Origin: a virus
Virus record (IMG/VR): IMGVR_UViG_3300034024_000020
Span: 51,704-115,703 of that record
Direction: 5' to 3' (one strand)
DNA length: 64,000 bases
The position numbers and the translations under genes were made by a program. How positions within the stretch are numbered: position 1 is the first letter of the stretch; each line of letters opens with the position of its first letter. The notes under the pieces are model-generated. The model made no database searches and had not been told where the DNA came from. It saw only the letters and a program-made list of their open reading frames with translations. Positions 1-64,000 of this stretch are shown here, piece after piece.

Positions 1-35
1 AGAACGGTCAAGTTAAACATTTTGGAGAAAAATAA

Positions 36-335
36 ATGCACGCAGTTTGGATAGCTTATATTATTTTTGTGTTATGTATGGCATTGTGGGGTTTCTATAA
101 GTGTAGTTCGACATTCTATAACTTTATCCATACTCTAAAGGGCGGGAAAGTTATTCTATGTGAAGGAATTTCGTCTGCCATCAAAGGCGATGTGTGGAAA
201 TCGGCTCTACTTAGAGGTCCTATGACGGGCAAGATCACCGCCTATCGTTACTCTGCTAGTAAGATAGGTGCTCTCGATCTCAAGAGTGATGGTACTGGAG
301 ATTATTGTGGAAAGTTTGTCTGGAAGGTCATTTAA
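36..335 (+). CDS. Small membrane protein of unknown function
   Basis: 99 residues. The first 20 or so residues form a hydrophobic stretch that looks like a membrane anchor or uncleaved signal (IAYIIFVLCMALWGF), followed by a short soluble part. A purine-rich ribosome site (GGAG) lies about eight bases before the ATG. It overlaps the next gene by one base (TAATG), so the two are probably translationally coupled. I do not recognise a family. The operon probably starts left of the window. Confidence 0.6.
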   Translation: MHAVWIAYIIFVLCMALWGFYKCSSTFYNFIHTLKGGKVILCEGISSAIKGDVWKSALLRGPMTGKITAYRYSASKIGALDLKSDGTGDYCGKFVWKVI

Positions 336-541
336 TGGCAGACAAATTCACATGGTCGGATGTAGACGTAATCTTAAGAAAATGCGCGGAAGTCGTCTTA
401 GAGGGTCACAGATGGGTTAAATCCGGCTGTAGAGATAAAGGTCTAAGCGGTCCGTCCAATTTTAAGATTGCTTGCATTCAATTGAGGGAGCGTCTCGATA
501 AAGTTATCGAAGGCGAACCTAGCAACATAGGAATGACATGA
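335..541 (+). CDS. Small hypothetical protein
   Basis: 68 residues from the ATG that overlaps the stop of the preceding gene; an upstream in-frame start would extend into that gene and is less likely. Its stop overlaps the ATG of the radical SAM gene (ATGACATGA), so it sits in the same operon. Basic and acidic residues are mixed and no membrane segment or motif is seen. Function unknown. Confidence 0.55.
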   Translation: MADKFTWSDVDVILRKCAEVVLEGHRWVKSGCRDKGLSGPSNFKIACIQLRERLDKVIEGEPSNIGMT

Positions 542-1383
542 AAGTAATTAAATCTGCTATAGACGAATCTGTTAACTTCGTTCAAGAGCGTGACGGGATT
601 TTGGAATCCCGTTACGTTCATAGACCTGGAGCAGACTATTTCGTCTGCTATCTTAGTTCACACACCGGATGTAACAAAGCCTGTCGCTTCTGTCATTTGA
701 CAGCGACGGGTCAAACTTATATGCGCGATGCTACCATCCAAGAGCTTGTCGCTCAAATGGTACCTGTTTTTGAACATAATGCTAAAACAGACAATATTAG
801 TGCAGTGAACATCAATTTCATGGCTAGAGGAGAGCCTTTAGCTAATATGACTTTGTTGAAGAATTGGCACGAATTTACTCTAGTTCTTCATGGTCTTTGT
901 AAAGCTTATGGTCTAGAGTATAATATCAATATATCAACAATTATGCCAGAGGAAATGGAAGATGTCGATCTTGCTGATGTGTTTGGGTCAGAAGTCACGT
1001 TATATTATAGCTTATACTCCCTCAAACCGAGATTTCGACGCAGATATATTCCTAAATCAATGGATCCTTACGCTGCCCTTCTTAAACTCAGAGATTGGCA
1101 GCAACGAACAGGCGGGCGAGTAGTAATTCACTTCGCTATGATCCAGGACGGTAATGATTGCTACGGTGATCATCACAACATGCTGGATTATCTACTAAAA
1201 ATCGGACTGGATACTAGACTTAATCTTGTTCGGTACAACCCACCTGATCCTAAGAAAAGTAGAGAAGCTCCTAACTGGCTATCTTTATTCGAACTCTGGA
1301 AATTCGAATTTCCAGAATCTAAAATTGTATCACGCGTAGGCGAAGACGTTTATGCAAGTTGTGGGATGTTTGTAAATGGCTAA
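538..1383 (+). CDS. Radical SAM protein, RlmN/Cfr-like rRNA or tRNA methyltransferase
   Basis: 281 residues with a radical SAM cluster motif CNKACRFC near residue 45, which would bind the 4Fe-4S cluster and SAM. RlmN and Cfr also need two further cysteines. One is present just before the cluster (VCYLSSHTGC) and one near the C-terminus (ASCGMF). A GEPL-type motif (ARGEPLANM) fits the same family. RlmN methylates A2503 of 23S rRNA and A37 of some tRNAs. The protein is about 100 residues shorter than bacterial RlmN and lacks room for its N-terminal domain, so the substrate may differ. It overlaps the MazG-like gene by eight bases. Confidence 0.8.
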   Translation: MKVIKSAIDESVNFVQERDGILESRYVHRPGADYFVCYLSSHTGCNKACRFCHLTATGQTYMRDATIQELVAQMVPVFEHNAKTDNISAVNINFMARGEPLANMTLLKNWHEFTLVLHGLCKAYGLEYNINISTIMPEEMEDVDLADVFGSEVTLYYSLYSLKPRFRRRYIPKSMDPYAALLKLRDWQQRTGGRVVIHFAMIQDGNDCYGDHHNMLDYLLKIGLDTRLNLVRYNPPDPKKSREAPNWLSLFELWKFEFPESKIVSRVGEDVYASCGMFVNG

Positions 1384-1786
1384 AGGTGCATTAGGACATG
1401 AAATTCTAAACGGGCTAGAGGGAGCTATAGCTCATGCTAAAAGACTACAAACTGAAGAGGAAGACGGCAAAAAGCCTGAAGCCACTGTAGGTGGTCCTGT
1501 TATTACCTATAAAATGAATTGTCCCGTGTGGCCGGGTTTAGGTAAGCTTTCCGAAGAAATGGGAGAGCTAGGAGTAGAATTTGGAAAGTTGATTGTCAAC
1601 GGTGGAAACCCAAATTATTGGGATGACAGAGACTTATTGGACGGAATCCATAATGAAACCGCCGATGTTCTAGCTGCTGTAGCTTTTTTCATTGAACAGA
1701 ATCAGCTACTAGATGAAAATCGCATTACGGAACGAGCACAGAGAAAGCTAGAAAAATTCCGACACTGGCGAGACACCAAACAGTAA
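1376..1786 (+). CDS. MazG-like nucleotide pyrophosphohydrolase
   Basis: 136 residues. The motif KLSEEMGELGVEF followed by NETADVLAA gives the EExxE and ExxD acidic pattern of all-alpha NTP pyrophosphohydrolases, which coordinate magnesium and hydrolyse NTPs or dNTPs to monophosphates. Phage members are thought to adjust nucleotide or ppGpp pools. The ATG overlaps the end of the radical SAM gene, and a strong promoter follows, so this is the last gene of its operon. The exact substrate cannot be read from sequence. Confidence 0.75.
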   Translation: MAKGALGHEILNGLEGAIAHAKRLQTEEEDGKKPEATVGGPVITYKMNCPVWPGLGKLSEEMGELGVEFGKLIVNGGNPNYWDDRDLLDGIHNETADVLAAVAFFIEQNQLLDENRITERAQRKLEKFRHWRDTKQ

Positions 1787-1818
1787 AGCTATTTTCACCG
1801 ATAACGGAAAAATAGTTC

Positions 1819-1847
1819 TTGACATGTGCCCCCATTATGTGTATAAT
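1819..1847 (+). promoter_or_regulatory. Sigma70-type promoter for the 1878 gene
   Basis: Perfect TTGACA at 1819-1824 and perfect TATAAT at 1842-1847 with a 17-base spacer. It is preceded by AGTT, giving the word AGTTCTTGAC shared with other promoters in this window. The expected RNA start is near 1854, leaving a short leader with AAGGAG at 1863-1868. Confidence 0.9.
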
Positions 1848-1877
1848 GGGTGTTCAATCAGCAAGGAGAATATAAAA

Positions 1878-2249
1878 TTGGCTTGGGACGATAACAAGAA
1901 GGCTTTGGCAGTAAAACTCTATCAGGAGAAAGAGCCTACGCCGGAGAACTCAATAGAAATCGTTAAAGAGATTGCCGACGAGATCGGTGAATCTGTTAAC
2001 GGTGTTCGAATGATTCTCACGAAAGCAAATGTTTACATTAAGAAGGCGGATGCACCTAAGGCTGCTTCCGGCGCAAAGAGTAGTGGCTCGGGTGGAACTC
2101 GAGTTAGTAAGGACGCTGCACATCAACAGCTAACCGCAGCAATCGAGGCTCACGGCCAGACTGCTGATAGCGAAATCATCTCTAAGATGACAGGTAAGGC
2201 AGCGTTGCACTTTGCAGCGATTCTTACTGCAATTCCCACAGCGGAATAA
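1878..2249 (+). CDS. Small HTH-type DNA-binding protein
   Basis: 123 residues from a TTG start preceded by AAGGAG; a longer reading from 1824 would begin inside the promoter and is rejected. The N-terminal 55 residues follow the pattern WDD...IAxEIGESVNGVRMxL...V, which matches the repeated HTH units of the protein at 5658-6398, so the two are probably paralogues. The middle is rich in Ala, Lys, Ser and Gly like a linker, followed by a short helical C-terminus. It is monocistronic, with its own strong promoter and a terminator after it, suggesting high early expression. Likely a DNA-binding or transcription-related protein; the role is inferred. Confidence 0.65.
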   Translation: MAWDDNKKALAVKLYQEKEPTPENSIEIVKEIADEIGESVNGVRMILTKANVYIKKADAPKAASGAKSSGSGGTRVSKDAAHQQLTAAIEAHGQTADSEIISKMTGKAALHFAAILTAIPTAE

Positions 2250-2255
2250 AAATAA

Positions 2256-2285
2256 GGCGGCCCGACTAGTTTCGGGTCGCCTATT
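2256..2285 (+). terminator. Rho-independent-like terminator after the 1878 gene
   Basis: Ten-pair stem GGCGGCCCGA / TCGGGTCGCC (one G-U pair) with a six-base loop, followed by a weak T-containing tail (TATTCC). It lies directly after the stop codon. Confidence 0.7.
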
Positions 2286-2321
2286 CCTGTTTAAGGTAAG
2301 CCAACCTGCTCAGGAGTAAAA

Positions 2322-2597
2322 GTGACTAAAGATGAGTTTATTAGTCGAGTAAGAGAGTTCGGTGATGCAATTATCACCTATAGAAGCCCGGAGTCTAAGA
2401 AGCTGAAGTACAATGTTTGTACTTTAGATTTTAACACTCCATATATCAAAAGCAAGCAGAATAGAGCTAAAGAGAGTGACGAAACTACTCTTCTTTTCTG
2501 CTGGGACGTAGATTCCTTTAGACTTCTGAGACATAGCAATGTAACTCGTGTTGAGCCACTTGCTAGTGCCTTGAAGGAAGGGTCTAATGTCAGATGA
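2322..2597 (+). CDS. Hypothetical protein
   Basis: 91 residues from a GTG start with CAGGAG six bases upstream. It ends with an 11-base overlap into the PC4-like gene. The sequence has no membrane segment and contains several charged and aromatic residues (CWDVDSFRLLRHS). I do not recognise the family; position suggests an accessory role in replication or transcription. Confidence 0.55.
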   Translation: MTKDEFISRVREFGDAIITYRSPESKKLKYNVCTLDFNTPYIKSKQNRAKESDETTLLFCWDVDSFRLLRHSNVTRVEPLASALKEGSNVR

Positions 2598-2907
2598 AGT
2601 ATTTAGTAGAATAGTTCATCAGACTGATGATAAGCAAATAAGATTAACAATCAATGAATTCAGGGGTGTGGAATATATGCACCTCAGAGAATATTATCAA
2701 GATTTTGAGGAAAATTGGTGCCCTTCTAAAAAGGGAGTAGCTATGCCTCTTGATCTGAATAACAGCAGAGAACTGTTTGCGGGATTAGTAGAAATTCTAT
2801 CCCTAGCAGAGAGTAAAGACGTCATTTTAGAGCACTTTGAAGAGCTCATTAGGAACACTTATCCAGATGAAGAACTTTCTAGATTACGCGAGCAAAAAGT
2901 ATCATGA
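2587..2907 (+). CDS. PC4/p15-like single-stranded DNA-binding protein
   Basis: 106 residues. The central segment IRLTINEFRGVEYMHLREYY followed by PSKKGVAMPLD matches the transcriptional coactivator p15 (PC4) fold: a beta sheet carrying the YxDxREYY-like and KKGV signatures that contact ssDNA. Family members bind unwound DNA and influence transcription or replication. The gene starts inside the end of the preceding gene and ends inside the ligase gene, so all three are one operon. Recognition is by motif only. Confidence 0.7.
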   Translation: MSDEVFSRIVHQTDDKQIRLTINEFRGVEYMHLREYYQDFEENWCPSKKGVAMPLDLNNSRELFAGLVEILSLAESKDVILEHFEELIRNTYPDEELSRLREQKVS

Positions 2908-3802
2908 GGGTAACCCCATCATACCTGATGACGTGTTTGATCGTCTAGCAGAGACACATGGATATGAAGATGTGGGTCACAGCGTTCAACACGGTGTGGC
3001 TCACTACTTTCCGATGTGGTCACTCAAGAAGTGCTATGTTGGTGAGAAACCAATCGTCCTAGTTGGCGATACTATCGAAACCCCCAAACTCGACGGAGCT
3101 GCTATCTCTTTACTTTACGTAGAGGGACAATTAGTCATGGCCTTAACACGTGGAAACGGTAAACGCGGTGAGGACATAACAGATAAAATCAAATTACTAG
3201 TAGAGTCTTTTATACCGACATACGAGCCTATAATTCAAATTATAGGTGAAATAGCTGCTAAAAAGACTATTCCTAATGCTAGGAATTATGCAGCTGGAGC
3301 TTTAAACCTCAAAGATATAGAAGAATTCAAAACCAGAGAAGTTACCTTTATTGCTTACGGTTTGCAAGTTTCTGAAAATAAATCTGGTTGTTCAGAAACT
3401 TATGTACAAGATATGCAATCCCTTAGCAATATGGGTTTTAACACAGTTTTAGATGGAGAATGGAATGAATACCCGCAAGATGGCCGCGTTTATCGGCTCA
3501 ATTCAAATCAAGCCTACGATAGGGCTGGTTATACTAGTTCTCACCCTCGCGGAGCCTTTGCTCTCAAAGTACGGCCACAAGGAGTTAGCACAACTCTCAA
3601 AGGAGTTGAATGGCAAGTTGGAAGGACTGGCACTGTTAATCCGGTAGCCATCTTAGAGCCTGTTAAAGTAGGGGACGCCATGGTAAGTCGTGCAACCCTA
3701 CACAATATGAAGTATATTGAAGAGCTAGGCCTGGAGATAGGATGCGAAGTAGAGATTATTCGCTCGGGGGAAATCATACCTCGAGTTGTAAGGAGATTAT
3801 AA
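2867..3802 (+). CDS. ligA: NAD-dependent DNA ligase, N-terminal half (adenylation and OB domains)
   Basis: 311 residues from the ATG at 2867; an upstream TTG in frame at 2837 is a weaker alternative. It contains a Ia-like segment (PDDVFDRL), the HYFPMWSLKK segment, the nucleotidyltransferase motif TPKLDGAA with the adenylated lysine, GEIAAKK and NARNYAAGALN, then the OB-fold segments WQVGRTGTVNPVA and VSRATLHN. It stops exactly after the OB-fold end (SGEIIPRV). The zinc finger, HhH and BRCT domains are on a separate gene at 4909-5658. T5 also encodes its ligase as two subunits. It probably seals nicks during replication together with the second half. Confidence 0.9.
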   Translation: MKNFLDYASKKYHEGNPIIPDDVFDRLAETHGYEDVGHSVQHGVAHYFPMWSLKKCYVGEKPIVLVGDTIETPKLDGAAISLLYVEGQLVMALTRGNGKRGEDITDKIKLLVESFIPTYEPIIQIIGEIAAKKTIPNARNYAAGALNLKDIEEFKTREVTFIAYGLQVSENKSGCSETYVQDMQSLSNMGFNTVLDGEWNEYPQDGRVYRLNSNQAYDRAGYTSSHPRGAFALKVRPQGVSTTLKGVEWQVGRTGTVNPVAILEPVKVGDAMVSRATLHNMKYIEELGLEIGCEVEIIRSGEIIPRVVRRL

Positions 3803-3996
3803 TGAGAGCAATTAGAGACAGATTTGTAGGCTTCTTCGGACCTAGAGAAACTGATATGCCGCTGAAGGTTCGTCAAGCAATGGACCGTTTAGATGTATTA
3901 GCCACATGGCAAGAGCCAGATGCGGTTATAACTGTCAGAGCGGGAGATATTAACACCGTATTATCTTTCCTGAAGAAGATTGAAAGAAGCATATAA
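3802..3996 (+). CDS. Small hypothetical protein between ligase halves
   Basis: 64 residues starting at an ATG that overlaps the ligase stop (TAATGA), with AAGGAG upstream. Basic N-terminus (MRAIRDRFVGFF) and a short helical rest. It overlaps the next gene by one base. No family recognised. It is one of four genes lying between the two ligase genes. Confidence 0.55.
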   Translation: MRAIRDRFVGFFGPRETDMPLKVRQAMDRLDVLATWQEPDAVITVRAGDINTVLSFLKKIERSI

Positions 3997-4253
3997 TGTA
4001 TACCCATTTGCGAGAAATTTCAGGAAAAGCAGCTGATATTTATATCAATTTAGCTGGCATAAGCGATGATGAAGTAGCCATTGGACGAGACGATCTAATG
4101 GAGCTTCTAGAATTAATTGCTGACGGAGCAGAGCAATCTGTAGAAATCGAGGAATTGAAATCTAAGATGGAAACCAGCGACGAAGAATTGAAGTCTCTGT
4201 ATGAAGAGAACGAGGCTTTAAGACGTAAAGCTGACACGTTAAAGAGGGTATAA
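3996..4253 (+). CDS. Small coiled-coil hypothetical protein
   Basis: 85 residues. The second half is rich in Glu, Lys and Leu with heptad-like spacing (EELKSKMETSDEELKSLYEE), suggesting a coiled coil. Both ends overlap neighbours by one base (TAATG), so translation is coupled through this block. Function unknown. Confidence 0.55.
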   Translation: MYTHLREISGKAADIYINLAGISDDEVAIGRDDLMELLELIADGAEQSVEIEELKSKMETSDEELKSLYEENEALRRKADTLKRV

Positions 4254-4633
4254 TGCACTTAACTATTTGGACTGCGACCGGATGCTCCTTTTGCGAACCT
4301 ATGAAGCGTATAGCAGAGGATGTAGCACGCACTATTGGTTGGGAATATAATTCGGTAAATCTAGATCAAAGTAATAGAGATCTTTTCAGAGAGTGGGGTA
4401 TTACTGGAGTTCCCACTATAACTATTGTTGAAAATAGAGAAGAAGTTGCTCGTGTAACGGGTTCTATGACTCGACGTCAGTTGGAGACAGAAATTGAGCG
4501 GCATCTACAACGAGACGTATTTTCTGAACAACCCGGAGAAGAGCCAACTTCCAGCAGTTCTGTACTGCGTAATTCTGGTGAACAAGAAAACCCAGAACAG
4601 GGAGTGCATCAAGATAGGGATTGCGCAGGGTAA
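4253..4633 (+). CDS. Thioredoxin/glutaredoxin-like protein
   Basis: 126 residues. The start of the protein reads TIWTATGCSFCEPMKRIAED, a redox CxxC motif (CSFC) on the first helix of a thioredoxin fold, and the cis-proline signature GVPTITIV is present near residue 50. It probably reduces disulfides, perhaps those of the class II ribonucleotide reductase encoded at 21187. The recognisable fold ends near residue 85; the last 40 residues are low-complexity and overlap the following gene in another frame, so this tail may be an overlap artefact or a frameshift product. Confidence 0.75.
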   Translation: MHLTIWTATGCSFCEPMKRIAEDVARTIGWEYNSVNLDQSNRDLFREWGITGVPTITIVENREEVARVTGSMTRRQLETEIERHLQRDVFSEQPGEEPTSSSSVLRNSGEQENPEQGVHQDRDCAG

Positions 4634-4859
4634 AAATTGGAAAGATGTAATTAAGAGGTCAGCAGGATTCAAAGGATACGAAATACGTATCCAGAAAGTT
4701 GTACCAGGACCTCTTGAGGAAATATATCATCTAGAACAATATCTGCACGAATTGTGGGCACATAAAAAATACAAATCTGCCTGGAAGTTTGGTGGTCATA
4801 CTGAGCTATTTGAGATTGACGCCGAAATCATTCGTAGCGTCCCAGAAAAAAGTTCTTGA
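4494..4859 (+). CDS. GIY-YIG-like nuclease of the T5orf172/MUG113 type
   Basis: 121 residues from a TTG start; the true start could lie later. The segment CIKIGIAQ, a conserved central basic residue, the pair HLEQYLHELW and the terminal TELFEI follow the T5orf172 branch of the GIY-YIG superfamily. Such proteins are often mobile endonucleases. It overlaps the thioredoxin-like gene by 140 bases in the +1 frame, which is unusually long, and sits between the two ligase genes, so it may have caused the split. A promoter for the second ligase half overlaps its 3' end. Confidence 0.6.
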   Translation: MSGIYNETYFLNNPEKSQLPAVLYCVILVNKKTQNRECIKIGIAQGKNWKDVIKRSAGFKGYEIRIQKVVPGPLEEIYHLEQYLHELWAHKKYKSAWKFGGHTELFEIDAEIIRSVPEKSS

Positions 4860-4884
4860 CAATGACCCCAAAACCCGATATAAT
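4856..4884 (+). promoter_or_regulatory. Sigma70-type promoter for the second ligase gene
   Basis: Perfect TTGACA at 4856-4861 and TATAAT at 4879-4884, 17-base spacer, preceded by AGTTC as in the other strong promoters. RNA would start near 4891, giving a leader of about 18 bases before the ATG at 4909. Confidence 0.9.
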
Positions 4885-4908
4885 GGTTTCATCAAGACGA
4901 GAGAAGCA

Positions 4909-5658
4909 ATGATCATCACACCTCCTACGAACTGTCCGAGTTGTGACTCAAATCTTATCTGGTCCAACGATACCCTCTATTGTGTAAATTCTGATTGCCC
5001 TGCTCAAGCGTCGAAGCAAGTTCAACACTTTGCCCAGACTCTTAAGATTAAGGGTTTAGGACCTTCCACAATTGAGAAACTCTTACTTCAGAACATAGAA
5101 GAAATCTATGAGATGGAACTAGAGTATATGACCTCTATGCTAGGGTCAGAAAAGCTGGCAATTAAGCTGTTTAATGAAATTGAAAGATCTAAACAAGAGC
5201 CGCTTAATACAGTCTTACCTGCATTTGGCATTTCGTTGATTGGAAAATCAGCGACTGACAAGCTTTCATCGGTAGTTTCGTCAATATTCGATATTGACGA
5301 GAATGCTTGTAAGAAAGCGGGTCTGGGTCCTAAAGCTACTGAGAACTTAATGGATTGGATGGAAACTCAATTCGAAAGATATTGTGATCTTCCATTTAGC
5401 TATGAGTTTATCAGAAATTCCCCTTCTATGAAAAGCGTAGGCATAATCTGCATTACGGGCAAACTAAATAGTTTCAAAACTAAAGCAGAAGCTGCTGAAG
5501 CTTTGAAAAAGAAGGGTTTTACAGTAAAGGATAGTCTAACTAAAGATGTGACTATACTTGTAAATGAGAGCGGAAAAGAAACCGCTAAAACCATCAAGGC
5601 CGCCGAGAACGGCGTTCTTATCATCAACAACCTAAAAGAATATTTGGAGACTATATAA
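4909..5658 (+). CDS. ligB: NAD-dependent DNA ligase, C-terminal half (Zn finger, HhH, BRCT)
   Basis: 249 residues. The N-terminus has four cysteines in the ligase zinc-finger arrangement (NCPSCDSN ... YCVNSDCPAQ). It is followed by helix-hairpin-helix repeats (KIKGLGPSTIEKL, LPAFGISLIGKSA, AGLGPKATENL) and a BRCT domain from about residue 175 (GIICITGKLNS to the end). These domains directly continue the protein ending at 3802. The start is chosen downstream of the promoter; the longer reading from 4789 begins in the previous gene. It presumably pairs with the adenylation half to form a two-subunit ligase. Confidence 0.9.
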   Translation: MIITPPTNCPSCDSNLIWSNDTLYCVNSDCPAQASKQVQHFAQTLKIKGLGPSTIEKLLLQNIEEIYEMELEYMTSMLGSEKLAIKLFNEIERSKQEPLNTVLPAFGISLIGKSATDKLSSVVSSIFDIDENACKKAGLGPKATENLMDWMETQFERYCDLPFSYEFIRNSPSMKSVGIICITGKLNSFKTKAEAAEALKKKGFTVKDSLTKDVTILVNESGKETAKTIKAAENGVLIINNLKEYLETI

Positions 5659-6398
5659 TGACACTTCCTAAGTGGACTGATGAGCGCACCGCTCAGCTTC
5701 GTGATCTCGTTGGCAGCGAGGAGCCCGTAACTAAGGCTACCGTAGACCGTGTAGCAGAGGAAATGGAGACTTCTAGCCGTTCCGTCGCTTCTAAGCTTCG
5801 TAAGCTTGGTGTCGAGGTAGAACTAGCATCGCAGGCGCCACGTGCGTTCAGCGACGAGCAGGCTGAAGAGCTAGCTCAGTTCGTCCGTGAAAATGAGGGT
5901 GAGCTTACTTATGCTCAGATCGCAGAGCAGTTTAACGGTGGTAGCTTCACCGCTAAGCAGATTCAGGGTAAGATCCTAAGCATGGAGCTTACTGATGCGG
6001 TTGCCCCAACTCCTAAGCCGGAGAGCACCAAGACCTACACCGATGAAGAGGAGGCTGAGGTCGTCCGTCTAATCGGTGAGAACGCTTTCGTCGAGGATAT
6101 CGCTAGTGCGCTAGATCGTACCGTTCCTTCTATCCGTGGTAAGGCTCTTAGCCTTCTTCGTGGTGGTCAGATCGCAGCGATGCCAAAGCAGCGTGACGTT
6201 AAGGGTCAGGCACCTGACCAGTTCGAGGAGCTCGGAGATGTTTCAACTCTTACCGTTGAGCAGATCGCAGAGCGTCTTGGAAAGACCGAGCGCGGTGTAA
6301 AGACCATGCTAACCCGTCGCGGTGTAACCGCAGCGGACTACGACGGGGCAGCTCGTCGTGAGAAGGCTCAGGCAGCAGCCGCAGCAACCACTGCGTAA
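5658..6398 (+). CDS. Multi-repeat HTH DNA-binding protein, T5 D5-like in position
   Basis: 246 residues made of about four repeats, each starting with an aromatic-Thr/Ser-Asp-Glu segment and ending in a predicted recognition helix: WTDERTAQL...SRSVASKLRKLGV, FSDEQAEEL...AKQIQGKILSM, YTDEEEAEV...VPSIRGKALSL and LTVEQIAERLG...ERGVKTMLTRRGV. This is typical of SANT/HTH-like DNA binding. Codon use is markedly biased toward CGT, CTT, AAG and CAG compared with its neighbours, as in strongly expressed genes. T5 has an abundant DNA-binding protein (D5) at the equivalent place between ligase and helicase; the match is by position and architecture, not proven homology. The ATG overlaps the ligase stop. 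Confidence 0.7.
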   Translation: MTLPKWTDERTAQLRDLVGSEEPVTKATVDRVAEEMETSSRSVASKLRKLGVEVELASQAPRAFSDEQAEELAQFVRENEGELTYAQIAEQFNGGSFTAKQIQGKILSMELTDAVAPTPKPESTKTYTDEEEAEVVRLIGENAFVEDIASALDRTVPSIRGKALSLLRGGQIAAMPKQRDVKGQAPDQFEELGDVSTLTVEQIAERLGKTERGVKTMLTRRGVTAADYDGAARREKAQAAAAATTA

Positions 6399-6422
6399 AC
6401 GCCTCCTTCTTGGAAAATGTAA

Positions 6423-6458
6423 GGGCGGGGAAACGGTAAACGTTTCCCTGCCCAATTT
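6423..6458 (+). terminator. Rho-independent-like terminator
   Basis: Stem GGGCGGGGAAACG / CGTTTCCCTGCCC (13 pairs, one mismatch) with a four-base GTAA loop, then AATTTTG. It follows the HTH gene and would separate it from the helicase operon, allowing higher expression upstream. Confidence 0.8.
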
Positions 6459-6473
6459 TGCTGGAGAAAGCAA

Positions 6474-6611
6474 ATGATTAATTTATGGCGTGAGTTATTC
6501 CGCATAGAAAACAATAATCTCGGTCTTCGTATAGAAGTGAAGATTACTCCTGAAATAACAGAGAGCTGGGAAGAGCTCGTAGAAGCCTGGAACGAGCTAT
6601 TTAAGAAATAA
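6474..6611 (+). CDS. 45-residue hypothetical protein
   Basis: ATG with GGAGAA six bases upstream and a stop 13 bases before the helicase start. Translation begins MINLWRELFRIENNNLG and is acidic with several tryptophans (ESWEELVEAWNELF). Too short for family recognition, but the ribosome site and tight spacing support a real gene. Confidence 0.55.
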   Translation: MINLWRELFRIENNNLGLRIEVKITPEITESWEELVEAWNELFKK

Positions 6612-6624
6612 TATGGAGTAAATA

Positions 6625-8037
6625 GTGAACCTAGCTAGCGCACTTATAAAACAAGTATTGGAGCAAGAAGACTTTGATACTTGGTCAAATGTGCGTAAGC
6701 ATTATCTGCCTAGTGAGTATCATCAACTATTTGACATAATCAGCAAACACACTGATTCCTATCACAAGCTACCAACGCTAGAGGAATTGAAGTTTGAAAT
6801 ACGTGATAACGCTACGCTCGAAAAGGTTTATGCACTAGAAACAGGTGAGGAGATAGAGGCTGAGCCCTTTCTTCTCTTAGACTACTTAAAAAATGAGTAC
6901 ACTCAAAAGGAGTTCTTATTTCAAGTAGATAGACTTATTGATAGGTCTTTAGCTTTTGAAACAGCCGAAGAGACCATCAAGTCTATTCAAGAGATTGCTA
7001 TCGACCTTGAGAATAAGGTTGATATTACTGATCCTGCTGAAAACATGCAGAAGATCAGCTTATTTGAAAGTGACGAAGACCTAGGAGCTCGGGTAACTCT
7101 AGGTCTTAATTCCGATTTCGATAGTCAGTATCCTATTGCGGTTACTGACTACATCATGCTTGGTGGGCCTAAGGGTGCTGGTAAGTCTATTACATGTAAC
7201 AATGTAGGTAGGCACATAATCGAAGTCAAGCAGAAAGTAGCACTTTACTTCTCTATTGAGATGGAGGCGATTGAGGTATTGCAGCGTGATGCTGCTCTAG
7301 CCACAAAGATTCCTTTCAACAAGATTAGAAATAAGAACCTATCAGTAGTAGAATGGGAAAAGATCGTCGAGTACTGGGGTACTCGATTTAAGAATTCAGA
7401 AGGTCACGTAGCTGCTTACAAGCAGCATCATGATTTCAACAGATTCCACACAGCTATTTCCAAAGAAGAGCTGTCTGGTGCCTATCTTGATATCATCTAT
7501 GATCCTAATCTAACCTTGACTCGTATTAGAAACGAGGTCCAGAAAAGATTGGCTCAAGGTGTCGAAATTGGCATCATTATTGTAGACTATATCAACCAGG
7601 TGAAACTGAATGACAACAGTAAAGTTGGTGATAAACAGTATGAGTGGAAAGAGCAGATCAACATCAGTACTGGTTTAAGACGTTTGGCACAGGAGCTAAG
7701 AATTCCTGTATTCAGTCCTTACCAAATGGATGCCGATGGAAAAGCAAGATTTGCTCGGGGTATCCTTGATGCGCCGACCGTCGTAATTAAGCTCATAAAG
7801 TTTCCGCAAGCGGACGCAATCATGGGCTTTGAAATTGAAAAGATGCGACACGCTCCTGATGAACTCGTAGTTATCTCTAGAATGGACTGGAATTGCTTAC
7901 AGATCGGACCAGAGAATGGGGAATTACCCGAGCCTGAAGTAGAAGAGGATGAACATCCTAAAGCTACTTTTGGAAGGAAGAAGCAAAGTAGTAGCAAACC
8001 AACTGGTGAAAGCATCTATGACGATCCACCCTTCTAG
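6625..8037 (+). CDS. DnaB-type replicative DNA helicase
   Basis: 470 residues from a GTG with GGAG upstream. RecA-like ATPase core: Walker A GGPKGAGKS near residue 185, a following conserved FSIEMEA segment, and Walker B GIIIVDYIN near residue 318. The first 170 residues are helical and would be the primase-interacting domain. It unwinds the fork as a hexamer with the primase encoded next. T5 D6 is the positional counterpart. The C-terminal 40 residues are charged and low complexity. Confidence 0.9.
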   Translation: MNLASALIKQVLEQEDFDTWSNVRKHYLPSEYHQLFDIISKHTDSYHKLPTLEELKFEIRDNATLEKVYALETGEEIEAEPFLLLDYLKNEYTQKEFLFQVDRLIDRSLAFETAEETIKSIQEIAIDLENKVDITDPAENMQKISLFESDEDLGARVTLGLNSDFDSQYPIAVTDYIMLGGPKGAGKSITCNNVGRHIIEVKQKVALYFSIEMEAIEVLQRDAALATKIPFNKIRNKNLSVVEWEKIVEYWGTRFKNSEGHVAAYKQHHDFNRFHTAISKEELSGAYLDIIYDPNLTLTRIRNEVQKRLAQGVEIGIIIVDYINQVKLNDNSKVGDKQYEWKEQINISTGLRRLAQELRIPVFSPYQMDADGKARFARGILDAPTVVIKLIKFPQADAIMGFEIEKMRHAPDELVVISRMDWNCLQIGPENGELPEPEVEEDEHPKATFGRKKQSSSKPTGESIYDDPPF

Positions 8038-8221
8038 TTTTGATAGGGGATACTACGCTGCGGGTGACGAAATAATGAACTGGCTCAATTCTTTGGATAG
8101 TGGGGGCATGACAACTAAAGAATTGAGATCGGTTCTAAACGTGAAAATTTTGGAGATGACACCATATGCAAGTAGAAGATCTATTGAGTCGTCACAAGAT
8201 TTCCTACACGCTGAGTGGTAA
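8018..8221 (+). CDS. Small hypothetical protein between helicase and primase
   Basis: 67 residues from an ATG just inside the helicase end; the open frame extends further upstream but that part only overlaps the helicase. It spans the 128-base gap to the primase and overlaps the primase start by 56 bases. No domain recognised. The gap would otherwise be empty, which supports a real but uncertain gene. Confidence 0.45.
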   Translation: MTIHPSSFDRGYYAAGDEIMNWLNSLDSGGMTTKELRSVLNVKILEMTPYASRRSIESSQDFLHAEW

Positions 8222-8999
8222 AGACTTAGTTACTTTATGCTTTAATCCAGATCATGATGATACTACTGCTGGTAGTTTCAGAATTGATAAAATCACAGGA
8301 GCAATGAACTGCTTCGCATGTGGATTTAAAGGCAGTGTATTTGCACACTTTGGCACGAAGGGCAACCCCCTTATGATAGCCAGGGAAAAGCTAAAAAGAA
8401 AGATTTCGGAGAAATTAGCAGAAAATGTCGGACTTGAAATCCCTAGAAACGCTGTTCCTTTCGCCAGAGAGTGGCGAGGAATATCGGCAGATACTTATAG
8501 AAAGTTCGAAGCTTTTGAGCATAATGACTCGGACTTTATTGGCCGCGTCGTATTTCCCATCCGTTCGTTCTCCGGAAGAATTGCGGGGTTTAACGCAAGA
8601 CATCTCACGCTTAATCAGCACCCTAAGTATCTTATATCCCCACCTAATGCGAAACTTCCGCTATTTCCAAAAGTAAAACCTGTAGAAGGTTCTATCGTGC
8701 TCGTAGAGGGCATGTTCGATATGCTCAACTTGCACGACAAAGGGCTAGACAACGCCGTATGTGCATTTGGAACTAGAAAAGTTACGAAAGACAAACTAAA
8801 CCTATTAAAGGTACAAGGCGTTAGCAAGTTAGACATTGCGTTTGACCCTGACGAAGCTGGTACCGAAGCAGCCGCCGAAGTAAAAGAACTAGCAGAACGT
8901 ATGGAAATGTATGCTAGAGTTGTTACTTTAAAAGACCAAGATCCAGGTGACCTGACAGCCTCACAAGTGCTCAGATTAAAGGAGAAGTTATATGGCTAA
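8166..8999 (+). CDS. DnaG-type DNA primase
   Basis: 277 residues. An N-terminal CHC2-like zinc ribbon (LCFNPDHDD followed by CFACGFKG) is followed by a TOPRIM core with the conserved glutamate in VLVEGMFDML near residue 180 and DPDEAG near residue 223. It would lay RNA primers for lagging-strand synthesis. It is much shorter than bacterial DnaG because the helicase-binding domain is absent. It overlaps the polymerase gene by eight bases. Confidence 0.88.
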   Translation: MQVEDLLSRHKISYTLSGKDLVTLCFNPDHDDTTAGSFRIDKITGAMNCFACGFKGSVFAHFGTKGNPLMIAREKLKRKISEKLAENVGLEIPRNAVPFAREWRGISADTYRKFEAFEHNDSDFIGRVVFPIRSFSGRIAGFNARHLTLNQHPKYLISPPNAKLPLFPKVKPVEGSIVLVEGMFDMLNLHDKGLDNAVCAFGTRKVTKDKLNLLKVQGVSKLDIAFDPDEAGTEAAAEVKELAERMEMYARVVTLKDQDPGDLTASQVLRLKEKLYG

Positions 9000-11349
9000 A
9001 GTAGCCTTAGTAGAGACCAAGCCGTCTCGTACTAACTTCAATGACGCGTTTGAAAGCGCATTTGAATTCGATAGATATCAATTATGCTCTAATCCGGCTA
9101 TTAAGAAGCCGCTTAAAAAAGATGTTGATATTGACATCAATGTAGATGACTATGACTGGATCATCCTAGTAGGTGCTGATTCTTTCAAATATTTCACGGG
9201 AAAGACATCTATATCTGATTTCTCTGGCAAGCCTGTCAACGAGAAATATATACCTATTATCAATCCTGCCATGCTAACTTTCAAGCCAGAAGCTGAGAGA
9301 TTATGGCAGGAATCCAAGACTTCCCTAATTAGATACATAACCGGTAATGCAAAGGTAGTAAGTTATAACAGTGACAAAATCTACGGTATCACTGAGGAGC
9401 AGCAAGCCCTTGAATATATTCAAGCTGCGATACTCGCGCCCTCAAAATATGTCGCCCTCGACTCCGAAGCTTCCGCTCTATATGCGCGCGACGGTCACGT
9501 TCTTGGGATTAGTCTTTGCTATGAGCGGGATCATGGCGTATACATTAGCGCCGACTGCATCACGCCAGAAGTAGAAGAGAAACTACAAGAGCTATTTAAC
9601 AAGAAGATTGTAATCTTCCACAATGCTAAATTCGATATCGGATTCTTCTGGTATCATTTTGGGTGGCAGTTCCCTAGATTTGAAGATACTATGCTTCTGC
9701 ATTATTGCATCGAAGAGAATCCAGGCAACCACGGATTGAAGCAGCTTGCTCTAAAGTACACAGTCTACGGGGACTACGAAGCTGGTTTAGAAGAGTTCAA
9801 GGCAGAATATTGCAAGAAGAATGGGGTTAAAAAGGATGACTTTACGTACGATCTTATTCCTTTTGATATCATGTTCCCTTATGCAGCAATCGACTCTATT
9901 GTCACGTTCCTGCTCTTCTTAAAGCTGAAAGCAGCTGTTACGAAGAATCCAAAACTACATTGGGTATATGAGAATATTCTAATTCCAGGTAGTGATCTTC
10001 TTACTGAAATTCAAGATAACGGAGTACCATTTGATCGTAATCGCCTAGAAAAGGCGTCGATTATGATGCAGACCGATATTGATAATGCTGTAGCTCAGTT
10101 GTATGAGCACCCAGTAATTCGTGAATTTGAAGAAGCTCAAGGAAAGACTTTCAACCCGGGTAGCACGCAACAGCTGCGTAAGTTGCTATTTGATTTCGTT
10201 GGATTAACTCCAACAGGTAAAAAGACAGGCACAGGAGCAGCGTCAACGGACGCGGAAGTGCTAGAGGAATTGAGTGAATATAGTGAAATTCCTAAACTCA
10301 TCCTTAATATCCGAAAAAAGTCAAAAATTAAGAATACGTACCTTGACAAAATCATACCTCAGCTTGACGCTGACGGTCGTCTCCGTACTGGTTTTAATCT
10401 TCATAGCACTACTAGCGGAAGGCTTTCATCCTCTGGCAAGCTCAACATGCAGCAGTTGCCAAGAGACAATCCTGCCGTAAAGGGTTGTATTAAAGCTCGT
10501 CCAGGATACAAGATTGTATCTATGGATTTGACCACCGCGGAGGTTTATGTAGCCGCGGTTCTCTCAGGCGATAAAAAGCTGCAAGAGGTTTTCAAGTCGG
10601 GACAGGATTTCCACTCTACTATTGCTAAAATGGTCTTTAAGCTAGATTGTAGGGTAGAGGATGTTAAGAAACTTTATCCTCATCTAAGACAAGGGGCTAA
10701 ATCTACTACCTTCGGTATTCTTTATCAGGCTGGAGCTATTACAGTAGCTAATCAGATTAGGAAAGAATCTGGTGTTTATTGTAGTGTGTCTCAAGCACAG
10801 AGATATATCGACGATTACTTCAAGGAATTCAAGCAGCTTCACAAGTGGATCGAAGCACAAAAGGACTTTATTGCAACCAACGGTTTCATTTATAGTCATT
10901 TTGGTAGAAAGCGCAGACTTCCAAATGTTAAATCATCTGATAAGGGTATTAAGGCTCACACCATTCGATCTGGTGTTAACTTCCTAGTTCAGTCTCCTGC
11001 ATCGGACATTAACTTGTTCGCAGCTATTGAAATGAGACACTTCATCAACAAGAATAAGATGAAAAGTCTCATATTCGCACTGGTTCACGACTCTATTCTA
11101 GCAGAGGTTCCGGAAGATGAAATTGATTTCTATACCGAAACTCTCCGAGGTTTCGTGCAGGCAGACCGCGGACTTTCAATCCCAGGTTATCCGATTGGAT
11201 GTGACTTCGAAGTGGGAGATGACTACAGCTTTAATGCCAAACATGATGATTATCCAAATGAAACCAAATATCAGGTCTACGAACGAGGATGGGATTCTAA
11301 GCTGCCACAGCTAATGGATAGTTTAGTAAAGCTATGCAAGACGAATTAA
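8992..11349 (+). CDS. Family A DNA polymerase with 3'-5' exonuclease
   Basis: 785 residues. A 3'-5' proofreading domain is visible (ALDSEAS near residue 155, IFHNAKFDIGF near 207). Polymerase motifs: A SMDLTTAEVYV near 511, B RQGAKSTTFGILY near 565 and C LVHDSI near 697. Motif A keeps the catalytic Asp and Glu but departs from the usual DYSQIELR, and motif C has HDS instead of HDE. No 5' nuclease domain is present; that function is a separate gene at 20341. It is the likely replicative polymerase, like T5 D9. Confidence 0.93.
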   Translation: MAKVALVETKPSRTNFNDAFESAFEFDRYQLCSNPAIKKPLKKDVDIDINVDDYDWIILVGADSFKYFTGKTSISDFSGKPVNEKYIPIINPAMLTFKPEAERLWQESKTSLIRYITGNAKVVSYNSDKIYGITEEQQALEYIQAAILAPSKYVALDSEASALYARDGHVLGISLCYERDHGVYISADCITPEVEEKLQELFNKKIVIFHNAKFDIGFFWYHFGWQFPRFEDTMLLHYCIEENPGNHGLKQLALKYTVYGDYEAGLEEFKAEYCKKNGVKKDDFTYDLIPFDIMFPYAAIDSIVTFLLFLKLKAAVTKNPKLHWVYENILIPGSDLLTEIQDNGVPFDRNRLEKASIMMQTDIDNAVAQLYEHPVIREFEEAQGKTFNPGSTQQLRKLLFDFVGLTPTGKKTGTGAASTDAEVLEELSEYSEIPKLILNIRKKSKIKNTYLDKIIPQLDADGRLRTGFNLHSTTSGRLSSSGKLNMQQLPRDNPAVKGCIKARPGYKIVSMDLTTAEVYVAAVLSGDKKLQEVFKSGQDFHSTIAKMVFKLDCRVEDVKKLYPHLRQGAKSTTFGILYQAGAITVANQIRKESGVYCSVSQAQRYIDDYFKEFKQLHKWIEAQKDFIATNGFIYSHFGRKRRLPNVKSSDKGIKAHTIRSGVNFLVQSPASDINLFAAIEMRHFINKNKMKSLIFALVHDSILAEVPEDEIDFYTETLRGFVQADRGLSIPGYPIGCDFEVGDDYSFNAKHDDYPNETKYQVYERGWDSKLPQLMDSLVKLCKTN

Positions 11350-11861
11350 GATGGCGGGAATATCGTAAAGAGTTCCCAATCAACACTGTTAAATCATGGG
11401 GTCAGTCTCTTATGGAGGCTGCCCCATGGACATACACAGGGTGGTCAGGGGCAGCCAAAGAACCTCTTAGACATTGGACAGCATTTCTAGGACATCACGA
11501 GCCTCTCGTAAATGAGATATGGACTGCCATTAATGAAACACTTAAGCATGATGGATTTTCTCTTTCACCATCTCGCATTATTGCTAATCTCTTTGCTCAT
11601 GGGGATAGTTCTTGGCTTCATACTGATTCGCTACTTGGGTCTGATTGGACCGTTATTATATACTTGAACGATTTTTGGGATTTGAATTGGGGTGGCGAAA
11701 CTGTTATTGTAGAGGATAACGAAATTGCACATTGTTGTGCTCCTACACCTGGTAAAGTATTTCTTTTCAAAAGTAATCTTCTGCATGGTCCTAGACCTGT
11801 ATCCAGAGAGGCGCCTTATTCTAGATTGGGCTTGACATTTCAATGTGCTAGTAACTCGTAA
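11334..11861 (+). CDS. 2OG-Fe(II) oxygenase, prolyl-hydroxylase-like
   Basis: 175 residues. The iron-binding HxD is seen in SSWLHTDSLLG and the distal His with the 2-oxoglutarate-binding Arg in LLHGPRPV ... YSRLGLTFQ, all on a double-stranded beta-helix pattern. These enzymes hydroxylate proteins or nucleic acids using 2-oxoglutarate and oxygen. Substrate unknown. It overlaps the polymerase end by 16 bases. A second member lies at 13019-13624, with little similarity beyond the motifs. Confidence 0.75.
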   Translation: MQDELRWREYRKEFPINTVKSWGQSLMEAAPWTYTGWSGAAKEPLRHWTAFLGHHEPLVNEIWTAINETLKHDGFSLSPSRIIANLFAHGDSSWLHTDSLLGSDWTVIIYLNDFWDLNWGGETVIVEDNEIAHCCAPTPGKVFLFKSNLLHGPRPVSREAPYSRLGLTFQCASNS

Positions 11862-12339
11862 AGACCTTCATAAGATCAATTTTCCTATCTATGTACTACC
11901 CTCTGATGATTGGTACATAACCGATGGAGTTTTGTTCGTCAACGAGAAGGTCCTAGATGAGAAGAACATGCCTGGAAAAACTCTAGGTGTAAGAAGAATG
12001 CAATGTGGTCGCAAAGATTTGCTTCCACTTAATAAAGCTATTTTAAGCATTCCTGATATGATTCAGTGTAAGACGAAAGTCTTTGTGGATTATAAAGGAA
12101 AGCCTTTCATCTACGAAAAAACCTATCGTAGTAAATTAAAGTGCTATAGGATTAAAAAAGTAGAAGGAAAGGATTCTGCTTCTTTATTGTGGGTACATGG
12201 GATATCTCATCCCTTTACATTAAAGAGGCCACCCTTTGGTGACCCAGAATATGTGCGGATTCTCCATTATGAGGGCGAGCCCTGGCTCATCTATGACTAT
12301 GTACGTATCTATACAAAGGATACTTACAGAAGAGTATAA
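11845..12339 (+). CDS. Hypothetical protein of the replication operon
   Basis: 164 residues from a GTG start overlapping the oxygenase by 17 bases. Basic, with several Lys/Tyr-rich stretches (YKGKPFIYEKTYRSK) and no membrane segment. No catalytic motif I can name. Its place between an oxygenase and PhoH suggests an accessory DNA or RNA role, which is inference from position. Confidence 0.6.
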   Translation: MLVTRKDLHKINFPIYVLPSDDWYITDGVLFVNEKVLDEKNMPGKTLGVRRMQCGRKDLLPLNKAILSIPDMIQCKTKVFVDYKGKPFIYEKTYRSKLKCYRIKKVEGKDSASLLWVHGISHPFTLKRPPFGDPEYVRILHYEGEPWLIYDYVRIYTKDTYRRV

Positions 12340-12345
12340 GGATTA

Positions 12346-13050
12346 ATGAGCAACAAAAACAATAATAAATCTCCAAGAACAAACAATAAGGGTTCTGGTC
12401 TTGAACTTAGAAGAGACATTGTGCCTCTAACTAAAAATCAGGCTCGTATGTTTGATTCTAGCTCCGATCTCGTGGCAGATGGCTGCGCCGGAACAGGTAA
12501 AACTTTTGGTGCATCTTACATGGCCCTTAGGGACATCATGTATAACAAGCTTTATGATAAGCTTATCTATATCAGAAGTATAGTACCTACCAGAGATATT
12601 GGATTCCTAAAGGGCGACGATAAACAAAAGACAGAAGTATATCAAGATGCTTATGTTGATATTGCTCAGAAGCTTTTTGGTAGAGGAGATGCCTACGAAG
12701 TAGCAACTCGCAGAGACCTTATTCATTTTATGCCTACTTCGTTCTTAAGAGGTACAACCATTGATGACGCGGCTATCATCGTAGATGAGTGCCAGAATAT
12801 GAGTTATCATGAACTAGATACAGTTATTACTAGAATAGGTCAGAATTGCAGAGTATTCTTCTGTGGAGACGGCTTATATCAGTCTGATCTAGGAGGAAAA
12901 AGTGGAGTACAGCAGTTCTGGAAAGTACTCAAAACTATGGACGATTTTGATTATGTAACGTTTACTACAGACGACATTGTTCGTAGTGATAGAGTAAAAA
13001 GGTATATTATAGCAAGACATGCAGTACATGGTGATAAACAACTTTCTTAA
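12346..13050 (+). CDS. phoH: PhoH-like ATPase
   Basis: 234 residues. A P-loop (DGCAGTGKTFGA near residue 50) and a Walker B with following Gln (AIIVDECQNM near residue 147) match the PhoH family, related to superfamily 1 helicases. Residues 1-25 are Asn/Lys-rich and probably disordered. PhoH-like genes are common in marine and soil phages; the function is not firmly known, with RNA metabolism proposed. It is followed by a 32-base overlap with the second oxygenase. Confidence 0.85.
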   Translation: MSNKNNNKSPRTNNKGSGLELRRDIVPLTKNQARMFDSSSDLVADGCAGTGKTFGASYMALRDIMYNKLYDKLIYIRSIVPTRDIGFLKGDDKQKTEVYQDAYVDIAQKLFGRGDAYEVATRRDLIHFMPTSFLRGTTIDDAAIIVDECQNMSYHELDTVITRIGQNCRVFFCGDGLYQSDLGGKSGVQQFWKVLKTMDDFDYVTFTTDDIVRSDRVKRYIIARHAVHGDKQLS

Positions 13051-13624
13051 TGGAAGTTGGCTTGAAGCGGTCAGGTCCCACATACGTAAGTACGAGGGTA
13101 ACCTCTCACGTGAGGGTTACGACAATCATAAGACACTAAGGGATTCTTTAGATCCGCGGAATGCAGAAACGGCGCAGGTTCATGGCCGTAATGTACTGAC
13201 TACACTTTGGCAAAAATTCCTCTGGAATACAGAGGTAGAAGAAAGGATGTTAGAAACACAAGATGGGGCCTTCGTACACTCGTGTCACACCCGTTTTGGT
13301 AGAACTTTGTTGTCTAGCTATGGCAATAACGATGGCTACGGTCATCATATTGACATTGATCTCGATTGCATCGTTACTGCTGTCCTAATGCTAAAGTTGA
13401 CGGATTTCCCCACTTTCACCGGTGGGGATTTTCTTCTAGAAGATAAGGTAATACCTTTTGAAAACAACAAACTAATTATGTTCCCTTCATGTACTATGCA
13501 CGGTGTATCACCTGTAGAAATGACGGAACGCGACGTCTTTGAGAATAGAAGATTTAGTCTACAGTACTTCATCTCGTCTCTGACGCCGAGAACGAGATTT
13601 CCTGATGAAAGCAATGCTCAGTAA
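13019..13624 (+). CDS. 2OG-Fe(II) oxygenase, second copy
   Basis: 201 residues. HxD motif in GYGHHIDID, a distal His in CTMHGVSPVE and a 2-oxoglutarate-contacting Arg in NRRFSLQYF give the prolyl-4-hydroxylase/PiuC-like arrangement. The start could instead be the fourth codon (ATG GTG). It overlaps PhoH upstream and the helicase downstream, so the set is tightly coupled. Substrate unknown; protein or modified-base hydroxylation are both possible. Confidence 0.72.
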   Translation: MQYMVINNFLNGSWLEAVRSHIRKYEGNLSREGYDNHKTLRDSLDPRNAETAQVHGRNVLTTLWQKFLWNTEVEERMLETQDGAFVHSCHTRFGRTLLSSYGNNDGYGHHIDIDLDCIVTAVLMLKLTDFPTFTGGDFLLEDKVIPFENNKLIMFPSCTMHGVSPVEMTERDVFENRRFSLQYFISSLTPRTRFPDESNAQ

Positions 13625-14879
13625 CAGGATTTATCTTGACGTTACGCCTGATCTAGCAAAACTTTTGAAGGCTGAACTAACGTATAAGATACCTAATCCT
13701 GGTAACCCCGACGAACCTATTATAATGCGGACGTACGGCGTTATTAGTGATAACGTAATGTCCTTACCTATCGGAAGAACGGATTTAATTCCTGATGATT
13801 ACCGAATTGTTGACAAGCGAATCCTTGCTCCCGCAGATTTCCCCGACTTTGATGGCACTTTACGAGACTCGCAGCAAGAGATTTGGGACCACATCGAAGA
13901 TAATTGTATTATCAACGCCAAAGTATCGTGGGGAAAAACTTTTGCAGCTTTGGCTATCGCAGGAAAACTAGGGCAAAAGACGCTTATTATAACTCACACT
14001 GTTCCTCTTAGAAACCAATGGGCGAAACAAATTGAAAAAGTTTACGGAATCTCTCCAGGAGTTATTGGCTCGTCTCGTTTTAATGTGGATGGCCCTATTG
14101 TTGTTGGGAATGTACAGTCTCTTTATGGCTGTATGGATCGTGTGGGCAAGCTTTTCGGGACAATCATTCTTGACGAAATGCATCACGTATCTGCTCCAAC
14201 TTTCTCAAAAGTTGTCGACAGAAGTTATGCTCGCTATAAAATTGGACTCAGCGGCACTATCAGAAGAAAAGACGGAAAACATGTCGTTTTCACCGATTAT
14301 TTCGGAACCAAAATTTATCAACCCCCAACAGAGAACTCTATGAAACCAAAAGTACACGTTATTAATACAGGAATTAGTCTTCCTGACGGTCAATCCTTGG
14401 GCTGGGCAGCTAAGATTACCATGCTACAAGAATCGATCATATATCGTGAATTAGTACGAAATCTAGCACAAAGATACGCTATAGTAGGCCATAAGGTCCT
14501 AGTAGTATCTGACAGAGTAGAATTTCTACAGACTTGCGCTAAGGCTAACGGTGGTGCTTGCATTACTGGGAAAAATCCTGACGAAAGAGAAAGACTCTTT
14601 AAGGAAATTGAAGAAGGCAAATACAGTGAAATTTGGGCTACTCAGTCCATTTTCTCAGAAGGAATGTCTTATGATCCTCTAAGTTGTCTAATCCTAGGTA
14701 CACCTGTCAACAACGAGCCTCTTTTAGAACAGCTAATTGGCCGTATTCAAAGAATCGTTAAAGACAAAGTACAACCTATTGTAGTCGATCTAAGACTTCG
14801 TGGGAACACTGCCGAAAAGCAATTCCAAGCTAGACTAGGTCACTATATCCGTCAAGGATACGAAGTAGAGTACATATAA
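13605..14879 (+). CDS. Superfamily 2 DNA helicase (T5 D10 / UvsW-like)
   Basis: 424 residues. Motif I is AKVSWGKTFAA near residue 108, motif II ILDEMHH near 189, motif III GLSGTIRR near 216, and motif VI QLIGRIQRI near 379. This is the two-RecA-domain architecture of UvsW, which remodels branched DNA and R-loops and promotes origin-independent replication. T5 D10 is the counterpart by position after the polymerase. A start at the fourth codon is equally possible. A strong promoter follows its stop. Confidence 0.85.
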   Translation: MKAMLSNRIYLDVTPDLAKLLKAELTYKIPNPGNPDEPIIMRTYGVISDNVMSLPIGRTDLIPDDYRIVDKRILAPADFPDFDGTLRDSQQEIWDHIEDNCIINAKVSWGKTFAALAIAGKLGQKTLIITHTVPLRNQWAKQIEKVYGISPGVIGSSRFNVDGPIVVGNVQSLYGCMDRVGKLFGTIILDEMHHVSAPTFSKVVDRSYARYKIGLSGTIRRKDGKHVVFTDYFGTKIYQPPTENSMKPKVHVINTGISLPDGQSLGWAAKITMLQESIIYRELVRNLAQRYAIVGHKVLVVSDRVEFLQTCAKANGGACITGKNPDERERLFKEIEEGKYSEIWATQSIFSEGMSYDPLSCLILGTPVNNEPLLEQLIGRIQRIVKDKVQPIVVDLRLRGNTAEKQFQARLGHYIRQGYEVEYI

Positions 14880-14887
14880 AATAGTTC

Positions 14888-14916
14888 TTGACAAATGCCC
14901 TCAACGGTGGTATAAT
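14888..14916 (+). promoter_or_regulatory. Sigma70-type promoter before the SSB operon
   Basis: Perfect TTGACA at 14888-14893, 17-base spacer and perfect TATAAT at 14911-14916, with the shared upstream AGTTC. It lies nine bases after the helicase stop and probably drives SSB and the recombination genes. Confidence 0.9.
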
Positions 14917-15310
14917 GCTTAGATACAGTTGGAAGAAGATACATCGTTTTACTGGCGGAAGCTCCAAAAGGATCGTTCACGTCATGGAAGCGCTTGTTCT
15001 TGACAGACCACCAAATAATTGGTATGATGTTAGGTACGAAGCGTATTACAAAGATTTCAGCGGGCAAAGCTTTCTCATTAACCCTTATACACTGGTTGCA
15101 GAAAGAAACCGTTGGAAATATAAGGAAGTCGCTCAATACGTAGCGTTGGCGAGTTTCCGAAGTTATGCGTATTATGCTACAACACAAGACAAAAGTCTAG
15201 ACCTTCTACACAGCCCTGTGGCGGAGGACATTATCAACCAAAATAGACTACTTAGCATAAAGGATGGCAGAGTCCATTTCCGATATGAAGAAGTCACTAG
15301 GAGAACATAG
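14915..15310 (+). CDS. Hypothetical protein at the head of the SSB operon
   Basis: 131 residues if translated from the ATG that forms the last bases of the promoter -10 (TATAATG). RNA from that promoter would start downstream of this codon, so either the next ATG (14984) is used, or the long form is made only from read-through transcripts. The protein is basic and aromatic (NWYDVRYEAYYKDFSG) with no motif I recognise. It is followed closely by SSB. Confidence 0.55.
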   Translation: MLRYSWKKIHRFTGGSSKRIVHVMEALVLDRPPNNWYDVRYEAYYKDFSGQSFLINPYTLVAERNRWKYKEVAQYVALASFRSYAYYATTQDKSLDLLHSPVAEDIINQNRLLSIKDGRVHFRYEEVTRRT

Positions 15311-15313
15311 AAT

Positions 15314-15943
15314 ATGAAATTTGCAGACTCAACAGGTGAAGCCCAGAAGAACCGCGCAGACGGTTATGAATTCAAGATGGGTGAGAATCGCCTTAGAATG
15401 GTCGGAGACCTTCTAGCGCGTTATGTTTACTGGATCAAGGGCGAAAACAACAAGAACATTCCTTTCGAATGTCTTGCGTTCGACCGTGTAGAGGAAAAGT
15501 TCACCAACATTGAGACCGATCACGTCAAGACTTTCTACCCAGATCAGAAGTGCAGTTGGGCTTACGCAGTCCAGGCTATTGATCTTGACAGCGGCAAGCT
15601 TGTTATCTTCAACCTGAAGAAGAAGCTTATGGGTCAGATTCTTGACAACATTAAGGAACTTGGTGACCCGACAGATCCTGATACCGGTTGGGATATTGTC
15701 TTCGAGAAGAAGAAGACCGGACCGCTTCCTATCAACGTCGAGTACAAGCTCAAGGAGCGTGCTCTTAAGAATCGTCCTCTAACAGACGAAGAGCGTCAGC
15801 TTATCGCTGAGCTTAAGAGCATGGATGAGGTGCTTCCGCGCCCAACTCCAGAACAGCAAAAGAAACTCCTCGAGAAGATTAACTCTGGTTCAAGTGAGAA
15901 CGTGGACGAGTCGGTAGGAGACGAGTTCAATGTAGAAGGATAA
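15314..15943 (+). CDS. Single-stranded DNA-binding protein, gp32-like
   Basis: 209 residues. The body has an OB-like pattern rich in aromatic residues (RYVYWIKGENN, KCSWAYAVQAID), and the last 20 residues are strongly acidic and Ser/Asn-rich, as in gp32-type proteins where the acidic tail recruits replication partners. Codon use is biased toward preferred codons, as expected for an abundant protein. It lies just upstream of recombination nucleases. Classification rests on these general features. Confidence 0.7.
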   Translation: MKFADSTGEAQKNRADGYEFKMGENRLRMVGDLLARYVYWIKGENNKNIPFECLAFDRVEEKFTNIETDHVKTFYPDQKCSWAYAVQAIDLDSGKLVIFNLKKKLMGQILDNIKELGDPTDPDTGWDIVFEKKKTGPLPINVEYKLKERALKNRPLTDEERQLIAELKSMDEVLPRPTPEQQKKLLEKINSGSSENVDESVGDEFNVEG

Positions 15944-16512
15944 TGATTCACTACCTCTATTTAATCACAAGATTAGATGGTGAACGCTATGTGGGGGTCA
16001 CAAAAGACCCCCACAGACGCGGTTGGCAGCATAGGAATGGTTACGGAAGTTCGGAGCTAAAAGGCCAAGATTTTACTTTAGAAATCTTGGAAGAGGGAGA
16101 AGAATCCTTTATTTACTTACTAGAAGATGCTGCGATTAAAGCTTATAAATGTAGTTTGAACAAGGTAGTCGGAGGCAAGTTCGGCCATGGCTTACAAGGT
16201 ATTGCTAATGGTAGGGCTAAGCTTACAGAAGCCGATGTATACTTGATCAAATGTTTAGCTGCAAAAAAGATTCCTCAAAAAGAAATAGCCGAAAGATTCG
16301 GAGTAAGTAGACAAACTATAGGAGGTATAGCTACAGGTGCTAATTGGAAGCACGTGAAGGGCCCTATTACCTATGGTCGTTCTTGTGTGCCTGAAGAATT
16401 AAGGTGCCAATTAAAATACCTAAAAGAAAAAGGTATGAATGCCGCTGAAATAGCGAGACATACTGGATTAAAGTACACTACTGTTTACAGTCACGTACGG
16501 GAGATAGAATGA
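15943..16512 (+). CDS. GIY-YIG homing-type endonuclease with HTH domains
   Basis: 189 residues. The N-terminal 80 residues hold the GIY-YIG core (YLYLITRLDGERYVGVTKD, then a conserved Arg in HRRGWQHR and the metal-binding Glu in LLEDAAI). Two HTH segments follow (IPQKEIAERFGVSRQTIGGI and MNAAEIARHTGLKYTTVYSH), which would give DNA-site recognition. The start overlaps the SSB stop and its end overlaps the SbcD start, so it appears as an insertion between SSB and SbcD. Confidence 0.8.
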   Translation: MIHYLYLITRLDGERYVGVTKDPHRRGWQHRNGYGSSELKGQDFTLEILEEGEESFIYLLEDAAIKAYKCSLNKVVGGKFGHGLQGIANGRAKLTEADVYLIKCLAAKKIPQKEIAERFGVSRQTIGGIATGANWKHVKGPITYGRSCVPEELRCQLKYLKEKGMNAAEIARHTGLKYTTVYSHVREIE

Positions 16513-17456
16513 TATTATTTACGGCGGATTTACATTTAAAACTAGGGCAAAAAAATGTACCTGTAGACTGGGCATTAAACCGTTATAGAATGTTTTTCAA
16601 ACAAATCTATAACATTGAAAAAGAATGTGACCTTCATATTATGGGAGGCGATATTTTTGACAAGCTTCCTAGTATGGAAGAATTGGAGTTATTCTTTGAA
16701 TTTGTTAGCGGAATGCAAATACGTACCTTAATGTACGCAGGAAACCATGAGGCAACAAAAAAAGGTAAAACCTTTCTTTCTAATCTTAAAACTGCTGTTA
16801 ATAAAATCAACCCCCTAGTTCATATCATTGATGAGATTTATGAGGAAGACAAGTTTAGTGTCGTGCCTTATGAGTTCATTAAGGTACCGGGGGTTTGGGA
16901 TAAGTTAGATAAGACTAAGCCTGTTTTCACCCATATTAGAGGAGAAATTCCTCCTCACGTAGTACCGGAGATAAACCTTGACCTTGTTGCTGATTTTCCT
17001 GTCGTTTACCTCGGCGATCTCCACAGCCATTCTAATTGCCAACGGAATCTCGTGTACCCAGGGTCACCTATGGTTACCTCGTTTCACAGATCACGTGTGG
17101 AAACTGGCTATATTATTATTGACGGAGATGATCTCACTAATTGGAGTTGGTATACTTTTGAGTTACCACAGTTAATTCGTAAGACCGTAAAAAATCCTGA
17201 AGAAATGGTTCCAGGTAACTATGATCACGTTATCTACGAATTAGAGGGAAATATCTCTGATTTGAGCAAAGTTGAGTCGTCCGACCTTCTGGACAAAAAG
17301 ATTACGCGACGAAAAACAGATACTGCGCTGTATTTAGACAGTAGTATGTCAATTTCTGATGAATTAGCCGAATATTTGACTTATATTCTAGAGCTTGAAG
17401 ATGCCCAAGTAAAAAAGGCAGTAGGAGTATTTAATGATTACGCCACTTCTGCTTGA
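16509..17456 (+). CDS. SbcD-like nuclease subunit (gp47, T5 D12-like)
   Basis: 315 residues. Calcineurin-like phosphoesterase motifs in order: ADLHLK near residue 6, GGDIFDK near 48, YAGNHE near 77, FTHIRGE near 140 and GDLHSHS near 170. It pairs with the SbcC-like ATPase encoded next to process DNA ends and support recombination-dependent replication. It overlaps SbcC by 23 bases. Confidence 0.9.
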   Translation: MILFTADLHLKLGQKNVPVDWALNRYRMFFKQIYNIEKECDLHIMGGDIFDKLPSMEELELFFEFVSGMQIRTLMYAGNHEATKKGKTFLSNLKTAVNKINPLVHIIDEIYEEDKFSVVPYEFIKVPGVWDKLDKTKPVFTHIRGEIPPHVVPEINLDLVADFPVVYLGDLHSHSNCQRNLVYPGSPMVTSFHRSRVETGYIIIDGDDLTNWSWYTFELPQLIRKTVKNPEEMVPGNYDHVIYELEGNISDLSKVESSDLLDKKITRRKTDTALYLDSSMSISDELAEYLTYILELEDAQVKKAVGVFNDYATSA

Positions 17457-19233
17457 ATGGGATAACATGTTCAGCTATGGCGAGAGAAATCGCTTAGTAT
17501 TGAACGAAAACAGGGTTACACAGATTCTCGGAGTGAATGGCAATGGAAAATCCTCCATTCCACTCATTCTAGAAGAGGTGGTCTTCAATAAGAACTCAAA
17601 AGGCATTAAAAAGGGCTCAATTCCTAACCGATATATAGGGAAAGGGTATTGGGTTAGACTTACTTTCGACAAGGATGGCGACCGTTATGTCATTGAAGTT
17701 GATAGAAAGACCAATATCAAGGTAAAATTCAGCAAAAACGACGTAGATTTGTCTAGCCACACGGCTACAGAGACCTTTAAGAGCATTGAGCGGGTATGGG
17801 GTCTCGACCAGAAGACGTCATCACAGTTAATTTACCAAAATCCACATAACAGTCTCCAATTCCTCACAGCTACGGACACTAACAGGAAGAAGTTCTTAAT
17901 TGAGTTACTTCAATTAGAGGAATATGTGCAGCTTTTTGAGCTTTTCAAAGAGGCTGTAAAGGATCATGGAGCCGTAGTTAGTTCTATTGAAGCCCAAATT
18001 GGCACTGTTGAACGCTGGTTAAGTCAGAACAGGCTAGAAGATACGGAGCCTCTGGTTGCAAAAGCAGTAGATGTTGATGTTTACGCGGAAGAAAAACGTC
18101 ATGCCGAATTAAGCAGTGAACTTGGAAATATCAAAAAGAATAACAGTAAGATTTCCAAGAACAATCACTATAGAAATCTTCTAAAGCAGGTAGATATAGA
18201 AGCCATTCAATCTATAGAAGTCGAAGAACCTCGCTCTTATGACGAAGAGCAAAGTGAATTAGGCGGACTTCGTGCTCAACTTAAAGCACATGAAGCTCAT
18301 TACAATAAACTAGCTAAATTGGGGGATGTTTGTCCTACTTGTGAGCAAAGTATTGATCCTCACTCTAAGAAAAAGATGCTTGGTGAAGAAGAACGTACTG
18401 TTAAAAGTCTAAGTTTTAAGGTTCTAGAAATAGAGCAATTGATTGAAAAGATCAAGAAAAACAATCATGAGCATAAAGAAAAAGAAGATGCCATAAAGAA
18501 TTGGGAAGAATTACTAAGATCAGTAGATTCTAGCCTTCCAAGTGAACCTATTCACAAAGAAGATTTAGAGGCAGAACTTAGTAACCTATCAATTAGGATT
18601 TCTAATGCTAGGCAGAAACTGAAAGAGATTACTGAACATAACGAAAAGGTGGCAAGTCACAATTCTCGTATTCAAGTAATTTTAGAACAATCAGCTAAGT
18701 TTGAAAAAGAGCTAAAAGAGAGAAATGAGGAACTAGAAATTGAGAGAGATCATCTCTCTACTCTAGACCTTCTTAAGAAATCTTTCAGCACTAATGGTCT
18801 TGTTGCTTATAAGATCGAGAATCTAGTAAAAGATTTGGAAGATTTGACCAATGACTACCTCGCGGAACTCAGTGATGGAAGGTTTACGATTGATTTTAGC
18901 GTTGTTAGCGATAAGCTTAACGTCAATATTACTGATAACGGCTACACTATTGATATCGGTGAGCTTAGTACTGGGGAGCTTGGGCGGGTTAATACTGCTA
19001 CCCTTCTTGCTCTCAGAAAACTTATGTCCAGCATTTCTAAAAGCAAAATTAGCATCCTCTTCCTAGATGAGGTAATGAGCGTGCTAGACGATTCTGGTAA
19101 AGAAAAGTTAGTAGAGATTCTTCTAGAGGAAGATCTGTACACTTACGTTGTAAGTCATGGGTGGACTCATCCCTTACTTAATAAGCTAGAAATCGTCAAA
19201 GAGAATAATATCTCAAGGATTGAACCATCATGA
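17434..19233 (+). CDS. SbcC-like ATPase subunit (gp46, T5 D13-like)
   Basis: 599 residues. Walker A VNGNGKSS near residue 36, long coiled-coil arms, a zinc hook VCPTCEQ near residue 302, ABC signature LSTGELGRV near 510 and Walker B LFLDEVMSVLDD near 545. This is the Rad50-type architecture; the protein dimerises through the hook and works with the SbcD nuclease. Shorter arms than bacterial SbcC are normal for phage. Confidence 0.92.
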   Translation: MITPLLLEWDNMFSYGERNRLVLNENRVTQILGVNGNGKSSIPLILEEVVFNKNSKGIKKGSIPNRYIGKGYWVRLTFDKDGDRYVIEVDRKTNIKVKFSKNDVDLSSHTATETFKSIERVWGLDQKTSSQLIYQNPHNSLQFLTATDTNRKKFLIELLQLEEYVQLFELFKEAVKDHGAVVSSIEAQIGTVERWLSQNRLEDTEPLVAKAVDVDVYAEEKRHAELSSELGNIKKNNSKISKNNHYRNLLKQVDIEAIQSIEVEEPRSYDEEQSELGGLRAQLKAHEAHYNKLAKLGDVCPTCEQSIDPHSKKKMLGEEERTVKSLSFKVLEIEQLIEKIKKNNHEHKEKEDAIKNWEELLRSVDSSLPSEPIHKEDLEAELSNLSIRISNARQKLKEITEHNEKVASHNSRIQVILEQSAKFEKELKERNEELEIERDHLSTLDLLKKSFSTNGLVAYKIENLVKDLEDLTNDYLAELSDGRFTIDFSVVSDKLNVNITDNGYTIDIGELSTGELGRVNTATLLALRKLMSSISKSKISILFLDEVMSVLDDSGKEKLVEILLEEDLYTYVVSHGWTHPLLNKLEIVKENNISRIEPS

Positions 19234-19406
19234 TTATGGATAGAGGAATAGACTATAACAAGCATTGCTTTGTGTACTGCGGGGATGACATGTGTAATTG
19301 CCAAGCCGGACCTAGAGGCCGACAATTATACTACGAAAGAGAACTTCGTAGACGGGGCCATAATCTAGAAATTTGGAACAAAGAATGGATACCGCCAGGT
19401 GGTTGA
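19230..19406 (+). CDS. 58-residue Cys-containing hypothetical protein
   Basis: The ATG overlaps the SbcC stop (ATGA) and the stop overlaps the next gene's GTG start by eight bases. It has four cysteines in its first 24 residues (HCFVYCGDD then MCNCQAG), which could bind zinc, followed by an Arg-rich stretch (RELRRRGHN). It fills what would otherwise be a gap of 165 bases. Function unknown. Confidence 0.55.
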   Translation: MIMDRGIDYNKHCFVYCGDDMCNCQAGPRGRQLYYERELRRRGHNLEIWNKEWIPPGG

Positions 19407-19836
19407 TTCTAGAGCTAAAGGTCAGCGTGGTGAATACGCTGTTAGAGATTTACTGAGAAAGTACTCGGGGCTGGCATTCGAAAGAGTGCCAGCCTCTGGT
19501 GCCTTGAGCTACCTTAAAGGAGATCTTTATGTTCCTCAAGTCCAAAATCAACATTGTATTGAGGTAAAGAATTACAAAGACTCACACATTAACGACAAGA
19601 TTCTTACTAGTAAGACTAACAAAATCGTCGAATGGTGGAGTAAAATCGAACAACAAGCGTTCGATAACGACATGGAACCTCTCCTATTTGTAAAGTACGA
19701 CCGATCTAAGATCTTTGTCGTGTACGGAGAAAAACCAGCTAAGGTCAAAAATTATCTTTACATTTCCTCTCTAAACTGCTATATTATGTTAGCAGAAGAG
19801 TGGCTAAGCAAAGAGAAGATTAAATGGCTGAAATAA
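19399..19836 (+). CDS. Holliday-junction-resolvase-like PD-(D/E)XK nuclease
   Basis: 145 residues from a GTG start. RAKGQRGEYAVRDLLRK supplies the conserved Glu after GxRGE, LKGDLYV the Asp, and CIEVKNYK the E-x-K, matching the archaeal Hjc / phage resolvase type. It would cleave branched DNA before packaging. The position after SbcC is where T5 keeps D14. Motif-based call. Confidence 0.7.
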   Translation: MVDSRAKGQRGEYAVRDLLRKYSGLAFERVPASGALSYLKGDLYVPQVQNQHCIEVKNYKDSHINDKILTSKTNKIVEWWSKIEQQAFDNDMEPLLFVKYDRSKIFVVYGEKPAKVKNYLYISSLNCYIMLAEEWLSKEKIKWLK

Positions 19837-20348
19837 CTTATTCTATCTACTGTTTGTATACTGATGCTAATGAAATTTATATTGGTATGAGTAAAAACCC
19901 TCGGCTACGTGTACACCAGCACAGATATAAAAGTTGTAATTACAGATTAAGAAAGTTAATGGAAAATCCGAATGTCGTGATCCATTCACAAATTTTACAT
20001 ACTGATCTAAGCCGAGATGAAGCTGATAAATTAGAGAAAAGCTTAATACGAATATACAAAGCAGACCCAGAATACACGATTTTGAACATCCAATCTGGTG
20101 GGATTAGAGGAAACGCAAAAACCACAAAGTCCCAAGAAATTTCAAAAATCAAGAATTCAAAACATCACACTGATGATGACGTATTGAAAATGCGTCGTAA
20201 GTATTCTCAGTACAAATCAAAAATTGATCCTAAATGGGAGTGCTTGAAATACAATATGGGTTGGAAGTATTTTATGAACATATTAAAAGGTACCGCCAGA
20301 CAGAAAGTGGCCGGACCAATATTAGGAAAGGACTACTTTAATGGTTAA
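19824..20348 (+). CDS. GIY-YIG endonuclease
   Basis: 174 residues. YSIYCLYTDANEIYIGMSKN gives the GIY-YIG signature, LRVHQHR the catalytic Arg region, and ADKLEKSLI the Glu. The C-terminal half is basic (KSQEISKIKNSK) and probably binds DNA. It overlaps the resolvase-like gene by 13 bases and the flap endonuclease by eight, consistent with a mobile gene that settled in a tight operon. Confidence 0.75.
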   Translation: MAEITYSIYCLYTDANEIYIGMSKNPRLRVHQHRYKSCNYRLRKLMENPNVVIHSQILHTDLSRDEADKLEKSLIRIYKADPEYTILNIQSGGIRGNAKTTKSQEISKIKNSKHHTDDDVLKMRRKYSQYKSKIDPKWECLKYNMGWKYFMNILKGTARQKVAGPILGKDYFNG

Positions 20349-21177
20349 AATGAGTGACTATTTGACAGAACTACCAAGTGAGAACTTGATGGTCGTCGAC
20401 GCTCTTAACTTAGCGTTTAGATGGAAGCATCAAGGTTCACTAGTGTTTGCTCAAGAGTATGCTAGGACCGTGGAGAGTTTGGCGCGCTCTTACAAATGTG
20501 GCAAGATAGTTATTGCTGCAGATTGGGGTGGCAGTATGTACCGTCGGGAAATTTATCCCGAGTACAAGGCTAATAGAAAAGAACTGTATAAGGACGATAC
20601 CCCAGAACAGAAGGAATTCACAGAGAAATTCTTCAATGAGTATGAAGTAACTCTAGAGTTACTTGATAGTATGGGTTATGATGTTTTCCGTTATAAAGGA
20701 GTAGAGGCCGATGATATCGCAGCCTATCTTGTCAATCAACGGATTAACTTTGGATTCGATCAAATCTGGCTCATCTCTTCAGATAGGGACTGGGATTTGC
20801 TCATTGAGCCTAATGTCAGCAGATTTTCGTACGTCACTCGAAAAGAGCAGACCATTGATACGTGGGATAATCCTGTGCCTCCAGAACAATACCTATGCTA
20901 CAAATGTATTATTGGTGACCCCGGAGATAATGTACCAGGTGTCTCCCTTATCGGCCCTAAGCGTGCCACTGCATTGCTGGAACAATATGGTTCAGCTTTC
21001 GATATATGTGATGCCATCCCACTGCCAGGAAAGCAGCAGTTCATACAAAATTTAAATGCAAGTAAAGATCAAATCCTGATGAATCACGAACTGATGGATT
21101 TAAGAACTTACTGCGAGGAGGCCATTGGGCCACAAAATGTGCTAGATATTGCTCGTCGAATAACTGGTACAATTTAA
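20341..21177 (+). CDS. 5'-3' exonuclease / flap endonuclease (T5 D15-like)
   Basis: 278 residues. Metal-binding acidic clusters are visible: VVDALN near residue 20, IAADWGG near 60 followed by YPEYKANRK, the cluster GVEADDIAAYL near 122, SSDRDWD near 145 and the HhH with GDPGDNVPGVSLIGPK near 198. This is the canonical FEN set. It removes RNA primers and flaps, complementing the polymerase, which lacks this domain. Confidence 0.9.
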   Translation: MVKMSDYLTELPSENLMVVDALNLAFRWKHQGSLVFAQEYARTVESLARSYKCGKIVIAADWGGSMYRREIYPEYKANRKELYKDDTPEQKEFTEKFFNEYEVTLELLDSMGYDVFRYKGVEADDIAAYLVNQRINFGFDQIWLISSDRDWDLLIEPNVSRFSYVTRKEQTIDTWDNPVPPEQYLCYKCIIGDPGDNVPGVSLIGPKRATALLEQYGSAFDICDAIPLPGKQQFIQNLNASKDQILMNHELMDLRTYCEEAIGPQNVLDIARRITGTI

Positions 21178-21186
21178 GGAGAATTA

Positions 21187-23076
21187 ATGAATCCATTTCC
21201 ATCATATTATGAAGAGTTTATTTTTAAGAGCAGATATGCTCGATGGCTAGAAAGCGAGAAGAGAAGAGAGAACTGGGACGAAACTGTTAGCAGGCTAGTG
21301 GATTACTACCAACAGGCGGTTCACTTAGATGATGAGACAGCGGAGGAGATTTACGATGCGATTTATAACCTCGAAGTTATGCCATCCATGCGTGCCCTCA
21401 TGTCAGCCGGTGCTGCCCTTGACCGTTGTCATGTCGCTGCTTATAATTGCGCTTATCTTCCTGTAGATAATAAGCGTAGTTTTGATGAAGCCATGTACAT
21501 CCTAATGTGCGGTACAGGTGTAGGCTTCAGCGTAGAAGAAAAGTACACACATCAACTGCCTATTGTAGCCGAAGAGCTAAAGCCAGTTGATACAACAATT
21601 ATAGTAGGTGACAGCAAGGAGGGCTGGGCTAATGCGTTTCGACAACTCATCTCCCTGTTATATGATGGTGACATACCAAAATGGGATGTTTCTGGTGTTA
21701 GGCCCGCTGGAGCCAGACTTAAAACATTTGGTGGCAGAGCTTCTGGACCAGAACCCCTGGTTGACCTCTTCAAGTTCACAATCGACCTCTTCAAGAAGGC
21801 CGCAGGTCGTCGTCTAACCACATTAGAGTGTCATGATCTTATGTGCAATATCGCGACAACAATTGTTGTCGGAGGTGTGCGCCGATCAGCACTTATTTCT
21901 TTGTCGGATGTTACGGATGACCGTATGCGTTCAGCTAAATCAGGCGAGTGGTGGAACTACCATAAGTACAGAAACGTAGCTAATATTAGCGCGGTTTACA
22001 ACAATAGACGTCCTGATATGGACCTCTTTACGAAAGAGTGGTTCTCACTCTATGCGAGTAAGTCTGGTGAAAGAGGAATCTTTAGTAGAGGAGCCGCTAA
22101 ACGTATCGCCGCAAGAAATGGTCGACGTGATACCAATCATGATTTCGGCACAAACCCTTGCTCTGAGATTATTCTTAGACCATATCAATTCTGTAATCTT
22201 ACTGAGATCGTTGTACGACCCGATGATACTATCGAAACGTTAACACATAAGGCTAGAATAGCTTCCATTATTGGTACTATTCAGTCTATGTTCTCTAATT
22301 TTACGTATCTACGTAAGATTTGGAAGCAGAATACCGAGGAAGAGAGATTACTCGGTGTGTCATTAACTGGCATTTGCGATAATGTCAATCTAGTAGGGAA
22401 TGAACATGCACTTGAAGAAGTTCGCCGGGTGGTTGTTTCCACCAACAAGGAATGGGCTGAGATATTCGGTATTCCTCAGTCTGCTGCTACTACTTGTGTC
22501 AAGCCTAGTGGGACAGTCTCCCAGCTCGTTAATAGTAGTTCCGGCATGCATACTCGTTTCGCTGCTTACTATATCAGAACAGTTAGGGCAGATAATAAGG
22601 ATCCTCTCACAGACTTCCTTAAGCAAGCAGGTATCTATAACGAACCAGACGTCATGAACCATGCTAATACCGTGTTCTTCTTCCCGATCAAGAGTCCAGA
22701 TGCTTCAGTCACTAGAAATGATATGACAGCTATTCAGACGCTAGAAATGTGGAAGAAGTTGCAGGATCACTGGTGTGAACATAAGCCTAGTGTTACTATC
22801 AACGTTCGAGAAGAAGAATGGATGGCAGTTGGCGCATGGGTTTATGAAAACTTCGATTCAATGTCGGGAGTTAGCTTCTTGCCATATGACGGTGGAAGTT
22901 ATAGACAGGCTCCATATACCGAATGTACAAAGGAGGAATATGAAGAGTTTATGAAGAAGATGCCGGAGAGCATTGACTGGGAGGCTCTATCCAACTTTGA
23001 ATTCGAAGATAATACAGTAGGTTCTCAATCAGCAGCATGTTCTGCTGGATCATGTGAAATCGTAGATCTTACATAA
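21187..23076 (+). CDS. nrdJ: Adenosylcobalamin-dependent ribonucleotide reductase, class II
   Basis: 629 residues. The active-site cysteines are seen in YNCAYLP near residue 87 and in NPCSEIILRPYQFCNLTEIV near 325-335, the latter being the class II signature with the radical-carrying Cys. The C-terminal tail CSAGSCEIV carries the redox pair that is re-reduced by thioredoxin. No NrdB-type small subunit lies nearby, as expected for a monomeric B12-dependent enzyme. It makes dNTPs for phage replication and needs host cobalamin. Ribosome site AAGGAG precedes the ATG. Confidence 0.9.
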   Translation: MNPFPSYYEEFIFKSRYARWLESEKRRENWDETVSRLVDYYQQAVHLDDETAEEIYDAIYNLEVMPSMRALMSAGAALDRCHVAAYNCAYLPVDNKRSFDEAMYILMCGTGVGFSVEEKYTHQLPIVAEELKPVDTTIIVGDSKEGWANAFRQLISLLYDGDIPKWDVSGVRPAGARLKTFGGRASGPEPLVDLFKFTIDLFKKAAGRRLTTLECHDLMCNIATTIVVGGVRRSALISLSDVTDDRMRSAKSGEWWNYHKYRNVANISAVYNNRRPDMDLFTKEWFSLYASKSGERGIFSRGAAKRIAARNGRRDTNHDFGTNPCSEIILRPYQFCNLTEIVVRPDDTIETLTHKARIASIIGTIQSMFSNFTYLRKIWKQNTEEERLLGVSLTGICDNVNLVGNEHALEEVRRVVVSTNKEWAEIFGIPQSAATTCVKPSGTVSQLVNSSSGMHTRFAAYYIRTVRADNKDPLTDFLKQAGIYNEPDVMNHANTVFFFPIKSPDASVTRNDMTAIQTLEMWKKLQDHWCEHKPSVTINVREEEWMAVGAWVYENFDSMSGVSFLPYDGGSYRQAPYTECTKEEYEEFMKKMPESIDWEALSNFEFEDNTVGSQSAACSAGSCEIVDLT

Positions 23077-23080
23077 AAAG

Positions 23081-23111
23081 AAAGGGCGGCCCGGAAGGAC
23101 CGCCCTTTTTT
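23081..23111. terminator. Bidirectional terminator between convergent gene blocks
   Basis: Nine-pair stem AAAGGGCGG / CCGCCCTTT with a ten-base loop. It is flanked by T6 on the right, which terminates plus-strand RNR transcripts, and by A-rich sequence on the left, which terminates minus-strand late transcripts after the endolysin. Confidence 0.92.
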
Positions 23112-23796
23112 ATTTCCACTTTCCCAGACTTAGTGCCTGTTGGAAGTTAACAGCATATTCTGCTATTAATCTAGCCTTATCCTGTCCATTAATGATACGT
23201 CTAGCATCAGTGAATTGCTTCAAATCTGCCGTACCACTAGTAGGGAGATAGGTCTTACAACTTTTCCCTGTAAACCAACCCTCACCCATACCTGAAATCA
23301 TAATATCGCTAGCAATGCTGCAATCCATAGCAAGATCAGGATTGGATATGAGAGGCTTACCTAGTTTCTTTTCTGCTTTTGCATAATTGTTCTTCCAGGT
23401 AAGTTGAACATATCCACGTCCGCAATACTTAGCGCCATCTCCCGGACTAGTATTACCATTATCTTTCGCTAATTGAGGACGTGATCCCTGAATATCATAC
23501 ATTTTAGTATAATAAGCAGTGCCACCATATTCTTTAACAGGTTGCATTGTATGAGCAGTTTCATGGTATGCTGTAGCTAAAGCATAAGCAGTCCAAGCTA
23601 GTGGCCATTTAGCTTTTGCACAAGCGCCTAATACAGCTTCACAACCATCAAACTCCTTAGGATCAAAGCTGGGGCCAAACATCTTTGATTTGCGAAGATA
23701 ATCATAGAATTTAGCTCCATCTTGTAATCCATTACTAAAGAGGGCCTGAGCCTCCTTAATAGGGTTTACTATTGTTTCTTCCCAAAATTTTGCCAT
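23110..23796 (-). CDS. Endolysin, GH19 chitinase/lysozyme family
   Basis: 228 residues. The GH19 catalytic glutamates are visible: TAYHETAHTMQPVKE near residue 75 and KYCGRGYVQLTWKNNY near 130. Phage members hydrolyse peptidoglycan glycan strands. No signal peptide is evident, so export needs one of the neighbouring membrane proteins as holin. It is the last gene of the late operon. Its ATG overlaps the stop of the preceding gene. Confidence 0.88.
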   Translation of the reverse strand: MAKFWEETIVNPIKEAQALFSNGLQDGAKFYDYLRKSKMFGPSFDPKEFDGCEAVLGACAKAKWPLAWTAYALATAYHETAHTMQPVKEYGGTAYYTKMYDIQGSRPQLAKDNGNTSPGDGAKYCGRGYVQLTWKNNYAKAEKKLGKPLISNPDLAMDCSIASDIMISGMGEGWFTGKSCKTYLPTSGTADLKQFTDARRIINGQDKARLIAEYAVNFQQALSLGKWK

Positions 23797-24116
23797 TATT
23801 TTTCCTTGAGGGCCTGAATCTCAACTTGTGTGAGTCCTTCTTGTACTACCTCATCTCGTGCTCCTGGGATAGCTTTCACCAGCTCCGCCATTTGCAACTT
23901 ATTCGTTTCGGTTTCTAGTTTTTGAGCTCTAAGAACCATTTGTGTTAATGAAATGGCCAGAACTGAGAGAATAAGTGTTAGTCTTCCCTCAGCTCCGCCG
24001 GTATGTAGGTAGAAGATACATCCTAATGGGAATAAGATGATTGCCGCAGGATGAGACGACCAATCAGCTACACTAACGCATATATCGCACATCCATTGGT
24101 AAATCTTAGACCACAT
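23796..24116 (-). CDS. Two-TM protein resembling the low-affinity iron permease family; holin candidate
   Basis: 106 residues with two hydrophobic segments (PAAIILFPLGCIFYLH and LTLILSVLAISLTQMV) and a soluble tail. The arrangement ADWSSHPAA, then two membrane spans, then ELVKAIPGARDEV follows my memory of the low-affinity iron permease family (PF04120), whose conserved tail contains a similar AxPGARN segment. Next to an endolysin, a holin or lysis-regulator role is plausible; iron transport is not implied. GGAGG ribosome site before the ATG. Confidence 0.6.
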   Translation of the reverse strand: MWSKIYQWMCDICVSVADWSSHPAAIILFPLGCIFYLHTGGAEGRLTLILSVLAISLTQMVLRAQKLETETNKLQMAELVKAIPGARDEVVQEGLTQVEIQALKEK

Positions 24117-24459
24117 TACCTCCCCTCCCTTTGATGAATCTCATCATATTAAGAAGGCCATCCGTATTAACCACTATCGCTTCAGTGCACTCTTGTGTAG
24201 CTTCGCGTACATCTTGATTTGAACGAAGAGTCTTCTTATTCTCTCTAGCGAATTCCTCGCTGTGTTCTCTCAGAGCGTCGATAAGCTCTTTTAATAACCT
24301 TGAGTCCACGAAAGAGGCAGCCACTACGGTCCCCACCCCAGGGGCTGTCTTTTCCTCTTTAGTTCCCTCAGTCTTAATATATTTGAATGCCGCAACTATG
24401 GCAGCTATAATACCAGTTGCTAAAAGCACAGCGGTATTAACAAAATCGCCTTCTACCAT
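24106..24459 (-). CDS. Single-TM protein of the lysis cassette
   Basis: 117 residues: an N-terminal membrane span (TAVLLATGIIAAIVAAFKYI) followed by a charged, probably helical region (LLKELIDALREHSEEFAREN). This topology resembles holins, antiholins or i-spanins. Start overlaps nothing upstream; end overlaps the next gene by 11 bases. Function inferred only from topology and place. Confidence 0.55.
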   Translation of the reverse strand: MVEGDFVNTAVLLATGIIAAIVAAFKYIKTEGTKEEKTAPGVGTVVAASFVDSRLLKELIDALREHSEEFARENKKTLRSNQDVREATQECTEAIVVNTDGLLNMMRFIKGRGGNVV

Positions 24460-24460
24460 T

Positions 24461-24892
24461 TTACTTTAACTCTCTGGCCCTTACATCGGCCAACTTGGCA
24501 TCACCAGCCGCAAACCAAAGAGCAAACAAATCGGTAAGCAGAACTCCCGCAATAAGAGCTATTGTAGGTGGATTCCACGTTAAGGCAACGAAACTAATAA
24601 GAAGGGTTGCCCAAATCATAATGCTTGAGAAAGCTCCTATAGCTCTGAAATGAGCTGTAGGCCTCCATGCACCATTGACTGTTAGAGATAGAAGCTTAAC
24701 TATTGCAACTGTAGTTGCAACTAGCCCCCAAATTGTTTGAGAAGCAATAGTAGCCATCGCTTCAAAGAAATCTCTATGCCATAATGTTGCAGGCTCAAAC
24801 AGTACCATCAAACCCCACATAAGCAAAGTTATAGAGGAGATCCATTCAGGAAGTCTCTCCCTGAATGTATCTTTAAATCGTACCATTATCAT
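24461..24892 (-). CDS. Four-TM membrane protein, possible holin
   Basis: 143 residues with about four hydrophobic segments (SSITLLMWGLMVLF, GLVATTVAIVKLLSL, SIMIWATLLISFVAL, TIALIAGVLLTDLFALWF). GGAG lies seven bases before the ATG. It sits in the lysis cassette with two other small membrane proteins; which is the holin cannot be told from sequence. Confidence 0.55.
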   Translation of the reverse strand: MIMVRFKDTFRERLPEWISSITLLMWGLMVLFEPATLWHRDFFEAMATIASQTIWGLVATTVAIVKLLSLTVNGAWRPTAHFRAIGAFSSIMIWATLLISFVALTWNPPTIALIAGVLLTDLFALWFAAGDAKLADVRARELK

Positions 24893-24895
24893 AAT

Positions 24896-25102
24896 TTACT
24901 CCACTGAGTTAATAACTAACTCATAGACTTGTCCTGGCACGTATCTATCCGCAGAATCAAAAGCAATTTGAATAGCTGTAGAGGTATACATTGGCGCACC
25001 GTTTTGTGCTGCAACAGGCATAAACGTATAAATAAACGTTGCCGGAGCATTAGTTCCCATAGGGGTTTCTTGGAATGTAATTGAACTTAGTCTTACTTGC
25101 AT
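24896..25102 (-). CDS. Small hypothetical protein after tail fibre
   Basis: 68 residues with AAGGAG before the ATG. Beta-rich character with no membrane segment (SITFQETPMGTNAP). Possibly a small virion or fibre-associated protein; no family recognised. Confidence 0.5.
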   Translation of the reverse strand: MQVRLSSITFQETPMGTNAPATFIYTFMPVAAQNGAPMYTSTAIQIAFDSADRYVPGQVYELVINSVE

Positions 25103-25111
25103 GTTATCTCC

Positions 25112-25579
25112 TTAAAGTGTTAATCCCCACGTATTAACCAAGCTGTGGGCTACTTGTCTGCGGTTTTCCGCAATTGTTTCCGATCTTCTTACTTGACTTT
25201 CTATGGCATTAAGAATTGCCATATCTACATTAAAGTCTGGATTTGATAGTTGCTCATGAGAGATCAGAATCTCATGAGGTTCATAGATTATGTATTTATC
25301 CTCAACAGTAGATACACTATTATCATCGTCTAGTTCTGAAATAGTAAGTGTAAGTGTGAAAGACGTATCTAAGATATCATTAGTAATAAATATGTTAGGA
25401 GACTTTTCCACTCTATTATCTGTTCTTTGTAGACGAATTCTGAACTTGTTTCCCTCTTGAGTTACAAATCCTTTATCATTACCCTCATTTGCAAGCTCGA
25501 AAGCTTGCAAATAAGGTGGCAGAACTTCTACTCCTATATCATCCAATTCAGATGGGCTTAAAATATTGTCTTCTGGCAT
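25112..25579 (-). CDS. Hypothetical tail-region protein
   Basis: 155 residues with AAGGAG upstream of the ATG. It is acidic with beta-strand patterning (DTSFTLTLTISELDDDN). It lies directly after the large fibre gene and could be a fibre chaperone or tail protein. No motif recognised. Confidence 0.5.
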   Translation of the reverse strand: MPEDNILSPSELDDIGVEVLPPYLQAFELANEGNDKGFVTQEGNKFRIRLQRTDNRVEKSPNIFITNDILDTSFTLTLTISELDDDNSVSTVEDKYIIYEPHEILISHEQLSNPDFNVDMAILNAIESQVRRSETIAENRRQVAHSLVNTWGLTL

Positions 25580-25588
25580 TTTTGCTCC

Positions 25589-28500
25589 TTATGGCTTTCT
25601 GTAATATAGGGGGTTATGTGTTAGAATATAACGATCTTTTTCGTTTCCTGCTGCATATACGGATTGATAGCAACGGATTCTAGAAACTGATCTTGTTCCT
25701 ACTCCGATTACAGATTCAACTTTTTCCCATCTAAACTGATTATGGTCTAGTACGGGCACATTGTACCCTAAACAATTAGCGGCTAATATCATATCACCAT
25801 TTTTTAACGTCATAGGGGTGTTATGAGATAGGGTTAATTCAATTCCAGTTTCTGTTCTAATTTTAACGCATCTGTTAAATCCTATTTCATTGCTTTCTAC
25901 TTCAATAGTAGTTGTGCCTTCCATAGTATTCTCATCAAGAATAATTAAAGTATCATCTTCTGTTACAAAATACGCCAATTTAACTTGTTCTGTAGTTGGA
26001 ACAAAAGCTTCACATACTACACAATAACCAGGATCATCATAATTAGGAGTTGGTGGTGGCGGCGGCGGCGGAGCACCAGCAGCACTTCTAGTAAGTATAT
26101 TTCCTACATAAACTTTACCAGTTCCTAGTGCATTTACGAGATCTGTACTTACACCCCAACTTTCTCCAATAGTAGATGGATCGGCTTGATTTCTATACAC
26201 AAAGTAGCGTGTGTTATATGCGCCTCCTGCAATACTTCCTGCAGGAAATGTAATAGATCCACCCCAATCAGGATAGAAAGTCATAGCTGGAACATTAAGA
26301 GTTACGGATGAACCGTTATCTGTGTCTGTTATAACAGGGGCATCGTTTAAAGATCTCAATCCAAAATTATTGCTTGAATTTAAGAATCTTCCGTCAGCGC
26401 CTCTACCTGCTTGTGTCAGCTTTTGCGTACGATTACGTTCAGCTAATACACTAGAACCGTCGTCACCAAAGAAAGCTCCGTAAGCTACGGTGTAACCAGC
26501 GGGAGTACCTACTGTAGCATAATCCTGCGGTTTACCTGTACCATTAACATCAACCCAAGACTGATCTTTATTTTGAACAGCCGAAGGAAGCTCGATTACA
26601 CTATTATAAGTAGGACCTCGCTTAAGGTTAACTCTAGCTCTACCAGCGGTTCCACCTAAATCTGTTTCAATAGAAAGAGTAGAATTCTTTAATTCATTAC
26701 CTCCCAGTACAGTAACTCCATCTACATCATAAGAATTAGTCCCAACACGAGAACCTACTGTAGCAAAGTCCTGTGGTCTACCCGTACCCGATGTATTAGC
26801 CCAAAGATTATCTGTTCCCTGTCCAAATAGTACACTTTCAATACCATCCGAATAAATAGCTCCACCAACTCTCCATGTTCTATTTTGAAGACTGGCTGGA
26901 AGAGTAAAGGTATAACGCAAAGCTCCATTTTGTAAAAAACGAGCTATAACATTGTCGCATTCTACGCTCCAAATATCGCCTGGAGCAATAGTACCAATAC
27001 TATAGACATAGTCAGTGGCTGAAGAATAGAGCCCCATTACACCATTCTGAGCATATAAGCTTAATGCGTAGTGAGCCTCACTTCGTTCAGAAGGAGCGAC
27101 AATTGGACTTAACCCAAAAATGAAAAGGCCTGTACCTGAAGCAAGGCGTGCAGACATAAAAGCTGCATTTTGAACTGTTTCTAAAGCCCAATAAGAATGC
27201 CAAACTCCATAGGATATATGTTTGATTGAATTACCTACACGAATCAAATCTGGACTAAAAGCATTAAAAGTTATACTTGTTCCAGCATTTGGTGATGGTA
27301 CTCCTTCGCCTGTTAAATCAAGAAAAGCAGACTTATTACTAGGAGTAAGATTAACATCACTAATATCACCACTATGGATAGCTACTAAAGCTCGGTAAGT
27401 GAATCCTCTTGTAACGTCTACAGTAACTTCTTTTACCACAACACCGTTACGGCTCCAACGCATAGTTACGCCGTCATACTCAAGTACAACCCAATCTCCT
27501 GCATTAAGAACTGGCCCACCACCTACATAAGATCCATTTACTAGAAAAGTGGCGGATACGCCTAATCCATTGCAGTACCACCCCCATTGTAGCGATCCAC
27601 CATAATTAGCTGGAGGAATGTCTGGGTGTAAAGCTAAAATGAACAGGTTACTATTAGCTGTCACTTTTCCGCTAAGAATGCATGATCCTTTATAAGATTC
27701 ATTGATGTACGCGGATTGACCCCAAGCGTACCCTACTTTAGTTGCTTTATTACCCTGTACAACAATACTAGAATCAGTTCCTACTAATGTTACAGTAGTA
27801 CCCGCATTATCTGCTGGCTTACTTGAACCTGTGACTCCCACCCATGTGGAGGTTTGAGCAGATGCATTATTTGCTGCTGCTACAAGAGCTGCTTCTTCTT
27901 TAAAGTAATTTGCTACATAGTTATTGAAATCGTTAGTAGCATAAGTAGCTTTGTTAGGATTCAACATAGTTGAATAGCTGGCGATATAAACGTTTAGAGC
28001 GTTATAAGCTGAATCAAAAGCTACAACACTTACGCCTCTAGTTACGCCTTCGGCTCTGTACTTAACATAGTTAGACTGAATAGTAGCCCACGTAGGAATA
28101 ACATATTGAGTCTTGTCTTTCTTAGAGATGGTTCCGTCTAATGAAATATTCAGTAGAGCATTATTAATGTCACGTGCATTATCCGCATTATACGCGATAG
28201 TGTTTTGTGCGTCTGTAGAAAGAGTGAACTTCTTAGTAAGCGTTACTGTAGCAACGGTAGTAGCGTTATAAACAGCTTCTACAATGATGCTATCATTAGC
28301 GCCAATATCAGCACCACTTACGTTAATGAAGCTTTGTCCATTAGCTTCTGAACGAATGAGAGCGTATGTAGGTGTACGAAGATTCCATGTTAGAGCAACG
28401 TCGACACCATTTAAGGTACCGGTCACTTGTAGGTATTGGACGGCAGGAGTTAGTACATTATCAACATATACGAACTCACTGTTTCTAGCAGTAATATTGA

Positions 28501-29320
28501 GCGTTGGTCCTGCTGGTCCTTGAGCTCCAGTTGCACCGGGACTTCCTGTGTTACCAGTGGTGCCTGTTGCACCTTGAGCTACTCTAAGAATGTTTAGAGT
28601 ATCAAAGAAAGTTGTTCCATCAGTAATAGTAGCTTTAACAATTACACCCGTAGTGCCGTTTCTTGCTAGAGCGAAATTAGCTTGAGTTAGCTGGCAAGTA
28701 GTTGCAGTTTGCGAGGTCAAATAAGTTGACGACTGTGCAATACCATTAATATCAGTTATAGACCAAGTAACAGCATTTGTTGTATTTTGTCTGTTAGCAG
28801 TAAATGCTACTGTTTGAACAGTAGGTGTAGGGGCACCTGCAGAGTCATAATAAATACTCTGCACGTTTGATACTAAGACCAAAGTTTTAGCATCTGACCC
28901 TGTAACTTTTTGCCAAGAATATACAGCAGGATTAGTACTTTCTGTAGGGGTAGTACCATAAGCTACACCAATGTAAGTTCTATTACCTGGTGCTCCGGTA
29001 GTAAAGTTAGTACTTCCAGTAGCATCATCAGCGTAAACGAACCAAGGGTATTGAGGTGTACCATCTGTACCAGCTTCGACGAAAACCTGATAATTAGCAG
29101 GAGTTACGTCTGGAGTGGCAGAAGTTGATTTGTTGTGTGTAGCTAATACAGTGAATGCACTACCAAAATAAGTGACGATATCACCTACATTTAACTGAGT
29201 ACCATTAGGTAAACTTGTCCAATCACCTCTAGGATTATTTCGCGTTGCAGGCAAAGTTGTACCTGCAACGCCTGAAGCGCTTGGAAGAGGATAGAATTCA
29301 CTGTAATAAGCTTTTGACAT
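25589..29320 (-). CDS. Giant tail fibre with collagen-like, lectin-like and C-terminal Hint-like domains
   Basis: 1243 residues. The N-terminal 250 residues contain typical fibre segments, followed by a Gly-x-y collagen-like stretch (GNTGSPGATGAQGPAGP) near residue 265. Two SPRY/concanavalin-like lectin units lie near 530-640 and 690-790, and repeated GTGKPQDYATVG-type linkers follow. A run of seven prolines near residue 1087 precedes the last 145 residues. These start with Cys (PGYCVVCEAF), contain a block-B-like LTLSHNTP and a block-G-like YILTHNP, as in Hint (hedgehog/intein) domains. It is probably the host-recognition fibre. The Hint-like region may self-process; this is inferred. Confidence 0.78.
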   Translation of the reverse strand: MSKAYYSEFYPLPSASGVAGTTLPATRNNPRGDWTSLPNGTQLNVGDIVTYFGSAFTVLATHNKSTSATPDVTPANYQVFVEAGTDGTPQYPWFVYADDATGSTNFTTGAPGNRTYIGVAYGTTPTESTNPAVYSWQKVTGSDAKTLVLVSNVQSIYYDSAGAPTPTVQTVAFTANRQNTTNAVTWSITDINGIAQSSTYLTSQTATTCQLTQANFALARNGTTGVIVKATITDGTTFFDTLNILRVAQGATGTTGNTGSPGATGAQGPAGPTLNITARNSEFVYVDNVLTPAVQYLQVTGTLNGVDVALTWNLRTPTYALIRSEANGQSFINVSGADIGANDSIIVEAVYNATTVATVTLTKKFTLSTDAQNTIAYNADNARDINNALLNISLDGTISKKDKTQYVIPTWATIQSNYVKYRAEGVTRGVSVVAFDSAYNALNVYIASYSTMLNPNKATYATNDFNNYVANYFKEEAALVAAANNASAQTSTWVGVTGSSKPADNAGTTVTLVGTDSSIVVQGNKATKVGYAWGQSAYINESYKGSCILSGKVTANSNLFILALHPDIPPANYGGSLQWGWYCNGLGVSATFLVNGSYVGGGPVLNAGDWVVLEYDGVTMRWSRNGVVVKEVTVDVTRGFTYRALVAIHSGDISDVNLTPSNKSAFLDLTGEGVPSPNAGTSITFNAFSPDLIRVGNSIKHISYGVWHSYWALETVQNAAFMSARLASGTGLFIFGLSPIVAPSERSEAHYALSLYAQNGVMGLYSSATDYVYSIGTIAPGDIWSVECDNVIARFLQNGALRYTFTLPASLQNRTWRVGGAIYSDGIESVLFGQGTDNLWANTSGTGRPQDFATVGSRVGTNSYDVDGVTVLGGNELKNSTLSIETDLGGTAGRARVNLKRGPTYNSVIELPSAVQNKDQSWVDVNGTGKPQDYATVGTPAGYTVAYGAFFGDDGSSVLAERNRTQKLTQAGRGADGRFLNSSNNFGLRSLNDAPVITDTDNGSSVTLNVPAMTFYPDWGGSITFPAGSIAGGAYNTRYFVYRNQADPSTIGESWGVSTDLVNALGTGKVYVGNILTRSAAGAPPPPPPPTPNYDDPGYCVVCEAFVPTTEQVKLAYFVTEDDTLIILDENTMEGTTTIEVESNEIGFNRCVKIRTETGIELTLSHNTPMTLKNGDMILAANCLGYNVPVLDHNQFRWEKVESVIGVGTRSVSRIRCYQSVYAAGNEKDRYILTHNPLYYRKP

Positions 29321-31338
29321 TAATCTTGCACTACTTTATGTCTGATCCAATAATACTTAGTTACTCGATCTAGAGCATTTCCTGTATATACGTCGATATA
29401 CGAATTTTCTGGAGGCGTGACAGTACCTATCATAGTAGCTGTTAAGAACGTAGCTCCTAAGCCGCTTCCACTTGTGAACGTAAGAGGCGCACCACCTCTT
29501 GTTTCTGAAAGTTTAAAGGTTGTCGCTGTGGGTACAGAGACTACAAAGTATGTTTTGCTGTGCTCTAGTCTATTGTAGGCCCATTCACTCGTAACCGTAT
29601 CATTGAGAGCCAAACCATGAGCAACAGTACTAGTTAAAGTGTCACCTGCAATAGTATTGACTGTAATACGTAAAAGATTGTTAGTAGAAGAGAAAACCTC
29701 TGTAGTTACTAGGGTGGCATTAGCGTGCGTACTATTTGTCCAACTTAATTCTATACCAGAAATATTTTCATTGTTACTGCTGATGTTAGACGCAACTAAT
29801 CCATAAGGGCTGTTAGGCGTAGTATTGTTTGCATCTCCAGAAGTACTAGTAGCAGGAGGTCGACTTATGTTACTGATAACATAAAAGCTATCATCATATT
29901 CTTTTGCTACAATATCTACTGTGCAATCTTCGTTATGCTGAAGATTTTCGATACGGAATTTCTTATTGCTCCAACCGTATCTGGAATATTGAAGTTGAAT
30001 AACCTTACCTGCTTGCAACAACACTCCTCTAGGAATGAGATTCATACTTACAGTGAGCCCATATCTAGAACGATTTAGATATCTGTCTGCTAAAATTCTG
30101 GCATTATAATAGTTAGTGATTCCCGGAATAGAAACATTCCCCTTCTTGGGCACATTTCTATCAGCTTTGAGATAATCTGAATTAAAGAAACTAATGTTTC
30201 TAGCTTCAAACTTATTTGCAGGATCAGCAAAACTTACTGTTAGTGAATTATAGGCCCCTCTAACACCTTCATCATTAAGTCGAATCTTACCGATAATATG
30301 ATCGGCAGTAATATTGCGAGGTTCACTCTTAGAATTAGCTATTTCTCCCTCAGCTTGCTCAATTTCTAATACGTACTTATCACCACTATAACGAAGAATT
30401 CCGCTGCAATGATCTAATATGCTGTTCATATTATCGAACAATGGAAGTGATGTATCAATAGTAATATTAGTCTGGTGTCGGGTTACATATCTCTGTTCTT
30501 GCGCGTCCCAACCAAGATGTCTCCAATAATCTACACCGTCGGAGTCATATAGGGTGTACCCTGATACATAATTTCCATTCTTTTCGTATCTGATAGGATT
30601 ACCGTCAACTACTAAGGTTAGAGTCGCCGCTCCATCAATTCTAGTTATAAATACTGTACTAGTACCTCTATAACTAAGACTTCCTACTGTTCCTGAAGAG
30701 TGGATAGGTTTAGTAGTTACTACTCCACCTGTAGATATGTATAGACGGTTATCTTCATAAACTAACTCTCCGGAAACGAAATTTCTCCAGTTGTTCCATT
30801 TACGAGTAAGTTTTCCAATGTTATTGGTCATTCTTACGAATGAGCCATCAACCTCAGCTACGGTACCCTGCCATATCAAAGTACCAGAAGCGGGCCATCT
30901 AAATACCTGGCCTACTGAGGCAATCCCTGATGTAACTTTAATCCAAATATCTGATGGAGTATCGCAAATTCTTCCTGCTTCTAACCAAGTATCCAGCTTA
31001 AGGTCTTTGGTGGGACTCAACCCTCTTCCATACCTGTCTGAAGTGATGTAATCCATAGCTTGCATAGCTGTGTTAATACTAACACGACTATCAGGGTACA
31101 TAGGTACAATTTCATACGTATCTCCAGTACCTGGAATGAAATCTTCATCCCAGATACTGTCGATAGTAATTACTTTGTTGGTTGCGTCATAAGCAATAAT
31201 TTCCCTATCCTGTACAAACTCTCGGCCTGTAACAGTGTCTAGTCTTTTGACGACTATTCTGTAACCAGTGTAATACTCATTAACACCGCTAGCTGTTGCT
31301 GCGAGTTTCATAGTATTACGGGAAACTAGGGTACTCAT
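29320..31338 (-). CDS. Tail tip / central fibre protein, second part
   Basis: 672 residues. Beta-rich throughout with tail-hub character; residues 400-490 (YGLTVSMNLIPRGVLLQAGK ... LQYSRYGWSNKKFRIENL) resemble the hub domain of J-like proteins, and the C-terminal 170 residues look fibronectin-like (NGIELSWTNSTHANATL type). Its start overlaps the stop of the next upstream gene by four bases. With that gene it may correspond to one long J-type protein split in two. Confidence 0.65.
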   Translation of the reverse strand: MSTLVSRNTMKLAATASGVNEYYTGYRIVVKRLDTVTGREFVQDREIIAYDATNKVITIDSIWDEDFIPGTGDTYEIVPMYPDSRVSINTAMQAMDYITSDRYGRGLSPTKDLKLDTWLEAGRICDTPSDIWIKVTSGIASVGQVFRWPASGTLIWQGTVAEVDGSFVRMTNNIGKLTRKWNNWRNFVSGELVYEDNRLYISTGGVVTTKPIHSSGTVGSLSYRGTSTVFITRIDGAATLTLVVDGNPIRYEKNGNYVSGYTLYDSDGVDYWRHLGWDAQEQRYVTRHQTNITIDTSLPLFDNMNSILDHCSGILRYSGDKYVLEIEQAEGEIANSKSEPRNITADHIIGKIRLNDEGVRGAYNSLTVSFADPANKFEARNISFFNSDYLKADRNVPKKGNVSIPGITNYYNARILADRYLNRSRYGLTVSMNLIPRGVLLQAGKVIQLQYSRYGWSNKKFRIENLQHNEDCTVDIVAKEYDDSFYVISNISRPPATSTSGDANNTTPNSPYGLVASNISSNNENISGIELSWTNSTHANATLVTTEVFSSTNNLLRITVNTIAGDTLTSTVAHGLALNDTVTSEWAYNRLEHSKTYFVVSVPTATTFKLSETRGGAPLTFTSGSGLGATFLTATMIGTVTPPENSYIDVYTGNALDRVTKYYWIRHKVVQD

Positions 31339-33713
31339 GGTAGGTTTTCTCCAAAGGAAATATGTCTATAGTTGTATCCAGTCGCTAAACCAGTTCCAGA
31401 AACAGTACCAGAAAGTAGAGCTCCTCCATAAGCAATAGTTCCATCTGGCTTGTAAGCTGAATATAGAGGGGATGATTGTGAAGGATCTTTACCAACTGCG
31501 ACAATAGGAGTTGAGGCGTAACTAATAGATAGAAGACCAGCGTTATCAGTAGTTGAACTGATAGTGGTTTGAATAGTTGATGGGACCACACCACTATGTT
31601 CTACATAATTGAACGTAGTCATAGTCCACGTAGAGGCACCCTTAACCATTCTAAATCTAGTTATAGAAGGTACACCATCCACATAACTCAATGCAGGTGG
31701 TACACTAAATCTAAACCTAGTTTCTGTCTGGCCGTTAGCGTCTATAAAGCTCCACTTATCAACAATTTGTACGCCTGTGTTTAATACGGCACTATTAGCT
31801 GTATTAACTAGATTAACAGTGTCCCCTAATAAGAAGTTATCTGCGTTTTCTGAAACCTTAGGATCATGTGCATAGCTATAATCATAGTTATAGCAATCAA
31901 TAATCTTACAACGAAGAATGAACTCCAGCTCAGGAATGGTTGTCTCACCTTCCTTAATCTTATATTTAGCTACAATGTAAGCTGTGTCAAGCAGCCTATG
32001 ATTAGGACCCCAATATTCAGAGCTATCGCTGCCCATCCAGAAATCATTCTGGACCTTAAATCCGTTATTTTTAGCTATAGATACTAACTGGGAAGCCGCC
32101 TTTTGACCTTCTTTACCAGAAAAGAAGTCGATAGTCATTTCTTGCGGATCTTGCATGGAAATGCTTTCACCGTTAATAATACCTTTACCGATGCTACTGT
32201 AACTAGCATTCTCTATAGAAGGAGCTATATAAGGCTGATATTTGGTAAGACTATTTTTATTGAATACTAGAGAAAAGACTTCTTTAGCTGTTGGTGTATC
32301 GTAATAATCTACCGAAGCTGTAGGGATAGCGACAGATGTATTGCCCCCTAGAACGTCTCCTCTATCGGCTCTTCCTCGACAAACTACATCAATAGTATTG
32401 TCAGGAGTTTGTTTACTTCTAGCATCAAAATCTGTCTTATCATTGCAGATTAAGGATTTTCCATTGATGTACATATCATATATGCCACCAATTTCTCCCT
32501 CACAGAGTGCATAAGCAACGTAGACTTCGCTGCTGTCATTCTTCAAAGTATCGGCAAAAACAGGAATACCTACTGTTGTACGTACTCCATACATAACTGG
32601 AATAGATTTGGCGCTAAGCTGAAAATCTAAATCTGTATGTCTATCTTCTGGTTCAAGATACTTCTTAACCTTGACTTTTGCGCCGATACCAAAGAATCCC
32701 TTCTTTGCTTTGATTCGTTGCTTTTCAACTTGCACAACATATGTTGAAAGCAAGTTGATTGAAGTCTCTGAGTGAATAAAGCCTTTGTCATATGCGTAAA
32801 TAGGTTTAATAGCAGAAGCAGGCTGAGGGATGCCATTCTCATCTAGGGCTCTGTGGAAATCATCAGATGTGATTCTTCCTCGCACCTGTGAGAAATCACC
32901 CCAGTGACTAGTAAGACCCCAGGTAACAACGATACCGTTATCATCGTCCTCGAATCCTACATTGCTAATAATGCCCTTAAATAGGAGAATAGGTGCACCT
33001 ATTGTAAGTCCATCCTTTTGATAAACTCTGTAAATAAATACTTCTCGATTGATGAAGGAAGCATAATCATTCTCACTCTTATTCATGAGAATGGATTTAA
33101 CTTCTTCCGAAGCTAAACGGAATCCAATAGTACCAGAATTAATAGGTAGATCAACATCAATCTTTCTGATACGAATTGTATTATTCGCTCTGAAATTTAC
33201 GATATTAAAATCACCTGATCTGGAACCCGTAAAAGTGATCTTGTCACCTTCTCTAAAACCTAGAGCTACAGGATCGACATTTGAATCACTGATAGATATA
33301 TCATATTCTGTGGCTGATACAGCTACAATGTCCATAAGCTGAGGACCGATTTCAGCGCCCAGACCATTTCCATCTACCGTTATAGTAAAGTTACTGGCCT
33401 TAGCTTCGGTAGATTCAGATACGCCTGAAATCTTTAGAATTTTGTTAGCAAGATACTTCTGTGTACCATTAGCGGCCCCCTGCAAATTCTTGCTTCCATC
33501 GTCGTAATCTATATCTCTACTTGCGTCTGTTAGATACGTATATCTAACAGCGGAAGTAGAAACTTTACCAGAAACTTTATCTGGACGGGATGGACGCTCA
33601 AACTTAATAAGATGTGCAAACTCTAAAGGTTCGTTGGTGTCGCCTTCGAACCCTGGTGAGCCCCCCATAAGGAGACTTCTTAAATCTGAATGTACATATC
33701 TTTCTTGAGTCAT
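31335..33713 (-). CDS. Tail tip / hub protein, J-like first part
   Basis: 792 residues. It starts with a short polar segment (SDLRSLLMGGSPGFEGD) and continues with beta-rich domains. A central block (VMYGVRTTVGIPVFADT, then GEIGGIYDMYINGK) is like the J-protein hub region of lambdoid siphophages. Its position between the distal tail-like protein and the fibre fits the central hub. Identification is by order and general pattern. Confidence 0.7.
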   Translation of the reverse strand: MTQERYVHSDLRSLLMGGSPGFEGDTNEPLEFAHLIKFERPSRPDKVSGKVSTSAVRYTYLTDASRDIDYDDGSKNLQGAANGTQKYLANKILKISGVSESTEAKASNFTITVDGNGLGAEIGPQLMDIVAVSATEYDISISDSNVDPVALGFREGDKITFTGSRSGDFNIVNFRANNTIRIRKIDVDLPINSGTIGFRLASEEVKSILMNKSENDYASFINREVFIYRVYQKDGLTIGAPILLFKGIISNVGFEDDDNGIVVTWGLTSHWGDFSQVRGRITSDDFHRALDENGIPQPASAIKPIYAYDKGFIHSETSINLLSTYVVQVEKQRIKAKKGFFGIGAKVKVKKYLEPEDRHTDLDFQLSAKSIPVMYGVRTTVGIPVFADTLKNDSSEVYVAYALCEGEIGGIYDMYINGKSLICNDKTDFDARSKQTPDNTIDVVCRGRADRGDVLGGNTSVAIPTASVDYYDTPTAKEVFSLVFNKNSLTKYQPYIAPSIENASYSSIGKGIINGESISMQDPQEMTIDFFSGKEGQKAASQLVSIAKNNGFKVQNDFWMGSDSSEYWGPNHRLLDTAYIVAKYKIKEGETTIPELEFILRCKIIDCYNYDYSYAHDPKVSENADNFLLGDTVNLVNTANSAVLNTGVQIVDKWSFIDANGQTETRFRFSVPPALSYVDGVPSITRFRMVKGASTWTMTTFNYVEHSGVVPSTIQTTISSTTDNAGLLSISYASTPIVAVGKDPSQSSPLYSAYKPDGTIAYGGALLSGTVSGTGLATGYNYRHISFGENLP

Positions 33714-34447
33714 TATGGGAGAATTTCCTCTAATTGTAATCCGAACTGAAATAGGTTATCAGTATTAAGGTCGTGTTCTATAACATCGCCTTTCTGTATT
33801 ACTCTAAACTTGGGGTCAACGAAATTGATTACTGCACCCGCATTTACAAATCTAGTAAGTTGAGGGTTAAGATGCAATCTAACTTGATTAGTGGCTGGTT
33901 GCGTTTTACCGGCCTGATATAACGCATTAGTCTCTACAAACAGAATCTTATACGCTTTAAGGTGATTGATATCGGCAGCATCCGTAATGGTGATGAAATC
34001 ACCTGGACGGGGATAGGAAGAGAATGCTACGCTAGTTCCTACCATTAAAGTAGGAGAACCCGCAGCAGTTGCACTTGACGCCGTAAAAGTCTTTCCAGTA
34101 ACAAAAGTTGAAAACAAACTAGATTTAGGTCTAGAGTATTGTGGCAATACCACAAAAAACGGGTATCTACGACCTTTTCTAGATTGCAGGAAAGTATCTA
34201 CAACGTCAAATTCATCTCTGAGCATAGGGTTATAAGTAATTGATATTTCCCAGTTATGAGCACCGTCAGTTACATGTACACCCCTATTGCTTTTGGTACG
34301 AGATACTTGATTGTCCTCTTTAGAGGTTAACTTAACGCTAGCGAAGCCGGGGCCGCGGGTACCTGTAGTGGCATCTACGACCCCTGCATCGTTTACTATA
34401 AACGTAGGGTCCGGAAGACGGTTGTTAAAAGTTGTAAATGTTGCCAT
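33713..34447 (-). CDS. Distal tail-like / minor tail protein
   Basis: 244 residues. WEISITYNPMLRDEFDVVD followed by FLQSRKGRRYPFFVV resembles minor tail proteins of the DUF2460/distal tail type, in which this segment forms the tube-end ring. It directly follows the tape measure in transcription order, as expected for the tail tip. Stop overlaps the hub ATG. Confidence 0.65.
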   Translation of the reverse strand: MATFTTFNNRLPDPTFIVNDAGVVDATTGTRGPGFASVKLTSKEDNQVSRTKSNRGVHVTDGAHNWEISITYNPMLRDEFDVVDTFLQSRKGRRYPFFVVLPQYSRPKSSLFSTFVTGKTFTASSATAAGSPTLMVGTSVAFSSYPRPGDFITITDAADINHLKAYKILFVETNALYQAGKTQPATNQVRLHLNPQLTRFVNAGAVINFVDPKFRVIQKGDVIEHDLNTDNLFQFGLQLEEILP

Positions 34448-37400
34448 TATATTCTTCTCGCTCCAGTCTTCTTATTCGGACTGTTATAAACATTTACGTT
34501 TACGTCCTCTAGGAATGTTTTTCCGTTTGCATTTGCTGCTTCTCGGAACATTCCAATTAGATTTCCTCTCTGCTCGTAAAGCAAGTCTTCGACACCCCTT
34601 GCATCCAACGCATGAATGTTGAAATTGACTGGGGGTAGTGCCCCACCCTTTTCATTATCATTCATAGGTCGAACGGACATTGGAATACCGGGCTCAATGA
34701 TCTCAGGTCCCTTCTCACCCACTGCGAAGCCAACGTTTCCATAGCCTCGTGGGAGTGATCCGCCATAGGCCGAACCTACGACAGAAAAGTTACCAGAATT
34801 TGAACCCTGACCACGGGCGCCACGAAGATAACCAAGCTCACCGCCGACATTTTTATTATGACGTGCAACATCTACGCTGTCACCTCTCTTACCAATAGTA
34901 AGAGTTGACGGAGTAGCCGCAGCAGCAGCATTAGGAGCACTAGTGCTTTGATAGCTTGTTCCTGCGATAATTGCAAGTTGAGCCGCACCCATTGCACCTG
35001 AAATACCAGCCATAATATAGCTAAGTGGTGGTGGAAGATTAGCTAGAGCCTGAGTGACAGCAGCCGCTGTATTGATGATGGCATTACCCATCTGGAGCTT
35101 CTTGTTAAGGTTGAATGCCTTGCGGGCAATCTGATCCTTTCTCTTTTCAAGAGATTCTAGCTTTGCCTGACTTTCGGCAGACTTACCATCCCTTCTTTGC
35201 TCCGCATTAATCTCACGATCAATGGCTTCAATTCTAGCATCGGCATTAGCACTGACGATAGAAGATATCATAGAGATTACAGAACTAACCACAGACAGTC
35301 CAGCCATGATTTTATCGCTCATAGCTACATTGTCATCACTAATCTTCTTGAATGCGGTTTCACCGACGCTAGCGATGGTTCCCATTCCTTCGGAGAAGGC
35401 GGCAACTACTTCGCCCTGTGGTCCAAGTTTTCTGAGCTCTTCTACAGTACTGGCAATACCTATTCTTACAATATCAATGCTTTCACGAACATTTGGCTTA
35501 ACTGGCTGAATAAGACCAAGATCCGGAAGACTATTAAGTAGTCCACCAACATCTGATTTAGCACCAGACAATGCCGCGCCCTTCAGTACTACTTCGGGTG
35601 CTGGAGGAATTTCATTATCATTAGCAGCAGCTCGTATAGCTGAAACAACTACTTCAGTTTGCTGCTCCGTAGCTGCCACAACAGTAGCTGCTTGTGCAAC
35701 ACCCGCAGTAACCAACTTGTTGGCTTCTGCAATTCGTCGGTCAGTATGCAATCCGGCGGATTGCTCATATTTACGATCAATAACGGTAGCTGCGTCACCT
35801 ACGTTTCTAGTGCCCTTTAGAGCTGTTAGTGCACCCCCATATCCATCCTTAAGTTCCTTAACGATGAATCTAAGCTGCTCTTCGAAAGTTGATCCGATAA
35901 TGCTCTTACCATAAGCAGCCATAAACTTAGCTTGTCTCTCTGGGTGCCACTGTGCAAGACCGTAAGCCTTACCTCCGTCACCTCGAGGACCATTTTCCTG
36001 AAGTCTGCTTTCAACCTGTAAGTTACCTACAATACCTGCAGCTTGTTCTGCCGTTAGACCAAGTTGGGCCATGAAGTAATCCATAGCCTGTTTTGCACGA
36101 CCTGAAGCATTTACTGCTCCCGATCCTTGTGCAGAATTATTTACTAGGGTTCTTACGTCTGCTGCGATTTGACTAATGTTACTTTGAACACTTACCATTA
36201 CAGGTAGAATCTGCTTTAACTTGTCGTCAACAGCGGGTACTTCTATTGATACCTTGTTGTCATTAAATTCAGCAGTTACCTTAGGTGATGCATCAGAACT
36301 TAACGCACCTGGTTGTGATATAGCTCTACCGGCACGCTGTGCTTGCTGGTTTCTAAGAGCGCCGCTGTATTCTGAAGCTAGTTTCTGGAATCCAGTAAGA
36401 ACTTCATTTTGAGTGGTTGATGCAGATTGAATTTCAAGTCTCATAGTTTCAAGGTTTTCTCTAAGAATACCTTTAGCCATATCTCGAAGACTGTTAATGT
36501 TGGACGCATCATCCAAAGCTGTAATAGCTGAGGTTAATTGTCTGATCTGAACACTATCTTCACCTAGTTTAGTAGTGGCCATGAGCCAGTATTTTCTAGC
36601 GTCTAATTCTTCTCGTAGAGCTATTCTCTGTGCATCTAGAAGGGCATATTCGAGGTCAATCATTGACTCTCGCAATGCTACCTCTTTAACAGCCATATTA
36701 TAAGCTTGCATCTGGTTCTCAAGCTGATGTGCAGCGTTGAGCGATTCTGATGAAGCTATATCTCTGCGCTGGAGGCTGTTCTTTTCACGAATCTGTGCGT
36801 TCTTTAACTGCACAATTTGCAATTCGCGTACTAGATCAACTTCCTTTTCTCTATACGCTAGAGCTTCTTTCTGCCAGTCTAGTCCCTCTCTTCTAGTATC
36901 AAATACTACCTTCTCAAGAGTAGATAGTAATTGAGTACGATCTAGGAGAAGTTCCTGAAGCTCAAGAATACGTCCTCTTGATACAATTTCAGCATCAAGA
37001 TTTCTTAACTCTATCTTAGCTCCTTCTGCGGATTCACCAATACTTTCTGCTCGATTCTTATCTGATTCATGAACAGCGCGTCTAAACTTAATTTCTTCTA
37101 GACGGTTTGTGTGTTCTACACGTAATTTGTCCTTTTGCTCCTGAGTTCCTCTCTGAAGCAATTCAATTTCAGTACTTAGGTCTTCAACACTACCCTCAGA
37201 AATCTTTCTAAGCTTTATCTGAATGTTGGAAATAGCGTTAAGGGCTTCTGCTTGCTCACGTAGAAGGTCTACGTACTTCTGAGTTACCTCATAGTCTTTT
37301 TGCATAGCGCGTGCTTCTTTTTGTGCACGATCCAAATTAGCTGCAAGAATAGCGCTAACCTCATTTCTAAGATTAGTGATAGAAGCTCTACCAGCATCTG

Positions 37401-40400
37401 AAGCCATCTTAATCTCGTCGAGATTAAGTTGAATTTGCTCCATACCTAGTTTGTAGCTAGGATCTTCTAGTACTTCTGTGAAGCTGATTAGACTGCTTTG
37501 TAGCTGATCCAATCTCTCCTTATTCTTCTCTTCTCTTGCTTTTTCAATTTGATAAGCTCTACGATCGGCTGCTGCCTGCATAGTCTTCAAGAATAGAGTT
37601 GCTTTTTCAATCTCTACTTGCTTTAGCTTAGACTCATTTTGAGCAATGATGTTCTCATGCAGCGTAATTTCTAGGTTTAGACGCTGTACCTGTAGGTCGC
37701 GCGCCTTCTCCTCCTGAGCATATTGCTCAAGAAGCCCCTTTCCATTAAGAGCATAAATACCCTGAATAGTTGATAGCTGTGCCTGACGCAGTTTTAGTTG
37801 ACCCTCAAGAACACGTGACTGCTCCTGAAGTTGCTGAGTCATTTTTGCGCCATCAATTAGGCCTCGACGTACTGCTACTTCCATTTGAGAGGCAGCTGTT
37901 CGTCTTTCCTCATATGCACTTTTTAGTCTGTTGTTATCACCGGCGTCTCTTCTAGGACCTTTAATTTCTAGAGCTTTGATCTCTGTGTCAATCTTTCTGA
38001 ACTCGTTTACAGTTTCTCTAACATTCGGATTAAGAATGTTCTGAAGCTGTGAACCAATTCCTGAAAGTTGTCCTAGATAATCACGAGCATCGATGACTCC
38101 GTTACGGAAGTCTATATTTAGCTGACGTACGGCAAAGTTAGCTTGCTGAGTACCCTCAGCAAGTTGATCGAATGGAGTGCTCATAACGGATGATCTAATA
38201 AAATCAGCCGCTGCTCTATCAGCATTAACAAATGCTTCTTCAAGTCTAACTACACTCTTTTGAGCCTTGTCATGCTTTTCATCCATCTTGTCAATGACGT
38301 TGTTAGCATATTCAAGTCTCTTGGCATAATTAGCCGCCTTAATTTGTGCAGGACCCCCCATTTCGTCGACAAAGGTTTTGAAGCCTTTAGGGTCAAGTCT
38401 AGATAGAGCACTCAATTGTTGAATGAGTGCCTTACCTTCTTTGTCATCAGACTTTTGCATCATAGTGCCGAAGCTACCTAGTGCTAAGTCATCCGCTGGT
38501 AGTCCGGTTCTCTTACTAGCAGTGTAGTCACTGATATCATCTGGGTCCCTCTGAACTAGACGTGTCTTACCATTTACTTTCTTTTCGACCATATTACTGC
38601 GGAGATACTTTTCTCTAAAGCTAGTCTTATTTTCCAATTTCTCTGCATTAGCATCGGCCTCTAGCATAGCTTTACGGGCTTCTGCTAGAGTTCTGTACGC
38701 CCCTACAGTCTCCATGATAGCGTTACTTTGAACTTTAATAGCCGCAGAGGATCGTTGAGACGCAGAAGCCATAGAGTTTTGCACTCTATTATATTCTTCT
38801 ACGTACTCTCCGGTCTTCTGTAGAAGAGTGTTATACTCTTCTAGCTTCTTATTATATTCCTCTTGCGCGGGAGTTACCTTGTTGAACCAATTATATACCA
38901 GTCCACCCAAAGTAATGAAGATACCAATATACGGTAGGAAACGAAGGAAAGCTGCTGCGGCAAATTGTACAGAATTACCTACGGCGAAGATAGCCTTAGA
39001 CATGAAGCCTGTTGGTTTACCAGCCTTATCTGTAGTCTCGCCGAAGTCACTGATGCTGTCCTTGAGCTCTAGAAGACCTCCAAGTACACTTCCGCTACTT
39101 GCTTCTGCGATAGCGTTAGCAGCGCCCTCTTTAGCGGCTGCTCTACCAGATGCGCTTTGAAGTTCGTTTAGAGATGACTTAGCCTTAACAACTCGAGCGT
39201 AATCCTTATCGTAAAGCTTTTGGTCTCTACGAGAGTTACTAGGATCACTTCTGAGGAAGTCTGCGTCTTCTAGCTCCTGGTTAAGAGCAGCCTGAGCCTT
39301 AGCAAAGTCACGCATAGTGGCCTTACCCTTCTCAAACTTCTTAAATACAGTATTGTATGCAGGACCCAAATCGGTTCCTGCTTTAGCAGCTTTAGCGGAG
39401 GCAAGTGCCATTGCATGCATGCCTTCGGCAGCTTTCAACGCCTTACCGGAGATGTTACTCAATCCTGGAATAAGCTGACTAGAAATTGTGCTAGCTAGCA
39501 GAAGCATAAGGCCGACGAGACCAGTCTTAGATTCCGCAAAGAGTGCTGCTAGTGGCTTAGCAATTACATTAACCGCTCCGAAGATATCTTTTACAAGATC
39601 GGCAAAGGTAGCTGCTAGCTTATCGAAGGCGGTACTGTCTCCAGCAGCCTTTGATAGACCACCAAACTTAAGCTCACCTTCAGCAAGAACCGCATTCATG
39701 AAACCTTGACGCTTCTCGAATGAAGTAAGCTGACTCTCGCTCTTACCAATAGAACGAGCATAGTTTACGTTAGATTCTGTAAGCTTGGTCATAATACCAA
39801 GTTCGTCGAGAAGTTCGGGTTCAAGCTTAACGATACCACGAGTCAAACGATCCATGGAGTCTTGCATGTTACGACCTAGAGCGAAGGATACGTCCTTAGC
39901 TACTAGAGTCATTCTTTCTAGTTCTTTTGTCTTAAATCCGCCAGCCATGAACTGAGCAGTAGAACGCATTGCTTGCTCAGCACTAAGCATGTCGCCGCTC
40001 AATGCTTTAACTCGCATAGCAGTCATGTCTAATGCTCTACCGGTACGAGTACCAGCAGCTGTAAGTCCGTTAAGTACCTGCTCGACCTGAGCAGCACTTC
40101 TTAAAGCATTAAAAGCAGCAGTAACAGCGAAGATGTTAGCGGCTAGTGTAGCGTACGCACCAACGAGGCCACCGCCCCCACTACCAATAGTTTCTGCTAA
40201 CTTAGAGAAACTTTTGGTAGAGTTGGCGGTGCCAATTACACCCTTTGATTGTGTGCTGTGCAAGTCTCGCGCAGCTCTAGTAGCGTCACGATTAGCTGCT
40301 GCGTTATCTCGTAGACTGCGGCCGATGCCTTGGAGACCATCTTTGACCCCCTTAAGACCTCGACTACTAATATCTACGACATATTTGACTATACTGCCTG

Positions 40401-40404
40401 CCAT
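34447..40404 (-). CDS. Tape measure protein with tail-lysozyme domain
   Basis: 1985 residues, the longest gene in the window, implying a long tail. Residues 1-150 hold the GxxVKYV start and Gly/Ala-rich segments; residues 500-1350 are mostly coiled coil; two hydrophobic stretches occur near 1690-1720 and 1765-1810. Near 1435-1570 is a domain (GLTAEQAAGIVGNLQVES ... AYGLAQWHPERQAKF) matching the phage tail lysozyme type, which would open peptidoglycan during DNA entry. It sets tail length by spanning the tube. Confidence 0.88.
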   Translation of the reverse strand: MAGSIVKYVVDISSRGLKGVKDGLQGIGRSLRDNAAANRDATRAARDLHSTQSKGVIGTANSTKSFSKLAETIGSGGGGLVGAYATLAANIFAVTAAFNALRSAAQVEQVLNGLTAAGTRTGRALDMTAMRVKALSGDMLSAEQAMRSTAQFMAGGFKTKELERMTLVAKDVSFALGRNMQDSMDRLTRGIVKLEPELLDELGIMTKLTESNVNYARSIGKSESQLTSFEKRQGFMNAVLAEGELKFGGLSKAAGDSTAFDKLAATFADLVKDIFGAVNVIAKPLAALFAESKTGLVGLMLLLASTISSQLIPGLSNISGKALKAAEGMHAMALASAKAAKAGTDLGPAYNTVFKKFEKGKATMRDFAKAQAALNQELEDADFLRSDPSNSRRDQKLYDKDYARVVKAKSSLNELQSASGRAAAKEGAANAIAEASSGSVLGGLLELKDSISDFGETTDKAGKPTGFMSKAIFAVGNSVQFAAAAFLRFLPYIGIFITLGGLVYNWFNKVTPAQEEYNKKLEEYNTLLQKTGEYVEEYNRVQNSMASASQRSSAAIKVQSNAIMETVGAYRTLAEARKAMLEADANAEKLENKTSFREKYLRSNMVEKKVNGKTRLVQRDPDDISDYTASKRTGLPADDLALGSFGTMMQKSDDKEGKALIQQLSALSRLDPKGFKTFVDEMGGPAQIKAANYAKRLEYANNVIDKMDEKHDKAQKSVVRLEEAFVNADRAAADFIRSSVMSTPFDQLAEGTQQANFAVRQLNIDFRNGVIDARDYLGQLSGIGSQLQNILNPNVRETVNEFRKIDTEIKALEIKGPRRDAGDNNRLKSAYEERRTAASQMEVAVRRGLIDGAKMTQQLQEQSRVLEGQLKLRQAQLSTIQGIYALNGKGLLEQYAQEEKARDLQVQRLNLEITLHENIIAQNESKLKQVEIEKATLFLKTMQAAADRRAYQIEKAREEKNKERLDQLQSSLISFTEVLEDPSYKLGMEQIQLNLDEIKMASDAGRASITNLRNEVSAILAANLDRAQKEARAMQKDYEVTQKYVDLLREQAEALNAISNIQIKLRKISEGSVEDLSTEIELLQRGTQEQKDKLRVEHTNRLEEIKFRRAVHESDKNRAESIGESAEGAKIELRNLDAEIVSRGRILELQELLLDRTQLLSTLEKVVFDTRREGLDWQKEALAYREKEVDLVRELQIVQLKNAQIREKNSLQRRDIASSESLNAAHQLENQMQAYNMAVKEVALRESMIDLEYALLDAQRIALREELDARKYWLMATTKLGEDSVQIRQLTSAITALDDASNINSLRDMAKGILRENLETMRLEIQSASTTQNEVLTGFQKLASEYSGALRNQQAQRAGRAISQPGALSSDASPKVTAEFNDNKVSIEVPAVDDKLKQILPVMVSVQSNISQIAADVRTLVNNSAQGSGAVNASGRAKQAMDYFMAQLGLTAEQAAGIVGNLQVESRLQENGPRGDGGKAYGLAQWHPERQAKFMAAYGKSIIGSTFEEQLRFIVKELKDGYGGALTALKGTRNVGDAATVIDRKYEQSAGLHTDRRIAEANKLVTAGVAQAATVVAATEQQTEVVVSAIRAAANDNEIPPAPEVVLKGAALSGAKSDVGGLLNSLPDLGLIQPVKPNVRESIDIVRIGIASTVEELRKLGPQGEVVAAFSEGMGTIASVGETAFKKISDDNVAMSDKIMAGLSVVSSVISMISSIVSANADARIEAIDREINAEQRRDGKSAESQAKLESLEKRKDQIARKAFNLNKKLQMGNAIINTAAAVTQALANLPPPLSYIMAGISGAMGAAQLAIIAGTSYQSTSAPNAAAAATPSTLTIGKRGDSVDVARHNKNVGGELGYLRGARGQGSNSGNFSVVGSAYGGSLPRGYGNVGFAVGEKGPEIIEPGIPMSVRPMNDNEKGGALPPVNFNIHALDARGVEDLLYEQRGNLIGMFREAANANGKTFLEDVNVNVYNSPNKKTGARRI

Positions 40405-40688
40405 TATTTCCTATTTTTCAGCTTTTCGCGCTCCCGCTTCATTGCTTGTGCGGATTTTTCTATAACAGTTTGATCTAACCGGATTAGAGTTTCCAGAAAG
40501 ACCTCTTTATTCTCAATATTTGATACCTCTATATGAAACGGTAAAGCCGTATAGTCCTTACCTAAATAACCCACATCAGCTACTATTCTATCGGAGAGCT
40601 TACCAAAGATCACTATGGCCATTTGAACATCGTGGGGGAAGTCGTCTAAATCGGGCGGCATACGCCTAGGATCAGGTTCTTCCTCCAT
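40404..40688 (-). CDS. Tail assembly chaperone, frameshifted part (GT-like)
   Basis: 94 residues if translated from its own ATG. The same frame is open back to 40799 and reads naturally through the stop of the upstream gene (segments SQKEELWNRLEKW and ERYLLLCEQMEEE), so it is probably expressed as a +1 frameshift extension of the chaperone at 40738-41184, as in G/GT of lambda. The fused product would hold tape measure for tube polymerisation. It ends at the tape measure start. Confidence 0.7.
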   Translation of the reverse strand: MEEEPDPRRMPPDLDDFPHDVQMAIVIFGKLSDRIVADVGYLGKDYTALPFHIEVSNIENKEVFLETLIRLDQTVIEKSAQAMKREREKLKNRK

Positions 40689-40737
40689 TTGCTCACATAG
40701 TAATAAATAGCGCTCTTTGGTTTCTCCGTTTTCAATA

Positions 40738-41184
40738 TTACGCTGCCACTTCTCCAGCCGGTTCCACAGTTCTTCCTTCTGGCTGTGTACGAAAGTTATC
40801 TAGATCAAAGACTACCTCGTTGAGCCATGTATCGAAGTCAGATGAATTAGCTACTAGTAGCTCTGCATCTTCCGTTGAGAATGGGACTTCCTCTTCTGGA
40901 TCAATTCCTGAAATTTCTACAGGCATCAATCTTTCTAGATACTTGTACTTGAGACCCTTCCAGTTTTTAACTGTAGCTCTAGTGAAGAGACTGATGAACT
41001 TATCATCATCAAGGACCTGCTCGGCACCTTCTCCTCTCTTGAACTTAGTGGTCATGCAACGCTTACGTAGAGCAATTAGCTCTGGACGTGCTAGAGTGGC
41101 TACTTCTACTTTGAATCCGGTGAAACCCGGAAAATCGACCCAAGCTGACTTTGTGTCAACCATTAACTTACTTAAAACGCTCAT
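40738..41184 (-). CDS. Tail assembly chaperone (G-like)
   Basis: 148 residues directly upstream of the tape measure block. Helical with a C-terminal segment (EVVFDLDNFRTQPEGR) that overlaps the open frame of the next chaperone. AAGGAG lies before the ATG. Position and the overlapping frame fit the G member of a G/GT pair. Confidence 0.72.
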   Translation of the reverse strand: MSVLSKLMVDTKSAWVDFPGFTGFKVEVATLARPELIALRKRCMTTKFKRGEGAEQVLDDDKFISLFTRATVKNWKGLKYKYLERLMPVEISGIDPEEEVPFSTEDAELLVANSSDFDTWLNEVVFDLDNFRTQPEGRTVEPAGEVAA

Positions 41185-41193
41185 TTTTACTCC

Positions 41194-42108
41194 TTAAAGA
41201 TAGGTAGTGATTAGATTTCGAAGATTGGCAGGTGTTGCATTGACTCTTAAGTCATAAAACTGTAAAAATGCATCCTGTGTATCCAATCTGTTAGTAAACA
41301 CTACAGATGGTAGATTACAATCGAATGAATAGGTATTCAAACTATTTCCAACTCTTACTCTAAAAGAGGCAGTTGTAGACCATGTTTGTAGGTTTGCCCT
41401 GTTTTCGTCTGTAACATATTGCTGAACTGTGCCTGATAAGGTTTTACTAGACACGACAAAAGCCTCCGGATACGTAGTATCGGAAGCCCCAGTAACATAT
41501 AGCGATGAGTGGATGGTATTGTTTTCAATCCATTGAACCTCATTTTTAAGTTCAATAGTTACAGAAGTAATATTCTTCAATTCAACACCGTTTAACTGCA
41601 CTAGCATGTAATTTGGTAGGATAATACTAGAGTTAGGAACGGTGTCTAATGTCTGCAATACACCGGGAATGGCTGTTCCGCTAGCTCCGAACCTTGTAAG
41701 CCTACTTAATGTTCCTGAGATGGACATTGTTGGGATTTGATTCTTTACTAACTGAATGATGCCACTTTCGGCTACAGACTTTTTAAGTAGAAATATTTCT
41801 GTTCCTGTATCAACATACACATCAACAGCATATAAGCTATTGGCTGGGTTTGATAGAAGCCAATCAAGTAACGTACTTGTATTTGGACCTCTATTTAGAG
41901 GCGCTGACAAATTAAAATTACCTGGATTAGCTTTGTTGATTACTGCTCTCTCGAAATAGTCGAGCGGTCCATGAAGCGTTTTTACGTTACTAGACTTCTC
42001 TTCGAATGTTTGGGAGAATGAGATATCAGAATTGATTTCTATCTTAAACTTGAGATTGTCAAAGACTAGGTAAACTTTTGCGTCTTTTTTAAAGTTATAC
42101 GAAGCCAT
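41194..42108 (-). CDS. Tail-tube-like protein, paralogue of the major tail protein
   Basis: 304 residues. The N-terminal segment KDAKVYLVFDNLKFKIEI ... SFSQTFEEKSSNVKTL aligns by eye with the start of the 400-residue protein at 42205 (RDTKVYMVDGANMWEIPI ... AFSQTTNTSEITLSEM). It has its own promoter and a hairpin leader. It may be a second tube protein, a tube-tip adaptor or a receptor-domain variant. Confidence 0.6.
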   Translation of the reverse strand: MASYNFKKDAKVYLVFDNLKFKIEINSDISFSQTFEEKSSNVKTLHGPLDYFERAVINKANPGNFNLSAPLNRGPNTSTLLDWLLSNPANSLYAVDVYVDTGTEIFLLKKSVAESGIIQLVKNQIPTMSISGTLSRLTRFGASGTAIPGVLQTLDTVPNSSIILPNYMLVQLNGVELKNITSVTIELKNEVQWIENNTIHSSLYVTGASDTTYPEAFVVSSKTLSGTVQQYVTDENRANLQTWSTTASFRVRVGNSLNTYSFDCNLPSVVFTNRLDTQDAFLQFYDLRVNATPANLRNLITTYL

Positions 42109-42129
42109 TGCAATTCCTCAGATACAGAA

Positions 42130-42152
42130 GAGGGGACAAATTTTGCCCCCTC
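42130..42152 (-). promoter_or_regulatory. Leader hairpin before the 41194 gene
   Basis: Near-perfect inverted repeat GAGGGGACAAA / TTTTGCCCCCTC between the promoter and the start codon, on the minus strand. No T run follows immediately, so it is more likely a transcript-stabilising leader or weak terminator than a full stop. Confidence 0.55.
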
Positions 42153-42166
42153 TCCCATGTTCTTAC

Positions 42167-42195
42167 ATTATAGATAATGTGATGCTAAAAGTCAA
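42167..42195 (-). promoter_or_regulatory. Sigma70-type promoter between the two tail-tube genes
   Basis: On the minus strand TTGACT (complement of 42190-42195), 17-base spacer and TATAAT (complement of 42167-42172), with the word AGTTCTTGAC shared by plus-strand promoters at 1819, 4856, 14888 and 58842. Confidence 0.88.
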
Positions 42196-42204
42196 GAACT
42201 AAAT

Positions 42205-43407
42205 TTACGCTGGTGCAACACCGACGTAACGAATAGCATCAACCTCATTAGCAGAACTAATGCTGGTTGGAAGTGCTGAGAAGTCCACGGACAGAGAGAT
42301 AACATCAGCGTTATCGTGTGTTGGGACTGTCAAGTGCACATTCGGGAAGCTAAACTCAATACCAGGTCCTCGCGGTCTGTCTCCCGCAGGGTCTTTACCA
42401 CCTACGTAGAACTTGACTGAGAAGCTGTTACGAACAGCATTTGTAGCAGCTGCAACATCCTCGAATAGGTCCATACTTCCGTTTGTCTTGTTATCTAGAT
42501 AAGCGGTCATTGAACCTCCGATTGTTCTAGCACCAGTGATGTGACCAAGTGGAGAGTTAACTCTACCTAGAACTTCTGGAGTTAGATAATCGAGGTTGTT
42601 GGTGAAGGTAATGGTACCACCGGTTAGAGTAATAGCATATGCCTTCGCGTCACTGTTACGAACAAGAGCCACCTGAGTGAGCTTGTTACGAATGAATGTG
42701 TTGGTTGAGTCAACAGCAGTACGAATAGCAGCACTTGCATCGAACGCAGCAAGTTCTTCTCGTACGCGTGAACCCATACCTGACCAGCTAAGAGTTGCAA
42801 TACCATCAATATCGAAGGTAATGCTGACCTCATTAATTGAGCATGAATTCAAACGGTAGATGGCGGTATCGCCGTCTAGTTCGTAGTTAGCGTCTGGAGC
42901 GTTGTTCGCACCTAATACAAAGACCAGATCGAAGGTTCCGAGAGTCAGAGTGTTAGAGTTATCGAAAGTTACATCCATATTGGTTGTACCGGTACGTACA
43001 ATCGGTGAACGACTACCTGCGAATGCTGCGTTAGCAGCTGGTGTATAGGTTGGCAGTGCAGGAGCAACACCTGGTGTTACTGTTGCATCGGCCACGAAGT
43101 TGGCCCAGAGGACCTCTTCAATTGCACCATGTGTAAGTGCACCCGCTGTACCTGAAGTAAACGGACGAACATAAGTGTCAAAGCTCCATTCCGCGGGTGC
43201 CACAGAATCTGTGAACATAGCGCGACCACGACGGCTCGCATTAGTTGAGTCCGCCATTTCTGAAAGTGTAATTTCAGAAGTATTTGTAGTCTGACTGAAT
43301 GCATAACCACCGAGAATTGGAATTTCCCACATGTTAGCCCCGTCCACCATGTATACTTTAGTATCTCTATTAAAGTATAGGTTCGGGTCGGTGTTTGCTA
43401 CTACCAT
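42205..43407 (-). CDS. Major tail tube protein
   Basis: 400 residues. Ala/Thr-rich and beta-rich with codon bias toward preferred codons, as for an abundant virion protein. WEIPILGGYAFSQTTNTSEI and the later GRVNSPLGHITGARTIGG segment look like tube-protein domains. It lies between the tail terminator and the chaperones, the usual place. The last 60 residues may form an extra outward domain. Confidence 0.75.
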   Translation of the reverse strand: MVVANTDPNLYFNRDTKVYMVDGANMWEIPILGGYAFSQTTNTSEITLSEMADSTNASRRGRAMFTDSVAPAEWSFDTYVRPFTSGTAGALTHGAIEEVLWANFVADATVTPGVAPALPTYTPAANAAFAGSRSPIVRTGTTNMDVTFDNSNTLTLGTFDLVFVLGANNAPDANYELDGDTAIYRLNSCSINEVSITFDIDGIATLSWSGMGSRVREELAAFDASAAIRTAVDSTNTFIRNKLTQVALVRNSDAKAYAITLTGGTITFTNNLDYLTPEVLGRVNSPLGHITGARTIGGSMTAYLDNKTNGSMDLFEDVAAATNAVRNSFSVKFYVGGKDPAGDRPRGPGIEFSFPNVHLTVPTHDNADVISLSVDFSALPTSISSANEVDAIRYVGVAPA

Positions 43408-43471
43408 TAATTTCTCCTACTATCCTTGAAAAGACCGTAGCTGTGAACATTTGTTCTTGCTTGATATTTTC

Positions 43472-43918
43472 TTAGTAATGTACTTGGAGTAGGATTTCGC
43501 CTACGCCGAGAGGGTCTAAAACCCCCTCATCTGTATCTATGCTCACGATAGTAATATCGTGTGTGAATTGTACGGCTCCTCGAGAATCTTGGTAAGCCAA
43601 CCTGCCGTTTTCTTCAATTACGGTTTCAATATCCTCGAGGAGCCTTTCTAGCGCAGCTACAGGGTCTTCGTCTTTAACGTAGACCCGGACAGTTACCGAA
43701 AGGTAACGATCCTTATATCCGCCCGCTTGATATTGTCTTCTCTCCATTCCTGTGGCGATATGAACAGCTGGAAACTGCTCTACCTCATCCCAGAACTGAA
43801 GCTTAGGAAGAATGTTATTATCTAAATCAGTAAGGTAATCCCCACTTCCATCAATTTCTTTTAACTTTTCGGACAGTGCGTTAACAATAGCCGAACGTCT
43901 AGTTGTATATTGCCGCAC
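43472..43918 (-). CDS. Tail terminator / completion protein
   Basis: 148 residues. Compact alpha/beta protein (RRSAIVNALSEKLKEIDG ... YLSVTVRVYVKDEDPVAALE) similar in layout to tail terminator proteins such as gpU. Position directly before the tail tube gene supports this. Stop shares the boundary with the upstream gene. Confidence 0.65.
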   Translation of the reverse strand: MRQYTTRRSAIVNALSEKLKEIDGSGDYLTDLDNNILPKLQFWDEVEQFPAVHIATGMERRQYQAGGYKDRYLSVTVRVYVKDEDPVAALERLLEDIETVIEENGRLAYQDSRGAVQFTHDITIVSIDTDEGVLDPLGVGEILLQVHY

Positions 43919-45334
43919 TTAAACTCTCCTTGTGTAGAATCTAGAAATACCCGCTTGTGTAGCTAATTGTCTAACAGACAAATCGACTAAAGCTTTTGGG
44001 TCCCTACCTGGCTTATTCCAGGGCTGTCTACCTTTTTGTCTATCAAAAATATCATAAGGAGCTTTTTGATAAGTATATCCAATACTAGGGAATCCTTGAG
44101 CCGTTGGTGTTACATCTACAACTCTTGTACTTTCTGCAAATCTACCTGTTCTATTTCTAAGCCTAGGAGCGACCATGTTTGATCGCACTTGTTCAGGCAA
44201 TCTCTTATTAATGAAATTCATAAGAGATATGTAGCTTACATCAGCTGTTGGAGGCTTACGCTTTAAAGCTGGTGAAGGCTTTAATTTAACCCTCATAGCC
44301 TGCGTGGGCACCTTAATCTTACGCTTTCTGATTATCTTCTTACTACTTTTGGATGGAGTAGTATTGATAGGTTGTAGTAAAGCACGATCCGAGACACTAG
44401 CCCCCGTTTTTAGGGCTTCTTGCATAACAGTCTTGGATATTGCTCTTACTATAGAATCAGAAGCCTCTTGATTAACCCATTCTTCAGCAGGTCTAGTTCG
44501 TACAAACTTACCTAATTCTTTAATAAGTTCTTCTCTAACGCCTCTATCTTCTTCTTTTTTAGCGTTAGCAAGCTTTGATTCGATACCTATAGTGATAATT
44601 TTCTTTAGATCACTGACATTCTTGTTATGGAACTTAGCATCAGCGTCTAGAATTATAGACCTTGTCTGTTCCGCAGTTGCTACGTGTCTTGTGTTGCTTA
44701 ACGCAGCATCAATATCCTGTAATACTTGCTCTCTGAGAGCTTCATCTCCTCCAACTGTACCCTGAAGGGATCGCTGCAGTCTATCTGCAATAAAATATTG
44801 AACGTTTGAACCTTCTTCGTGTCCTAGTTCGAAGTTAGAAGTGAAACTTTCGTTCAACTTACCTCTTTTTAACTTAACTAGAAGCTCATTTAGCTCTTTC
44901 ATGAAGGGCTGGAGCACTTCATTACGTAATTTAGCCTTAGTACCCGTAGTTTGCTGCGTTAAAGCGTCAAAACTACTTAAATCTCGTCTAACCCAAGAGA
45001 CTAAAGTCACTCCATCGGGTTCCAAATGAACTTCGAACTTGTCACTTTTGCTACCACGGTCGTAAATCATGGCTATAATCATATCTGCATACTTGTTGCA
45101 GACGGATTTTACACGAACTACGTCCAATGGACCTAATTGAATTCTAGATTCCTTTAGCTGAACGAGTACCTGAGAAGCAAATTCGCTCTTTCTGAACCTG
45201 AAAGCATTAGCATATCGATTAGTATCACTTCTACGGAAGACTTTAATGTCTTGTTCATCACCTTTCTTACCTCTGTCCGTCATTATAGAGGTTTCTAATT
45301 GATTAATTAGATCGGAAAGGGCTGCTTTTGACAC
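43919..45334 (-). CDS. Neck or connector-region protein of unknown family
   Basis: 471 residues, basic, with Lys/Arg-rich stretches near residues 325-350 (KSSKKIIRKRKIKVPT). A C-terminal segment (YTYQKAPYDIFDRQKGRQPW) resembles the core seen in HK97 gp10-like head-tail proteins, but much longer, so it may be a fused neck protein. The gene lies between the adaptor and the tail terminator. Confidence 0.5.
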   Translation of the reverse strand: MSKAALSDLINQLETSIMTDRGKKGDEQDIKVFRRSDTNRYANAFRFRKSEFASQVLVQLKESRIQLGPLDVVRVKSVCNKYADMIIAMIYDRGSKSDKFEVHLEPDGVTLVSWVRRDLSSFDALTQQTTGTKAKLRNEVLQPFMKELNELLVKLKRGKLNESFTSNFELGHEEGSNVQYFIADRLQRSLQGTVGGDEALREQVLQDIDAALSNTRHVATAEQTRSIILDADAKFHNKNVSDLKKIITIGIESKLANAKKEEDRGVREELIKELGKFVRTRPAEEWVNQEASDSIVRAISKTVMQEALKTGASVSDRALLQPINTTPSKSSKKIIRKRKIKVPTQAMRVKLKPSPALKRKPPTADVSYISLMNFINKRLPEQVRSNMVAPRLRNRTGRFAESTRVVDVTPTAQGFPSIGYTYQKAPYDIFDRQKGRQPWNKPGRDPKALVDLSVRQLATQAGISRFYTRRV

Positions 45335-45910
45335 TTAGTTCACCTTATATAGGTCCAAAATAGCTCTAATATACTTAGGTATACCTGTAGTTTCTGGTGG
45401 TGGACCTACCATAGTACTACCCATAGTAGTTCTAGTTGGCTTCCAGTCCTCATTAAAGTAGTGCGAGACCAACTCAATGGCCGCTAACTTAAGATCAGTA
45501 GGTGTTTCCTCATAACCAGTGGTATATGTTACCCGCACCGACCTTGACCAATTGCGTCCAAGTCTTACGAGCCCCCCTGTGCCTGTGCTAATGTTATAAG
45601 CATCGGCCGGTACTACGTAGTGAATTGTGCTATCTAGACCCTGCACATAATAATTAGCGCTAGGGCCAAACTCTTCCACTGAAATGATCTCTCTAACAGG
45701 ATAACCTGATAGATAAATACGGTCTTGCTCGAATGGGGTACTAATTTCTTCGACATAGGGCTCATCCCAATTGTCGATAATGTTGTGCCCACAATAAGTT
45801 TTAATTAAACTACTAACAGCTGAAATCAGAAAGGATAGTTTACTATCATTCTTAGTAGAAGTAATTTCCTTAAAGTTCTTATATTCTTCTAATGTGATTA
45901 AATCTGCCAT
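45335..45910 (-). CDS. Head-tail connector, gp6-like adaptor
   Basis: 191 residues. The start ITLEEYKNFKEIT ... LSFLISAVSSLIKTYCGHNI is the pattern of HK97 gp6 / DNA-packaging adaptors: LxxYLxI with a helical repeat. It follows the capsid gene, as usual. A terminator hairpin sits in the 49-base gap upstream, so its expression probably depends on read-through. Confidence 0.72.
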   Translation of the reverse strand: MADLITLEEYKNFKEITSTKNDSKLSFLISAVSSLIKTYCGHNIIDNWDEPYVEEISTPFEQDRIYLSGYPVREIISVEEFGPSANYYVQGLDSTIHYVVPADAYNISTGTGGLVRLGRNWSRSVRVTYTTGYEETPTDLKLAAIELVSHYFNEDWKPTRTTMGSTMVGPPPETTGIPKYIRAILDLYKVN

Positions 45911-45914
45911 AATT

Positions 45915-45947
45915 TAACAAAAACCTTGGGGGACCCGAAGGTCCCCC
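45915..45947 (-). terminator. UUCG-capped terminator after the capsid gene
   Basis: On the minus strand GGGGGACC, a TTCG tetraloop, GGTCCCCC, then AAGGTTTTTG. Eight perfect pairs capped by an extra-stable UUCG loop and followed by T5. It would end most capsid mRNA and lower downstream gene expression. Confidence 0.88.
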
Positions 45948-45959
45948 ATCGGCCTGTGA

Positions 45960-47945
45960 TTACGCCCCGTAACGAAGCGCAACGACGGAAGTTGCATCCG
46001 GGATGATCTCTGCGAAACCAAGACGCTGGCTACTAACCAGAACCTGGCGCTGCTGCTCAACCTGATACTCGCTTTCTACGGTCATACCACGAAGACGTGG
46101 AACAACGAAGTTACGACGGTTAAGAGCAAGTGCGAAGACCTTACCTGCTGCTGGGGCTGCGAACTCGTCGCAGATCATAACGCGTGATCCGTAAAGAAGA
46201 CCAACCTGACCGGTTAGCTTAGTTGCCTGGTTACCAACAAGGTCGGCATCCTGGAACTCAGCGTCCTCCATAAGATCGAAATAAGCGTGCTGTGATACAA
46301 TGTATACAACATCATCTGGTCGTAGACCATACTTACCCATTGTACGACGTAGAGATAGCAATCCTGCTGCGGTCAGAGTGGTGTCTGAAGCATCAGAAGT
46401 TACTAGTCTTCCACCAGTACGAGCGATCTTGATAAGACCATTAGCTGCACCTGAGGTGTAGTTACCGTCAACGTCGTTACCTGCTAGAAGCATGTTCTCA
46501 ACACCACGCTGGTGGGAGCGAGCCATTGCCTCACGGATAAGTGGAAGGATCGGAATGATCGCGTCCTCTTCAGTTTCGTTACCAAGATATGACTTTGCAA
46601 TCATCTTGACAGTACGAAGCTCGACGTCGCTGAGAGTGATACCCTCGTACGGAGCACCGTAAGGCGCACCACGACGGTCCATGTTACCGTTTGGCTGAGT
46701 ACCGCTAGCAGTAGTGTTAGCAGTGATCTCGGCGTAACCGGCATCAGGCATGATCTGGAAAGTCTGAGTTGCAGAGTTCATACGAACCTCTCTGAATAGA
46801 GGGGCTAGAATGAGGTCGTTCCAAATTTCACGCTCGATGTTGGTACCAACGGTTGTTTCAAGTGCGTCTGAACCAACAGTAACGGTTGAGTGAGCGTTAA
46901 CCTTTTCCATGACTGACTTACCGAACTCGGTCTCGTCAATCTTCTTCTTAAGCACTCGTGCTAGGATGAAAGCATCCTCTGCCTCTGCCATATTCGCCTT
47001 GATTGCGCTTCCTGCGTCACCCTTACGGTCGCCGAACTCAATCTTACGCTGACGCATAGACTTAATTTCCTCAGAACGCTCCTCAAGAGCCTCTCTGAGT
47101 TCCTTTAGCTCTGCTTCATGCTTGTCGCTGCTTTCCTTGACAGCCTTGTTGACTGTTTCGCCTACTTGCTCAAGAAGCTTTTCCTCAGTTGACTTAGAAG
47201 CGGCTTCAGCTGCCTTAGTAGCTGCCTCCTCCATGCGCTTTTCCTGAGCTTCTCTTTCAGCTTTCGCCTTAGCCTCGTCTTCTAGACGCTTACGCTCAGT
47301 CTCGAGTGCCTTCTTAGTTGCCGCATCGACCAGAGCTTGAATTTCTACTTCGTCCATTTTTTTCTTTCCTGACGGCTCTAGGCCGTCTTTCGGTGAGGGT
47401 TCAGTAGCAATTACTTCATCGACCTGACCGGGGGTTATTTCTAATTCTTCTTGAACGAACTTCTTGTACTCTTCTGCATTCTTAAAGGACTTAGCCAAAG
47501 AGAATGTAGCGTCTTGGTTGCAAGGCACAGTTACGACTGATACCTCAAGTAGTTCCGCATCTTTAATAATATAACCATCATTGGTTTTATTATAGTCGGC
47601 GTCCTTAATCATAAACCCAACGGAGAATGTGGTAAGAACGCCATCCTTAATTAATCCGTGGGTATTTCCTGCGGACTTAGAGATAACCGAAGAAATCTTA
47701 AGTCCACGCTCGTCAACTTCCAAATCAGTAGTACGTCCGATAGGATTACTATAATTGTGATTGAAGAGAATAATTGGGTTTTTCTTATAGTTTTCTAGAC
47801 CACCCTTTGTCCATGCTTCGGGTAGGATTATATCTCCTACCCGATCTGTATCGACTGTACTAGCGTAACCGCTGATCTTTACGTGATCATCATCTACATC
47901 TTGTACCTTTTGAATGGCTGAGTACAGTTTAAATACTTTGTGCAT
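45960..47945 (-). CDS. Fused prohead protease, scaffold and major capsid protein
   Basis: 661 residues. Residues 1-170 are an S78-type prohead protease with catalytic His in LFNHNYSNPIG near 62 and Ser in TTFSVGF near 108. Residues 200-295 are a Glu/Lys-rich coiled coil (scaffold or delta domain). From about 303 (RKGDAGSAIKANMAEA) to the end is an HK97-fold capsid. An ATG at 47357 (residue 197) has AGGAAAG in front of it and may give a protease-free product. The capsid part shows strong codon bias. Fused protease-capsid genes are known but less common than separate ones. Confidence 0.88.
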   Translation of the reverse strand: MHKVFKLYSAIQKVQDVDDDHVKISGYASTVDTDRVGDIILPEAWTKGGLENYKKNPIILFNHNYSNPIGRTTDLEVDERGLKISSVISKSAGNTHGLIKDGVLTTFSVGFMIKDADYNKTNDGYIIKDAELLEVSVVTVPCNQDATFSLAKSFKNAEEYKKFVQEELEITPGQVDEVIATEPSPKDGLEPSGKKKMDEVEIQALVDAATKKALETERKRLEDEAKAKAEREAQEKRMEEAATKAAEAASKSTEEKLLEQVGETVNKAVKESSDKHEAELKELREALEERSEEIKSMRQRKIEFGDRKGDAGSAIKANMAEAEDAFILARVLKKKIDETEFGKSVMEKVNAHSTVTVGSDALETTVGTNIEREIWNDLILAPLFREVRMNSATQTFQIMPDAGYAEITANTTASGTQPNGNMDRRGAPYGAPYEGITLSDVELRTVKMIAKSYLGNETEEDAIIPILPLIREAMARSHQRGVENMLLAGNDVDGNYTSGAANGLIKIARTGGRLVTSDASDTTLTAAGLLSLRRTMGKYGLRPDDVVYIVSQHAYFDLMEDAEFQDADLVGNQATKLTGQVGLLYGSRVMICDEFAAPAAGKVFALALNRRNFVVPRLRGMTVESEYQVEQQRQVLVSSQRLGFAEIIPDATSVVALRYGA

Positions 47946-47948
47946 GAA

Positions 47949-49244
47949 TTACTTCTTTGCAGCTGGCTTTGCTCCTGCTGTCTTAGCCGCTGGCTTGGTA
48001 GCTACGGGCTTTGGAGTTTCTTCAGGCTTCGGAGCCTCTTCCTCACTTTCGCTCTCTGTTTCCGCTGTTCCTGCGAACTTTGGATCAGGGTTACGATCGG
48101 CTGGAGGAGCTTCTGGATTGTCCTTGTTTTGTTCAAAGTTTACAGTCTCGTCGACTTCCTTAGCGTGCTTTCCACCCATTCCCATGCTTGAAGCTAGTGG
48201 TTTTGCACCATCAGTTTCAGGCTTTTCAGCTTCCGGTGCTGTTTCAACTTTCGCGAAACCTACCTTCTTCATGCGCTCATCGCTGACACCGACTAGGTCT
48301 TCAGCTGGAGCACGATCTGCTGGTGGAGCATTTTCTGGTGCTTCGTCAATTAGAATATCACTTGCACCAACTGCGTCACGTGCGCGCTCACCACGTAGGG
48401 CTGCACTCATTGACATGTCGATCTCAGTATCTTCTAGACGTGCAATAGCTTCCTTAGTTTCTGGGCGAAGCTTCTTTCCTTCTGCTGCCACAAACTCACC
48501 AATTCTTTCATCGGTAGCTGGGTCAACATAAGGACGTAGCTCATTACGAGCACGTGCTTCTGCCTCACGAGTTAGGTGTCCGTCAGAGTCATCCTCTTCA
48601 AGCATTGCTAGAGCGGAACCCTCTGGGGTTGCTGCTAGAAGCGCTGAACGCTCAGTACGCTCGTTTGCACGTACCTGAGTTGCATGCTTGAGATCCTGAT
48701 CTTCAACGCCACCAAGTAGTTCCTTACCTAGTGCTGAACCTTCTGCTGTCTTAGCTAGCATTGCGTGCTCTTCAGCAACTGCTCTAGCTAGAGATTCCTT
48801 AAGAACCTTGGCATCGACGCTTTCAGTTCCGCCTTTACGGACCTTATTTTCGCGCGCACCTTCAGGTGTCTTTGCATTAAGGGCATCTGCTTCAATCTGC
48901 GCACGAGCGGCCTCTTCACGAGCTGTCTTCTGCTCTACATCTTCACCGACTGAACGGAGAAGAGCTTCGCGCTGTGCAGCCTCGTTATTTGCCGCAAAAA
49001 TAAGCTTACGAGAGTCGTTATCTGGACCCGGCTTATTATCGTTGCGGATATTAAATCCTCTTTTTGCCACTATTTTCTCCATTCTAGACCAGTTGCCGAA
49101 GACTTTCTTCACACTCTCTAGTCTAATTGGGGTGTCCTTTTCCTTTCTATATTCTTTCTGGGTAAGGACGCCTCCTTTTGATTCGAAATACTCGCCTAAA
49201 ATCTGAGCAGTTCTACTTCTTTGTCCGCGTACTATTGTATTCAT
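47949..49244 (-). CDS. Head-region protein with HNH-repeat-like N-terminus and repeats
   Basis: 431 residues. Residues 10-55 (GEYFESKGGVLTQKEYRKE ... ESVKKVFGNWSRMEKIVAKR) resemble the DNA-binding repeat found beside homing endonucleases. The middle carries repeated KTPEGAR, KTAEGSAL and ATPEGSAL units in a helical context. The last 90 residues are Pro/Glu/Ala/Lys-rich. It lies between portal and capsid-protease, so a scaffolding, internal or DNA-contacting head protein is plausible. Start overlaps the portal stop by four bases. Confidence 0.55.
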   Translation of the reverse strand: MNTIVRGQRSRTAQILGEYFESKGGVLTQKEYRKEKDTPIRLESVKKVFGNWSRMEKIVAKRGFNIRNDNKPGPDNDSRKLIFAANNEAAQREALLRSVGEDVEQKTAREEAARAQIEADALNAKTPEGARENKVRKGGTESVDAKVLKESLARAVAEEHAMLAKTAEGSALGKELLGGVEDQDLKHATQVRANERTERSALLAATPEGSALAMLEEDDSDGHLTREAEARARNELRPYVDPATDERIGEFVAAEGKKLRPETKEAIARLEDTEIDMSMSAALRGERARDAVGASDILIDEAPENAPPADRAPAEDLVGVSDERMKKVGFAKVETAPEAEKPETDGAKPLASSMGMGGKHAKEVDETVNFEQNKDNPEAPPADRNPDPKFAGTAETESESEEEAPKPEETPKPVATKPAAKTAGAKPAAKK

Positions 49245-50452
49245 TTGTTGGGGTCCTTAGCAGGAGGTCTGCCACCTTGGTTAGGATCTACTGCACTACC
49301 TGCAATGTTAGCTGGGATAACGAGATCATCGTGACCCTCTTTCGGTTCTCTTCCAAGTTCGGCTCTCGCCTCATTTCTTGAAATAATTCCTGTACTAACT
49401 AGAGACTGGTAGTACGCGGCCTGATCAGCTAGTTCTGGTCTTAGGGCCTCAATATATGTAGTGTCTTCATAGACTTCGAAACCGAAGAATCGCTCAATCG
49501 CCGCATTAATCTTTTCAACAATGGGCATGATTGTTTCTAGGTAGTACATTCTGTGATTAGGTCTAAGGTTCGCGTTATTACCAGCATCAATTAGTACTGG
49601 CGGAACACCTAGAGCTTTGAGAATGACCTTTTCACTTTCTATGATGGCATTCTGGAAGTCCAATTCCTTGAAATTCATATTAGATATGGCATCGACAGTA
49701 AGTCCGCCATCAAGAATAATAGGACGCTTTCCTCCAGTACCAGGTCTATATCTTGCCGACCACTCTTCAATCAAACGATTTTTCATTCGCTCATTAAGAG
49801 TGTTTTCAGTCTTAAGAACAAGTCCTGGAACAGCTCCGTTCTTAAAGAAGTTATCCTGAAATTCTCGCATGCTCATGATAAGAGACATAGTTCTTAAAGC
49901 AGGCTGAAGTCTGGAACTTCCTCTGTAGATAGTCTTGTAACTATTATCTTTGACGTGGATTATTTCGTCCACTTCGTATCGGATGGAACCTCTGAAATCA
50001 TAGTGACTAACAAAGGTTTCTTTATCGGCTACAACCTTCATGTCCACCGCTGGAAGATGGAATAAATGCATTCCATCATAGTACATGAAGATATTACCAT
50101 CTAAAACTAAATCCATTATAAGAGCGCGCTTAAAGCTACTAATATCCTGGAATGGGTTAGGCTCTTTATTAAGTAGACGATCCAGTGTTACCTTTCTTAC
50201 CCCTCGCACTAGAGGGGTCATTCCAGTAATTGGATCGCCTATTTTGTTCTTAATGGCTGCGGTGTCATCTACAATCATGTTGACTGCACGATTAACTACC
50301 TCTAACTTTTCATAGCACATTTGGAAGGATAGAACCTTCTCTTGGCTGCTATATTCTGCTGTACCTCCGCCACTAATAAGACTTTGGGCGGGATTCAGTT
50401 TCTCCTCGGAAGGAGTAGCAATCTTATCAAGTGTCCACTTAACAAAGCCCAT
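49241..50452 (-). CDS. Portal protein, HK97 gp3-like
   Basis: 403 residues. Segments typical of HK97 portals: NRAVNMIVDD near the start, the stem region SLIMSMREFQDNFFKNGAVP near residue 190, and the conserved VPPVLID ... NHRMYYLETIMPIVEKI. It forms the dodecameric packaging ring. It overlaps the HNH gene by 14 bases. Confidence 0.88.
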   Translation of the reverse strand: MGFVKWTLDKIATPSEEKLNPAQSLISGGGTAEYSSQEKVLSFQMCYEKLEVVNRAVNMIVDDTAAIKNKIGDPITGMTPLVRGVRKVTLDRLLNKEPNPFQDISSFKRALIMDLVLDGNIFMYYDGMHLFHLPAVDMKVVADKETFVSHYDFRGSIRYEVDEIIHVKDNSYKTIYRGSSRLQPALRTMSLIMSMREFQDNFFKNGAVPGLVLKTENTLNERMKNRLIEEWSARYRPGTGGKRPIILDGGLTVDAISNMNFKELDFQNAIIESEKVILKALGVPPVLIDAGNNANLRPNHRMYYLETIMPIVEKINAAIERFFGFEVYEDTTYIEALRPELADQAAYYQSLVSTGIISRNEARAELGREPKEGHDDLVIPANIAGSAVDPNQGGRPPAKDPNK

Positions 50453-50819
50453 TTTTCTCTCTCTGAATTTCCACCCATCTCTTCTGCTTTTGAGCAGTCG
50501 CTAATGGTGGGTCCTTACCGTAAAGAGAATGAAGCTTAAGATGGTGGTCATGGCATAAAGTTACCGTGTCCTCATACAACTCAGTCATATGTTCCGCGAT
50601 AAATCTATCTCGCACTTCTAAAACATCTTCGTCGGTCTTAATTGAAATTTTGTTGTCTCTAAGCCACTTATTGAAAAGGGGCGTTAAAGTGGAAAAATGA
50701 TGGAAATCGAGCTTCTCAGTGGCCCCGCAGATTCTACACTCCGTGCCTTTCTTATACCTTCCTTTAGCTCGGTCTCTAACGAATTTAATTGGGTCTCTCT
50801 TGAGCTTCGTAGCCACCAT
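50439..50819 (-). CDS. HNH endonuclease
   Basis: 126 residues from the ATG with AAAGGAG upstream; a longer reading would start in the promoter. ECRICGATEKLDFHHF gives the CxxC and the HH metal-binding pair, and VTLCHDHHLKLH the distal HxxxH. It is the HNH nuclease fold common as free-standing homing endonucleases, or in packaging, where an HNH protein works with the terminase. It carries its own strong promoter within the late block. Confidence 0.85.
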   Translation of the reverse strand: MVATKLKRDPIKFVRDRAKGRYKKGTECRICGATEKLDFHHFSTLTPLFNKWLRDNKISIKTDEDVLEVRDRFIAEHMTELYEDTVTLCHDHHLKLHSLYGKDPPLATAQKQKRWVEIQREKNGLC

Positions 50820-50838
50820 TTCTCCTTTAATTGTTCCA

Positions 50839-50867
50839 AGTATAACACTCCCGAGCACATATGTCAA
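50839..50867 (-). promoter_or_regulatory. Sigma70-type promoter for the HNH and portal genes
   Basis: Minus strand: TTGACA (complement of 50862-50867), 17-base spacer, TATACT (complement of 50839-50844). The start codon is 19 bases beyond the -10 region, with a good ribosome site. Confidence 0.85.
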
Positions 50868-50908
50868 GGAGTAAATTTTCGGATGAGTTGTGCTCTGATT
50901 GTATCGTA

Positions 50909-52444
50909 TTAATCTGATTCACAATACATTTGAACTATAGCTAGTGTTTGTACAGCGGCTGCTACATTCACACCGAAGATGTGTGGGCAGAATAGAGTAT
51001 CTATGGCTGGCATTGCACCCGAAGATACGTAGCCCTGATCAACTACGCTAGCGCCTGTAGAAGAAGTAAATCTAACTACTCTCCAACCAAATCCAGCATC
51101 ACCTGTAGCACAGTACAACTCTAACTGGAACATAGTTCCTGCCACGTTCCAACCTGCTGCACCTGTATTAGGCAATGATACTGTTTGAACTGTACCAGCT
51201 GCTGCTGATAACATTAGTTGTAAAGCAGTATCTGCTGTATTCTTATAGATACCTACAGATTGTGCAAACCCTGTTGAGGGGTCGACGTTTGTTAAAGCAG
51301 CTGTAGATCCGGTTAATCCTGCAAACAATCTACCAGTAGCTTGGACAGCGGTTTCAAGACCAAATCTGGTTATGAAATGGAATCCACCGCCAACAGAACG
51401 TCTAGAGCACCAGAAAGTAGCAGCTTTAATTTCTTGCAAGGATGCTGCTGTAGCTGCTGTAGCTACAGTCTTACGATTTTGCATAGTAAGATAATTAGTA
51501 GTAGTCATTCCGGGTAATCCGAAAGTGGTTCCTACATCAGCGGCCATATTAGTACCTATAGTGTTATAACCTGTTGTGGCTGAAGCAGCTACACCAGGAC
51601 CACTGATATCTACATATACAATATCGTTAGCTCCTAGAAAGGGCTGCAATCTTTCTGTTTTACCTGTAGGATCTCCAAATGCTGGCATTCTTCTATTCGA
51701 TCTGTTGGCCGCGAATATTTTGATACCAGTTGCAGAAGTCCCCCCAGGAGCAGCATCTGTAGTAGTTTCTGTACTTAAAGTAACTGCATTAGTTGGTGCA
51801 CTTAATACGCCTCCAGGGCTAAGTATTAATCCGGCGCCTACAAAAATCTCCTCTCCAGAGCCTCCACCAGGCGAATATCTACCATAAAGTCTAGTAGTAC
51901 CTGAAAAAGTTATGCCATACGGTATAGCATACCAATTTCCGTCTGCAGAAAGATACCAACTGCTTGGAACAGCTAATAATTCATTACTTAGATCAATAGG
52001 TGGAACTAGACCCTTAGTTCCTATATTGTTTGAATTATTATAAGAATAAGTGGGTAAGATTGAGCTAACTTGTCCACCTGTCAATTCTTGACCGGCACCA
52101 GCTGTTGTCAATCTTCCGTAAATACGATCACCAGCAGAGAAACTATAGCTACCTGTAGGAGGCGCCGCCCAAGTTCCGTCTGCACGAAGGAAATTTGCAG
52201 TACCTCCACCATTGCCATTTAGTACCTTGGACTTCACATCTGCGACAGTATAAGCACTAGAATCTAATTTAGAAGATACCTCACTCAAAGTGGGTACTTC
52301 AAAGGACGTATTTGTACTAAGAGCAGCGATTAAACGCTGCTCATCAGTAAGAATATAGACTTGTCCGGGAACAAGTGAACTTGCGCCGACCTTAGAAGTA
52401 AAGCCGGTGCGTGTTCCGCGTGGGTGCTTATAAGGTACTGCCAT
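50909..52444 (-). CDS. Fibre-like structural protein
   Basis: 511 residues, Gly/Ser/Thr-rich and beta-patterned, with the fibre-linker signature FLRADGTWAAPP near residue 85 and a second PSSWYLSADGNWYAIPYG near 160. The C-terminal 280 residues look like a globular beta domain. It is located between terminase and portal rather than with the tail, so a head fibre or capsid decoration is possible. Confidence 0.6.
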   Translation of the reverse strand: MAVPYKHPRGTRTGFTSKVGASSLVPGQVYILTDEQRLIAALSTNTSFEVPTLSEVSSKLDSSAYTVADVKSKVLNGNGGGTANFLRADGTWAAPPTGSYSFSAGDRIYGRLTTAGAGQELTGGQVSSILPTYSYNNSNNIGTKGLVPPIDLSNELLAVPSSWYLSADGNWYAIPYGITFSGTTRLYGRYSPGGGSGEEIFVGAGLILSPGGVLSAPTNAVTLSTETTTDAAPGGTSATGIKIFAANRSNRRMPAFGDPTGKTERLQPFLGANDIVYVDISGPGVAASATTGYNTIGTNMAADVGTTFGLPGMTTTNYLTMQNRKTVATAATAASLQEIKAATFWCSRRSVGGGFHFITRFGLETAVQATGRLFAGLTGSTAALTNVDPSTGFAQSVGIYKNTADTALQLMLSAAAGTVQTVSLPNTGAAGWNVAGTMFQLELYCATGDAGFGWRVVRFTSSTGASVVDQGYVSSGAMPAIDTLFCPHIFGVNVAAAVQTLAIVQMYCESD

Positions 52445-52445
52445 A

Positions 52446-53360
52446 TTAGAAGGTTCCGCCGTCTAAAACAACTCCGTCGATAGTACCACCTGTGATAGCT
52501 ACCGCATTGGCATTTTGAGATGCCATTGTGCCAAGAGTTGGCTTGTTTGTTAGATCGTTATATGATCCTGAAGTTGCAACAGTTGCTAGAGTTGGTCTAC
52601 CTGTAAGATCCGCATATGCACCCGAAGTTGCAACAGTAGCAAATGTAGGCTTACCTGAAATTACTGCCCAATCTGGTGTAATGTCTGCAAGTTCTACATA
52701 TGAAGCTTCAGCTGTCTTTGACCCAGAACCGCTATAAACCCAACGACGTCCGTCAGTGGTAGTAACAATACTACCCTCGTCAATCTCTGCTTGCTGTGGT
52801 GCTGAAAGGTTAGCAATAGAACCACTAGATACGATTACCTGACTTCCTGGTAGGAAGGGTAGACGTGCAATATCAATGGTACCACTGACAAGCTTAGACG
52901 CATCCAATCCAGGAATACGAGCCGCATCAAAGGTATCAGATGTAATCTTAGCTGCACTAAGGTCAGGAATACGTGCAATATTGAACGTACCACTTCCGAT
53001 CTTTCCTGCATCTAATGAAGGAATTGTAGCTGCATCTACACTGATTACAGTACCAGTAATATCAATACCGTTACCTTCTGTGTAAATAGAACCAGCATCG
53101 CCCCAACCAATATCATAGTCGGAGCCACTGTTCTTTTTAAGAACCTGACCTGTTGCACCTCCAGCTGGTAGCAACTTGCTAGTGCTGAAAGCGTCGTGAG
53201 AGAAAGCTACAACTGAGGTAGCTACACCTGATCCGTTATCACCCTTACCAATGTAAAGATAACCGTCTACGTTGTTGTGGGCTATCTGCCCTGATCTTAG
53301 TGTAGCTGGGGCACCAGCGGCACCAGTAAGTCTACGTGTTACTTGAAAAATTGTTGCCAT
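52446..53360 (-). CDS. Fibre-like protein with repeats
   Basis: 304 residues. A fibre-type start (LTGAAGAPATLRSGQIAHN, then DGYLYIGKGDNGSG) is followed by short repeats ending in AARIPGLDASKL, ARIPDLSAAKI and similar, and by GRPTLATVATSG / NKPTLGTMAS repeats near the C-terminus. Such repeats form trimeric beta or coiled fibres. One base separates it from the next gene. Confidence 0.65.
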   Translation of the reverse strand: MATIFQVTRRLTGAAGAPATLRSGQIAHNNVDGYLYIGKGDNGSGVATSVVAFSHDAFSTSKLLPAGGATGQVLKKNSGSDYDIGWGDAGSIYTEGNGIDITGTVISVDAATIPSLDAGKIGSGTFNIARIPDLSAAKITSDTFDAARIPGLDASKLVSGTIDIARLPFLPGSQVIVSSGSIANLSAPQQAEIDEGSIVTTTDGRRWVYSGSGSKTAEASYVELADITPDWAVISGKPTFATVATSGAYADLTGRPTLATVATSGSYNDLTNKPTLGTMASQNANAVAITGGTIDGVVLDGGTF

Positions 53361-53597
53361 TTAAAAGCTTCCGCCATCCAGTATTTCTGGAACACCTTCG
53401 TAAACTACGTTGGTAACCCCTGGATTTCCTTGAGGGCCGGGTTCACCGGGCTCACCGTCGTCCCCTTTAGGGCCAACTAATACTGAGACGCTTTGCAGCT
53501 TCTCCTGAAATTGTTCGTAGGCTACAGACAGAGATGAATGGACTCGCCATTGCAGCACTATAGGTGCCCTTATTTGTCTCCAGCCTACTGCTATCAT
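53361..53597 (-). CDS. Small collagen-like protein
   Basis: 78 residues. The C-terminal half has Gly-x-y triplets (GPKGDDGEPGEPGPQGNPG), a collagen-like trimerisation segment; the N-terminus is helical. It overlaps the preceding gene by four bases. It probably trimerises a fibre or links it to the capsid. Confidence 0.62.
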   Translation of the reverse strand: MIAVGWRQIRAPIVLQWRVHSSLSVAYEQFQEKLQSVSVLVGPKGDDGEPGEPGPQGNPGVTNVVYEGVPEILDGGSF

Positions 53598-53926
53598 GCC
53601 ACTGTTCCTTTGATCTCGATAATGAGTGGGTCAGTTTTGACTACTCCAAATCCCGGGACTGACAAGGCCGCGTTCATAACATATAAACCCGGAACTAACT
53701 CCGCTGTTTGTGCTTCAGTTAACCACATCATCCAGCCCGGAGGATCAAAGGATTCCAATATGGTAAACGTTTCAAGTACGGGTGTACTCGCTGATGGAAT
53801 AGAACCATTAGGACCCGCCTTCTTTAGTGCGGCAGTAATTGAAGTTACGTTATCCATCTCTCCCTCGACCAAGTCGAGGAACAATGTAAAACGCTCTCCA
53901 TTTCTAGCCCTATAGGTTCTTTCCAT
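53594..53926 (-). CDS. Small beta-rich structural protein
   Basis: 110 residues. Begins MERTYRARNGERFTLFLDLV and has an Ig-like beta pattern (VPGLYVMNAALSVPGFG), as seen in small virion proteins that sit before fibres. No family recognised. It adjoins the terminase stop without gap. Confidence 0.55.
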   Translation of the reverse strand: MERTYRARNGERFTLFLDLVEGEMDNVTSITAALKKAGPNGSIPSASTPVLETFTILESFDPPGWMMWLTEAQTAELVPGLYVMNAALSVPGFGVVKTDPLIIEIKGTVA

Positions 53927-55234
53927 TTACATACTTCCAACTGAATTCGTGTGACTATAGATAGCGTAACGAATAGCATCGGCCATGTGAGAAGCTTCAT
54001 TATGAACTGGCTTCTCTTTGACCAGATTAGGGTTAGGATCCCACCTGTACCCGTCTAGAGCTCTCAATACGTGCTCCATACGTTTAGGAACAATTAAGCG
54101 ATCCTGTTCGATGATGCTTCCCACGAATCCAATAGAGTCCGTGACGCTCTTCTTGTTTGCATTGATGGTGGCGATATCGTAGTCTCGCGCCAAGTCATAG
54201 CGTGTCTGCTGAGCTGCCGAGTCCAGATAGATAAAGTCAATATCCCACTTATCAATGAGCTTTTGAATCTCTTCAGCATGGGTCTTCGTTGACTTTGCGA
54301 CTTCATAGTATTCGTCGAGCACATAATATTTCTCTTCCTCATAGTGATAACCAATAACAACTAGAGCGGTAGGGTCCTTGAAACCAAGGTCAAGTCCCGC
54401 AATAACATCAACTTTATGACGTTCGCTATTGGGAGTAATATTATGATCTCTTATACAACCTTCATCAATAGTCCAAATCTGACCTTCATAAGCCTCGAAT
54501 GACGCCTCATACTCCTGCCTAAACTCGGCTATAGACATTGACGCTCGTGCGTCGTCAACGTCATTTTGAGACATTCTAGGGTTATCGTGATAGGTCGCGT
54601 GAATGGAGCACCACTCGGGGTATTTAGGACTTGATCCGCGATCATAAAGCTGAGCGAACCAGTTAGTCTTTCCTCGTGGTGTTGAGATGAAGATAGCTTT
54701 TGAATTTTCCTTATCTAGGGTTGGTCTCAAAGCTACGTTAAAGGCGTCCATTCCCTCAGAAAGGGCGGCCTCGTCGAAGATGATAAGGTCATAAGAACGT
54801 CCAACGACGCTGTCGACTTGGCTGACGGAACCCATTCTAATGGTGGAACCGTTTGCCAACTCAATGACCTTGTCCTTCATGTTATCCTTTGTGATCTCAA
54901 TCTTCAGATCATTCTTAATGAACCGCCGTTGAAGTTCGAATGAAATCTGAGAGAGAGAATAGTTTGGTGACATAATCAAAATGTTTGAGCCTGGCACCAA
55001 AGATACACAAAGCCCAATAATATTTGAAATGTATGTCTTTCCCTGACGTCGCGAAATTGCTGCAACAACAAATCTGTATTTGTTGATTGCATTAATAATC
55101 GCGATCTGGGAAGGTAGAGGATCTACTCCAAGCTCTTCTAAAACTCCTGTAATAGGTAGCTTCAAGAAAGGATTAGGTAGATCCTCTATGATATAATCTT
55201 GAATTACATCAGCTCTGCTGATTGTTACTGTCAT
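53927..55234 (-). CDS. Terminase large subunit
   Basis: 435 residues from the ATG at 55234; an upstream ATG at 55267 is possible but deeper inside the preceding gene. ATPase motifs: Walker A AAISRRQGKTYIS near residue 60 and Walker B YDLIIFDEAA near 148. The nuclease domain begins AGLDLGFKDPTALVVIG near 280, with a second acidic cluster in DFIYLDSAAQQ. It pumps DNA into the prohead through the portal and cuts concatemers. Confidence 0.9.
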   Translation of the reverse strand: MTVTISRADVIQDYIIEDLPNPFLKLPITGVLEELGVDPLPSQIAIINAINKYRFVVAAISRRQGKTYISNIIGLCVSLVPGSNILIMSPNYSLSQISFELQRRFIKNDLKIEITKDNMKDKVIELANGSTIRMGSVSQVDSVVGRSYDLIIFDEAALSEGMDAFNVALRPTLDKENSKAIFISTPRGKTNWFAQLYDRGSSPKYPEWCSIHATYHDNPRMSQNDVDDARASMSIAEFRQEYEASFEAYEGQIWTIDEGCIRDHNITPNSERHKVDVIAGLDLGFKDPTALVVIGYHYEEEKYYVLDEYYEVAKSTKTHAEEIQKLIDKWDIDFIYLDSAAQQTRYDLARDYDIATINANKKSVTDSIGFVGSIIEQDRLIVPKRMEHVLRALDGYRWDPNPNLVKEKPVHNEASHMADAIRYAIYSHTNSVGSM

Positions 55235-55598
55235 GGTCTGTAATCTCAATTCCTGTTCTAGAGACAACTAGGCTTCTCTTAACAAGTAGACCAAGTAGTC
55301 CGGTAATAACTACCATTAAGTTAACCATTGCGGCTAGACCAAGGTAGAATGTGTAATTCGCATGGGATTTAACGAAGAATAAAGCAAGAGTGGCAAACAC
55401 TATCATTAGTGCGCCACTGGCAACTACTGTATAAAGTGCCCAGTCTCTACGGTCATCTACTCTATCGGAGTTCTCCGATGGAATGACCGGAGACATCATG
55501 ACCGCACTTCTAACTTGCGTACCCCCCGTTGCCGGTGGTACAACGACGTTCTCGGCGGAAACCGTAGCAGTTTCCGCCGAGATGTTTGCATTGTCCAT
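55209..55598 (-). CDS. Two-TM membrane protein overlapping the terminase start
   Basis: 129 residues. Two hydrophobic segments near residues 55-72 and 82-105 (LYTVVASGALMIVFATLALF; GLAAMVNLMVVITGLLGLLV). A membrane protein inside a terminase block is unusual. The first 20 codons contain a perfect 12-base inverted repeat. The C-terminus overlaps the terminase start by 26 bases. Confidence 0.55.
   Translation of the reverse strand: MDNANISAETATVSAENVVVPPATGGTQVRSAVMMSPVIPSENSDRVDDRRDWALYTVVASGALMIVFATLALFFVKSHANYTFYLGLAAMVNLMVVITGLLGLLVKRSLVVSRTGIEITDHDSNNQQS
55551..55581. repeat. Perfect 12-bp inverted repeat inside the 55209 gene
   Basis: CTCGGCGGAAAC / GTTTCCGCCGAG with a seven-base loop. 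On the minus-strand mRNA it starts about 17 bases after the ATG and could slow or gate translation. It lies near the terminase genes, so a DNA-level role in packaging cannot be excluded. Confidence 0.8.
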
Positions 55599-55813
55599 TA
55601 AAGCTGAATGGTACCCTCGCCGCCAGCTGGATCAACTACTGGATCAGGACTATCACCTGGAACAGTCAAAGGAGGCTGAACCTCTGGAGTTGGCTGTACC
55701 GGTGAAGGTGCTGGTGGAGTTGGGGTAGGCTCAATTGGAGCCGGTGCTACAGGAGCTGGAGCAGGCTGGGACACAGCAGGCTCAGTTACTTCAGTTTTCT
55801 TCTTTGGAGGCAT
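55598..55813 (-). CDS. Proline-rich low-complexity protein
   Basis: 71 residues, about one third proline, with Pro-Ala-Pro and Pro-Thr-Pro runs (APAPVAPAPIEPTPTPPAP). The N-terminus is Lys-rich. Probably an extended linker-like protein; the frame is supported by tight packing between its neighbours (two bases upstream, one overlap downstream). Confidence 0.5.
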   Translation of the reverse strand: MPPKKKTEVTEPAVSQPAPAPVAPAPIEPTPTPPAPSPVQPTPEVQPPLTVPGDSPDPVVDPAGGEGTIQL

Positions 55814-55815
55814 AT

Positions 55816-56274
55816 TTATTTCTTCCCTGGGGTGCCAATCTTTGGTTCCGGACTAAAATCATCCGGTCCTTCCACGGGCCCCTCTTTTGGTTCCTCAGAC
55901 GGAACCGGGTCACTCTCAGACGCTAGGCGCTGGTTGACTTCATCATTTCGAACTTCCTGGTCCTTTAAAATCCCTAGCGCTTCATTTGCTTTAGCATTGT
56001 CGCGACGTGGGGTCTTAAGAGCTAGTGTCTGATCGACATTATCTCGGTCTTCAATAGTTAGTTCGTGCTGCTCATGAGCAGGCTGACGAACCGCGTTAGT
56101 TCCATCAAGGGGAACCTTGTGGAAACGACCATTATTATCAGTCCACTTCGCATATTCGCGAACTACGACTGCGTAGTCCGGAACTTCAGCATTTGGGCGT
56201 GGCTGTTCAGCCTTTAGATTGCTAGTCTGACGCTCGCTATCTGCGACCTTATCAACCTTTACTTCTTCTGCCAT
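55816..56274 (-). CDS. Hydrophilic low-complexity protein
   Basis: 152 residues, highly charged and mostly predicted disordered, with a Pro/Glu-rich C-terminus (SDPVPSEEPKEGPVEGPDD) and a more ordered middle (YAVVVREYAKWTDNNGRFH). It lies between the two terminase genes. No family recognised. Confidence 0.55.
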   Translation of the reverse strand: MAEEVKVDKVADSERQTSNLKAEQPRPNAEVPDYAVVVREYAKWTDNNGRFHKVPLDGTNAVRQPAHEQHELTIEDRDNVDQTLALKTPRRDNAKANEALGILKDQEVRNDEVNQRLASESDPVPSEEPKEGPVEGPDDFSPEPKIGTPGKK

Positions 56275-56276
56275 TC

Positions 56277-56699
56277 TTATTTACTCCTATTGGCAAGCAG
56301 CTTTTCCATCAGCCTGCCATAATTGCCTTCGCCAAAGTTGGCGATCTGTGTTACCTGAGCTGGTCCTTGCTCTTTCTGCAATTTCAACTCGTCCATACGC
56401 ATTTTATGCTGAAGGGCAAGAATTTCTAGAAGGTCTTTGGAGGTATATACACCAGTCTCTTCAGCCTCAGCTATCTTTGCATCAATTATTTTATCGAGAA
56501 GGGCTCCCATCTTATCCCTATTTCGATATCCCATATCAAGATAAATACCATCAAGATAGTCTTTTACGTCCTTGCGTCGAAGGGTTGCTACGACCTCATG
56601 AAGGGGTAGTTGCAACTGTTGTGCGACTTCTTCTGCGGTTCCAAGCTCTAAATAGGCATTAGCTATGTCGAAACCTTCTGGACTTATCTTGGTTAACAT
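56277..56699 (-). CDS. Terminase small subunit-like protein
   Basis: 140 residues from the ATG at 56699. The N-terminus has an HTH-like segment (IANAYLELGTAEEVAQQLQL then PLHEVVATLRRKDVKDYL), followed by a helical oligomerisation region (ALLDKIIDAKIAEAEETG), as in terminase small subunits that recognise the packaging site. First gene of the late operon. A GTG six bases upstream abuts the promoter -10 and is unlikely. Confidence 0.65.
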   Translation of the reverse strand: MLTKISPEGFDIANAYLELGTAEEVAQQLQLPLHEVVATLRRKDVKDYLDGIYLDMGYRNRDKMGALLDKIIDAKIAEAEETGVYTSKDLLEILALQHKMRMDELKLQKEQGPAQVTQIANFGEGNYGRLMEKLLANRSK

Positions 56700-56705
56700 A
56701 AACAC

Positions 56706-56734
56706 ATTATAGTCGAAATATTGGAATGTGTCAA
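56706..56734 (-). promoter_or_regulatory. Late-operon promoter (proximal)
   Basis: Minus strand: TTGACA (complement of 56729-56734), 17-base spacer, TATAAT (complement of 56706-56711). The expected RNA start coincides with the ATG of the terminase small subunit, so this promoter would give a leaderless message. Confidence 0.85.
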
Positions 56735-56825
56735 GGAGTAAATTATTTGGGGTAGTGGGGTGTTTGTGTAATTTGTTTGCGCCTTCTAGCTGTTTTTTGA
56801 CCTAATGTTGTACGTGAGGAGGGGA

Positions 56826-56913
56826 GGCCTCGGAGAGGCCAAAGTATAGTCTAATAACCGCCCCCTGTCAAGGATTATCTCACTAACATATGTTATGATC
56901 TTTTTTGTTGACG
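56826..56913. promoter_or_regulatory. Divergent promoter module 1 with hairpin
   Basis: Left to right: hairpin GGCCTC-gga-GAGGCC (56826-56840); minus-strand promoter with TATACT (56843-56848) and TTGACA (56866-56871), spacer 17, firing toward the terminase genes; then a 35-base stretch ending in a T6 run, and a plus-strand TTGACG at 56908-56913. The stretch GTCAAGGA to TTGAC is repeated almost exactly at 57983-58028 (module 2). Confidence 0.75.
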
Positions 56914-56990
56914 CTCCCTCAATAAAGACTAAGGTGATTGAACTACCCGGATGAGGCGGGCCGAAATTTCCAAGGTGCTAGGATTAAGAC

Positions 56991-57221
56991 ATGCGCGCTG
57001 CTACTGCCACCAATGTCTCCCCTCTTATTGTAATGGCAAAGACGGGAGGCTTCACGGCCGTCATCTCCTGCCGCTTTCGCTCGGCCCCTCGGGCCTATAG
57101 CGTTCCCGACATTCGGACGGCTCGCGCTATCGCGTCCTCCCTTATGTCTAGCGAAACGGGATACGTCTATAACGACGAAAGCCCGAACGCTATCGAAACC
57201 TATTATGGCGAGGCGAACTAA
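56991..57221 (+). CDS. Small hypothetical protein, first gene of the right block
   Basis: 76 residues from an ATG with AGGA eight bases upstream; an internal ATG at residue 15 is an alternative. GC-rich codons. Basic and Ser/Ala-rich with no membrane segment (FTAVISCRFRSAPRAYS). Probably an early protein by place; function unknown. Confidence 0.55.
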   Translation: MRAATATNVSPLIVMAKTGGFTAVISCRFRSAPRAYSVPDIRTARAIASSLMSSETGYVYNDESPNAIETYYGEAN

Positions 57222-57222
57222 G

Positions 57223-57417
57223 ATGGAAGCGCGCTTCTCAGACTTCCCCGCCGTCATCGCCTTCATTACCCTTGTCGTTTGCATGGGGGCGTTGCTAATG
57301 GCAATGGCGGGCTTCGGCAATTCGGAGGATATGCGAAACGTGTTCCTCTATAGCGCGGGGGCTTGCATCCCCTCCGCTTTGATCGCTTCCGCAATTTCTT
57401 TTAGCAGGAGGGGTTGA
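57223..57417 (+). CDS. Small two-TM protein
   Basis: 64 residues from the ATG one base after the preceding stop. Two hydrophobic stretches (VIAFITLVVCMGALLMAM and FLYSAGACIPSALIASAIS). Likely an inner-membrane protein. The next gene's strong ribosome site AGGAGGGG lies inside its end. Confidence 0.55.
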   Translation: MEARFSDFPAVIAFITLVVCMGALLMAMAGFGNSEDMRNVFLYSAGACIPSALIASAISFSRRG

Positions 57418-57420
57418 CAG

Positions 57421-57489
57421 ATGCACCCGCTAATGGCACTGTTCCTGCTCGGGATCGCGGTCCTATGGTTTGTTTGCAGGGGAAACTAA
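57421..57489 (+). CDS. 22-residue membrane microprotein
   Basis: ATG preceded by AGGAGGGG with ideal spacing. Almost the whole peptide is one membrane span (PLMALFLLGIAVLWFVCRGN). Single-span microproteins of this size are common among phage early genes that modulate host membrane complexes. The role is not known. Confidence 0.5.
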   Translation: MHPLMALFLLGIAVLWFVCRGN

Positions 57490-57490
57490 A

Positions 57491-57628
57491 ATGGCACAAT
57501 TTGCAGGATGGGCTTGCGGGGTTACTTTTTTTTGTGGTAATCCCCTATATCAGCTTCAAGGCAGAACAGGGAAGGCTCCGTCATGGGGAACAAATCAGCG
57601 AGGAAATTTGAGACGCCGCCTGACATAA
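57491..57628 (+). CDS. Small protein with a possible frameshift at a T8 run
   Basis: 45 residues as read (MAQFAGWACGVTFFCGNPLY...), with AGGGGAA upstream. A run of eight T lies at codons 12-14. Switching frame there gives a more protein-like membrane segment (VTFFVVIPYISFKAEQG) ending at 57611, close to the next gene. Either a real slip, a sequencing error or chance. Confidence 0.35.
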   Translation: MAQFAGWACGVTFFCGNPLYQLQGRTGKAPSWGTNQRGNLRRRLT

Positions 57629-57732
57629 GGCGCGCTTCAAACGAGCGGGAATGGCAACGTCCCCGTGATGGCATCGACATAGACCAATGGTTAGGCTCAG
57701 GCATTACCATTGGTAGCAGGAGGGGCATATGA
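57583..57732 (+). CDS. 49-residue hypothetical protein
   Basis: ATG with GGGAAGG eight bases upstream. Highly charged (MGNKSARKFETPPDIRRASN), with no membrane span. Its end overlaps the next ATG by four bases (ATATGA), and AGGAGG of the next gene is inside it. Probably real; function unknown. Confidence 0.5.
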   Translation: MGNKSARKFETPPDIRRASNEREWQRPRDGIDIDQWLGSGITIGSRRGI

Positions 57733-57881
57733 GGCTATCGAGCGGAGAGCATATCATAGCACTTGGGAAGGTATATGCTGAGGCATACGCTTCCCATATC
57801 AGAGCCGGTGTTGCTCATGCTGCTGCCCTGTCTATGGCTAAGCAGGCTATGATCCACTTTCATTCCGGGTTAAGCGAGTAG
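57729..57881 (+). CDS. 50-residue hypothetical protein
   Basis: ATG with AGGAGG five bases upstream. Helical and His/Ala-rich (HIIALGKVYAEAYASHIR). Last gene of the first short operon; module 2 hairpins start ten bases after its stop. Confidence 0.5.
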   Translation: MRLSSGEHIIALGKVYAEAYASHIRAGVAHAAALSMAKQAMIHFHSGLSE

Positions 57882-57890
57882 ACGAAGGCT

Positions 57891-58029
57891 CCCGATGATA
57901 TAACGTATCATCGGGGGTCGGACTCCGACCGCGCCGACGCAGCACAGGGCACACCTACATATAACATGGCCACATATGCGCCGTCAAGGACTATTTCAGC
58001 AACCTATGTTAAGAACTTTTTTATTGACT
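57891..58029. promoter_or_regulatory. Divergent promoter module 2 with tandem hairpins
   Basis: Hairpin CCCGATGATA-taacg-TATCATCGGG (57891-57915) is followed directly by GGTCGG-ACT-CCGACC (57916-57930). The minus-strand promoter has TTATAT (complement of 57959-57964), spacer 17, TTGACG (complement of 57982-57987). A plus-strand TTGACT lies at 58024-58029. The 46-base stretch between the two -35 sites matches module 1 closely. Confidence 0.75.
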
Positions 58030-58074
58030 GCTCCACTCTAGGCGCGCATAAGGGGTGGGTAAGGAGATAGGGCC

Positions 58075-58278
58075 ATGTTGCAGGGTGAAATTCGGTACTT
58101 CTACAAAGGCGCTTATCGGCAGGGCTGGATCATTTGCCGCCAAGGTTGCGGCTATAACATCGACGTGAACGGCCTCGGGATGCAGGAATGGTTCGTCGCG
58201 GGGCAGGTTCATTCCGTTGTTGACTTCCTTTCGACGGACTGCGATAACGAGGAAACTTTCGAGAGGATCGAGGCGTGA
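58075..58278 (+). CDS. Small hypothetical protein
   Basis: 67 residues from ATG with AAGGAG upstream. Begins MLQGEIRYFYKGAYRQGWI, beta-patterned, with two Cys pairs (CRQGC near residue 21). Overlaps the next GTG start by four bases. Function unknown. Confidence 0.55.
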   Translation: MLQGEIRYFYKGAYRQGWIICRQGCGYNIDVNGLGMQEWFVAGQVHSVVDFLSTDCDNEETFERIEA

Positions 58279-58433
58279 ACGGTTTCAGCGACCCGGATTA
58301 TAGCGACGGCTTCGATGACGGTTGGAATGACCGGGATGACGGTCGGACTTATCGGATCAAGAATGGCGCTTCGGACAATTATAAACGCGGTTACATGGCG
58401 GGATTTACCGCCGCCGCCGAGAGGGACCAATAA
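58275..58433 (+). CDS. 52-residue RMF-like small protein
   Basis: GTG start overlapping the preceding stop (GTGA). The sequence is built of Gly-aromatic repeats (YSDGFDDGWNDRDDGR, then YKRGYMAGF), similar in style to ribosome modulation factor/CrpP-like small proteins, where a GYxxG pattern recurs. Family link is tentative. Confidence 0.45.
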   Translation: MNGFSDPDYSDGFDDGWNDRDDGRTYRIKNGASDNYKRGYMAGFTAAAERDQ

Positions 58434-58434
58434 A

Positions 58435-58845
58435 ATGAGCGCTCAGGATGGAATGATTGCAATAGGCGGCCTAGCCGGTTTCATTTGCACGGGAACCGGC
58501 TTTGTAGTCATCGTCAAGGCGATGATACCGAAGCGTAAAAAGCCGGAACTTTCCACTTTCTGGGTTCAGGCTTTGGACCTTTTGACCTTGGATAAGGATA
58601 ATTGGGTTATCCCCAAGGATGACGTCAAAATGCTTTTCCACCCGCCTACGGGGCTTAGGCTCTGTTATGAGGGTTCGTATTATCGCCAAGAATGCAAGGC
58701 GATTGTTCCCGGCGGTGGCGAGGTGGAAATACCTCACGAGCACAGACAGGATTATATTAAGCTGTGCGAAAAACTACAGCAAATAATCGCCGTCCGGAAA
58801 TTGACCACGGAGGCGAAGCCTTACGAGGTGGAATTTAGTTCTTGA
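58435..58845 (+). CDS. Single-TM protein with soluble C-terminal domain
   Basis: 136 residues from the ATG at 58435; longer readings upstream overlap the previous gene and are rejected. A membrane span near residues 8-28 (IAIGGLAGFICTGTGFVVIV) is followed by a basic stretch and a cytoplasmic domain of about 100 residues. Module-type promoter words are absent after it; instead a perfect sigma70 promoter overlaps its stop. Confidence 0.55.
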   Translation: MSAQDGMIAIGGLAGFICTGTGFVVIVKAMIPKRKKPELSTFWVQALDLLTLDKDNWVIPKDDVKMLFHPPTGLRLCYEGSYYRQECKAIVPGGGEVEIPHEHRQDYIKLCEKLQQIIAVRKLTTEAKPYEVEFSS

Positions 58846-58870
58846 CTTCGCTACTAAACCCGGCTATAAT
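58842..58870 (+). promoter_or_regulatory. Sigma70-type promoter for the 58896 gene
   Basis: TTGACT at 58842-58847, 17-base spacer, TATAAT at 58865-58870, preceded by TTTAGTTC. Same type as the promoters at 1819, 4856, 14888 and 42195. AAAGGGAG and ATG follow in a 25-base leader. Confidence 0.9.
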
Positions 58871-58895
58871 GGTCGGACCAACAAAGGGAGATTTT

Positions 58896-59147
58896 ATGCA
58901 ACGGCTTCAGCTTATCGACGCGGACGGAACTTCGAATATCCTCGAAGTTCAGGACGACCGGGCCATCAACATCGTCGTGGACGATGGCACGATCTACACT
59001 TTTGCAAGCGTCACCACGGTCGACGGCGAAAAGACGGCGGTTTACCGGCGCGGAACAACCCTCGACTTGATCGACGGCTTCCTGTTCACGCCCGGCTCCA
59101 ACGACACAGCGACGGAAGTCGACTGGCACTTTCTCGGGGAGGACTAA
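58896..59147 (+). CDS. Small acidic protein under a strong promoter
   Basis: 83 residues from ATG with AAAGGGAG upstream. Acidic and beta-patterned (LQLIDADGTSNILEVQDD), with no membrane span. The strong promoter suggests abundant production. Function unknown; DNA mimicry or host-protein binding are possible for acidic phage early proteins but nothing here proves it. Confidence 0.55.
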   Translation: MQRLQLIDADGTSNILEVQDDRAINIVVDDGTIYTFASVTTVDGEKTAVYRRGTTLDLIDGFLFTPGSNDTATEVDWHFLGED

Positions 59148-59149
59148 AA

Positions 59150-59293
59150 ATGGGCGCGTGGGAAAAGGGGCTTGAAGCCCACCTGAAAGGGAAGCGTAAA
59201 AATCCCTTTTCCCACGGCTCTGCCGACTGGCACGAATGGAGGCGAGGCTGGAAAGACAGGGACAGGATTGCTACGTTCCGCTTTTGTTCCTGA
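59150..59293 (+). CDS. 47-residue ribosome modulation factor-like protein
   Basis: MGAWEKGLEAHLKGKRKNPF followed by ADWHEWRRGWKDRDR matches the pattern of ribosome modulation factor (W/YxxG...A...GK...NPF...W..GW). RMF dimerises ribosomes during stationary phase. A phage copy could modulate host translation; this is inference. Its stop codon lies inside the first hairpin of module 3, so the end of the protein is encoded by the repeat itself. Confidence 0.5.
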   Translation: MGAWEKGLEAHLKGKRKNPFSHGSADWHEWRRGWKDRDRIATFRFCS

Positions 59294-59406
59294 GCGGGCG
59301 GAAGTCCGCCCCCGCCGCAGCGAGCCGCTACTCAGAGCATAGCAAATTTCAGGAACCGCTGTCAAGCAATCTTTTCTCTTGACTAAAACTATTTTGACCC
59401 TAGAAG
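59278..59406. promoter_or_regulatory. Divergent promoter module 3 with tandem hairpins
   Basis: Hairpin CCGC/GCGG (59278-59297), then GGGCGG-AAGT-CCGCCC (59296-59311). Minus-strand promoter: TTGACA (complement of 59360-59365), spacer 18, TATGCT (complement of 59336-59341) with TG extended -10. Plus-strand TTGACT at 59379-59384 with TAGAAG at 59401-59406. The two -35 words are separated by 13 bases (GTCAAG, 11 bases of DNA, CTTGAC). Confidence 0.8.
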
Positions 59407-59412
59407 GGTAAT

Positions 59413-59646
59413 ATGACCGACGCAGAAAAGATCGCCGCTTTCCTCGCCTCCAAAGGCGCGACGAAGCTTCCCACGGGCGCTAGCAACAATGTCACTAGCG
59501 GGCAATGGTATAAAGCCAGCCAAGGGGTTGTTGACTTGCGCTCGAAATTGGCGCAAGGTCCCTTACCGGAGCCGAAGAAAAAGGCTTCGAAACCTGCCCG
59601 CAAGGGTGAGACTTTCTTTCATGACGCCTATAGGAGGGCAAACTAA
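59413..59646 (+). CDS. Small hypothetical protein
   Basis: 77 residues from ATG with AAGGG upstream. Helical start (MTDAEKIAAFLASKGATKLP) and a Lys/Pro-rich C-terminus (PEPKKKASKPARKG). Its end carries the AGGAGGG of the next gene. Possibly DNA- or RNA-binding because of the basic tail. Confidence 0.55.
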   Translation: MTDAEKIAAFLASKGATKLPTGASNNVTSGQWYKASQGVVDLRSKLAQGPLPEPKKKASKPARKGETFFHDAYRRAN

Positions 59647-59985
59647 ATGTTCGATGATTATTTCCCCTATATCGTAGCGGCCGCCCTTTTCATCATGGCG
59701 CTTGCGCTCTGGTACGGCTGGCGCGCTTGCAATCGCGTTCCGCGTGATCCGACGGTTTCGGAAAACGACGAGATTTACGCCGATGGCTTCGACGCGGGCT
59801 ATCAGGACGGCCATTCGGACGGCTATTTCGACGAGCCGCGCCGCCCCGATTATGCGGTCGGGGACGACGACAAGCCGACGCGCTATGCTCTCGGCTATCG
59901 CGAAGGCTATGCGGAAGGCTATGAGGCTGGACAAGCCGAAGGCGACCGCGACGAGGAAGCGGGAGGGCTCGATGAAAGAGTGTGA
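59647..59985 (+). CDS. Single-TM protein with Gly-Tyr repeats
   Basis: 112 residues. N-terminal membrane anchor (YIVAAALFIMALALWYGW), then a soluble part with repeating G-aromatic units (ADGFDAGYQDGHSDGYFD; YALGYREGYAEGYEAG). This repeat resembles those in the 58275 protein. Possibly membrane-tethered inhibitor of host translation or other complex; inference only. Confidence 0.55.
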   Translation: MFDDYFPYIVAAALFIMALALWYGWRACNRVPRDPTVSENDEIYADGFDAGYQDGHSDGYFDEPRRPDYAVGDDDKPTRYALGYREGYAEGYEAGQAEGDRDEEAGGLDERV

Positions 59986-60082
59986 GCCGAGCGACGATTT
60001 CTTCTATGAACCCACCTGTCATTGGTGTGGCGAGCCAGAAGACGATTGTGCTTGCGACAATGAGGAAGAGCCATTCCTCTAG
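59972..60082 (+). CDS. 36-residue acidic zinc-finger-like peptide
   Basis: ATG with GGGAGGG upstream, overlapping the preceding gene by 14 bases. Four cysteines in a CHWC ... CAC arrangement (CHWCGEPEDDCACD) are consistent with one zinc site; the rest is very acidic. Real gene likely given ribosome site; function unknown. Confidence 0.5.
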   Translation: MKECEPSDDFFYEPTCHWCGEPEDDCACDNEEEPFL

Positions 60083-60089
60083 GAAACCC

Positions 60090-60234
60090 GGCCGTTCTGG
60101 ATTTGTTCCAGGGCGGTCGGAATTCCGACCCCGAATTTTTGGCCCCACTCCTCTAAGAACATAATAGCAGATGCCACCACCCTGTCAAGCAATCTTTTCT
60201 CTTGCGTTGCAAATAATTTTGCCCTACCTAGAAC
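60090..60234. promoter_or_regulatory. Divergent promoter module 4 with tandem hairpins
   Basis: Outer stem GGCCG/CGGTC with inner CTGGA/TCCAG (60090-60118), then GGTCGG-AATT-CCGACC (60115-60130). Minus promoter TTGACA (complement of 60183-60188), spacer 16, TATTAT (complement of 60161-60166), extended TGC. Plus site: TTGCAA at 60207-60212 and CCTAGAAC at 60227-60234. Confidence 0.82.
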
Positions 60235-60254
60235 GGGAAGCTAGAGGAGATTTT

Positions 60255-60791
60255 ATGACCTACGTTGTTTTCGATCTCGACGGAACCGTGATCGACAGTT
60301 CCCACCGCCACCTTGCGAAGCCTGACGGCTCCGTAGACTTGGAACACTGGTTCGACAACGCCACGCCGGAAAAAATCGCCCTCGACGGATTGCTTCCGCT
60401 TGCGGACTCCATGCGCGCAATCCACCGGGCCGGTCATCGGGTCATTATCTGCACGTCCCGCTCGTTTCAGCCCGCCGACCTGAAATTTTTGGAGGATAAT
60501 GACCTCCCCTATCACCACCTTTTCAGCCGTCCCGGCTTTTTCGTCGGGCGCGACGATCCGCGCTATGCCGATAGCTATTTCGGCTTCATCGGGGATGCGC
60601 GTTCCGACGAACTAATCAAGGCGGAACAGCTTGCCGAATTTTTCCGTTCGGAAGGCTTCGAAAGCATTGCGGATGCTCCTGCTATCATGTATGATGACAA
60701 TCTGAAGGTCATTCGCAAGATGAACGAAATCGGCCTTCCCTGTCTCAATGCGGTCAACGTGAACGCGCAAATTTTAAGGAACGCGGCATAA
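60255..60791 (+). CDS. HAD-family phosphatase, PNK 3'-phosphatase-like
   Basis: 178 residues from ATG with AGAGGAGA upstream. Motif I VFDLDGTVIDS near residue 6, motif II VIICTSRS near residue 70, and motif IV region MYDDNLKV near 150 are HAD hallmarks; the ordering resembles the 3'-phosphatase domain of T4 polynucleotide kinase. No kinase domain is present, so it would trim 3'-phosphates on DNA or RNA, or act on small metabolites. Confidence 0.65.
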   Translation: MTYVVFDLDGTVIDSSHRHLAKPDGSVDLEHWFDNATPEKIALDGLLPLADSMRAIHRAGHRVIICTSRSFQPADLKFLEDNDLPYHHLFSRPGFFVGRDDPRYADSYFGFIGDARSDELIKAEQLAEFFRSEGFESIADAPAIMYDDNLKVIRKMNEIGLPCLNAVNVNAQILRNAA

Positions 60792-60910
60792 TGGCGAATA
60801 TCGACAAAATCCCGAACCCGGAGCATACGGCTCTAGCAGTCGCGGCAATTCGTCTTCGAAAGGTTCGGGAGGAAGCGGATTTCATCGACAGACAATTCGA
60901 AAGGAAATAG
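60791..60910 (+). CDS. 39-residue helical peptide
   Basis: ATG overlapping the HAD stop (TAATG). Helical and charged (AAIRLRKVREEADFIDRQFE). Next gene's ATG is one base after its stop, with AAAGGAAA at its end. Function unknown. Confidence 0.45.
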   Translation: MANIDKIPNPEHTALAVAAIRLRKVREEADFIDRQFERK

Positions 60911-60911
60911 A

Positions 60912-61184
60912 ATGAGAAAAATCAGATACAAACTCGATATCGGCTATGCCGGTTGTGGCGACGAGGGAACGGAAACGGTCCCCGACGATATGACCGATGC
61001 CGATATTGACGCTATGGTTCAGGACATGGCGCAAGAACACGCCGCAAGCTGGGAAGGCGATAATCGTCTCTGCTGGGATGAGGATATGTCCGAGGAGGAC
61101 TATCAAGACGCCACGGAACATTTTTACGAAGGCGTTTGCGGCTCGTGGTCTTTTGTCCTTGACGGCGACGAAGACGAGGACTAG
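60912..61184 (+). CDS. Small acidic hypothetical protein
   Basis: 90 residues, very acidic (about 25 Asp/Glu), three Cys. MRKIRYKLDIGYAGCGDEGT is followed by a helical region (DADIDAMVQDMAQEHA). No membrane span. Last gene before module 5. Function unknown. Confidence 0.5.
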   Translation: MRKIRYKLDIGYAGCGDEGTETVPDDMTDADIDAMVQDMAQEHAASWEGDNRLCWDEDMSEEDYQDATEHFYEGVCGSWSFVLDGDEDED

Positions 61185-61192
61185 GATAAACC

Positions 61193-61331
61193 GACCGTTC
61201 TGGATTTGTTCCCGGGCGGTCGGAATTCCGACCGCGTTTTCTCAAAACGCACCCCTGCTAAATATAACAGGTGAAAAATCTTTGTCAAGCCCATCTTTTC
61301 TGTTGCAAACATTTTTTACCTAGCCTAGAAC
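61193..61331. promoter_or_regulatory. Divergent promoter module 5 with three hairpins
   Basis: Outer stem GACCG/CGGTC (61193-61221), then GGTCGG-AATT-CCGACC (61218-61233), then an extra GCGTTTT-ctc-AAAACGC (61234-61250). Minus promoter TTGACA (complement of 61283-61288), spacer 16, TATATT (complement of 61261-61266). Plus site: TTGCAA 61303-61308 and CCTAGAAC 61324-61331. Confidence 0.82.
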
Positions 61332-61386
61332 AATCTCACGGCGGCGGGACGGTCCCAAAGCTGACAACCGACAAGGATGATTTCAG

Positions 61387-61638
61387 ATGCGACGTTCAAT
61401 TTTGGGGCTGTGTGCCCTTGCCCTTCCGCTCGCAGCCCTCGGCGCGTGCAACATTCCCGATCCGCGACCGGCGCAGCAAGCCGAATGCGACAATCTCGGC
61501 GGCACCTACCGGGCCGATCCGGAGGGCGCTCGCGAGGACGAGTGCACGGTGACGGCGCGCAATGGCGTTCCCTTCACCATCGAATACGACGACGTTCATA
61601 CCGCTTCGGGCGCTCCGGCGACCGGCGGCGACGACTAA
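61387..61638 (+). CDS. Small lipoprotein
   Basis: 83 residues. Signal peptide with Arg-Arg start and hydrophobic core (MRRSILGLCALALPLAALGA), then the lipobox cysteine at residue 21 (LGAC). The mature part is acidic and contains two more Cys that could pair. Phage lipoproteins such as T5 Llp block receptors and exclude superinfection; that role is a guess here. AAGGATG upstream. Confidence 0.7.
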   Translation: MRRSILGLCALALPLAALGACNIPDPRPAQQAECDNLGGTYRADPEGAREDECTVTARNGVPFTIEYDDVHTASGAPATGGDD

Positions 61639-61639
61639 G

Positions 61640-61891
61640 ATTTTAGGGCCGACCGTTCCCAAGTCGGCTAAAACGCGAGTGATCGCTACCGGCCCTAAAT
61701 CGCTTCCGATGCTATCTCAATTTAGCAAGTCGAGACTAAAATAACCTGCCTAGCAAGCGGCTCTCGCAGGGGACCTCGAAAAATGTCCTGCCGCAAAGGG
61801 ACAAGGGAGACTTGGAAACTCCCCGGAAGCAAAATGAAAAGGTGACGGTACAAGCCCGTTAATCCGCGACCGTGCGGAGCCACCTTTTCCC
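61640..61891 (+). ncRNA. Gene-free region with several stems, structured RNA candidate
   Basis: No convincing gene. Stems: TTTAGGGCC/GGCCCTAAA (61642-61650 with 61691-61699) closing a GCGA-gtga-TCGC hairpin with a GNRA loop (61675-61686); GGGAG/CTCCC (61805-61823); and a three-way junction of AAAAGGTG/CACCTTTT (61837-61844 with 61881-61888), ACGG/CCGT (61845-61859) and TCCGC/GCGGA (61863-61878). Promoter of module 5 would transcribe it after the lipoprotein. It does not match tRNA, tmRNA or cobalamin riboswitch layouts as I know them. Confidence 0.45.
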
Positions 61892-61942
61892 TATTGACTG
61901 TCAAGCCGATAATGGGTAGCCTAGGGAGGCAGTCACGGTTCC

Positions 61943-62079
61943 GGTCGTCCTAGGTTGGGGCGGCCGGAATTCCGGCCCCGCCCGCAACGGTCGGTTTCCT
62001 CTAAGACCATAATAGCAGGTTCGGCAAGCCTGTCAAGCAAACATTTCGCTTGCAAGCAAATTATTTTTCCTCTAACAAG
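61943..62079. promoter_or_regulatory. Divergent promoter module 6 with tandem hairpins
   Basis: Outer stem GGTCG/CGGCC (61943-61965), then GGCCGG-AATT-CCGGCC (61962-61977). Minus promoter TTGACA (complement of 62031-62036), spacer 16, TATTAT (complement of 62009-62014) with TGC in front. Plus site: TTGCAA at 62050-62055 and CTAACAAG at 62072-62079. Immediately left (61904-61912) is a palindrome TTGACTGTCAA. Confidence 0.8.
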
Positions 62080-62128
62080 GTTCTACCGGGATGGCCCGGC
62101 GACCGTAAACGAAAGGATGAAGGTCAAG

Positions 62129-62284
62129 ATGGCGATTAACAAAAGACGAGCGGAGCGCATGGCGCGACGCAGCGACGCGGAATTGGTCCGCTTCGTTCAT
62201 GCCAAAACGCTTTCCAGCGCGGCGGCCTATTACGCACTCGAAAAGCGGGGCAAGCTGTCCCTGCTCGCGAAGGAGGTGCGCTAG
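62129..62284 (+). CDS. 51-residue basic protein
   Basis: ATG with GAAGG upstream; ATG at 62117 is an alternative, giving four more residues. Arg/Lys-rich start (MAINKRRAERMARRSDAELV) typical of nucleic-acid-binding small proteins; helical rest. Its end overlaps the next GTG by one base, and the next gene's AAGGAGGTG lies inside it. Confidence 0.5.
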   Translation: MAINKRRAERMARRSDAELVRFVHAKTLSSAAAYYALEKRGKLSLLAKEVR

Positions 62285-62460
62285 TGAACGCTCGCGCCAC
62301 CCGTCGCCGCGAAGGGGCGCTTGCTCGCCTTCGCACTCAGCTTCAATCGGGCACTCGCCCCTCTCAGGTTCCCGGCCTGAAAGGTTGCCGGGTAGACTTG
62401 ACGGAAGCCGATGTTTCCCGTATCAAGGCGGAAATCGCCACCCTCGAACGGAGGATTTAA
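62284..62460 (+). CDS. 58-residue basic protein
   Basis: GTG start behind an excellent ribosome site AAGGAGGTG. Arg-rich N-terminus (NARATRRREGALARLRTQ) and a helical C-terminus (SRIKAEIATLERRI). Probably DNA- or RNA-binding; no family recognised. Confidence 0.5.
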   Translation: MNARATRRREGALARLRTQLQSGTRPSQVPGLKGCRVDLTEADVSRIKAEIATLERRI

Positions 62461-62461
62461 T

Positions 62462-62596
62462 ATGCGTATCGTAGTCGGACGCGGTAACAACCGCCACGTT
62501 TTCGACGTTCCTCCCCGCAAGGATAAGGTGGCGCTGGAACGCGTTGCCGAGGACGTCAAGGCTTTTCTTTTTCGCCCCGCCCTGCTAGGGCGCTAG
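62462..62596 (+). CDS. 44-residue protein
   Basis: ATG one base after the previous stop, with GGAGG upstream. MRIVVGRGNNRHVFDVPPRK, then a helical segment. Last gene of this operon. Function unknown. Confidence 0.45.
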   Translation: MRIVVGRGNNRHVFDVPPRKDKVALERVAEDVKAFLFRPALLGR

Positions 62597-62682
62597 GGTT
62601 CGGCGGACGGAAAATCCTCTTTCCCAATTCCCCTTTAACCTTAGTAAGAACGACGGGGATACGCTGGAATTGCAGGATTTTG

Positions 62683-62719
62683 GAGCGGGTGGGGCTGGCA
62701 AGTCTCACCCGCTCTTTTT
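62683..62719 (+). terminator. Rho-independent terminator just before the 62733 gene
   Basis: Stem GAGCGGGTG / CACCCGCTC (nine perfect pairs, loop of 14 bases) followed by T5. The 62597-62682 stretch before it holds no gene. The ribosome site of the 62733 gene begins three bases after the T run, so this could be an attenuator for that gene. Confidence 0.88.
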
Positions 62720-62732
62720 ATTAGGAGGATTT

Positions 62733-62903
62733 ATGGAACCGAAATTCAAATATGCCTATAAGACGCAGGGTTCCGAAGGCTGGGAACAAATTGCGTTTGA
62801 AATGAGCGATGGAAGCACGATTTTCATTGACTTATGGCAGGGACGCTTTAGAGATAGCTTTTGGATGGACACAGAAGGAAAAATCCATGCTTCGACAAGT
62901 TGA
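62733..62903 (+). CDS. 56-residue hypothetical protein
   Basis: ATG with AGGAGG six bases upstream, right behind the terminator. Beta-patterned (KFKYAYKTQGSEGWEQIAFE). The start of the next gene lies within its end. Function unknown. Confidence 0.5.
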   Translation: MEPKFKYAYKTQGSEGWEQIAFEMSDGSTIFIDLWQGRFRDSFWMDTEGKIHASTS

Positions 62904-63177
62904 AATTTCAGACCGGACCCGCAAGGCGGGCGAAGTCGGGGGTTATCTAGGGATGGTCCTAATTCATGGCGCTACGCTTCCGGTTACGGTCGGAAATATC
63001 ATGGGCTGGACTGACAAACTCCCGCCGCTTTCGATGGTCCTGCTAGTCTGGCTTGGCCTCATTCTCTTTTTCATCCGGGCGCTTGTGCGCTTCGATTGGC
63101 TTTATCTGATTAGCAACGGAATTGGTTTCACGTTCAATTCCATCCTGCTAATCATTATCGTGCTTTACGGGAGTTAA
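62887..63177 (+). CDS. Small membrane protein with about three TM segments
   Basis: 96 residues from ATG with GAAGGA upstream. Hydrophobic segments VGGYLGMVLIHGATLPVTV, SMVLLVWLGLILFFIRAL and FNSILLIIIVLYG. Inner-membrane protein; function unknown. Confidence 0.6.
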   Translation: MLRQVEISDRTRKAGEVGGYLGMVLIHGATLPVTVGNIMGWTDKLPPLSMVLLVWLGLILFFIRALVRFDWLYLISNGIGFTFNSILLIIIVLYGS

Positions 63178-63181
63178 GGCG

Positions 63182-63424
63182 ATGGAGGATGACCGCTATG
63201 AAATCACCTATGAAGGCGGCTTTATGGCCGCCTTCAATAATAACGGCGAAACCCGTTATTATATCGAAAAGAAACTAAACGAGGGCGGTTTCTTTCCCGA
63301 AGATTTTGCCGTAACGAAAAACGGCGACCCTCTCACCGTAGAAGCGCGCTACAGCGTAAGCATCGGGGGGGCAGTAAATGAGAACGCTTTATCACGCTTA
63401 CACGGAGGAACATGGCGAATGTGA
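63182..63424 (+). CDS. Small hypothetical protein
   Basis: 80 residues from ATG with AAGGCG upstream. Beta-patterned (YEITYEGGFMAAFNNNG). The C-terminal 16 residues overlap the start of the next gene in another frame. Function unknown. Confidence 0.5.
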   Translation: MEDDRYEITYEGGFMAAFNNNGETRYYIEKKLNEGGFFPEDFAVTKNGDPLTVEARYSVSIGGAVNENALSRLHGGTWRM

Positions 63425-63596
63425 AGCCATGTTCTCCGAAACCGGCGAATTGCTAGGCATTTGGTCCTGCAATGACGCCACTTGGCGGAACGAATACTTT
63501 TCAGACTTTATGGAGGCTCTAGGCTTCAAGGTCGAAAACGCTTCGCCGGAATTGGTTGACAAACTCATTGCAACCGCTAAAGAATACTGGGGCTAG
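63378..63596 (+). CDS. Small hypothetical protein
   Basis: 72 residues from an ATG inside the preceding gene, preceded by a G-rich tract that can pair with 16S rRNA. Three Cys in the first third (ECEAMFSETGELLGIWSC). Acidic helical C-terminus. Function unknown. Confidence 0.5.
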   Translation: MRTLYHAYTEEHGECEAMFSETGELLGIWSCNDATWRNEYFSDFMEALGFKVENASPELVDKLIATAKEYWG

Positions 63597-63610
63597 GAAA
63601 GGAACCCAAA

Positions 63611-63832
63611 ATGCAACTTGCTAATTTCACCCCGGAAGAGCAGAAGCTGGCACTTTCGGAAATTCGCCGGAACCTCGACGAAGCCGAACGGATTTTCGAG
63701 GGGAACGATTATCACGCCACGGATGCAGAGCGGATGACGCGGCTTCACTTTCACTTGAACGAGGGGAGCCGTCAGCTTTCGCGGATCAAGGTCGCGGCTC
63801 GCCGTCAGCTTTGGTACGCGCAGCAACGCTAA
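63611..63832 (+). CDS. Small helical protein
   Basis: 73 residues from ATG with AGGAAAGGAA upstream. Almost wholly helical and charged (FTPEEQKLALSEIRRNLDEA). Last complete gene of the window; module 7 hairpins start eight bases after its stop. Confidence 0.55.
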   Translation: MQLANFTPEEQKLALSEIRRNLDEAERIFEGNDYHATDAERMTRLHFHLNEGSRQLSRIKVAARRQLWYAQQR

Positions 63833-63839
63833 GGTTTCT

Positions 63840-64000
63840 GGCCGTTCCGGTTTTGTTCCGGGGCGGCCGGAAGTCCGGCCCCGCCGCCGCAGGCCGGGCC
63901 TCCCTAGAACTTAAATAGCACCACCTAATAACGCTGTCAAGCGAAAAGATTGCTTGACATAACTTTTTTCACCTAAGCAGAATATAGCACCTAGCGCCCG
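63840..64000. promoter_or_regulatory. Divergent promoter module 7, cut by the window end
   Basis: Outer stem GGCCG/CGGCC with inner CCGG/CCGG (63840-63868), then GGCCGG-AAGT-CCGGCC (63865-63880). Minus promoter TTGACA (complement of 63935-63940), spacer 17, TATTTA (complement of 63912-63917) with TGC. Plus site TTGACA 63954-63959, followed by CCTAAGCAG. The driven gene lies outside the window. Confidence 0.8.

Follow-up and report, generated by a model that had tools for sequence, protein, structure and literature searches.

The window analysed here is a stretch of 64,000 nucleotides from an uncultivated virus. Its GC-rich arm has the appearance of a T5-like phage's pre-early (first-step-transfer) region, an identity that we base on the terminase adjoining the arm and on the homologue of the dmp gene of T5-like phages inside it. 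The large terminase subunit, encoded on the minus strand (53927..55267), is of the T5 type and matches Vibrio T5-like phages with 48.1% identity over 94%, and the small subunit (56277-56705) lies beside it. Within the arm, the pre-early marker is a HAD phosphatase gene on the plus strand (60255..60791), which is 34.1-35.4% identical to dmp-annotated genes of phi 3 and VCPH among the best 30 of 381 records; the phosphatase copy of a relative, L151, also matches dmp genes of T5-like phages that infect Salmonella and E. coli (best 60 of 896). For A1, another gene of the T5-like pre-early region, there was no match in G000 at E 0.01; it is present in the relatives G056 and G059, where minus-strand promoters of the kind described below lie on its flanks. 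The assembly holds one copy of the region and the 115,703-base record closes with a 173-base overlap, because of which the last window copy of the module described below (copy 7) recurs at the start of the contig. An Rfam scan of positions 50000-64000 gave two matches, both below the gathering cutoff, and a search for named phages near-identical to this segment gave no match. The exonuclease found no locus among viral contigs as a single query and three loci as an alignment query.

Anatomy of the intergenic module

The preliminary description had placed in this arm seven copies of a module made of a hairpin, a minus-strand sigma70 promoter (hereafter P-) and a plus-strand promoter at operon boundaries. 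We found this layout at all seven places, and as a prediction from the letters the module holds in essence, with the plus promoter as the weaker of the two. The predicted P- faces plus-strand genes and drives none; minus-strand genes were considered as its reason and rejected, as the minus ORFs there overlap plus genes and were judged by eye to be shadows. An eighth copy lies outside the window (L009, about 1571-1680).

In what follows hairpins and plus promoter candidates are on the plus strand and P- on the minus strand. Copy 1 consists of the hairpin GGCCTC-gga-GAGGCC (56826..56840), a P- TTGACA-17-TATACT (56843..56871) and the plus candidate TTGACG-16-TAAGGT (56908..56935), with the palindrome TAACATATGTTA between the two promoters. 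A double hairpin (57891..57930, that is, 57891-57915 and 57916-57930) opens copy 2, followed by a weak P- TTGACG-17-TTATAT (57959..57987), which scores 9.7 in another register, TTGACG-18-TATATG, and by the plus candidate TTGACT-17-CATAAG (58024..58052). As had been proposed for this left pair, the -35 words are 35 bases apart and the DNA between them is nearly the same (28 of 35 bases identical). Copy 3 has the hairpin GGGCGG-aagt-CCGCCC (59296..59311), whose fold shows no plus-strand bias, a P- TTGACA-18-(TGC)TATGCT (59336..59365) followed on the minus strand by AGTAGCG, as in some relatives, and the plus candidate TTGACT-16-TAGAAG (59379..59406). The element of copy 4 (60088..60130) comprises a 14-bp hairpin with G.U pairs (60088-60120) and the alternative GGTCGG-AATT-CCGACC (60115-60130); P- is TTGACA-16-(TGC)TATTAT (60161..60188) and the plus candidate TTGCAA-16-TAGAAC (60207..60234). 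In copy 5 (element 61191..61235) a long hairpin (61191-61223) has the alternative GCGGTCGG-AATT-CCGACCGC with a short T-run (61216-61235), ahead of the P- TTGACA-16-(TGT)TATATT (61261..61288) and the plus candidate TTGCAA-17-TAGAAC (61303..61331). The hairpins of copy 6 (61937..61977, including GGCCGG-AATT-CCGGCC at 61962-61977) close a short segment in which no gene is evident, and its promoters are TTGACA-16-(TGC)TATTAT (P-, 62009..62036) and TTGCAA-17-TAACAA (plus candidate, 62050..62078). Finally, copy 7 carries hairpins at 63833..63880 (63833-63875 with G.U pairs, or alternatively 63865-63880), a P- TTGACA-17-(TGC)TATTTA that scores 10.6 (63912..63940) and the plus candidate TTGACA-18-CAGAAT (63954..63983). 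Between its -35 words stands the core of copy 3 in inverse form.

The facing words GTCAAG-N11-CTTG attributed to the five right copies are exact in four of them, and copy 5 has GTTG after 12 bases instead. A near-fixed distance from the hairpin to the -10 box of P- was borne out: it measures 24-31 bases in the eighth copy and in all six window copies other than copy 1, where it is 2. On a matrix of approximate E. coli frequencies with a TG bonus, the plus promoters score 5.1-10.6 and mostly lower than P- (9.7-15.4), with P- ahead in seven of the eight copies and equal in copy 7. The plus promoters may have an alphaproteobacterial look. Across the arm and its continuation, eight minus promoters score at least 13, against 0.15 expected from 20 dinucleotide shuffles: six module copies (1, 3, 4, 5, 6 and 8), an ordinary terminase promoter, and a site in a gene-free stretch (L009:2631). 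P- is weak in two of the eight copies, 2 and 7, with scores below 13.

Contrary to what had been claimed, some operon boundaries do not carry the module: P- is missing from the gap at about 62597-62735, where a T-run terminator (62682-62715) is present, and the plus promoters at 58842 and, as judged by eye, at about 61894 and at L009:987, 1510 and 2263 stand without an adjoining P-. By a crude classification on ORFs of at least 60 aa, in a place where many genes are shorter, the strong promoters of the arm are three antisense, four sense and two mixed; those elsewhere in the phage genome are 28 sense, 3 antisense and 8 mixed, and this class assignment, like all others below, depends on the same crude ORF caller.

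Recurrence in other T5-like phages

Absence of the minus words from related phages had been named as one of two results that would count against the module. We found the -35 and -10 words at the same place in many T5-like contigs, with unlike spacers, and the whole layout in 13 other contigs having a T5-like terminase. In the 15 regions studied in detail 2.8 strong promoters would be expected on each strand, whereas 109 strong P- and 59 strong promoters on the plus strand were counted. These regions are hand-picked: they are the arm and 14 regions seen to hold antisense promoters, taken from 181 loci, duplicates included, of which 122 have no antisense promoter, 28 a single one and 31 at least two. 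The number of 13 contigs leaves out L121, one of these 14, which has only one P- and a record showing no T5-like terminase. With this matrix of approximate E. coli frequencies and a TG bonus, the hexamer identity and the TG count (80 of 109) are partly selected for. Within phages the hexamers are 90% identical and the spacers 32% (404 pairs); hexamer score being the basis on which sites were chosen, information comes from the spacers alone, and their figure means that the copies are not fresh duplicates.

Among 76 unselected dmp-like loci, duplicates included, P- with a GGCGC box occurs in 34 (14 of the 16 best-ranked) and two or more P- in 38, with totals of 179 P- and 167 plus promoters. A T5-like terminase is present at 15 of 18 phosphatase loci, fragments being liable to miss it by chance. 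The pattern TTGACA-N17/18-TAAAATCGGCGC was found in at least 120 stretches of viral_contigs. Among the matches listed, overlapping loci included, 76 of 161 are antisense, 39 sense and 46 unclear, and a hairpin of at least 8 bp lies within 60 nt of 64. Thirty of 50 pattern-bearing records tested have a T5-like terminase, one of them weak (E 6.6e-23), and here too fragments may miss it by chance. In genome_contigs (257 billion bases) the pattern occurs in 18 stretches, with about 15 estimated by chance at equal base frequencies. The regions resemble the T5 terminal repeat (FST) in being pre-early, in the dmp homologue and, in two relatives, in A1; unlike them, the four named T5-like phages T5, phi 3, TS3 and VCPH lack strong antisense promoters between genes over the parts that were scanned.

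Three late-operon promoters were left out before the P- were counted further, leaving 106. A perfect hairpin of at least 8 bp lies ahead of the predicted P-, between head-on promoters, in 52 of them; the distance from hairpin to P- is 3-15 bases in 22 of 51, 25-42 in 27 and 56 in 2. At another 21 the place of the hairpin is taken by a facing plus promoter, with 26-79 bases between the -10 boxes, and one P- combines the two features. The remaining 33 lack a facing promoter as well as a perfect hairpin of 8 bp. They include five of the seven window sites, most of whose perfect stems are 6 bp long. Tandem P- about 91-96 bases apart occur in L125, L122 and L112, and operon termination gives no explanation for them. 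A GGCGC box follows the -10 box in 88 of 106, at an offset of 1-5 (55) or 20-27 (33); it is found at none of the seven P- sites of the window phage.

Hairpins at operon ends

It is apparently in the plus-strand RNA, and not in the transcript from P-, that the hairpins form. For copies 4, 5 and 7 the fold z-scores are -3.3 to -3.7 on the plus strand against -1.4 to -1.7 on the minus strand (copy 4, -3.67 and -1.73), with the G.U pairs on the plus strand, and C(UUCG)G loops occur on the plus strand in three relatives; copy 3 behaves in the opposite way (-0.6 plus, -1.5 minus). In the 15 chosen regions, 33 plus ORFs end in a hairpin of at least 8 bp that has a P-. A T-run follows 1 of 31 gene-end hairpins of at least 9 bp with P- and 10 of 20 without (Fisher p 1.2e-4), in a comparison in which copies within one phage are not independent and one hairpin "without P-" is that of copy 2, whose P- falls below the score cut. 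The corresponding figures are 3 of 33 and 13 of 24 at 8 bp, and 1 of 29 and 5 of 13 at 10 bp. Short T-runs are also present in copies 4, 5 and 8.

Possible functions of the antisense promoter

At many ends of first-expressed operons in a T5-related virus group, a strong promoter-like site points back into the finished gene and has no gene of its own. We propose tentatively, at somewhat less than an even chance, that this gene-less antisense promoter and the U-poor hairpin form a promoter-assisted terminator and an insulator between tightly packed pre-early operons. A plus-strand polymerase exiting the operon would make the 3' hairpin, in most relatives without the U-run needed for intrinsic termination, and would then run into a polymerase that sits on the strong head-on P- or has just started from it, the -10 box of P- being mostly 3-15 or 25-42 bases past the hairpin. 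If P- fires as predicted, the collision would release the plus transcript, the hairpin would fix or protect its 3' end, and the benefit would be that read-through into the next plus promoter, often tens of bases behind P-, is prevented. The layout was earlier considered to be more than operon separation needs; the repeated divergent-promoter module in an early region and its near-fixed hairpin distance stand, while the comparison suggests that it may be a special form of operon separation. The GGCGC box has no role in the collision-terminator model.

According to a preprint, transcription of convergent E. coli genes is terminated when polymerases collide head-on at positions set by nascent hairpins (PMC13082048). 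Those bidirectional terminators likewise have an RNA hairpin between head-on units, influencing polymerase spacing, but both units are genes, whereas here no gene is evident on the P- side, the gene-less promoter recurs at many operon ends per virus in many viruses, and termination is what we infer. An engineered part similarly sets an antisense promoter just past the 3' end of a gene and represses about equally by collision and by antisense RNA (PMC4731013); it uses terminators, unlike the natural module, which comes in arrays with mostly U-poor hairpins. Counting against a collision model, polymerases on translated genes are inferred in that study to survive or avoid about 85% of collisions (PMC4731013).

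P- might instead make a cis-antisense RNA over the 3' end of the upstream operon and so shut down pre-early genes, as a repeated version of lambda oop. Lambda pO is a single site, with the short oop RNA behind cII, and is likewise a phage promoter convergent to the main transcript. One study has convergent pO lowering pR transcription, and links pO, unlike the module, to replication initiation (PMC3985674). Such a shutdown would suit P- directed into the gene 3' end and T5 pre-early transcripts that peak at 15 min and then fall (PMC7472727), and in L111 and L024 some copies have by eye a minus-direction hairpin and T-run giving RNAs of about 30-60 nt, one with at least 5 T by count. However, of 51 hairpins with P- only 11 have a minus-direction T-run, so that a defined short RNA does not seem to be conserved, and other P- stand in tandem or opposite a second promoter that faces them; we regard this explanation as unlikely.

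We would give no more credit to the idea that P- and GGCGC serve chiefly as a signal in the DNA or a binding site for polymerase, with transcripts as by-products; the promoters could then trap polymerase, or mark the DNA for its two-step entry, for replication or for nicking. The preferred GGCGC offsets lie about 20 bases, or two helical turns, apart, tandem and face-to-face promoters leave little room for a gene, and the region corresponds to T5 first-step-transfer DNA; yet the window phage lacks GGCGC, and we know of no protein that binds a GGCGC-bearing P-. The major T5 nick in the terminal repeat also falls at GCGC next to a palindrome (9748/9749, minus AAAA^GCGC), a likeness in R-GCGC for which we considered a nick-site reading. 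We kept it only as part of this signal idea, as the full consensus R/GCGCRGG (PMC3517423) fits 1 of 88 GGCGC sites, and by eye such a palindrome is absent from three of the four T5 nick sites inspected.

That ordinary divergent promoters and terminators were merely duplicated, P- being a leaky by-product of AT-rich -35 regions, is improbable: divergent firing is common among bacterial promoters, the window copies have sequence in common (D1, D2, D4) and strong promoters abound in the regions on either strand (109 and 59; 179 and 167), but the spacers diverge to 32% identity with the GGCGC offset kept, P- outscores the plus promoter in all copies except the tied copy 7, and strong promoters in the rest of the genome are mainly sense (28, against 3 antisense and 8 mixed).

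Returning to the promoter-assisted terminator, it is possible, if doubtful, that it represents an undescribed class in a broad T5-like group, in which a gene-less head-on promoter replaces the U-run behind the hairpin, in two helically phased registers and with a GGCGC mark that some protein may read, wiring the first-entering DNA. If the terminator reading is true, evolution would have used a promoter as a terminator part many times in one virus group, and the copies would be natural test pieces for collision termination. The pattern TTGACA-N17/18-TAAAATCGGCGC is in itself a handle on T5-like pre-early regions in environmental data. How T5 switches between transcription classes is called unknown in PMC7472727. 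The module bears on how T5-like phages run their first-entering DNA, and, speculatively, leftward polymerases could act as brakes on transcription-driven DNA entry.

Module copies in the GC-rich arm

The module is a hairpin accompanied by a predicted minus-strand sigma70 promoter (P-), which points back into the plus-strand genes and drives no gene of its own, and by a weaker plus-strand promoter. All seven copies of the preliminary description are present, and an eighth lies in L009, the contig start of the same record. The P- boxes are good and 16-18 bases apart in every copy except 2 and 7, where they are weak, and the plus promoter scores below P- in all copies but copy 7, in which the two are equal at 10.6. 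The facing -35 words ascribed to the five right copies are exact in four of them, and the proposal that every operon boundary carries the module fails, as the gap at about 62597-62735 ends in a T-run terminator and lacks P-, and several plus promoters stand without a P- beside them. The core of copy 7 is the inverse of that of copy 3. Moreover, the two record ends (window 63828-64000 and L009:1-173) differ within the copy-7 palindrome, GGAAGTCC versus GGACTTCC, as if the core had been inverted, either by variation in the population or in assembly.

The arm as a putative pre-early region

The ends of the 115,703-base record, whose right part (51704-115703) is the window, overlap by 173 bases, so the GC-rich arm continues into L009. 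It reads as genes on the plus strand, most of them tiny, and its GC content is about 50-55%, against 38-49% elsewhere. The terminase subunits adjoin it on the minus strand, the large one 48% identical to that of T5-like Vibrio phages, while a HAD phosphatase (60255-60791, plus strand) matches T5-like phage genes that bear the annotation dmp; the dmp gene of T5 itself is part of the terminal repeat, the first DNA to enter the cell. Considering these terminase neighbors and the phosphatase, we read the arm as the probable pre-early region of the phage; the assembly contains one copy of it. A1 of T5 was not found in the window phage, and an exonuclease-like protein (L009:241-963) matches a DNA polymerase exonuclease family weakly. 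Among seven records tested, which may be fragments, two with the same module (G056 and G059) have A1, located between P- sites, and the other five have the exonuclease-like protein, never both (loci L009:241-963, L128 ~5596-7005 and L133 ~11232-12710); this protein may stand in for A1.

Other elements were also observed. A weak candidate for a type-P3 twister-like RNA (61645-61696, plus strand; Rfam RF03154, 23.3 bits, below the gathering score of 39.9; E 0.66 in 14 kb, 0.019 in 401 bases) heads a well-folding stretch of 266 nt (61640-61905, z -3.2). L009 ~1700-2850 is long, without evident genes, and contains repeats as well as boxes of GAACAAAA, which is found in the minus reading of the window hairpins too; by eye, the stretch is reminiscent of the T5 injection stop signal in position and appearance. 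Also by eye, GTAAT or GTAAC lies about 35 bases upstream of four annotated T5 major nick sites (L030:9661; L194:10250 and 27660; L195:16651; minus strand), possibly the second half of the nick signal.

Recurrence in relatives

The same layout recurs in relatives' loci obtained from terminase, exonuclease and phosphatase searches. The G001 (L114) and G002 (L024 = L111) regions were read by eye, loci were screened for clusters of strong antisense promoters, and sites were then catalogued in 15 regions. These regions, picked because the feature was visible there, hold 109 strong P- sites and 59 strong promoters on the plus strand, where shuffles expect 2.8 per strand. The usual P- is TTGACA-N16-18-TAAAAT or TATAAT, with an A/T-rich stretch ahead of the -10 (preceded by TG in 80 of 109) and GGCGC behind it. 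GGCGC follows the -10 in 88 of 106 sites versus 5% of random windows, at offsets of 1 (n=41), 2-5 (n=14), 20-23 (n=32) and 27 (n=1), and at none of the seven P- sites of the window phage. AGTAGCG follows the -10 in copies 3 and 8, and a word of the same kind in 16 of the relatives' 33 long-offset copies.

P- with GGCGC was found in 34 of all 76 new phosphatase loci, and the 16 that ranked best include 14 of these. At least 120 viral stretches contain TTGACA-N17/18-TAAAATCGGCGC exactly, and 30 of 50 tested records carrying it encode a T5-like terminase; in bacterial and archaeal genomes totalling 257 billion bases, it occurs in 18 stretches, near chance. The stretches scanned in T5, phi 3, TS3 and VCPH showed no strong intergenic antisense promoter, and among the papers listed in literature searches, no title or abstract opening describes promoters of this kind in T5-like phages.

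Ends of plus transcripts and features left over

Three features suggest that the module may act at the ends of plus transcripts: the strand bias of the hairpins, the missing T-run and the distance from hairpin to P-. The hairpins look made for plus-strand RNA, as copies 4, 5 and 7 fold better on the plus strand, with their G.U pairs there, and three relatives have C(UUCG)G loops on that strand; copy 3 has the opposite bias. A perfect hairpin of at least 8 bp precedes about half of the P- sites (52 of 106). A T-run follows 1 of 31 hairpins with P- and 10 of 20 without, and the hairpin-to-P- distances cluster at 3-15 and 25-42 bases. A preprint reports that, between convergent E. coli genes, polymerases that meet head-on can terminate transcription, with nascent hairpins setting the place of the collision (PMC13082048). 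The module resembles these terminators as described there, but the second gene is absent; a head-on polymerase from the gene-less P- would end the plus transcript by collision near the hairpin. The copies of the window phage are less clean in this respect than those of relatives: copies 4, 5 and 8 have short T-runs, and hairpins can fold in two mutually exclusive ways, which would also fit a switch.

A perfect palindrome, CATTACAAATTTGTAATG, is repeated upstream of P- -35 boxes in L114, L139, L167 and L121, and copy 1 has a shorter one of this kind; they look like operators. Strong promoters stand face to face, with 26-79 bases between -10 boxes, at 22 of 106 P- sites (for example L118:7527-7630, L122 ~10639 and L114:11355-11460), relatives also carry P- in tandem arrays, and 33 of the 106 sites have neither hairpin nor facing promoter. 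Termination alone does not explain these pairs, arrays and bare sites or the GGCGC box, which would be compatible with antisense or short RNAs, or with a DNA-level role in the DNA that enters first.

What the first reader, a model, noticed from the sequence alone, without database searches (positions are those of the whole stretch)
59278..63880. Covarying tandem hairpins with a fixed antisense promoter: candidate small RNA family
The second hairpin is GGNCGG-AAKT-CCGNCC with the third pair G-C, T-A or C-G in different copies. The first outer stem changes together as GACCG/CGGTC and GGCCG/CGGCC. Arms of the two hairpins share the CGGYC segment, so the two folds exclude each other as in attenuators. 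The antisense promoter, with an extended TGN -10 in five copies, would make a short RNA (roughly 65-75 bases) containing both hairpins and running into the 3' end of the preceding gene. Neither strand has a good T run after the hairpins, so this may be a regulatory RNA rather than a plain terminator.
Basis: partly seen in the sequence, partly recalled or inferred. Interest (0 to 1): 0.75.

Follow-up and report, generated by a model that had tools for sequence, protein, structure and literature searches.

The report
Repeated antisense promoters in phage pre-early genes
Between the first-expressed genes of this T5-like phage sits a repeated cassette in which a strong promoter points backwards into the end of the preceding gene; the same backward promoter recurs across a large clade of uncultured phages even though the neighbouring hairpins differ, so it looks like a built-in natural 'antisense brake' rather than a conserved small RNA.

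Summary
In detail: five intergenic cassettes (59.27-63.98 kb), plus weaker or divergent copies, each carry two mutually exclusive hairpins, a near-consensus antisense sigma-70 promoter and a sense promoter. The small-RNA-family reading is only partly right: a covariance model of the hairpins finds only this genome's own copies, covariation is minimal, and the sense strand folds better. What is conserved is the antisense promoter. In eight uncultured T5-like phages (the window's and seven found by protein similarity) the pre-early region carries 39 strong antisense promoters in about 60 kb (shuffles about 0.4), against 1 in about 76 kb of early-gene controls. In most relatives it reads TTGACA-N17/18-TAAAATYGGCGC followed at once by a hairpin of ever-changing sequence: at least 113 sites in viral contigs, 4 in 257 Gb of bacterial genomes. 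Nearly all elements point towards terL, against most neighbouring genes. Best explanation: a natural terminator-plus-antisense-promoter module that insulates and damps pre-early genes, like the synthetic part of Brophy and Voigt (PMC4731013). Transcription, mechanism and the role of the YGGCGC block (which also matches the Pu/GCGC of T5 nick sites) are untested.

The parts
56843..56871 (-). Divergent promoter facing the late (terminase/structural) genes, TTGACA-17-TATACT; boundary of the pre-early region
57889..57930 (+). Cassette 0 hairpins (CTCCCGATGATATAACGTATCATCGGGGG and GGTCGGACTCCGACC), weaker copy
57959..57987 (-). Cassette 0 antisense promoter, weak (TTGACG-17-TTATAT)
59275..59311 (+). 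Cassette 1 hairpins 1 and 2 (GGGCGG-AAGT-CCGCCC)
59336..59365 (-). Cassette 1 antisense promoter TTGACA-18-TATGCT, extended TGC
59379..59406 (+). Cassette 1 sense promoter TTGACT-16-TAGAAG
   Evidence: sequence
60089..60130 (+). Cassette 2 hairpins: extended hairpin 1 (60089-60119) overlapping hairpin 2 (60115-60130), then CCGAATTTTT
60161..60188 (-). Cassette 2 antisense promoter TTGACA-16-TATTAT, extended TGC
60207..60234 (+). Cassette 2 sense promoter TTGCAA-16-TAGAAC
   Evidence: sequence
61191..61235 (+). Cassette 3 hairpins: extended hairpin 1 (61191-61223) overlapping hairpin 2 (61216-61235), then GTTTTC
61261..61288 (-). Cassette 3 antisense promoter TTGACA-16-TATATT, extended TGT
61303..61331 (+). 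Cassette 3 sense promoter TTGCAA-17-TAGAAC
   Evidence: sequence
61939..61977 (+). Cassette 4 hairpins (61939-61969 and 61962-61977)
62009..62036 (-). Cassette 4 antisense promoter TTGACA-16-TATTAT, extended TGC
62050..62078 (+). Cassette 4 sense promoter TTGCAA-17-TAACAA (weak -10)
   Evidence: sequence
63839..63880 (+). Cassette 5 hairpins (63839-63869 and 63865-63880)
63912..63940 (-). Cassette 5 antisense promoter TTGACA-17-TATTTA, extended TGC
63954..63983 (+). Cassette 5 sense promoter TTGACA-18-CAGAAT

Best explanation
These are regulatory cassettes between the pre-early (first-transferred) transcription units of a T5-like phage. Each one ends the upstream unit with one or two stem-loops, carries a strong host-type (sigma-70) promoter that fires backwards through those stem-loops into the 3' end of the upstream gene, and then a sense promoter for the next unit. 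The backward promoter is the selected part. Most likely (inferred, not shown) it works as a terminator-plus-antisense-promoter module: RNA polymerases fired from it, or recaptured there after termination, collide with sense polymerases and make antisense RNA. This insulates neighbouring pre-early units and lowers or times down pre-early expression. The hairpins are interchangeable end structures, not a conserved RNA. Shown by sequence: promoter, orientation, clade-wide conservation, replacement of hairpins. Inferred: transcription, collision, repression.
For: Pre-early antisense promoters scoring >=10.5/12: G000 5, G001 4, G002 9, G014 5, L315 1, L316 2, L318 5, L319 8 = 39 in about 60 kb (shuffle means 0.02-0.10 each); early-region controls 1 in about 76 kb although these have 38 sense promoters; first 5 kb of T5: 0. 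These relatives were found by protein similarity, not by the motif. The -35 and -10 are conserved while everything around them changes. At the motif-selected viral sites (>=113, versus 4 in 257 Gb of bacterial genomes) flanking genes are antisense on the downstream side 118:31 and on the upstream side 128:25 (crude ORF calls). When the -10 block alone is searched, true sites have TTGACA at spacing 18 and chance coding hits do not. Elements cluster in a few kb; in 12 of 12 records holding both terL and the motif they lie on terL's strand and point towards it, save one additional opposite-strand element in G035. A stem-loop (<= -8 kcal/mol) starts 0-11 nt after the promoter block at 67% of sites against 21% of shuffles. 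A synthetic terminator followed by an antisense promoter represses the upstream gene in proportion to promoter strength (PMC4731013), and E. coli polymerase often restarts backwards after termination (PMC6978322).
Against: No transcript evidence on either strand. Most sense-strand hairpins are not canonical intrinsic terminators (only 3 of 113 have >=5 T in the next 8 nt), so 'terminator' is weak for many copies. The invariant YGGCGC next to the hairpin, which in L319 lies 20-21 nt from the -10, is not explained by a bare antisense promoter. Some elements are sense-oriented (L121:6613, L121:7912, L163). Many hairpins are DNA dyads and could be protein-binding sites.
Confidence: 0.55

Rival explanations
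1. The antisense promoter makes a discrete small regulatory RNA (65-75 nt in this phage, about 35-45 nt in some relatives) whose hairpins act in trans or on the overlapping mRNA 3' end.
For: Promoter real; a 5'-terminal hairpin would stabilise the RNA; in G014 the hairpin after the promoter is followed by a T run on the antisense strand (AAGTCCTTATTTTATAAGGACTTTTTT), giving a plausible terminated RNA; 18 of 113 sites have >=5 T after the hairpin in the antisense direction.
Against: Hairpin sequence not conserved (108 distinct of 113); no G-U bias for the antisense strand (54 vs 61); in the window the sense strand folds better and holds the U-G pairs; no match of the RNA model outside this genome at E<0.01; no Rfam match.
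Confidence: 0.15
2. The cassettes are divergent promoter regions regulated by proteins bound to the palindromes ('hairpins' are operators at the DNA level); antisense output matters only as a target or by-product of that control.
For: Recurrent dyads: Fur-box-like TGAGAA-N3-TTCTCA directly downstream of 13 motif sites in several phages, ACAAATTTGT palindromes upstream of the antisense -35 at 14 sites; GTTC-N7-GTTC (alphaproteobacterial LexA-box consensus, own knowledge) in 4 window cassettes and clustered in the pre-early region; 29 of 113 hairpins are palindromic through the centre, 11 of 45 four-base loops against 2.8 expected.
Against: Most hairpins have non-palindromic loops; different dyads in different phages; no protein identified.
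Confidence: 0.17
3. The conserved YG/GCGC-hairpin block is a site-specific nicking site like the single-strand interruptions of T5 DNA, with the promoter-like part as recognition sequence.
For: YGGCGC fits the T5 consensus N-Pu/pGCGC-N annotated in AY543070 and the R/GCGC part of R/GCGCRGG given in PMC3517423; T5 nick 9748 is A-run/GCGC/palindrome; elements are on one strand in nearly all records; in L319 GGCGC is uncoupled from the -10.
Against: T5 major nicks have no TTGACA/TAAAAT but their own upstream motif GTAAY; RGG after GCGC is not conserved here; L121 and G035 have elements on both strands, face to face in L121; the window copies lack an exact YGGCGC after the -10.
Confidence: 0.08
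4. They are tandem outward promoters that help transcribe the late block on the terL side, antisense to pre-early genes only by geometry.
For: All motif elements but one in 12 of 12 records point towards terL.
Against: Up to 9 repeats spread over kilobases (and 16 kb away in G038), mostly followed by a hairpin; dedicated divergent promoters already sit next to the late block.
Confidence: 0.05

Closest known systems
Synthetic terminator + antisense promoter parts (Brophy and Voigt 2016, PMC4731013)
   Same: A terminator at the gene end followed by a promoter facing back into the gene; represses the gene by polymerase collision and antisense RNA.
   Different: Here natural, repeated many times in one region, shared by a phage clade, combined with a sense promoter and, in most relatives, a YGGCGC block; repression not demonstrated.
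Secondary antisense initiation near terminators in E. coli and B. subtilis (Nat Commun 2020, PMC6978322)
   Same: Antisense starts close to sense terminators.
   Different: [quoted passage not shown] here they are near-consensus and conserved between genomes.
T4 'promoter early stem-loop' (PeSL) mobile cassettes (Arbiol et al. 2010, recalled; paper not held)
   Same: Intergenic stem-loop plus early promoter repeated among small early genes.
   Different: PeSLs, as recalled, have no conserved antisense promoter.
T5 pre-early (first-step-transfer) region
   Same: Homologous genome organisation: neighbour of terL, A1 homologue in G001 and G002.
   Different: T5 has no repeated antisense promoters by the same scan.
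T5 single-strand nick sites (N-Pu/pGCGC-N; R/GCGCRGG)
   Same: Contains Pu-GCGC, mostly one strand.
   Different: Different flanking recognition sequence; tied to a sigma-70 promoter here.

Membership tests
Terminator/antisense-promoter module | promoter directed into the 3' end of the preceding gene, directly behind its stem-loop | tested here: met
Terminator/antisense-promoter module | functional terminator on the sense strand | tested here: inconclusive
   stem-loops present at 67% of sites; T-rich tail at 3 of 113; window copies 2 and 3 pass the terminator scan
Terminator/antisense-promoter module | antisense transcription lowers sense expression | not testable with these tools
   needs RNA-seq and promoter mutation
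Small RNA family | conserved RNA sequence/structure with covariation in homologues | tested here: not met
   model R1 finds only own copies at E<0.01; hairpins replaced in relatives; one covarying pair in hairpin 2, two in hairpin 1
Small RNA family | discrete RNA | not testable with these tools
   no transcript data
T5 nick site | Pu/GCGC core | tested here: met
   YGGCGC at relatives' sites; not exact in the window copies
T5 nick site | restriction to one strand | tested here: not met
   both strands in G053 (L121) and G035
T5 nick site | T5 upstream recognition motif | tested here: not met
   GTAAY motif seen in T5 flanks; relatives have TTGACA/TAAAAT
T4 PeSL cassette | stem-loop followed by an early promoter between early genes | tested here: met
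   anatomy; definition recalled, not read
T4 PeSL cassette | mobility or shuffling of flanking genes | not tested
   -

The most novel reading that the evidence does not exclude
A whole clade of T5-like phages uses a dedicated promoter class, TTGACA-N17/18-TAAAAT coupled to a constant YGGCGC-stem-loop block, repeated antisense at the ends of most pre-early transcription units, as a region-wide switch or insulator that turns down the pre-early genes; the YGGCGC block has a second, unknown function (protein binding or strand nicking).
Probability: 0.3. Interest if true: 0.8.

Novelty: new variant of a known kind. Interest (0 to 1): 0.62.

Why it matters
Antisense promoters in bacteria and phages are usually regarded as poorly conserved. 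Here near-consensus antisense promoters are kept at cassette after cassette, and phage after phage, while the sequence around them turns over. That would make this a natural counterpart of a part built by synthetic biologists, and it gives a handle on how T5-like phages control the first-transferred genes, which is little understood. It also defines a sequence tag (TTGACA...TAAAATYGGCGC) for finding this uncultured clade and its pre-early regions.

Tried and rejected
Exact search for the two-hairpin motif in viral contigs: no hit. Rfam and tRNA scans: nothing. Covariance model of the hairpins: own genome only at E<0.01. Phage and plasmid collections searched for the element: no match covering 80% of it, so no cultured carrier found. 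Strand bias of G-U pairs as a test of which strand is the RNA: no bias over 113 sites. Nick-site reading: considered because YGGCGC fits Pu/GCGC, down-weighted because both strands occur and the T5 flank motif is absent. Host rRNA-type promoter mimicry (GC-rich discriminator): not pursued; only 4 matches of the full motif in 257 Gb of bacterial genomes, about what chance gives, so not a common host promoter.
Full report
WHAT THE WINDOW IS. The window is positions 51704-115703 of a 115.7 kb virus record. The first bases of the record repeat its last ones, so it is a circularised assembly. DNA polymerase and terminase are closest to T5-like phages among cultured ones, at 45-48% identity. The finding lies between the late genes (minus strand, terL at 53.9-55.3 kb) and the early genes. 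In two nearer uncultured relatives, G001 and G002 (polymerase 70-71%), the matching region holds a homologue of T5 A1, the pre-early DNA transfer protein (phrog_1745, E about 1e-145). I therefore read 56.8-64 kb, continued in L009:1-2700, as the pre-early region. No A1 homologue was detected in G000 itself.

THE OBSERVATION. Each of five intergenic gaps (and, weaker, a sixth) has the order: stop codon, hairpin 1 overlapping hairpin 2, antisense promoter, about 13-18 bp, sense promoter, next gene. The antisense promoter is TTGACA, spacer 16-18, -10 TATTAT/TATATT/TATGCT/TATTTA with TGN before it. Hairpin 2 shows one covarying pair and hairpin 1 two; with six paralogous rows, one of them the other end of the same contig, this is weak. 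Folding the five copies on both strands gives the better energy on the sense strand in four (for example -27.7 against -17.7 kcal/mol in copy 4), and the extended stem uses U-G pairs that would be A-C mismatches in the antisense RNA. Copies 2 and 3 pass a terminator scan on the sense strand, and the L009 copy is followed by a T run. So as RNA the hairpins look more like mRNA 3' ends than like an antisense small RNA.

RELATIVES, CHOSEN WITHOUT THE MOTIF. Using polymerase, terminase or a pre-early exonuclease as bait, I collected the pre-early regions of seven more phages. Counting promoters with at least 10.5 of 12 consensus matches on the antisense strand gives 5, 4, 9, 5, 1, 2, 5 and 8 in G000, G001, G002, G014, L315, L316, L318 and L319. 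Dinucleotide shuffles give means of 0.02-0.10. Four stretches of early genes of the same phages (about 76 kb) give 1, although they hold 38 sense promoters; the first 5 kb of T5 give 0. The antisense promoter is thus a property of the pre-early region of this clade. Upstream of the exonuclease gene, G000, L317/L121, L318 and L319 all carry it, with unrelated hairpins; L315 and L316, where that gap is short, do not.

A SHARED PROMOTER CLASS. In G001, G002, G014 and most others the antisense promoter continues into an invariant block: TTGACA-N17/18-TAAAATYGGCGC, usually with TGM before the -10. Because the pattern included TTGACA, I repeated the viral scan with TGATAAAATTGGCGC alone: the sites split cleanly into those with TTGACA or TTGACG, nearly all at spacing 18, and chance coding matches without it. 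The carriers look like one clade: 17 of 37 tested records, including nearly all long ones, have a polymerase 47-67% identical to the window's. The element was not found in the collected cultured phages or plasmids. In L319 the layout differs: TATAAT-type -10, then 20-21 nt, then YGGCGC and the hairpin, at seven sites. The window phage resembles this second layout with a degenerate block (my reading).

ORIENTATION AND POSITION. With a crude ORF caller the gene on the hairpin side is antisense at 118 sites and sense at 31, and on the other side 128 against 25. In 12 records that hold both terL and the motif, the elements are on terL's strand and point to it, one additional element of G035 excepted. 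Sense-oriented copies exist: L121:6613 stands face to face with an antisense copy, and a group around L163 has a different surrounding. A stem-loop of -8 kcal/mol or better follows at 67% of 168 sites against 21% of (mononucleotide) shuffles; 108 of 113 such stem-loops differ in sequence, G-U pairs show no strand bias, and T-rich tails are rare on the sense side (3) and less rare on the antisense side (18).

HOW IT PROBABLY WORKS. Promoter, position, orientation and conservation are shown at sequence level. That the promoter is active and represses is inferred. The anatomy equals the part built by Brophy and Voigt, a terminator followed by an antisense promoter, which represses the upstream gene in proportion to promoter strength (PMC4731013). 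A single-molecule study showed that E. [quoted passage not shown] A conserved, strong, repeated antisense promoter in the first-transferred region would insulate short units from each other and damp or time down pre-early expression. I put this at 0.55. The small-RNA, operator, nick-site and outward-promoter readings are listed as rivals.

WHAT IS NOT EXPLAINED. The YGGCGC block is kept next to the hairpin even where the -10 has moved away, so it is not just a promoter discriminator. It fits the T5 nick consensus N-Pu/pGCGC-N, but T5 nicks have another upstream motif and elements here occur on both strands in two records. Many hairpins are DNA dyads that recur, some Fur-box-like. The window cassettes carry GTTC-N7-GTTC.

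LIMITS. No expression data; crude gene calls; the viral-contig scan was truncated; relatives are contigs of unknown completeness; a chance estimate for the viral scan would depend on the size of that collection in bases, which I do not know, whereas the bacterial-genome contrast does not. The shuffle is mononucleotide.

Noticed in passing
window:63865-63880 and L006:40-55: The loop of hairpin 2 reads AAGT at the right end and ACTT at the left end of the same circularised contig: an inversion of the hairpin centre, which may also be why the contig breaks here.
   Followed up: partly
window:59275, 60094, 61197, 63844; L009:2386-2427; L089:3210-3246: GTTC-N7-GTTC (alphaproteobacterial LexA-box consensus, own knowledge) in four cassettes and as overlapping arrays in G000 and independently in G001; spacing 7 is the commonest in G000 (13; others 3-10).
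   Followed up: partly
L107, L119, L123, L124, L128, L138, L141, L167, L221 and others, just after the element: A Fur-box-like 7-1-7 palindrome (TGAGAAT-N-ATTCTCA) recurs as the 'hairpin' in several different phages.
   Followed up: partly
L010, L011, L090, L092: Early genes use another promoter class, TTGACT-17-TATAAT, in G000 often preceded by GAATTTAGTTC; virtually no antisense copies.
   Followed up: no
window:59360-59383 and 63936-63959: The 24-bp core between the two divergent -35 boxes is inverted in cassette 5 relative to cassette 1 (96% complementary).
   Followed up: no
T5 positions 9748, 22336, 39746, 78573 (AY543070): The four annotated T5 major nick sites share an upstream GTAAY motif about 36 nt before the nick, beyond the R/GCGCRGG given in PMC3517423.
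   Followed up: no
L163:7480-8200: Non-coding stretch with several tandem promoters of the same class in sense orientation before a 55-aa gene.
   Followed up: no
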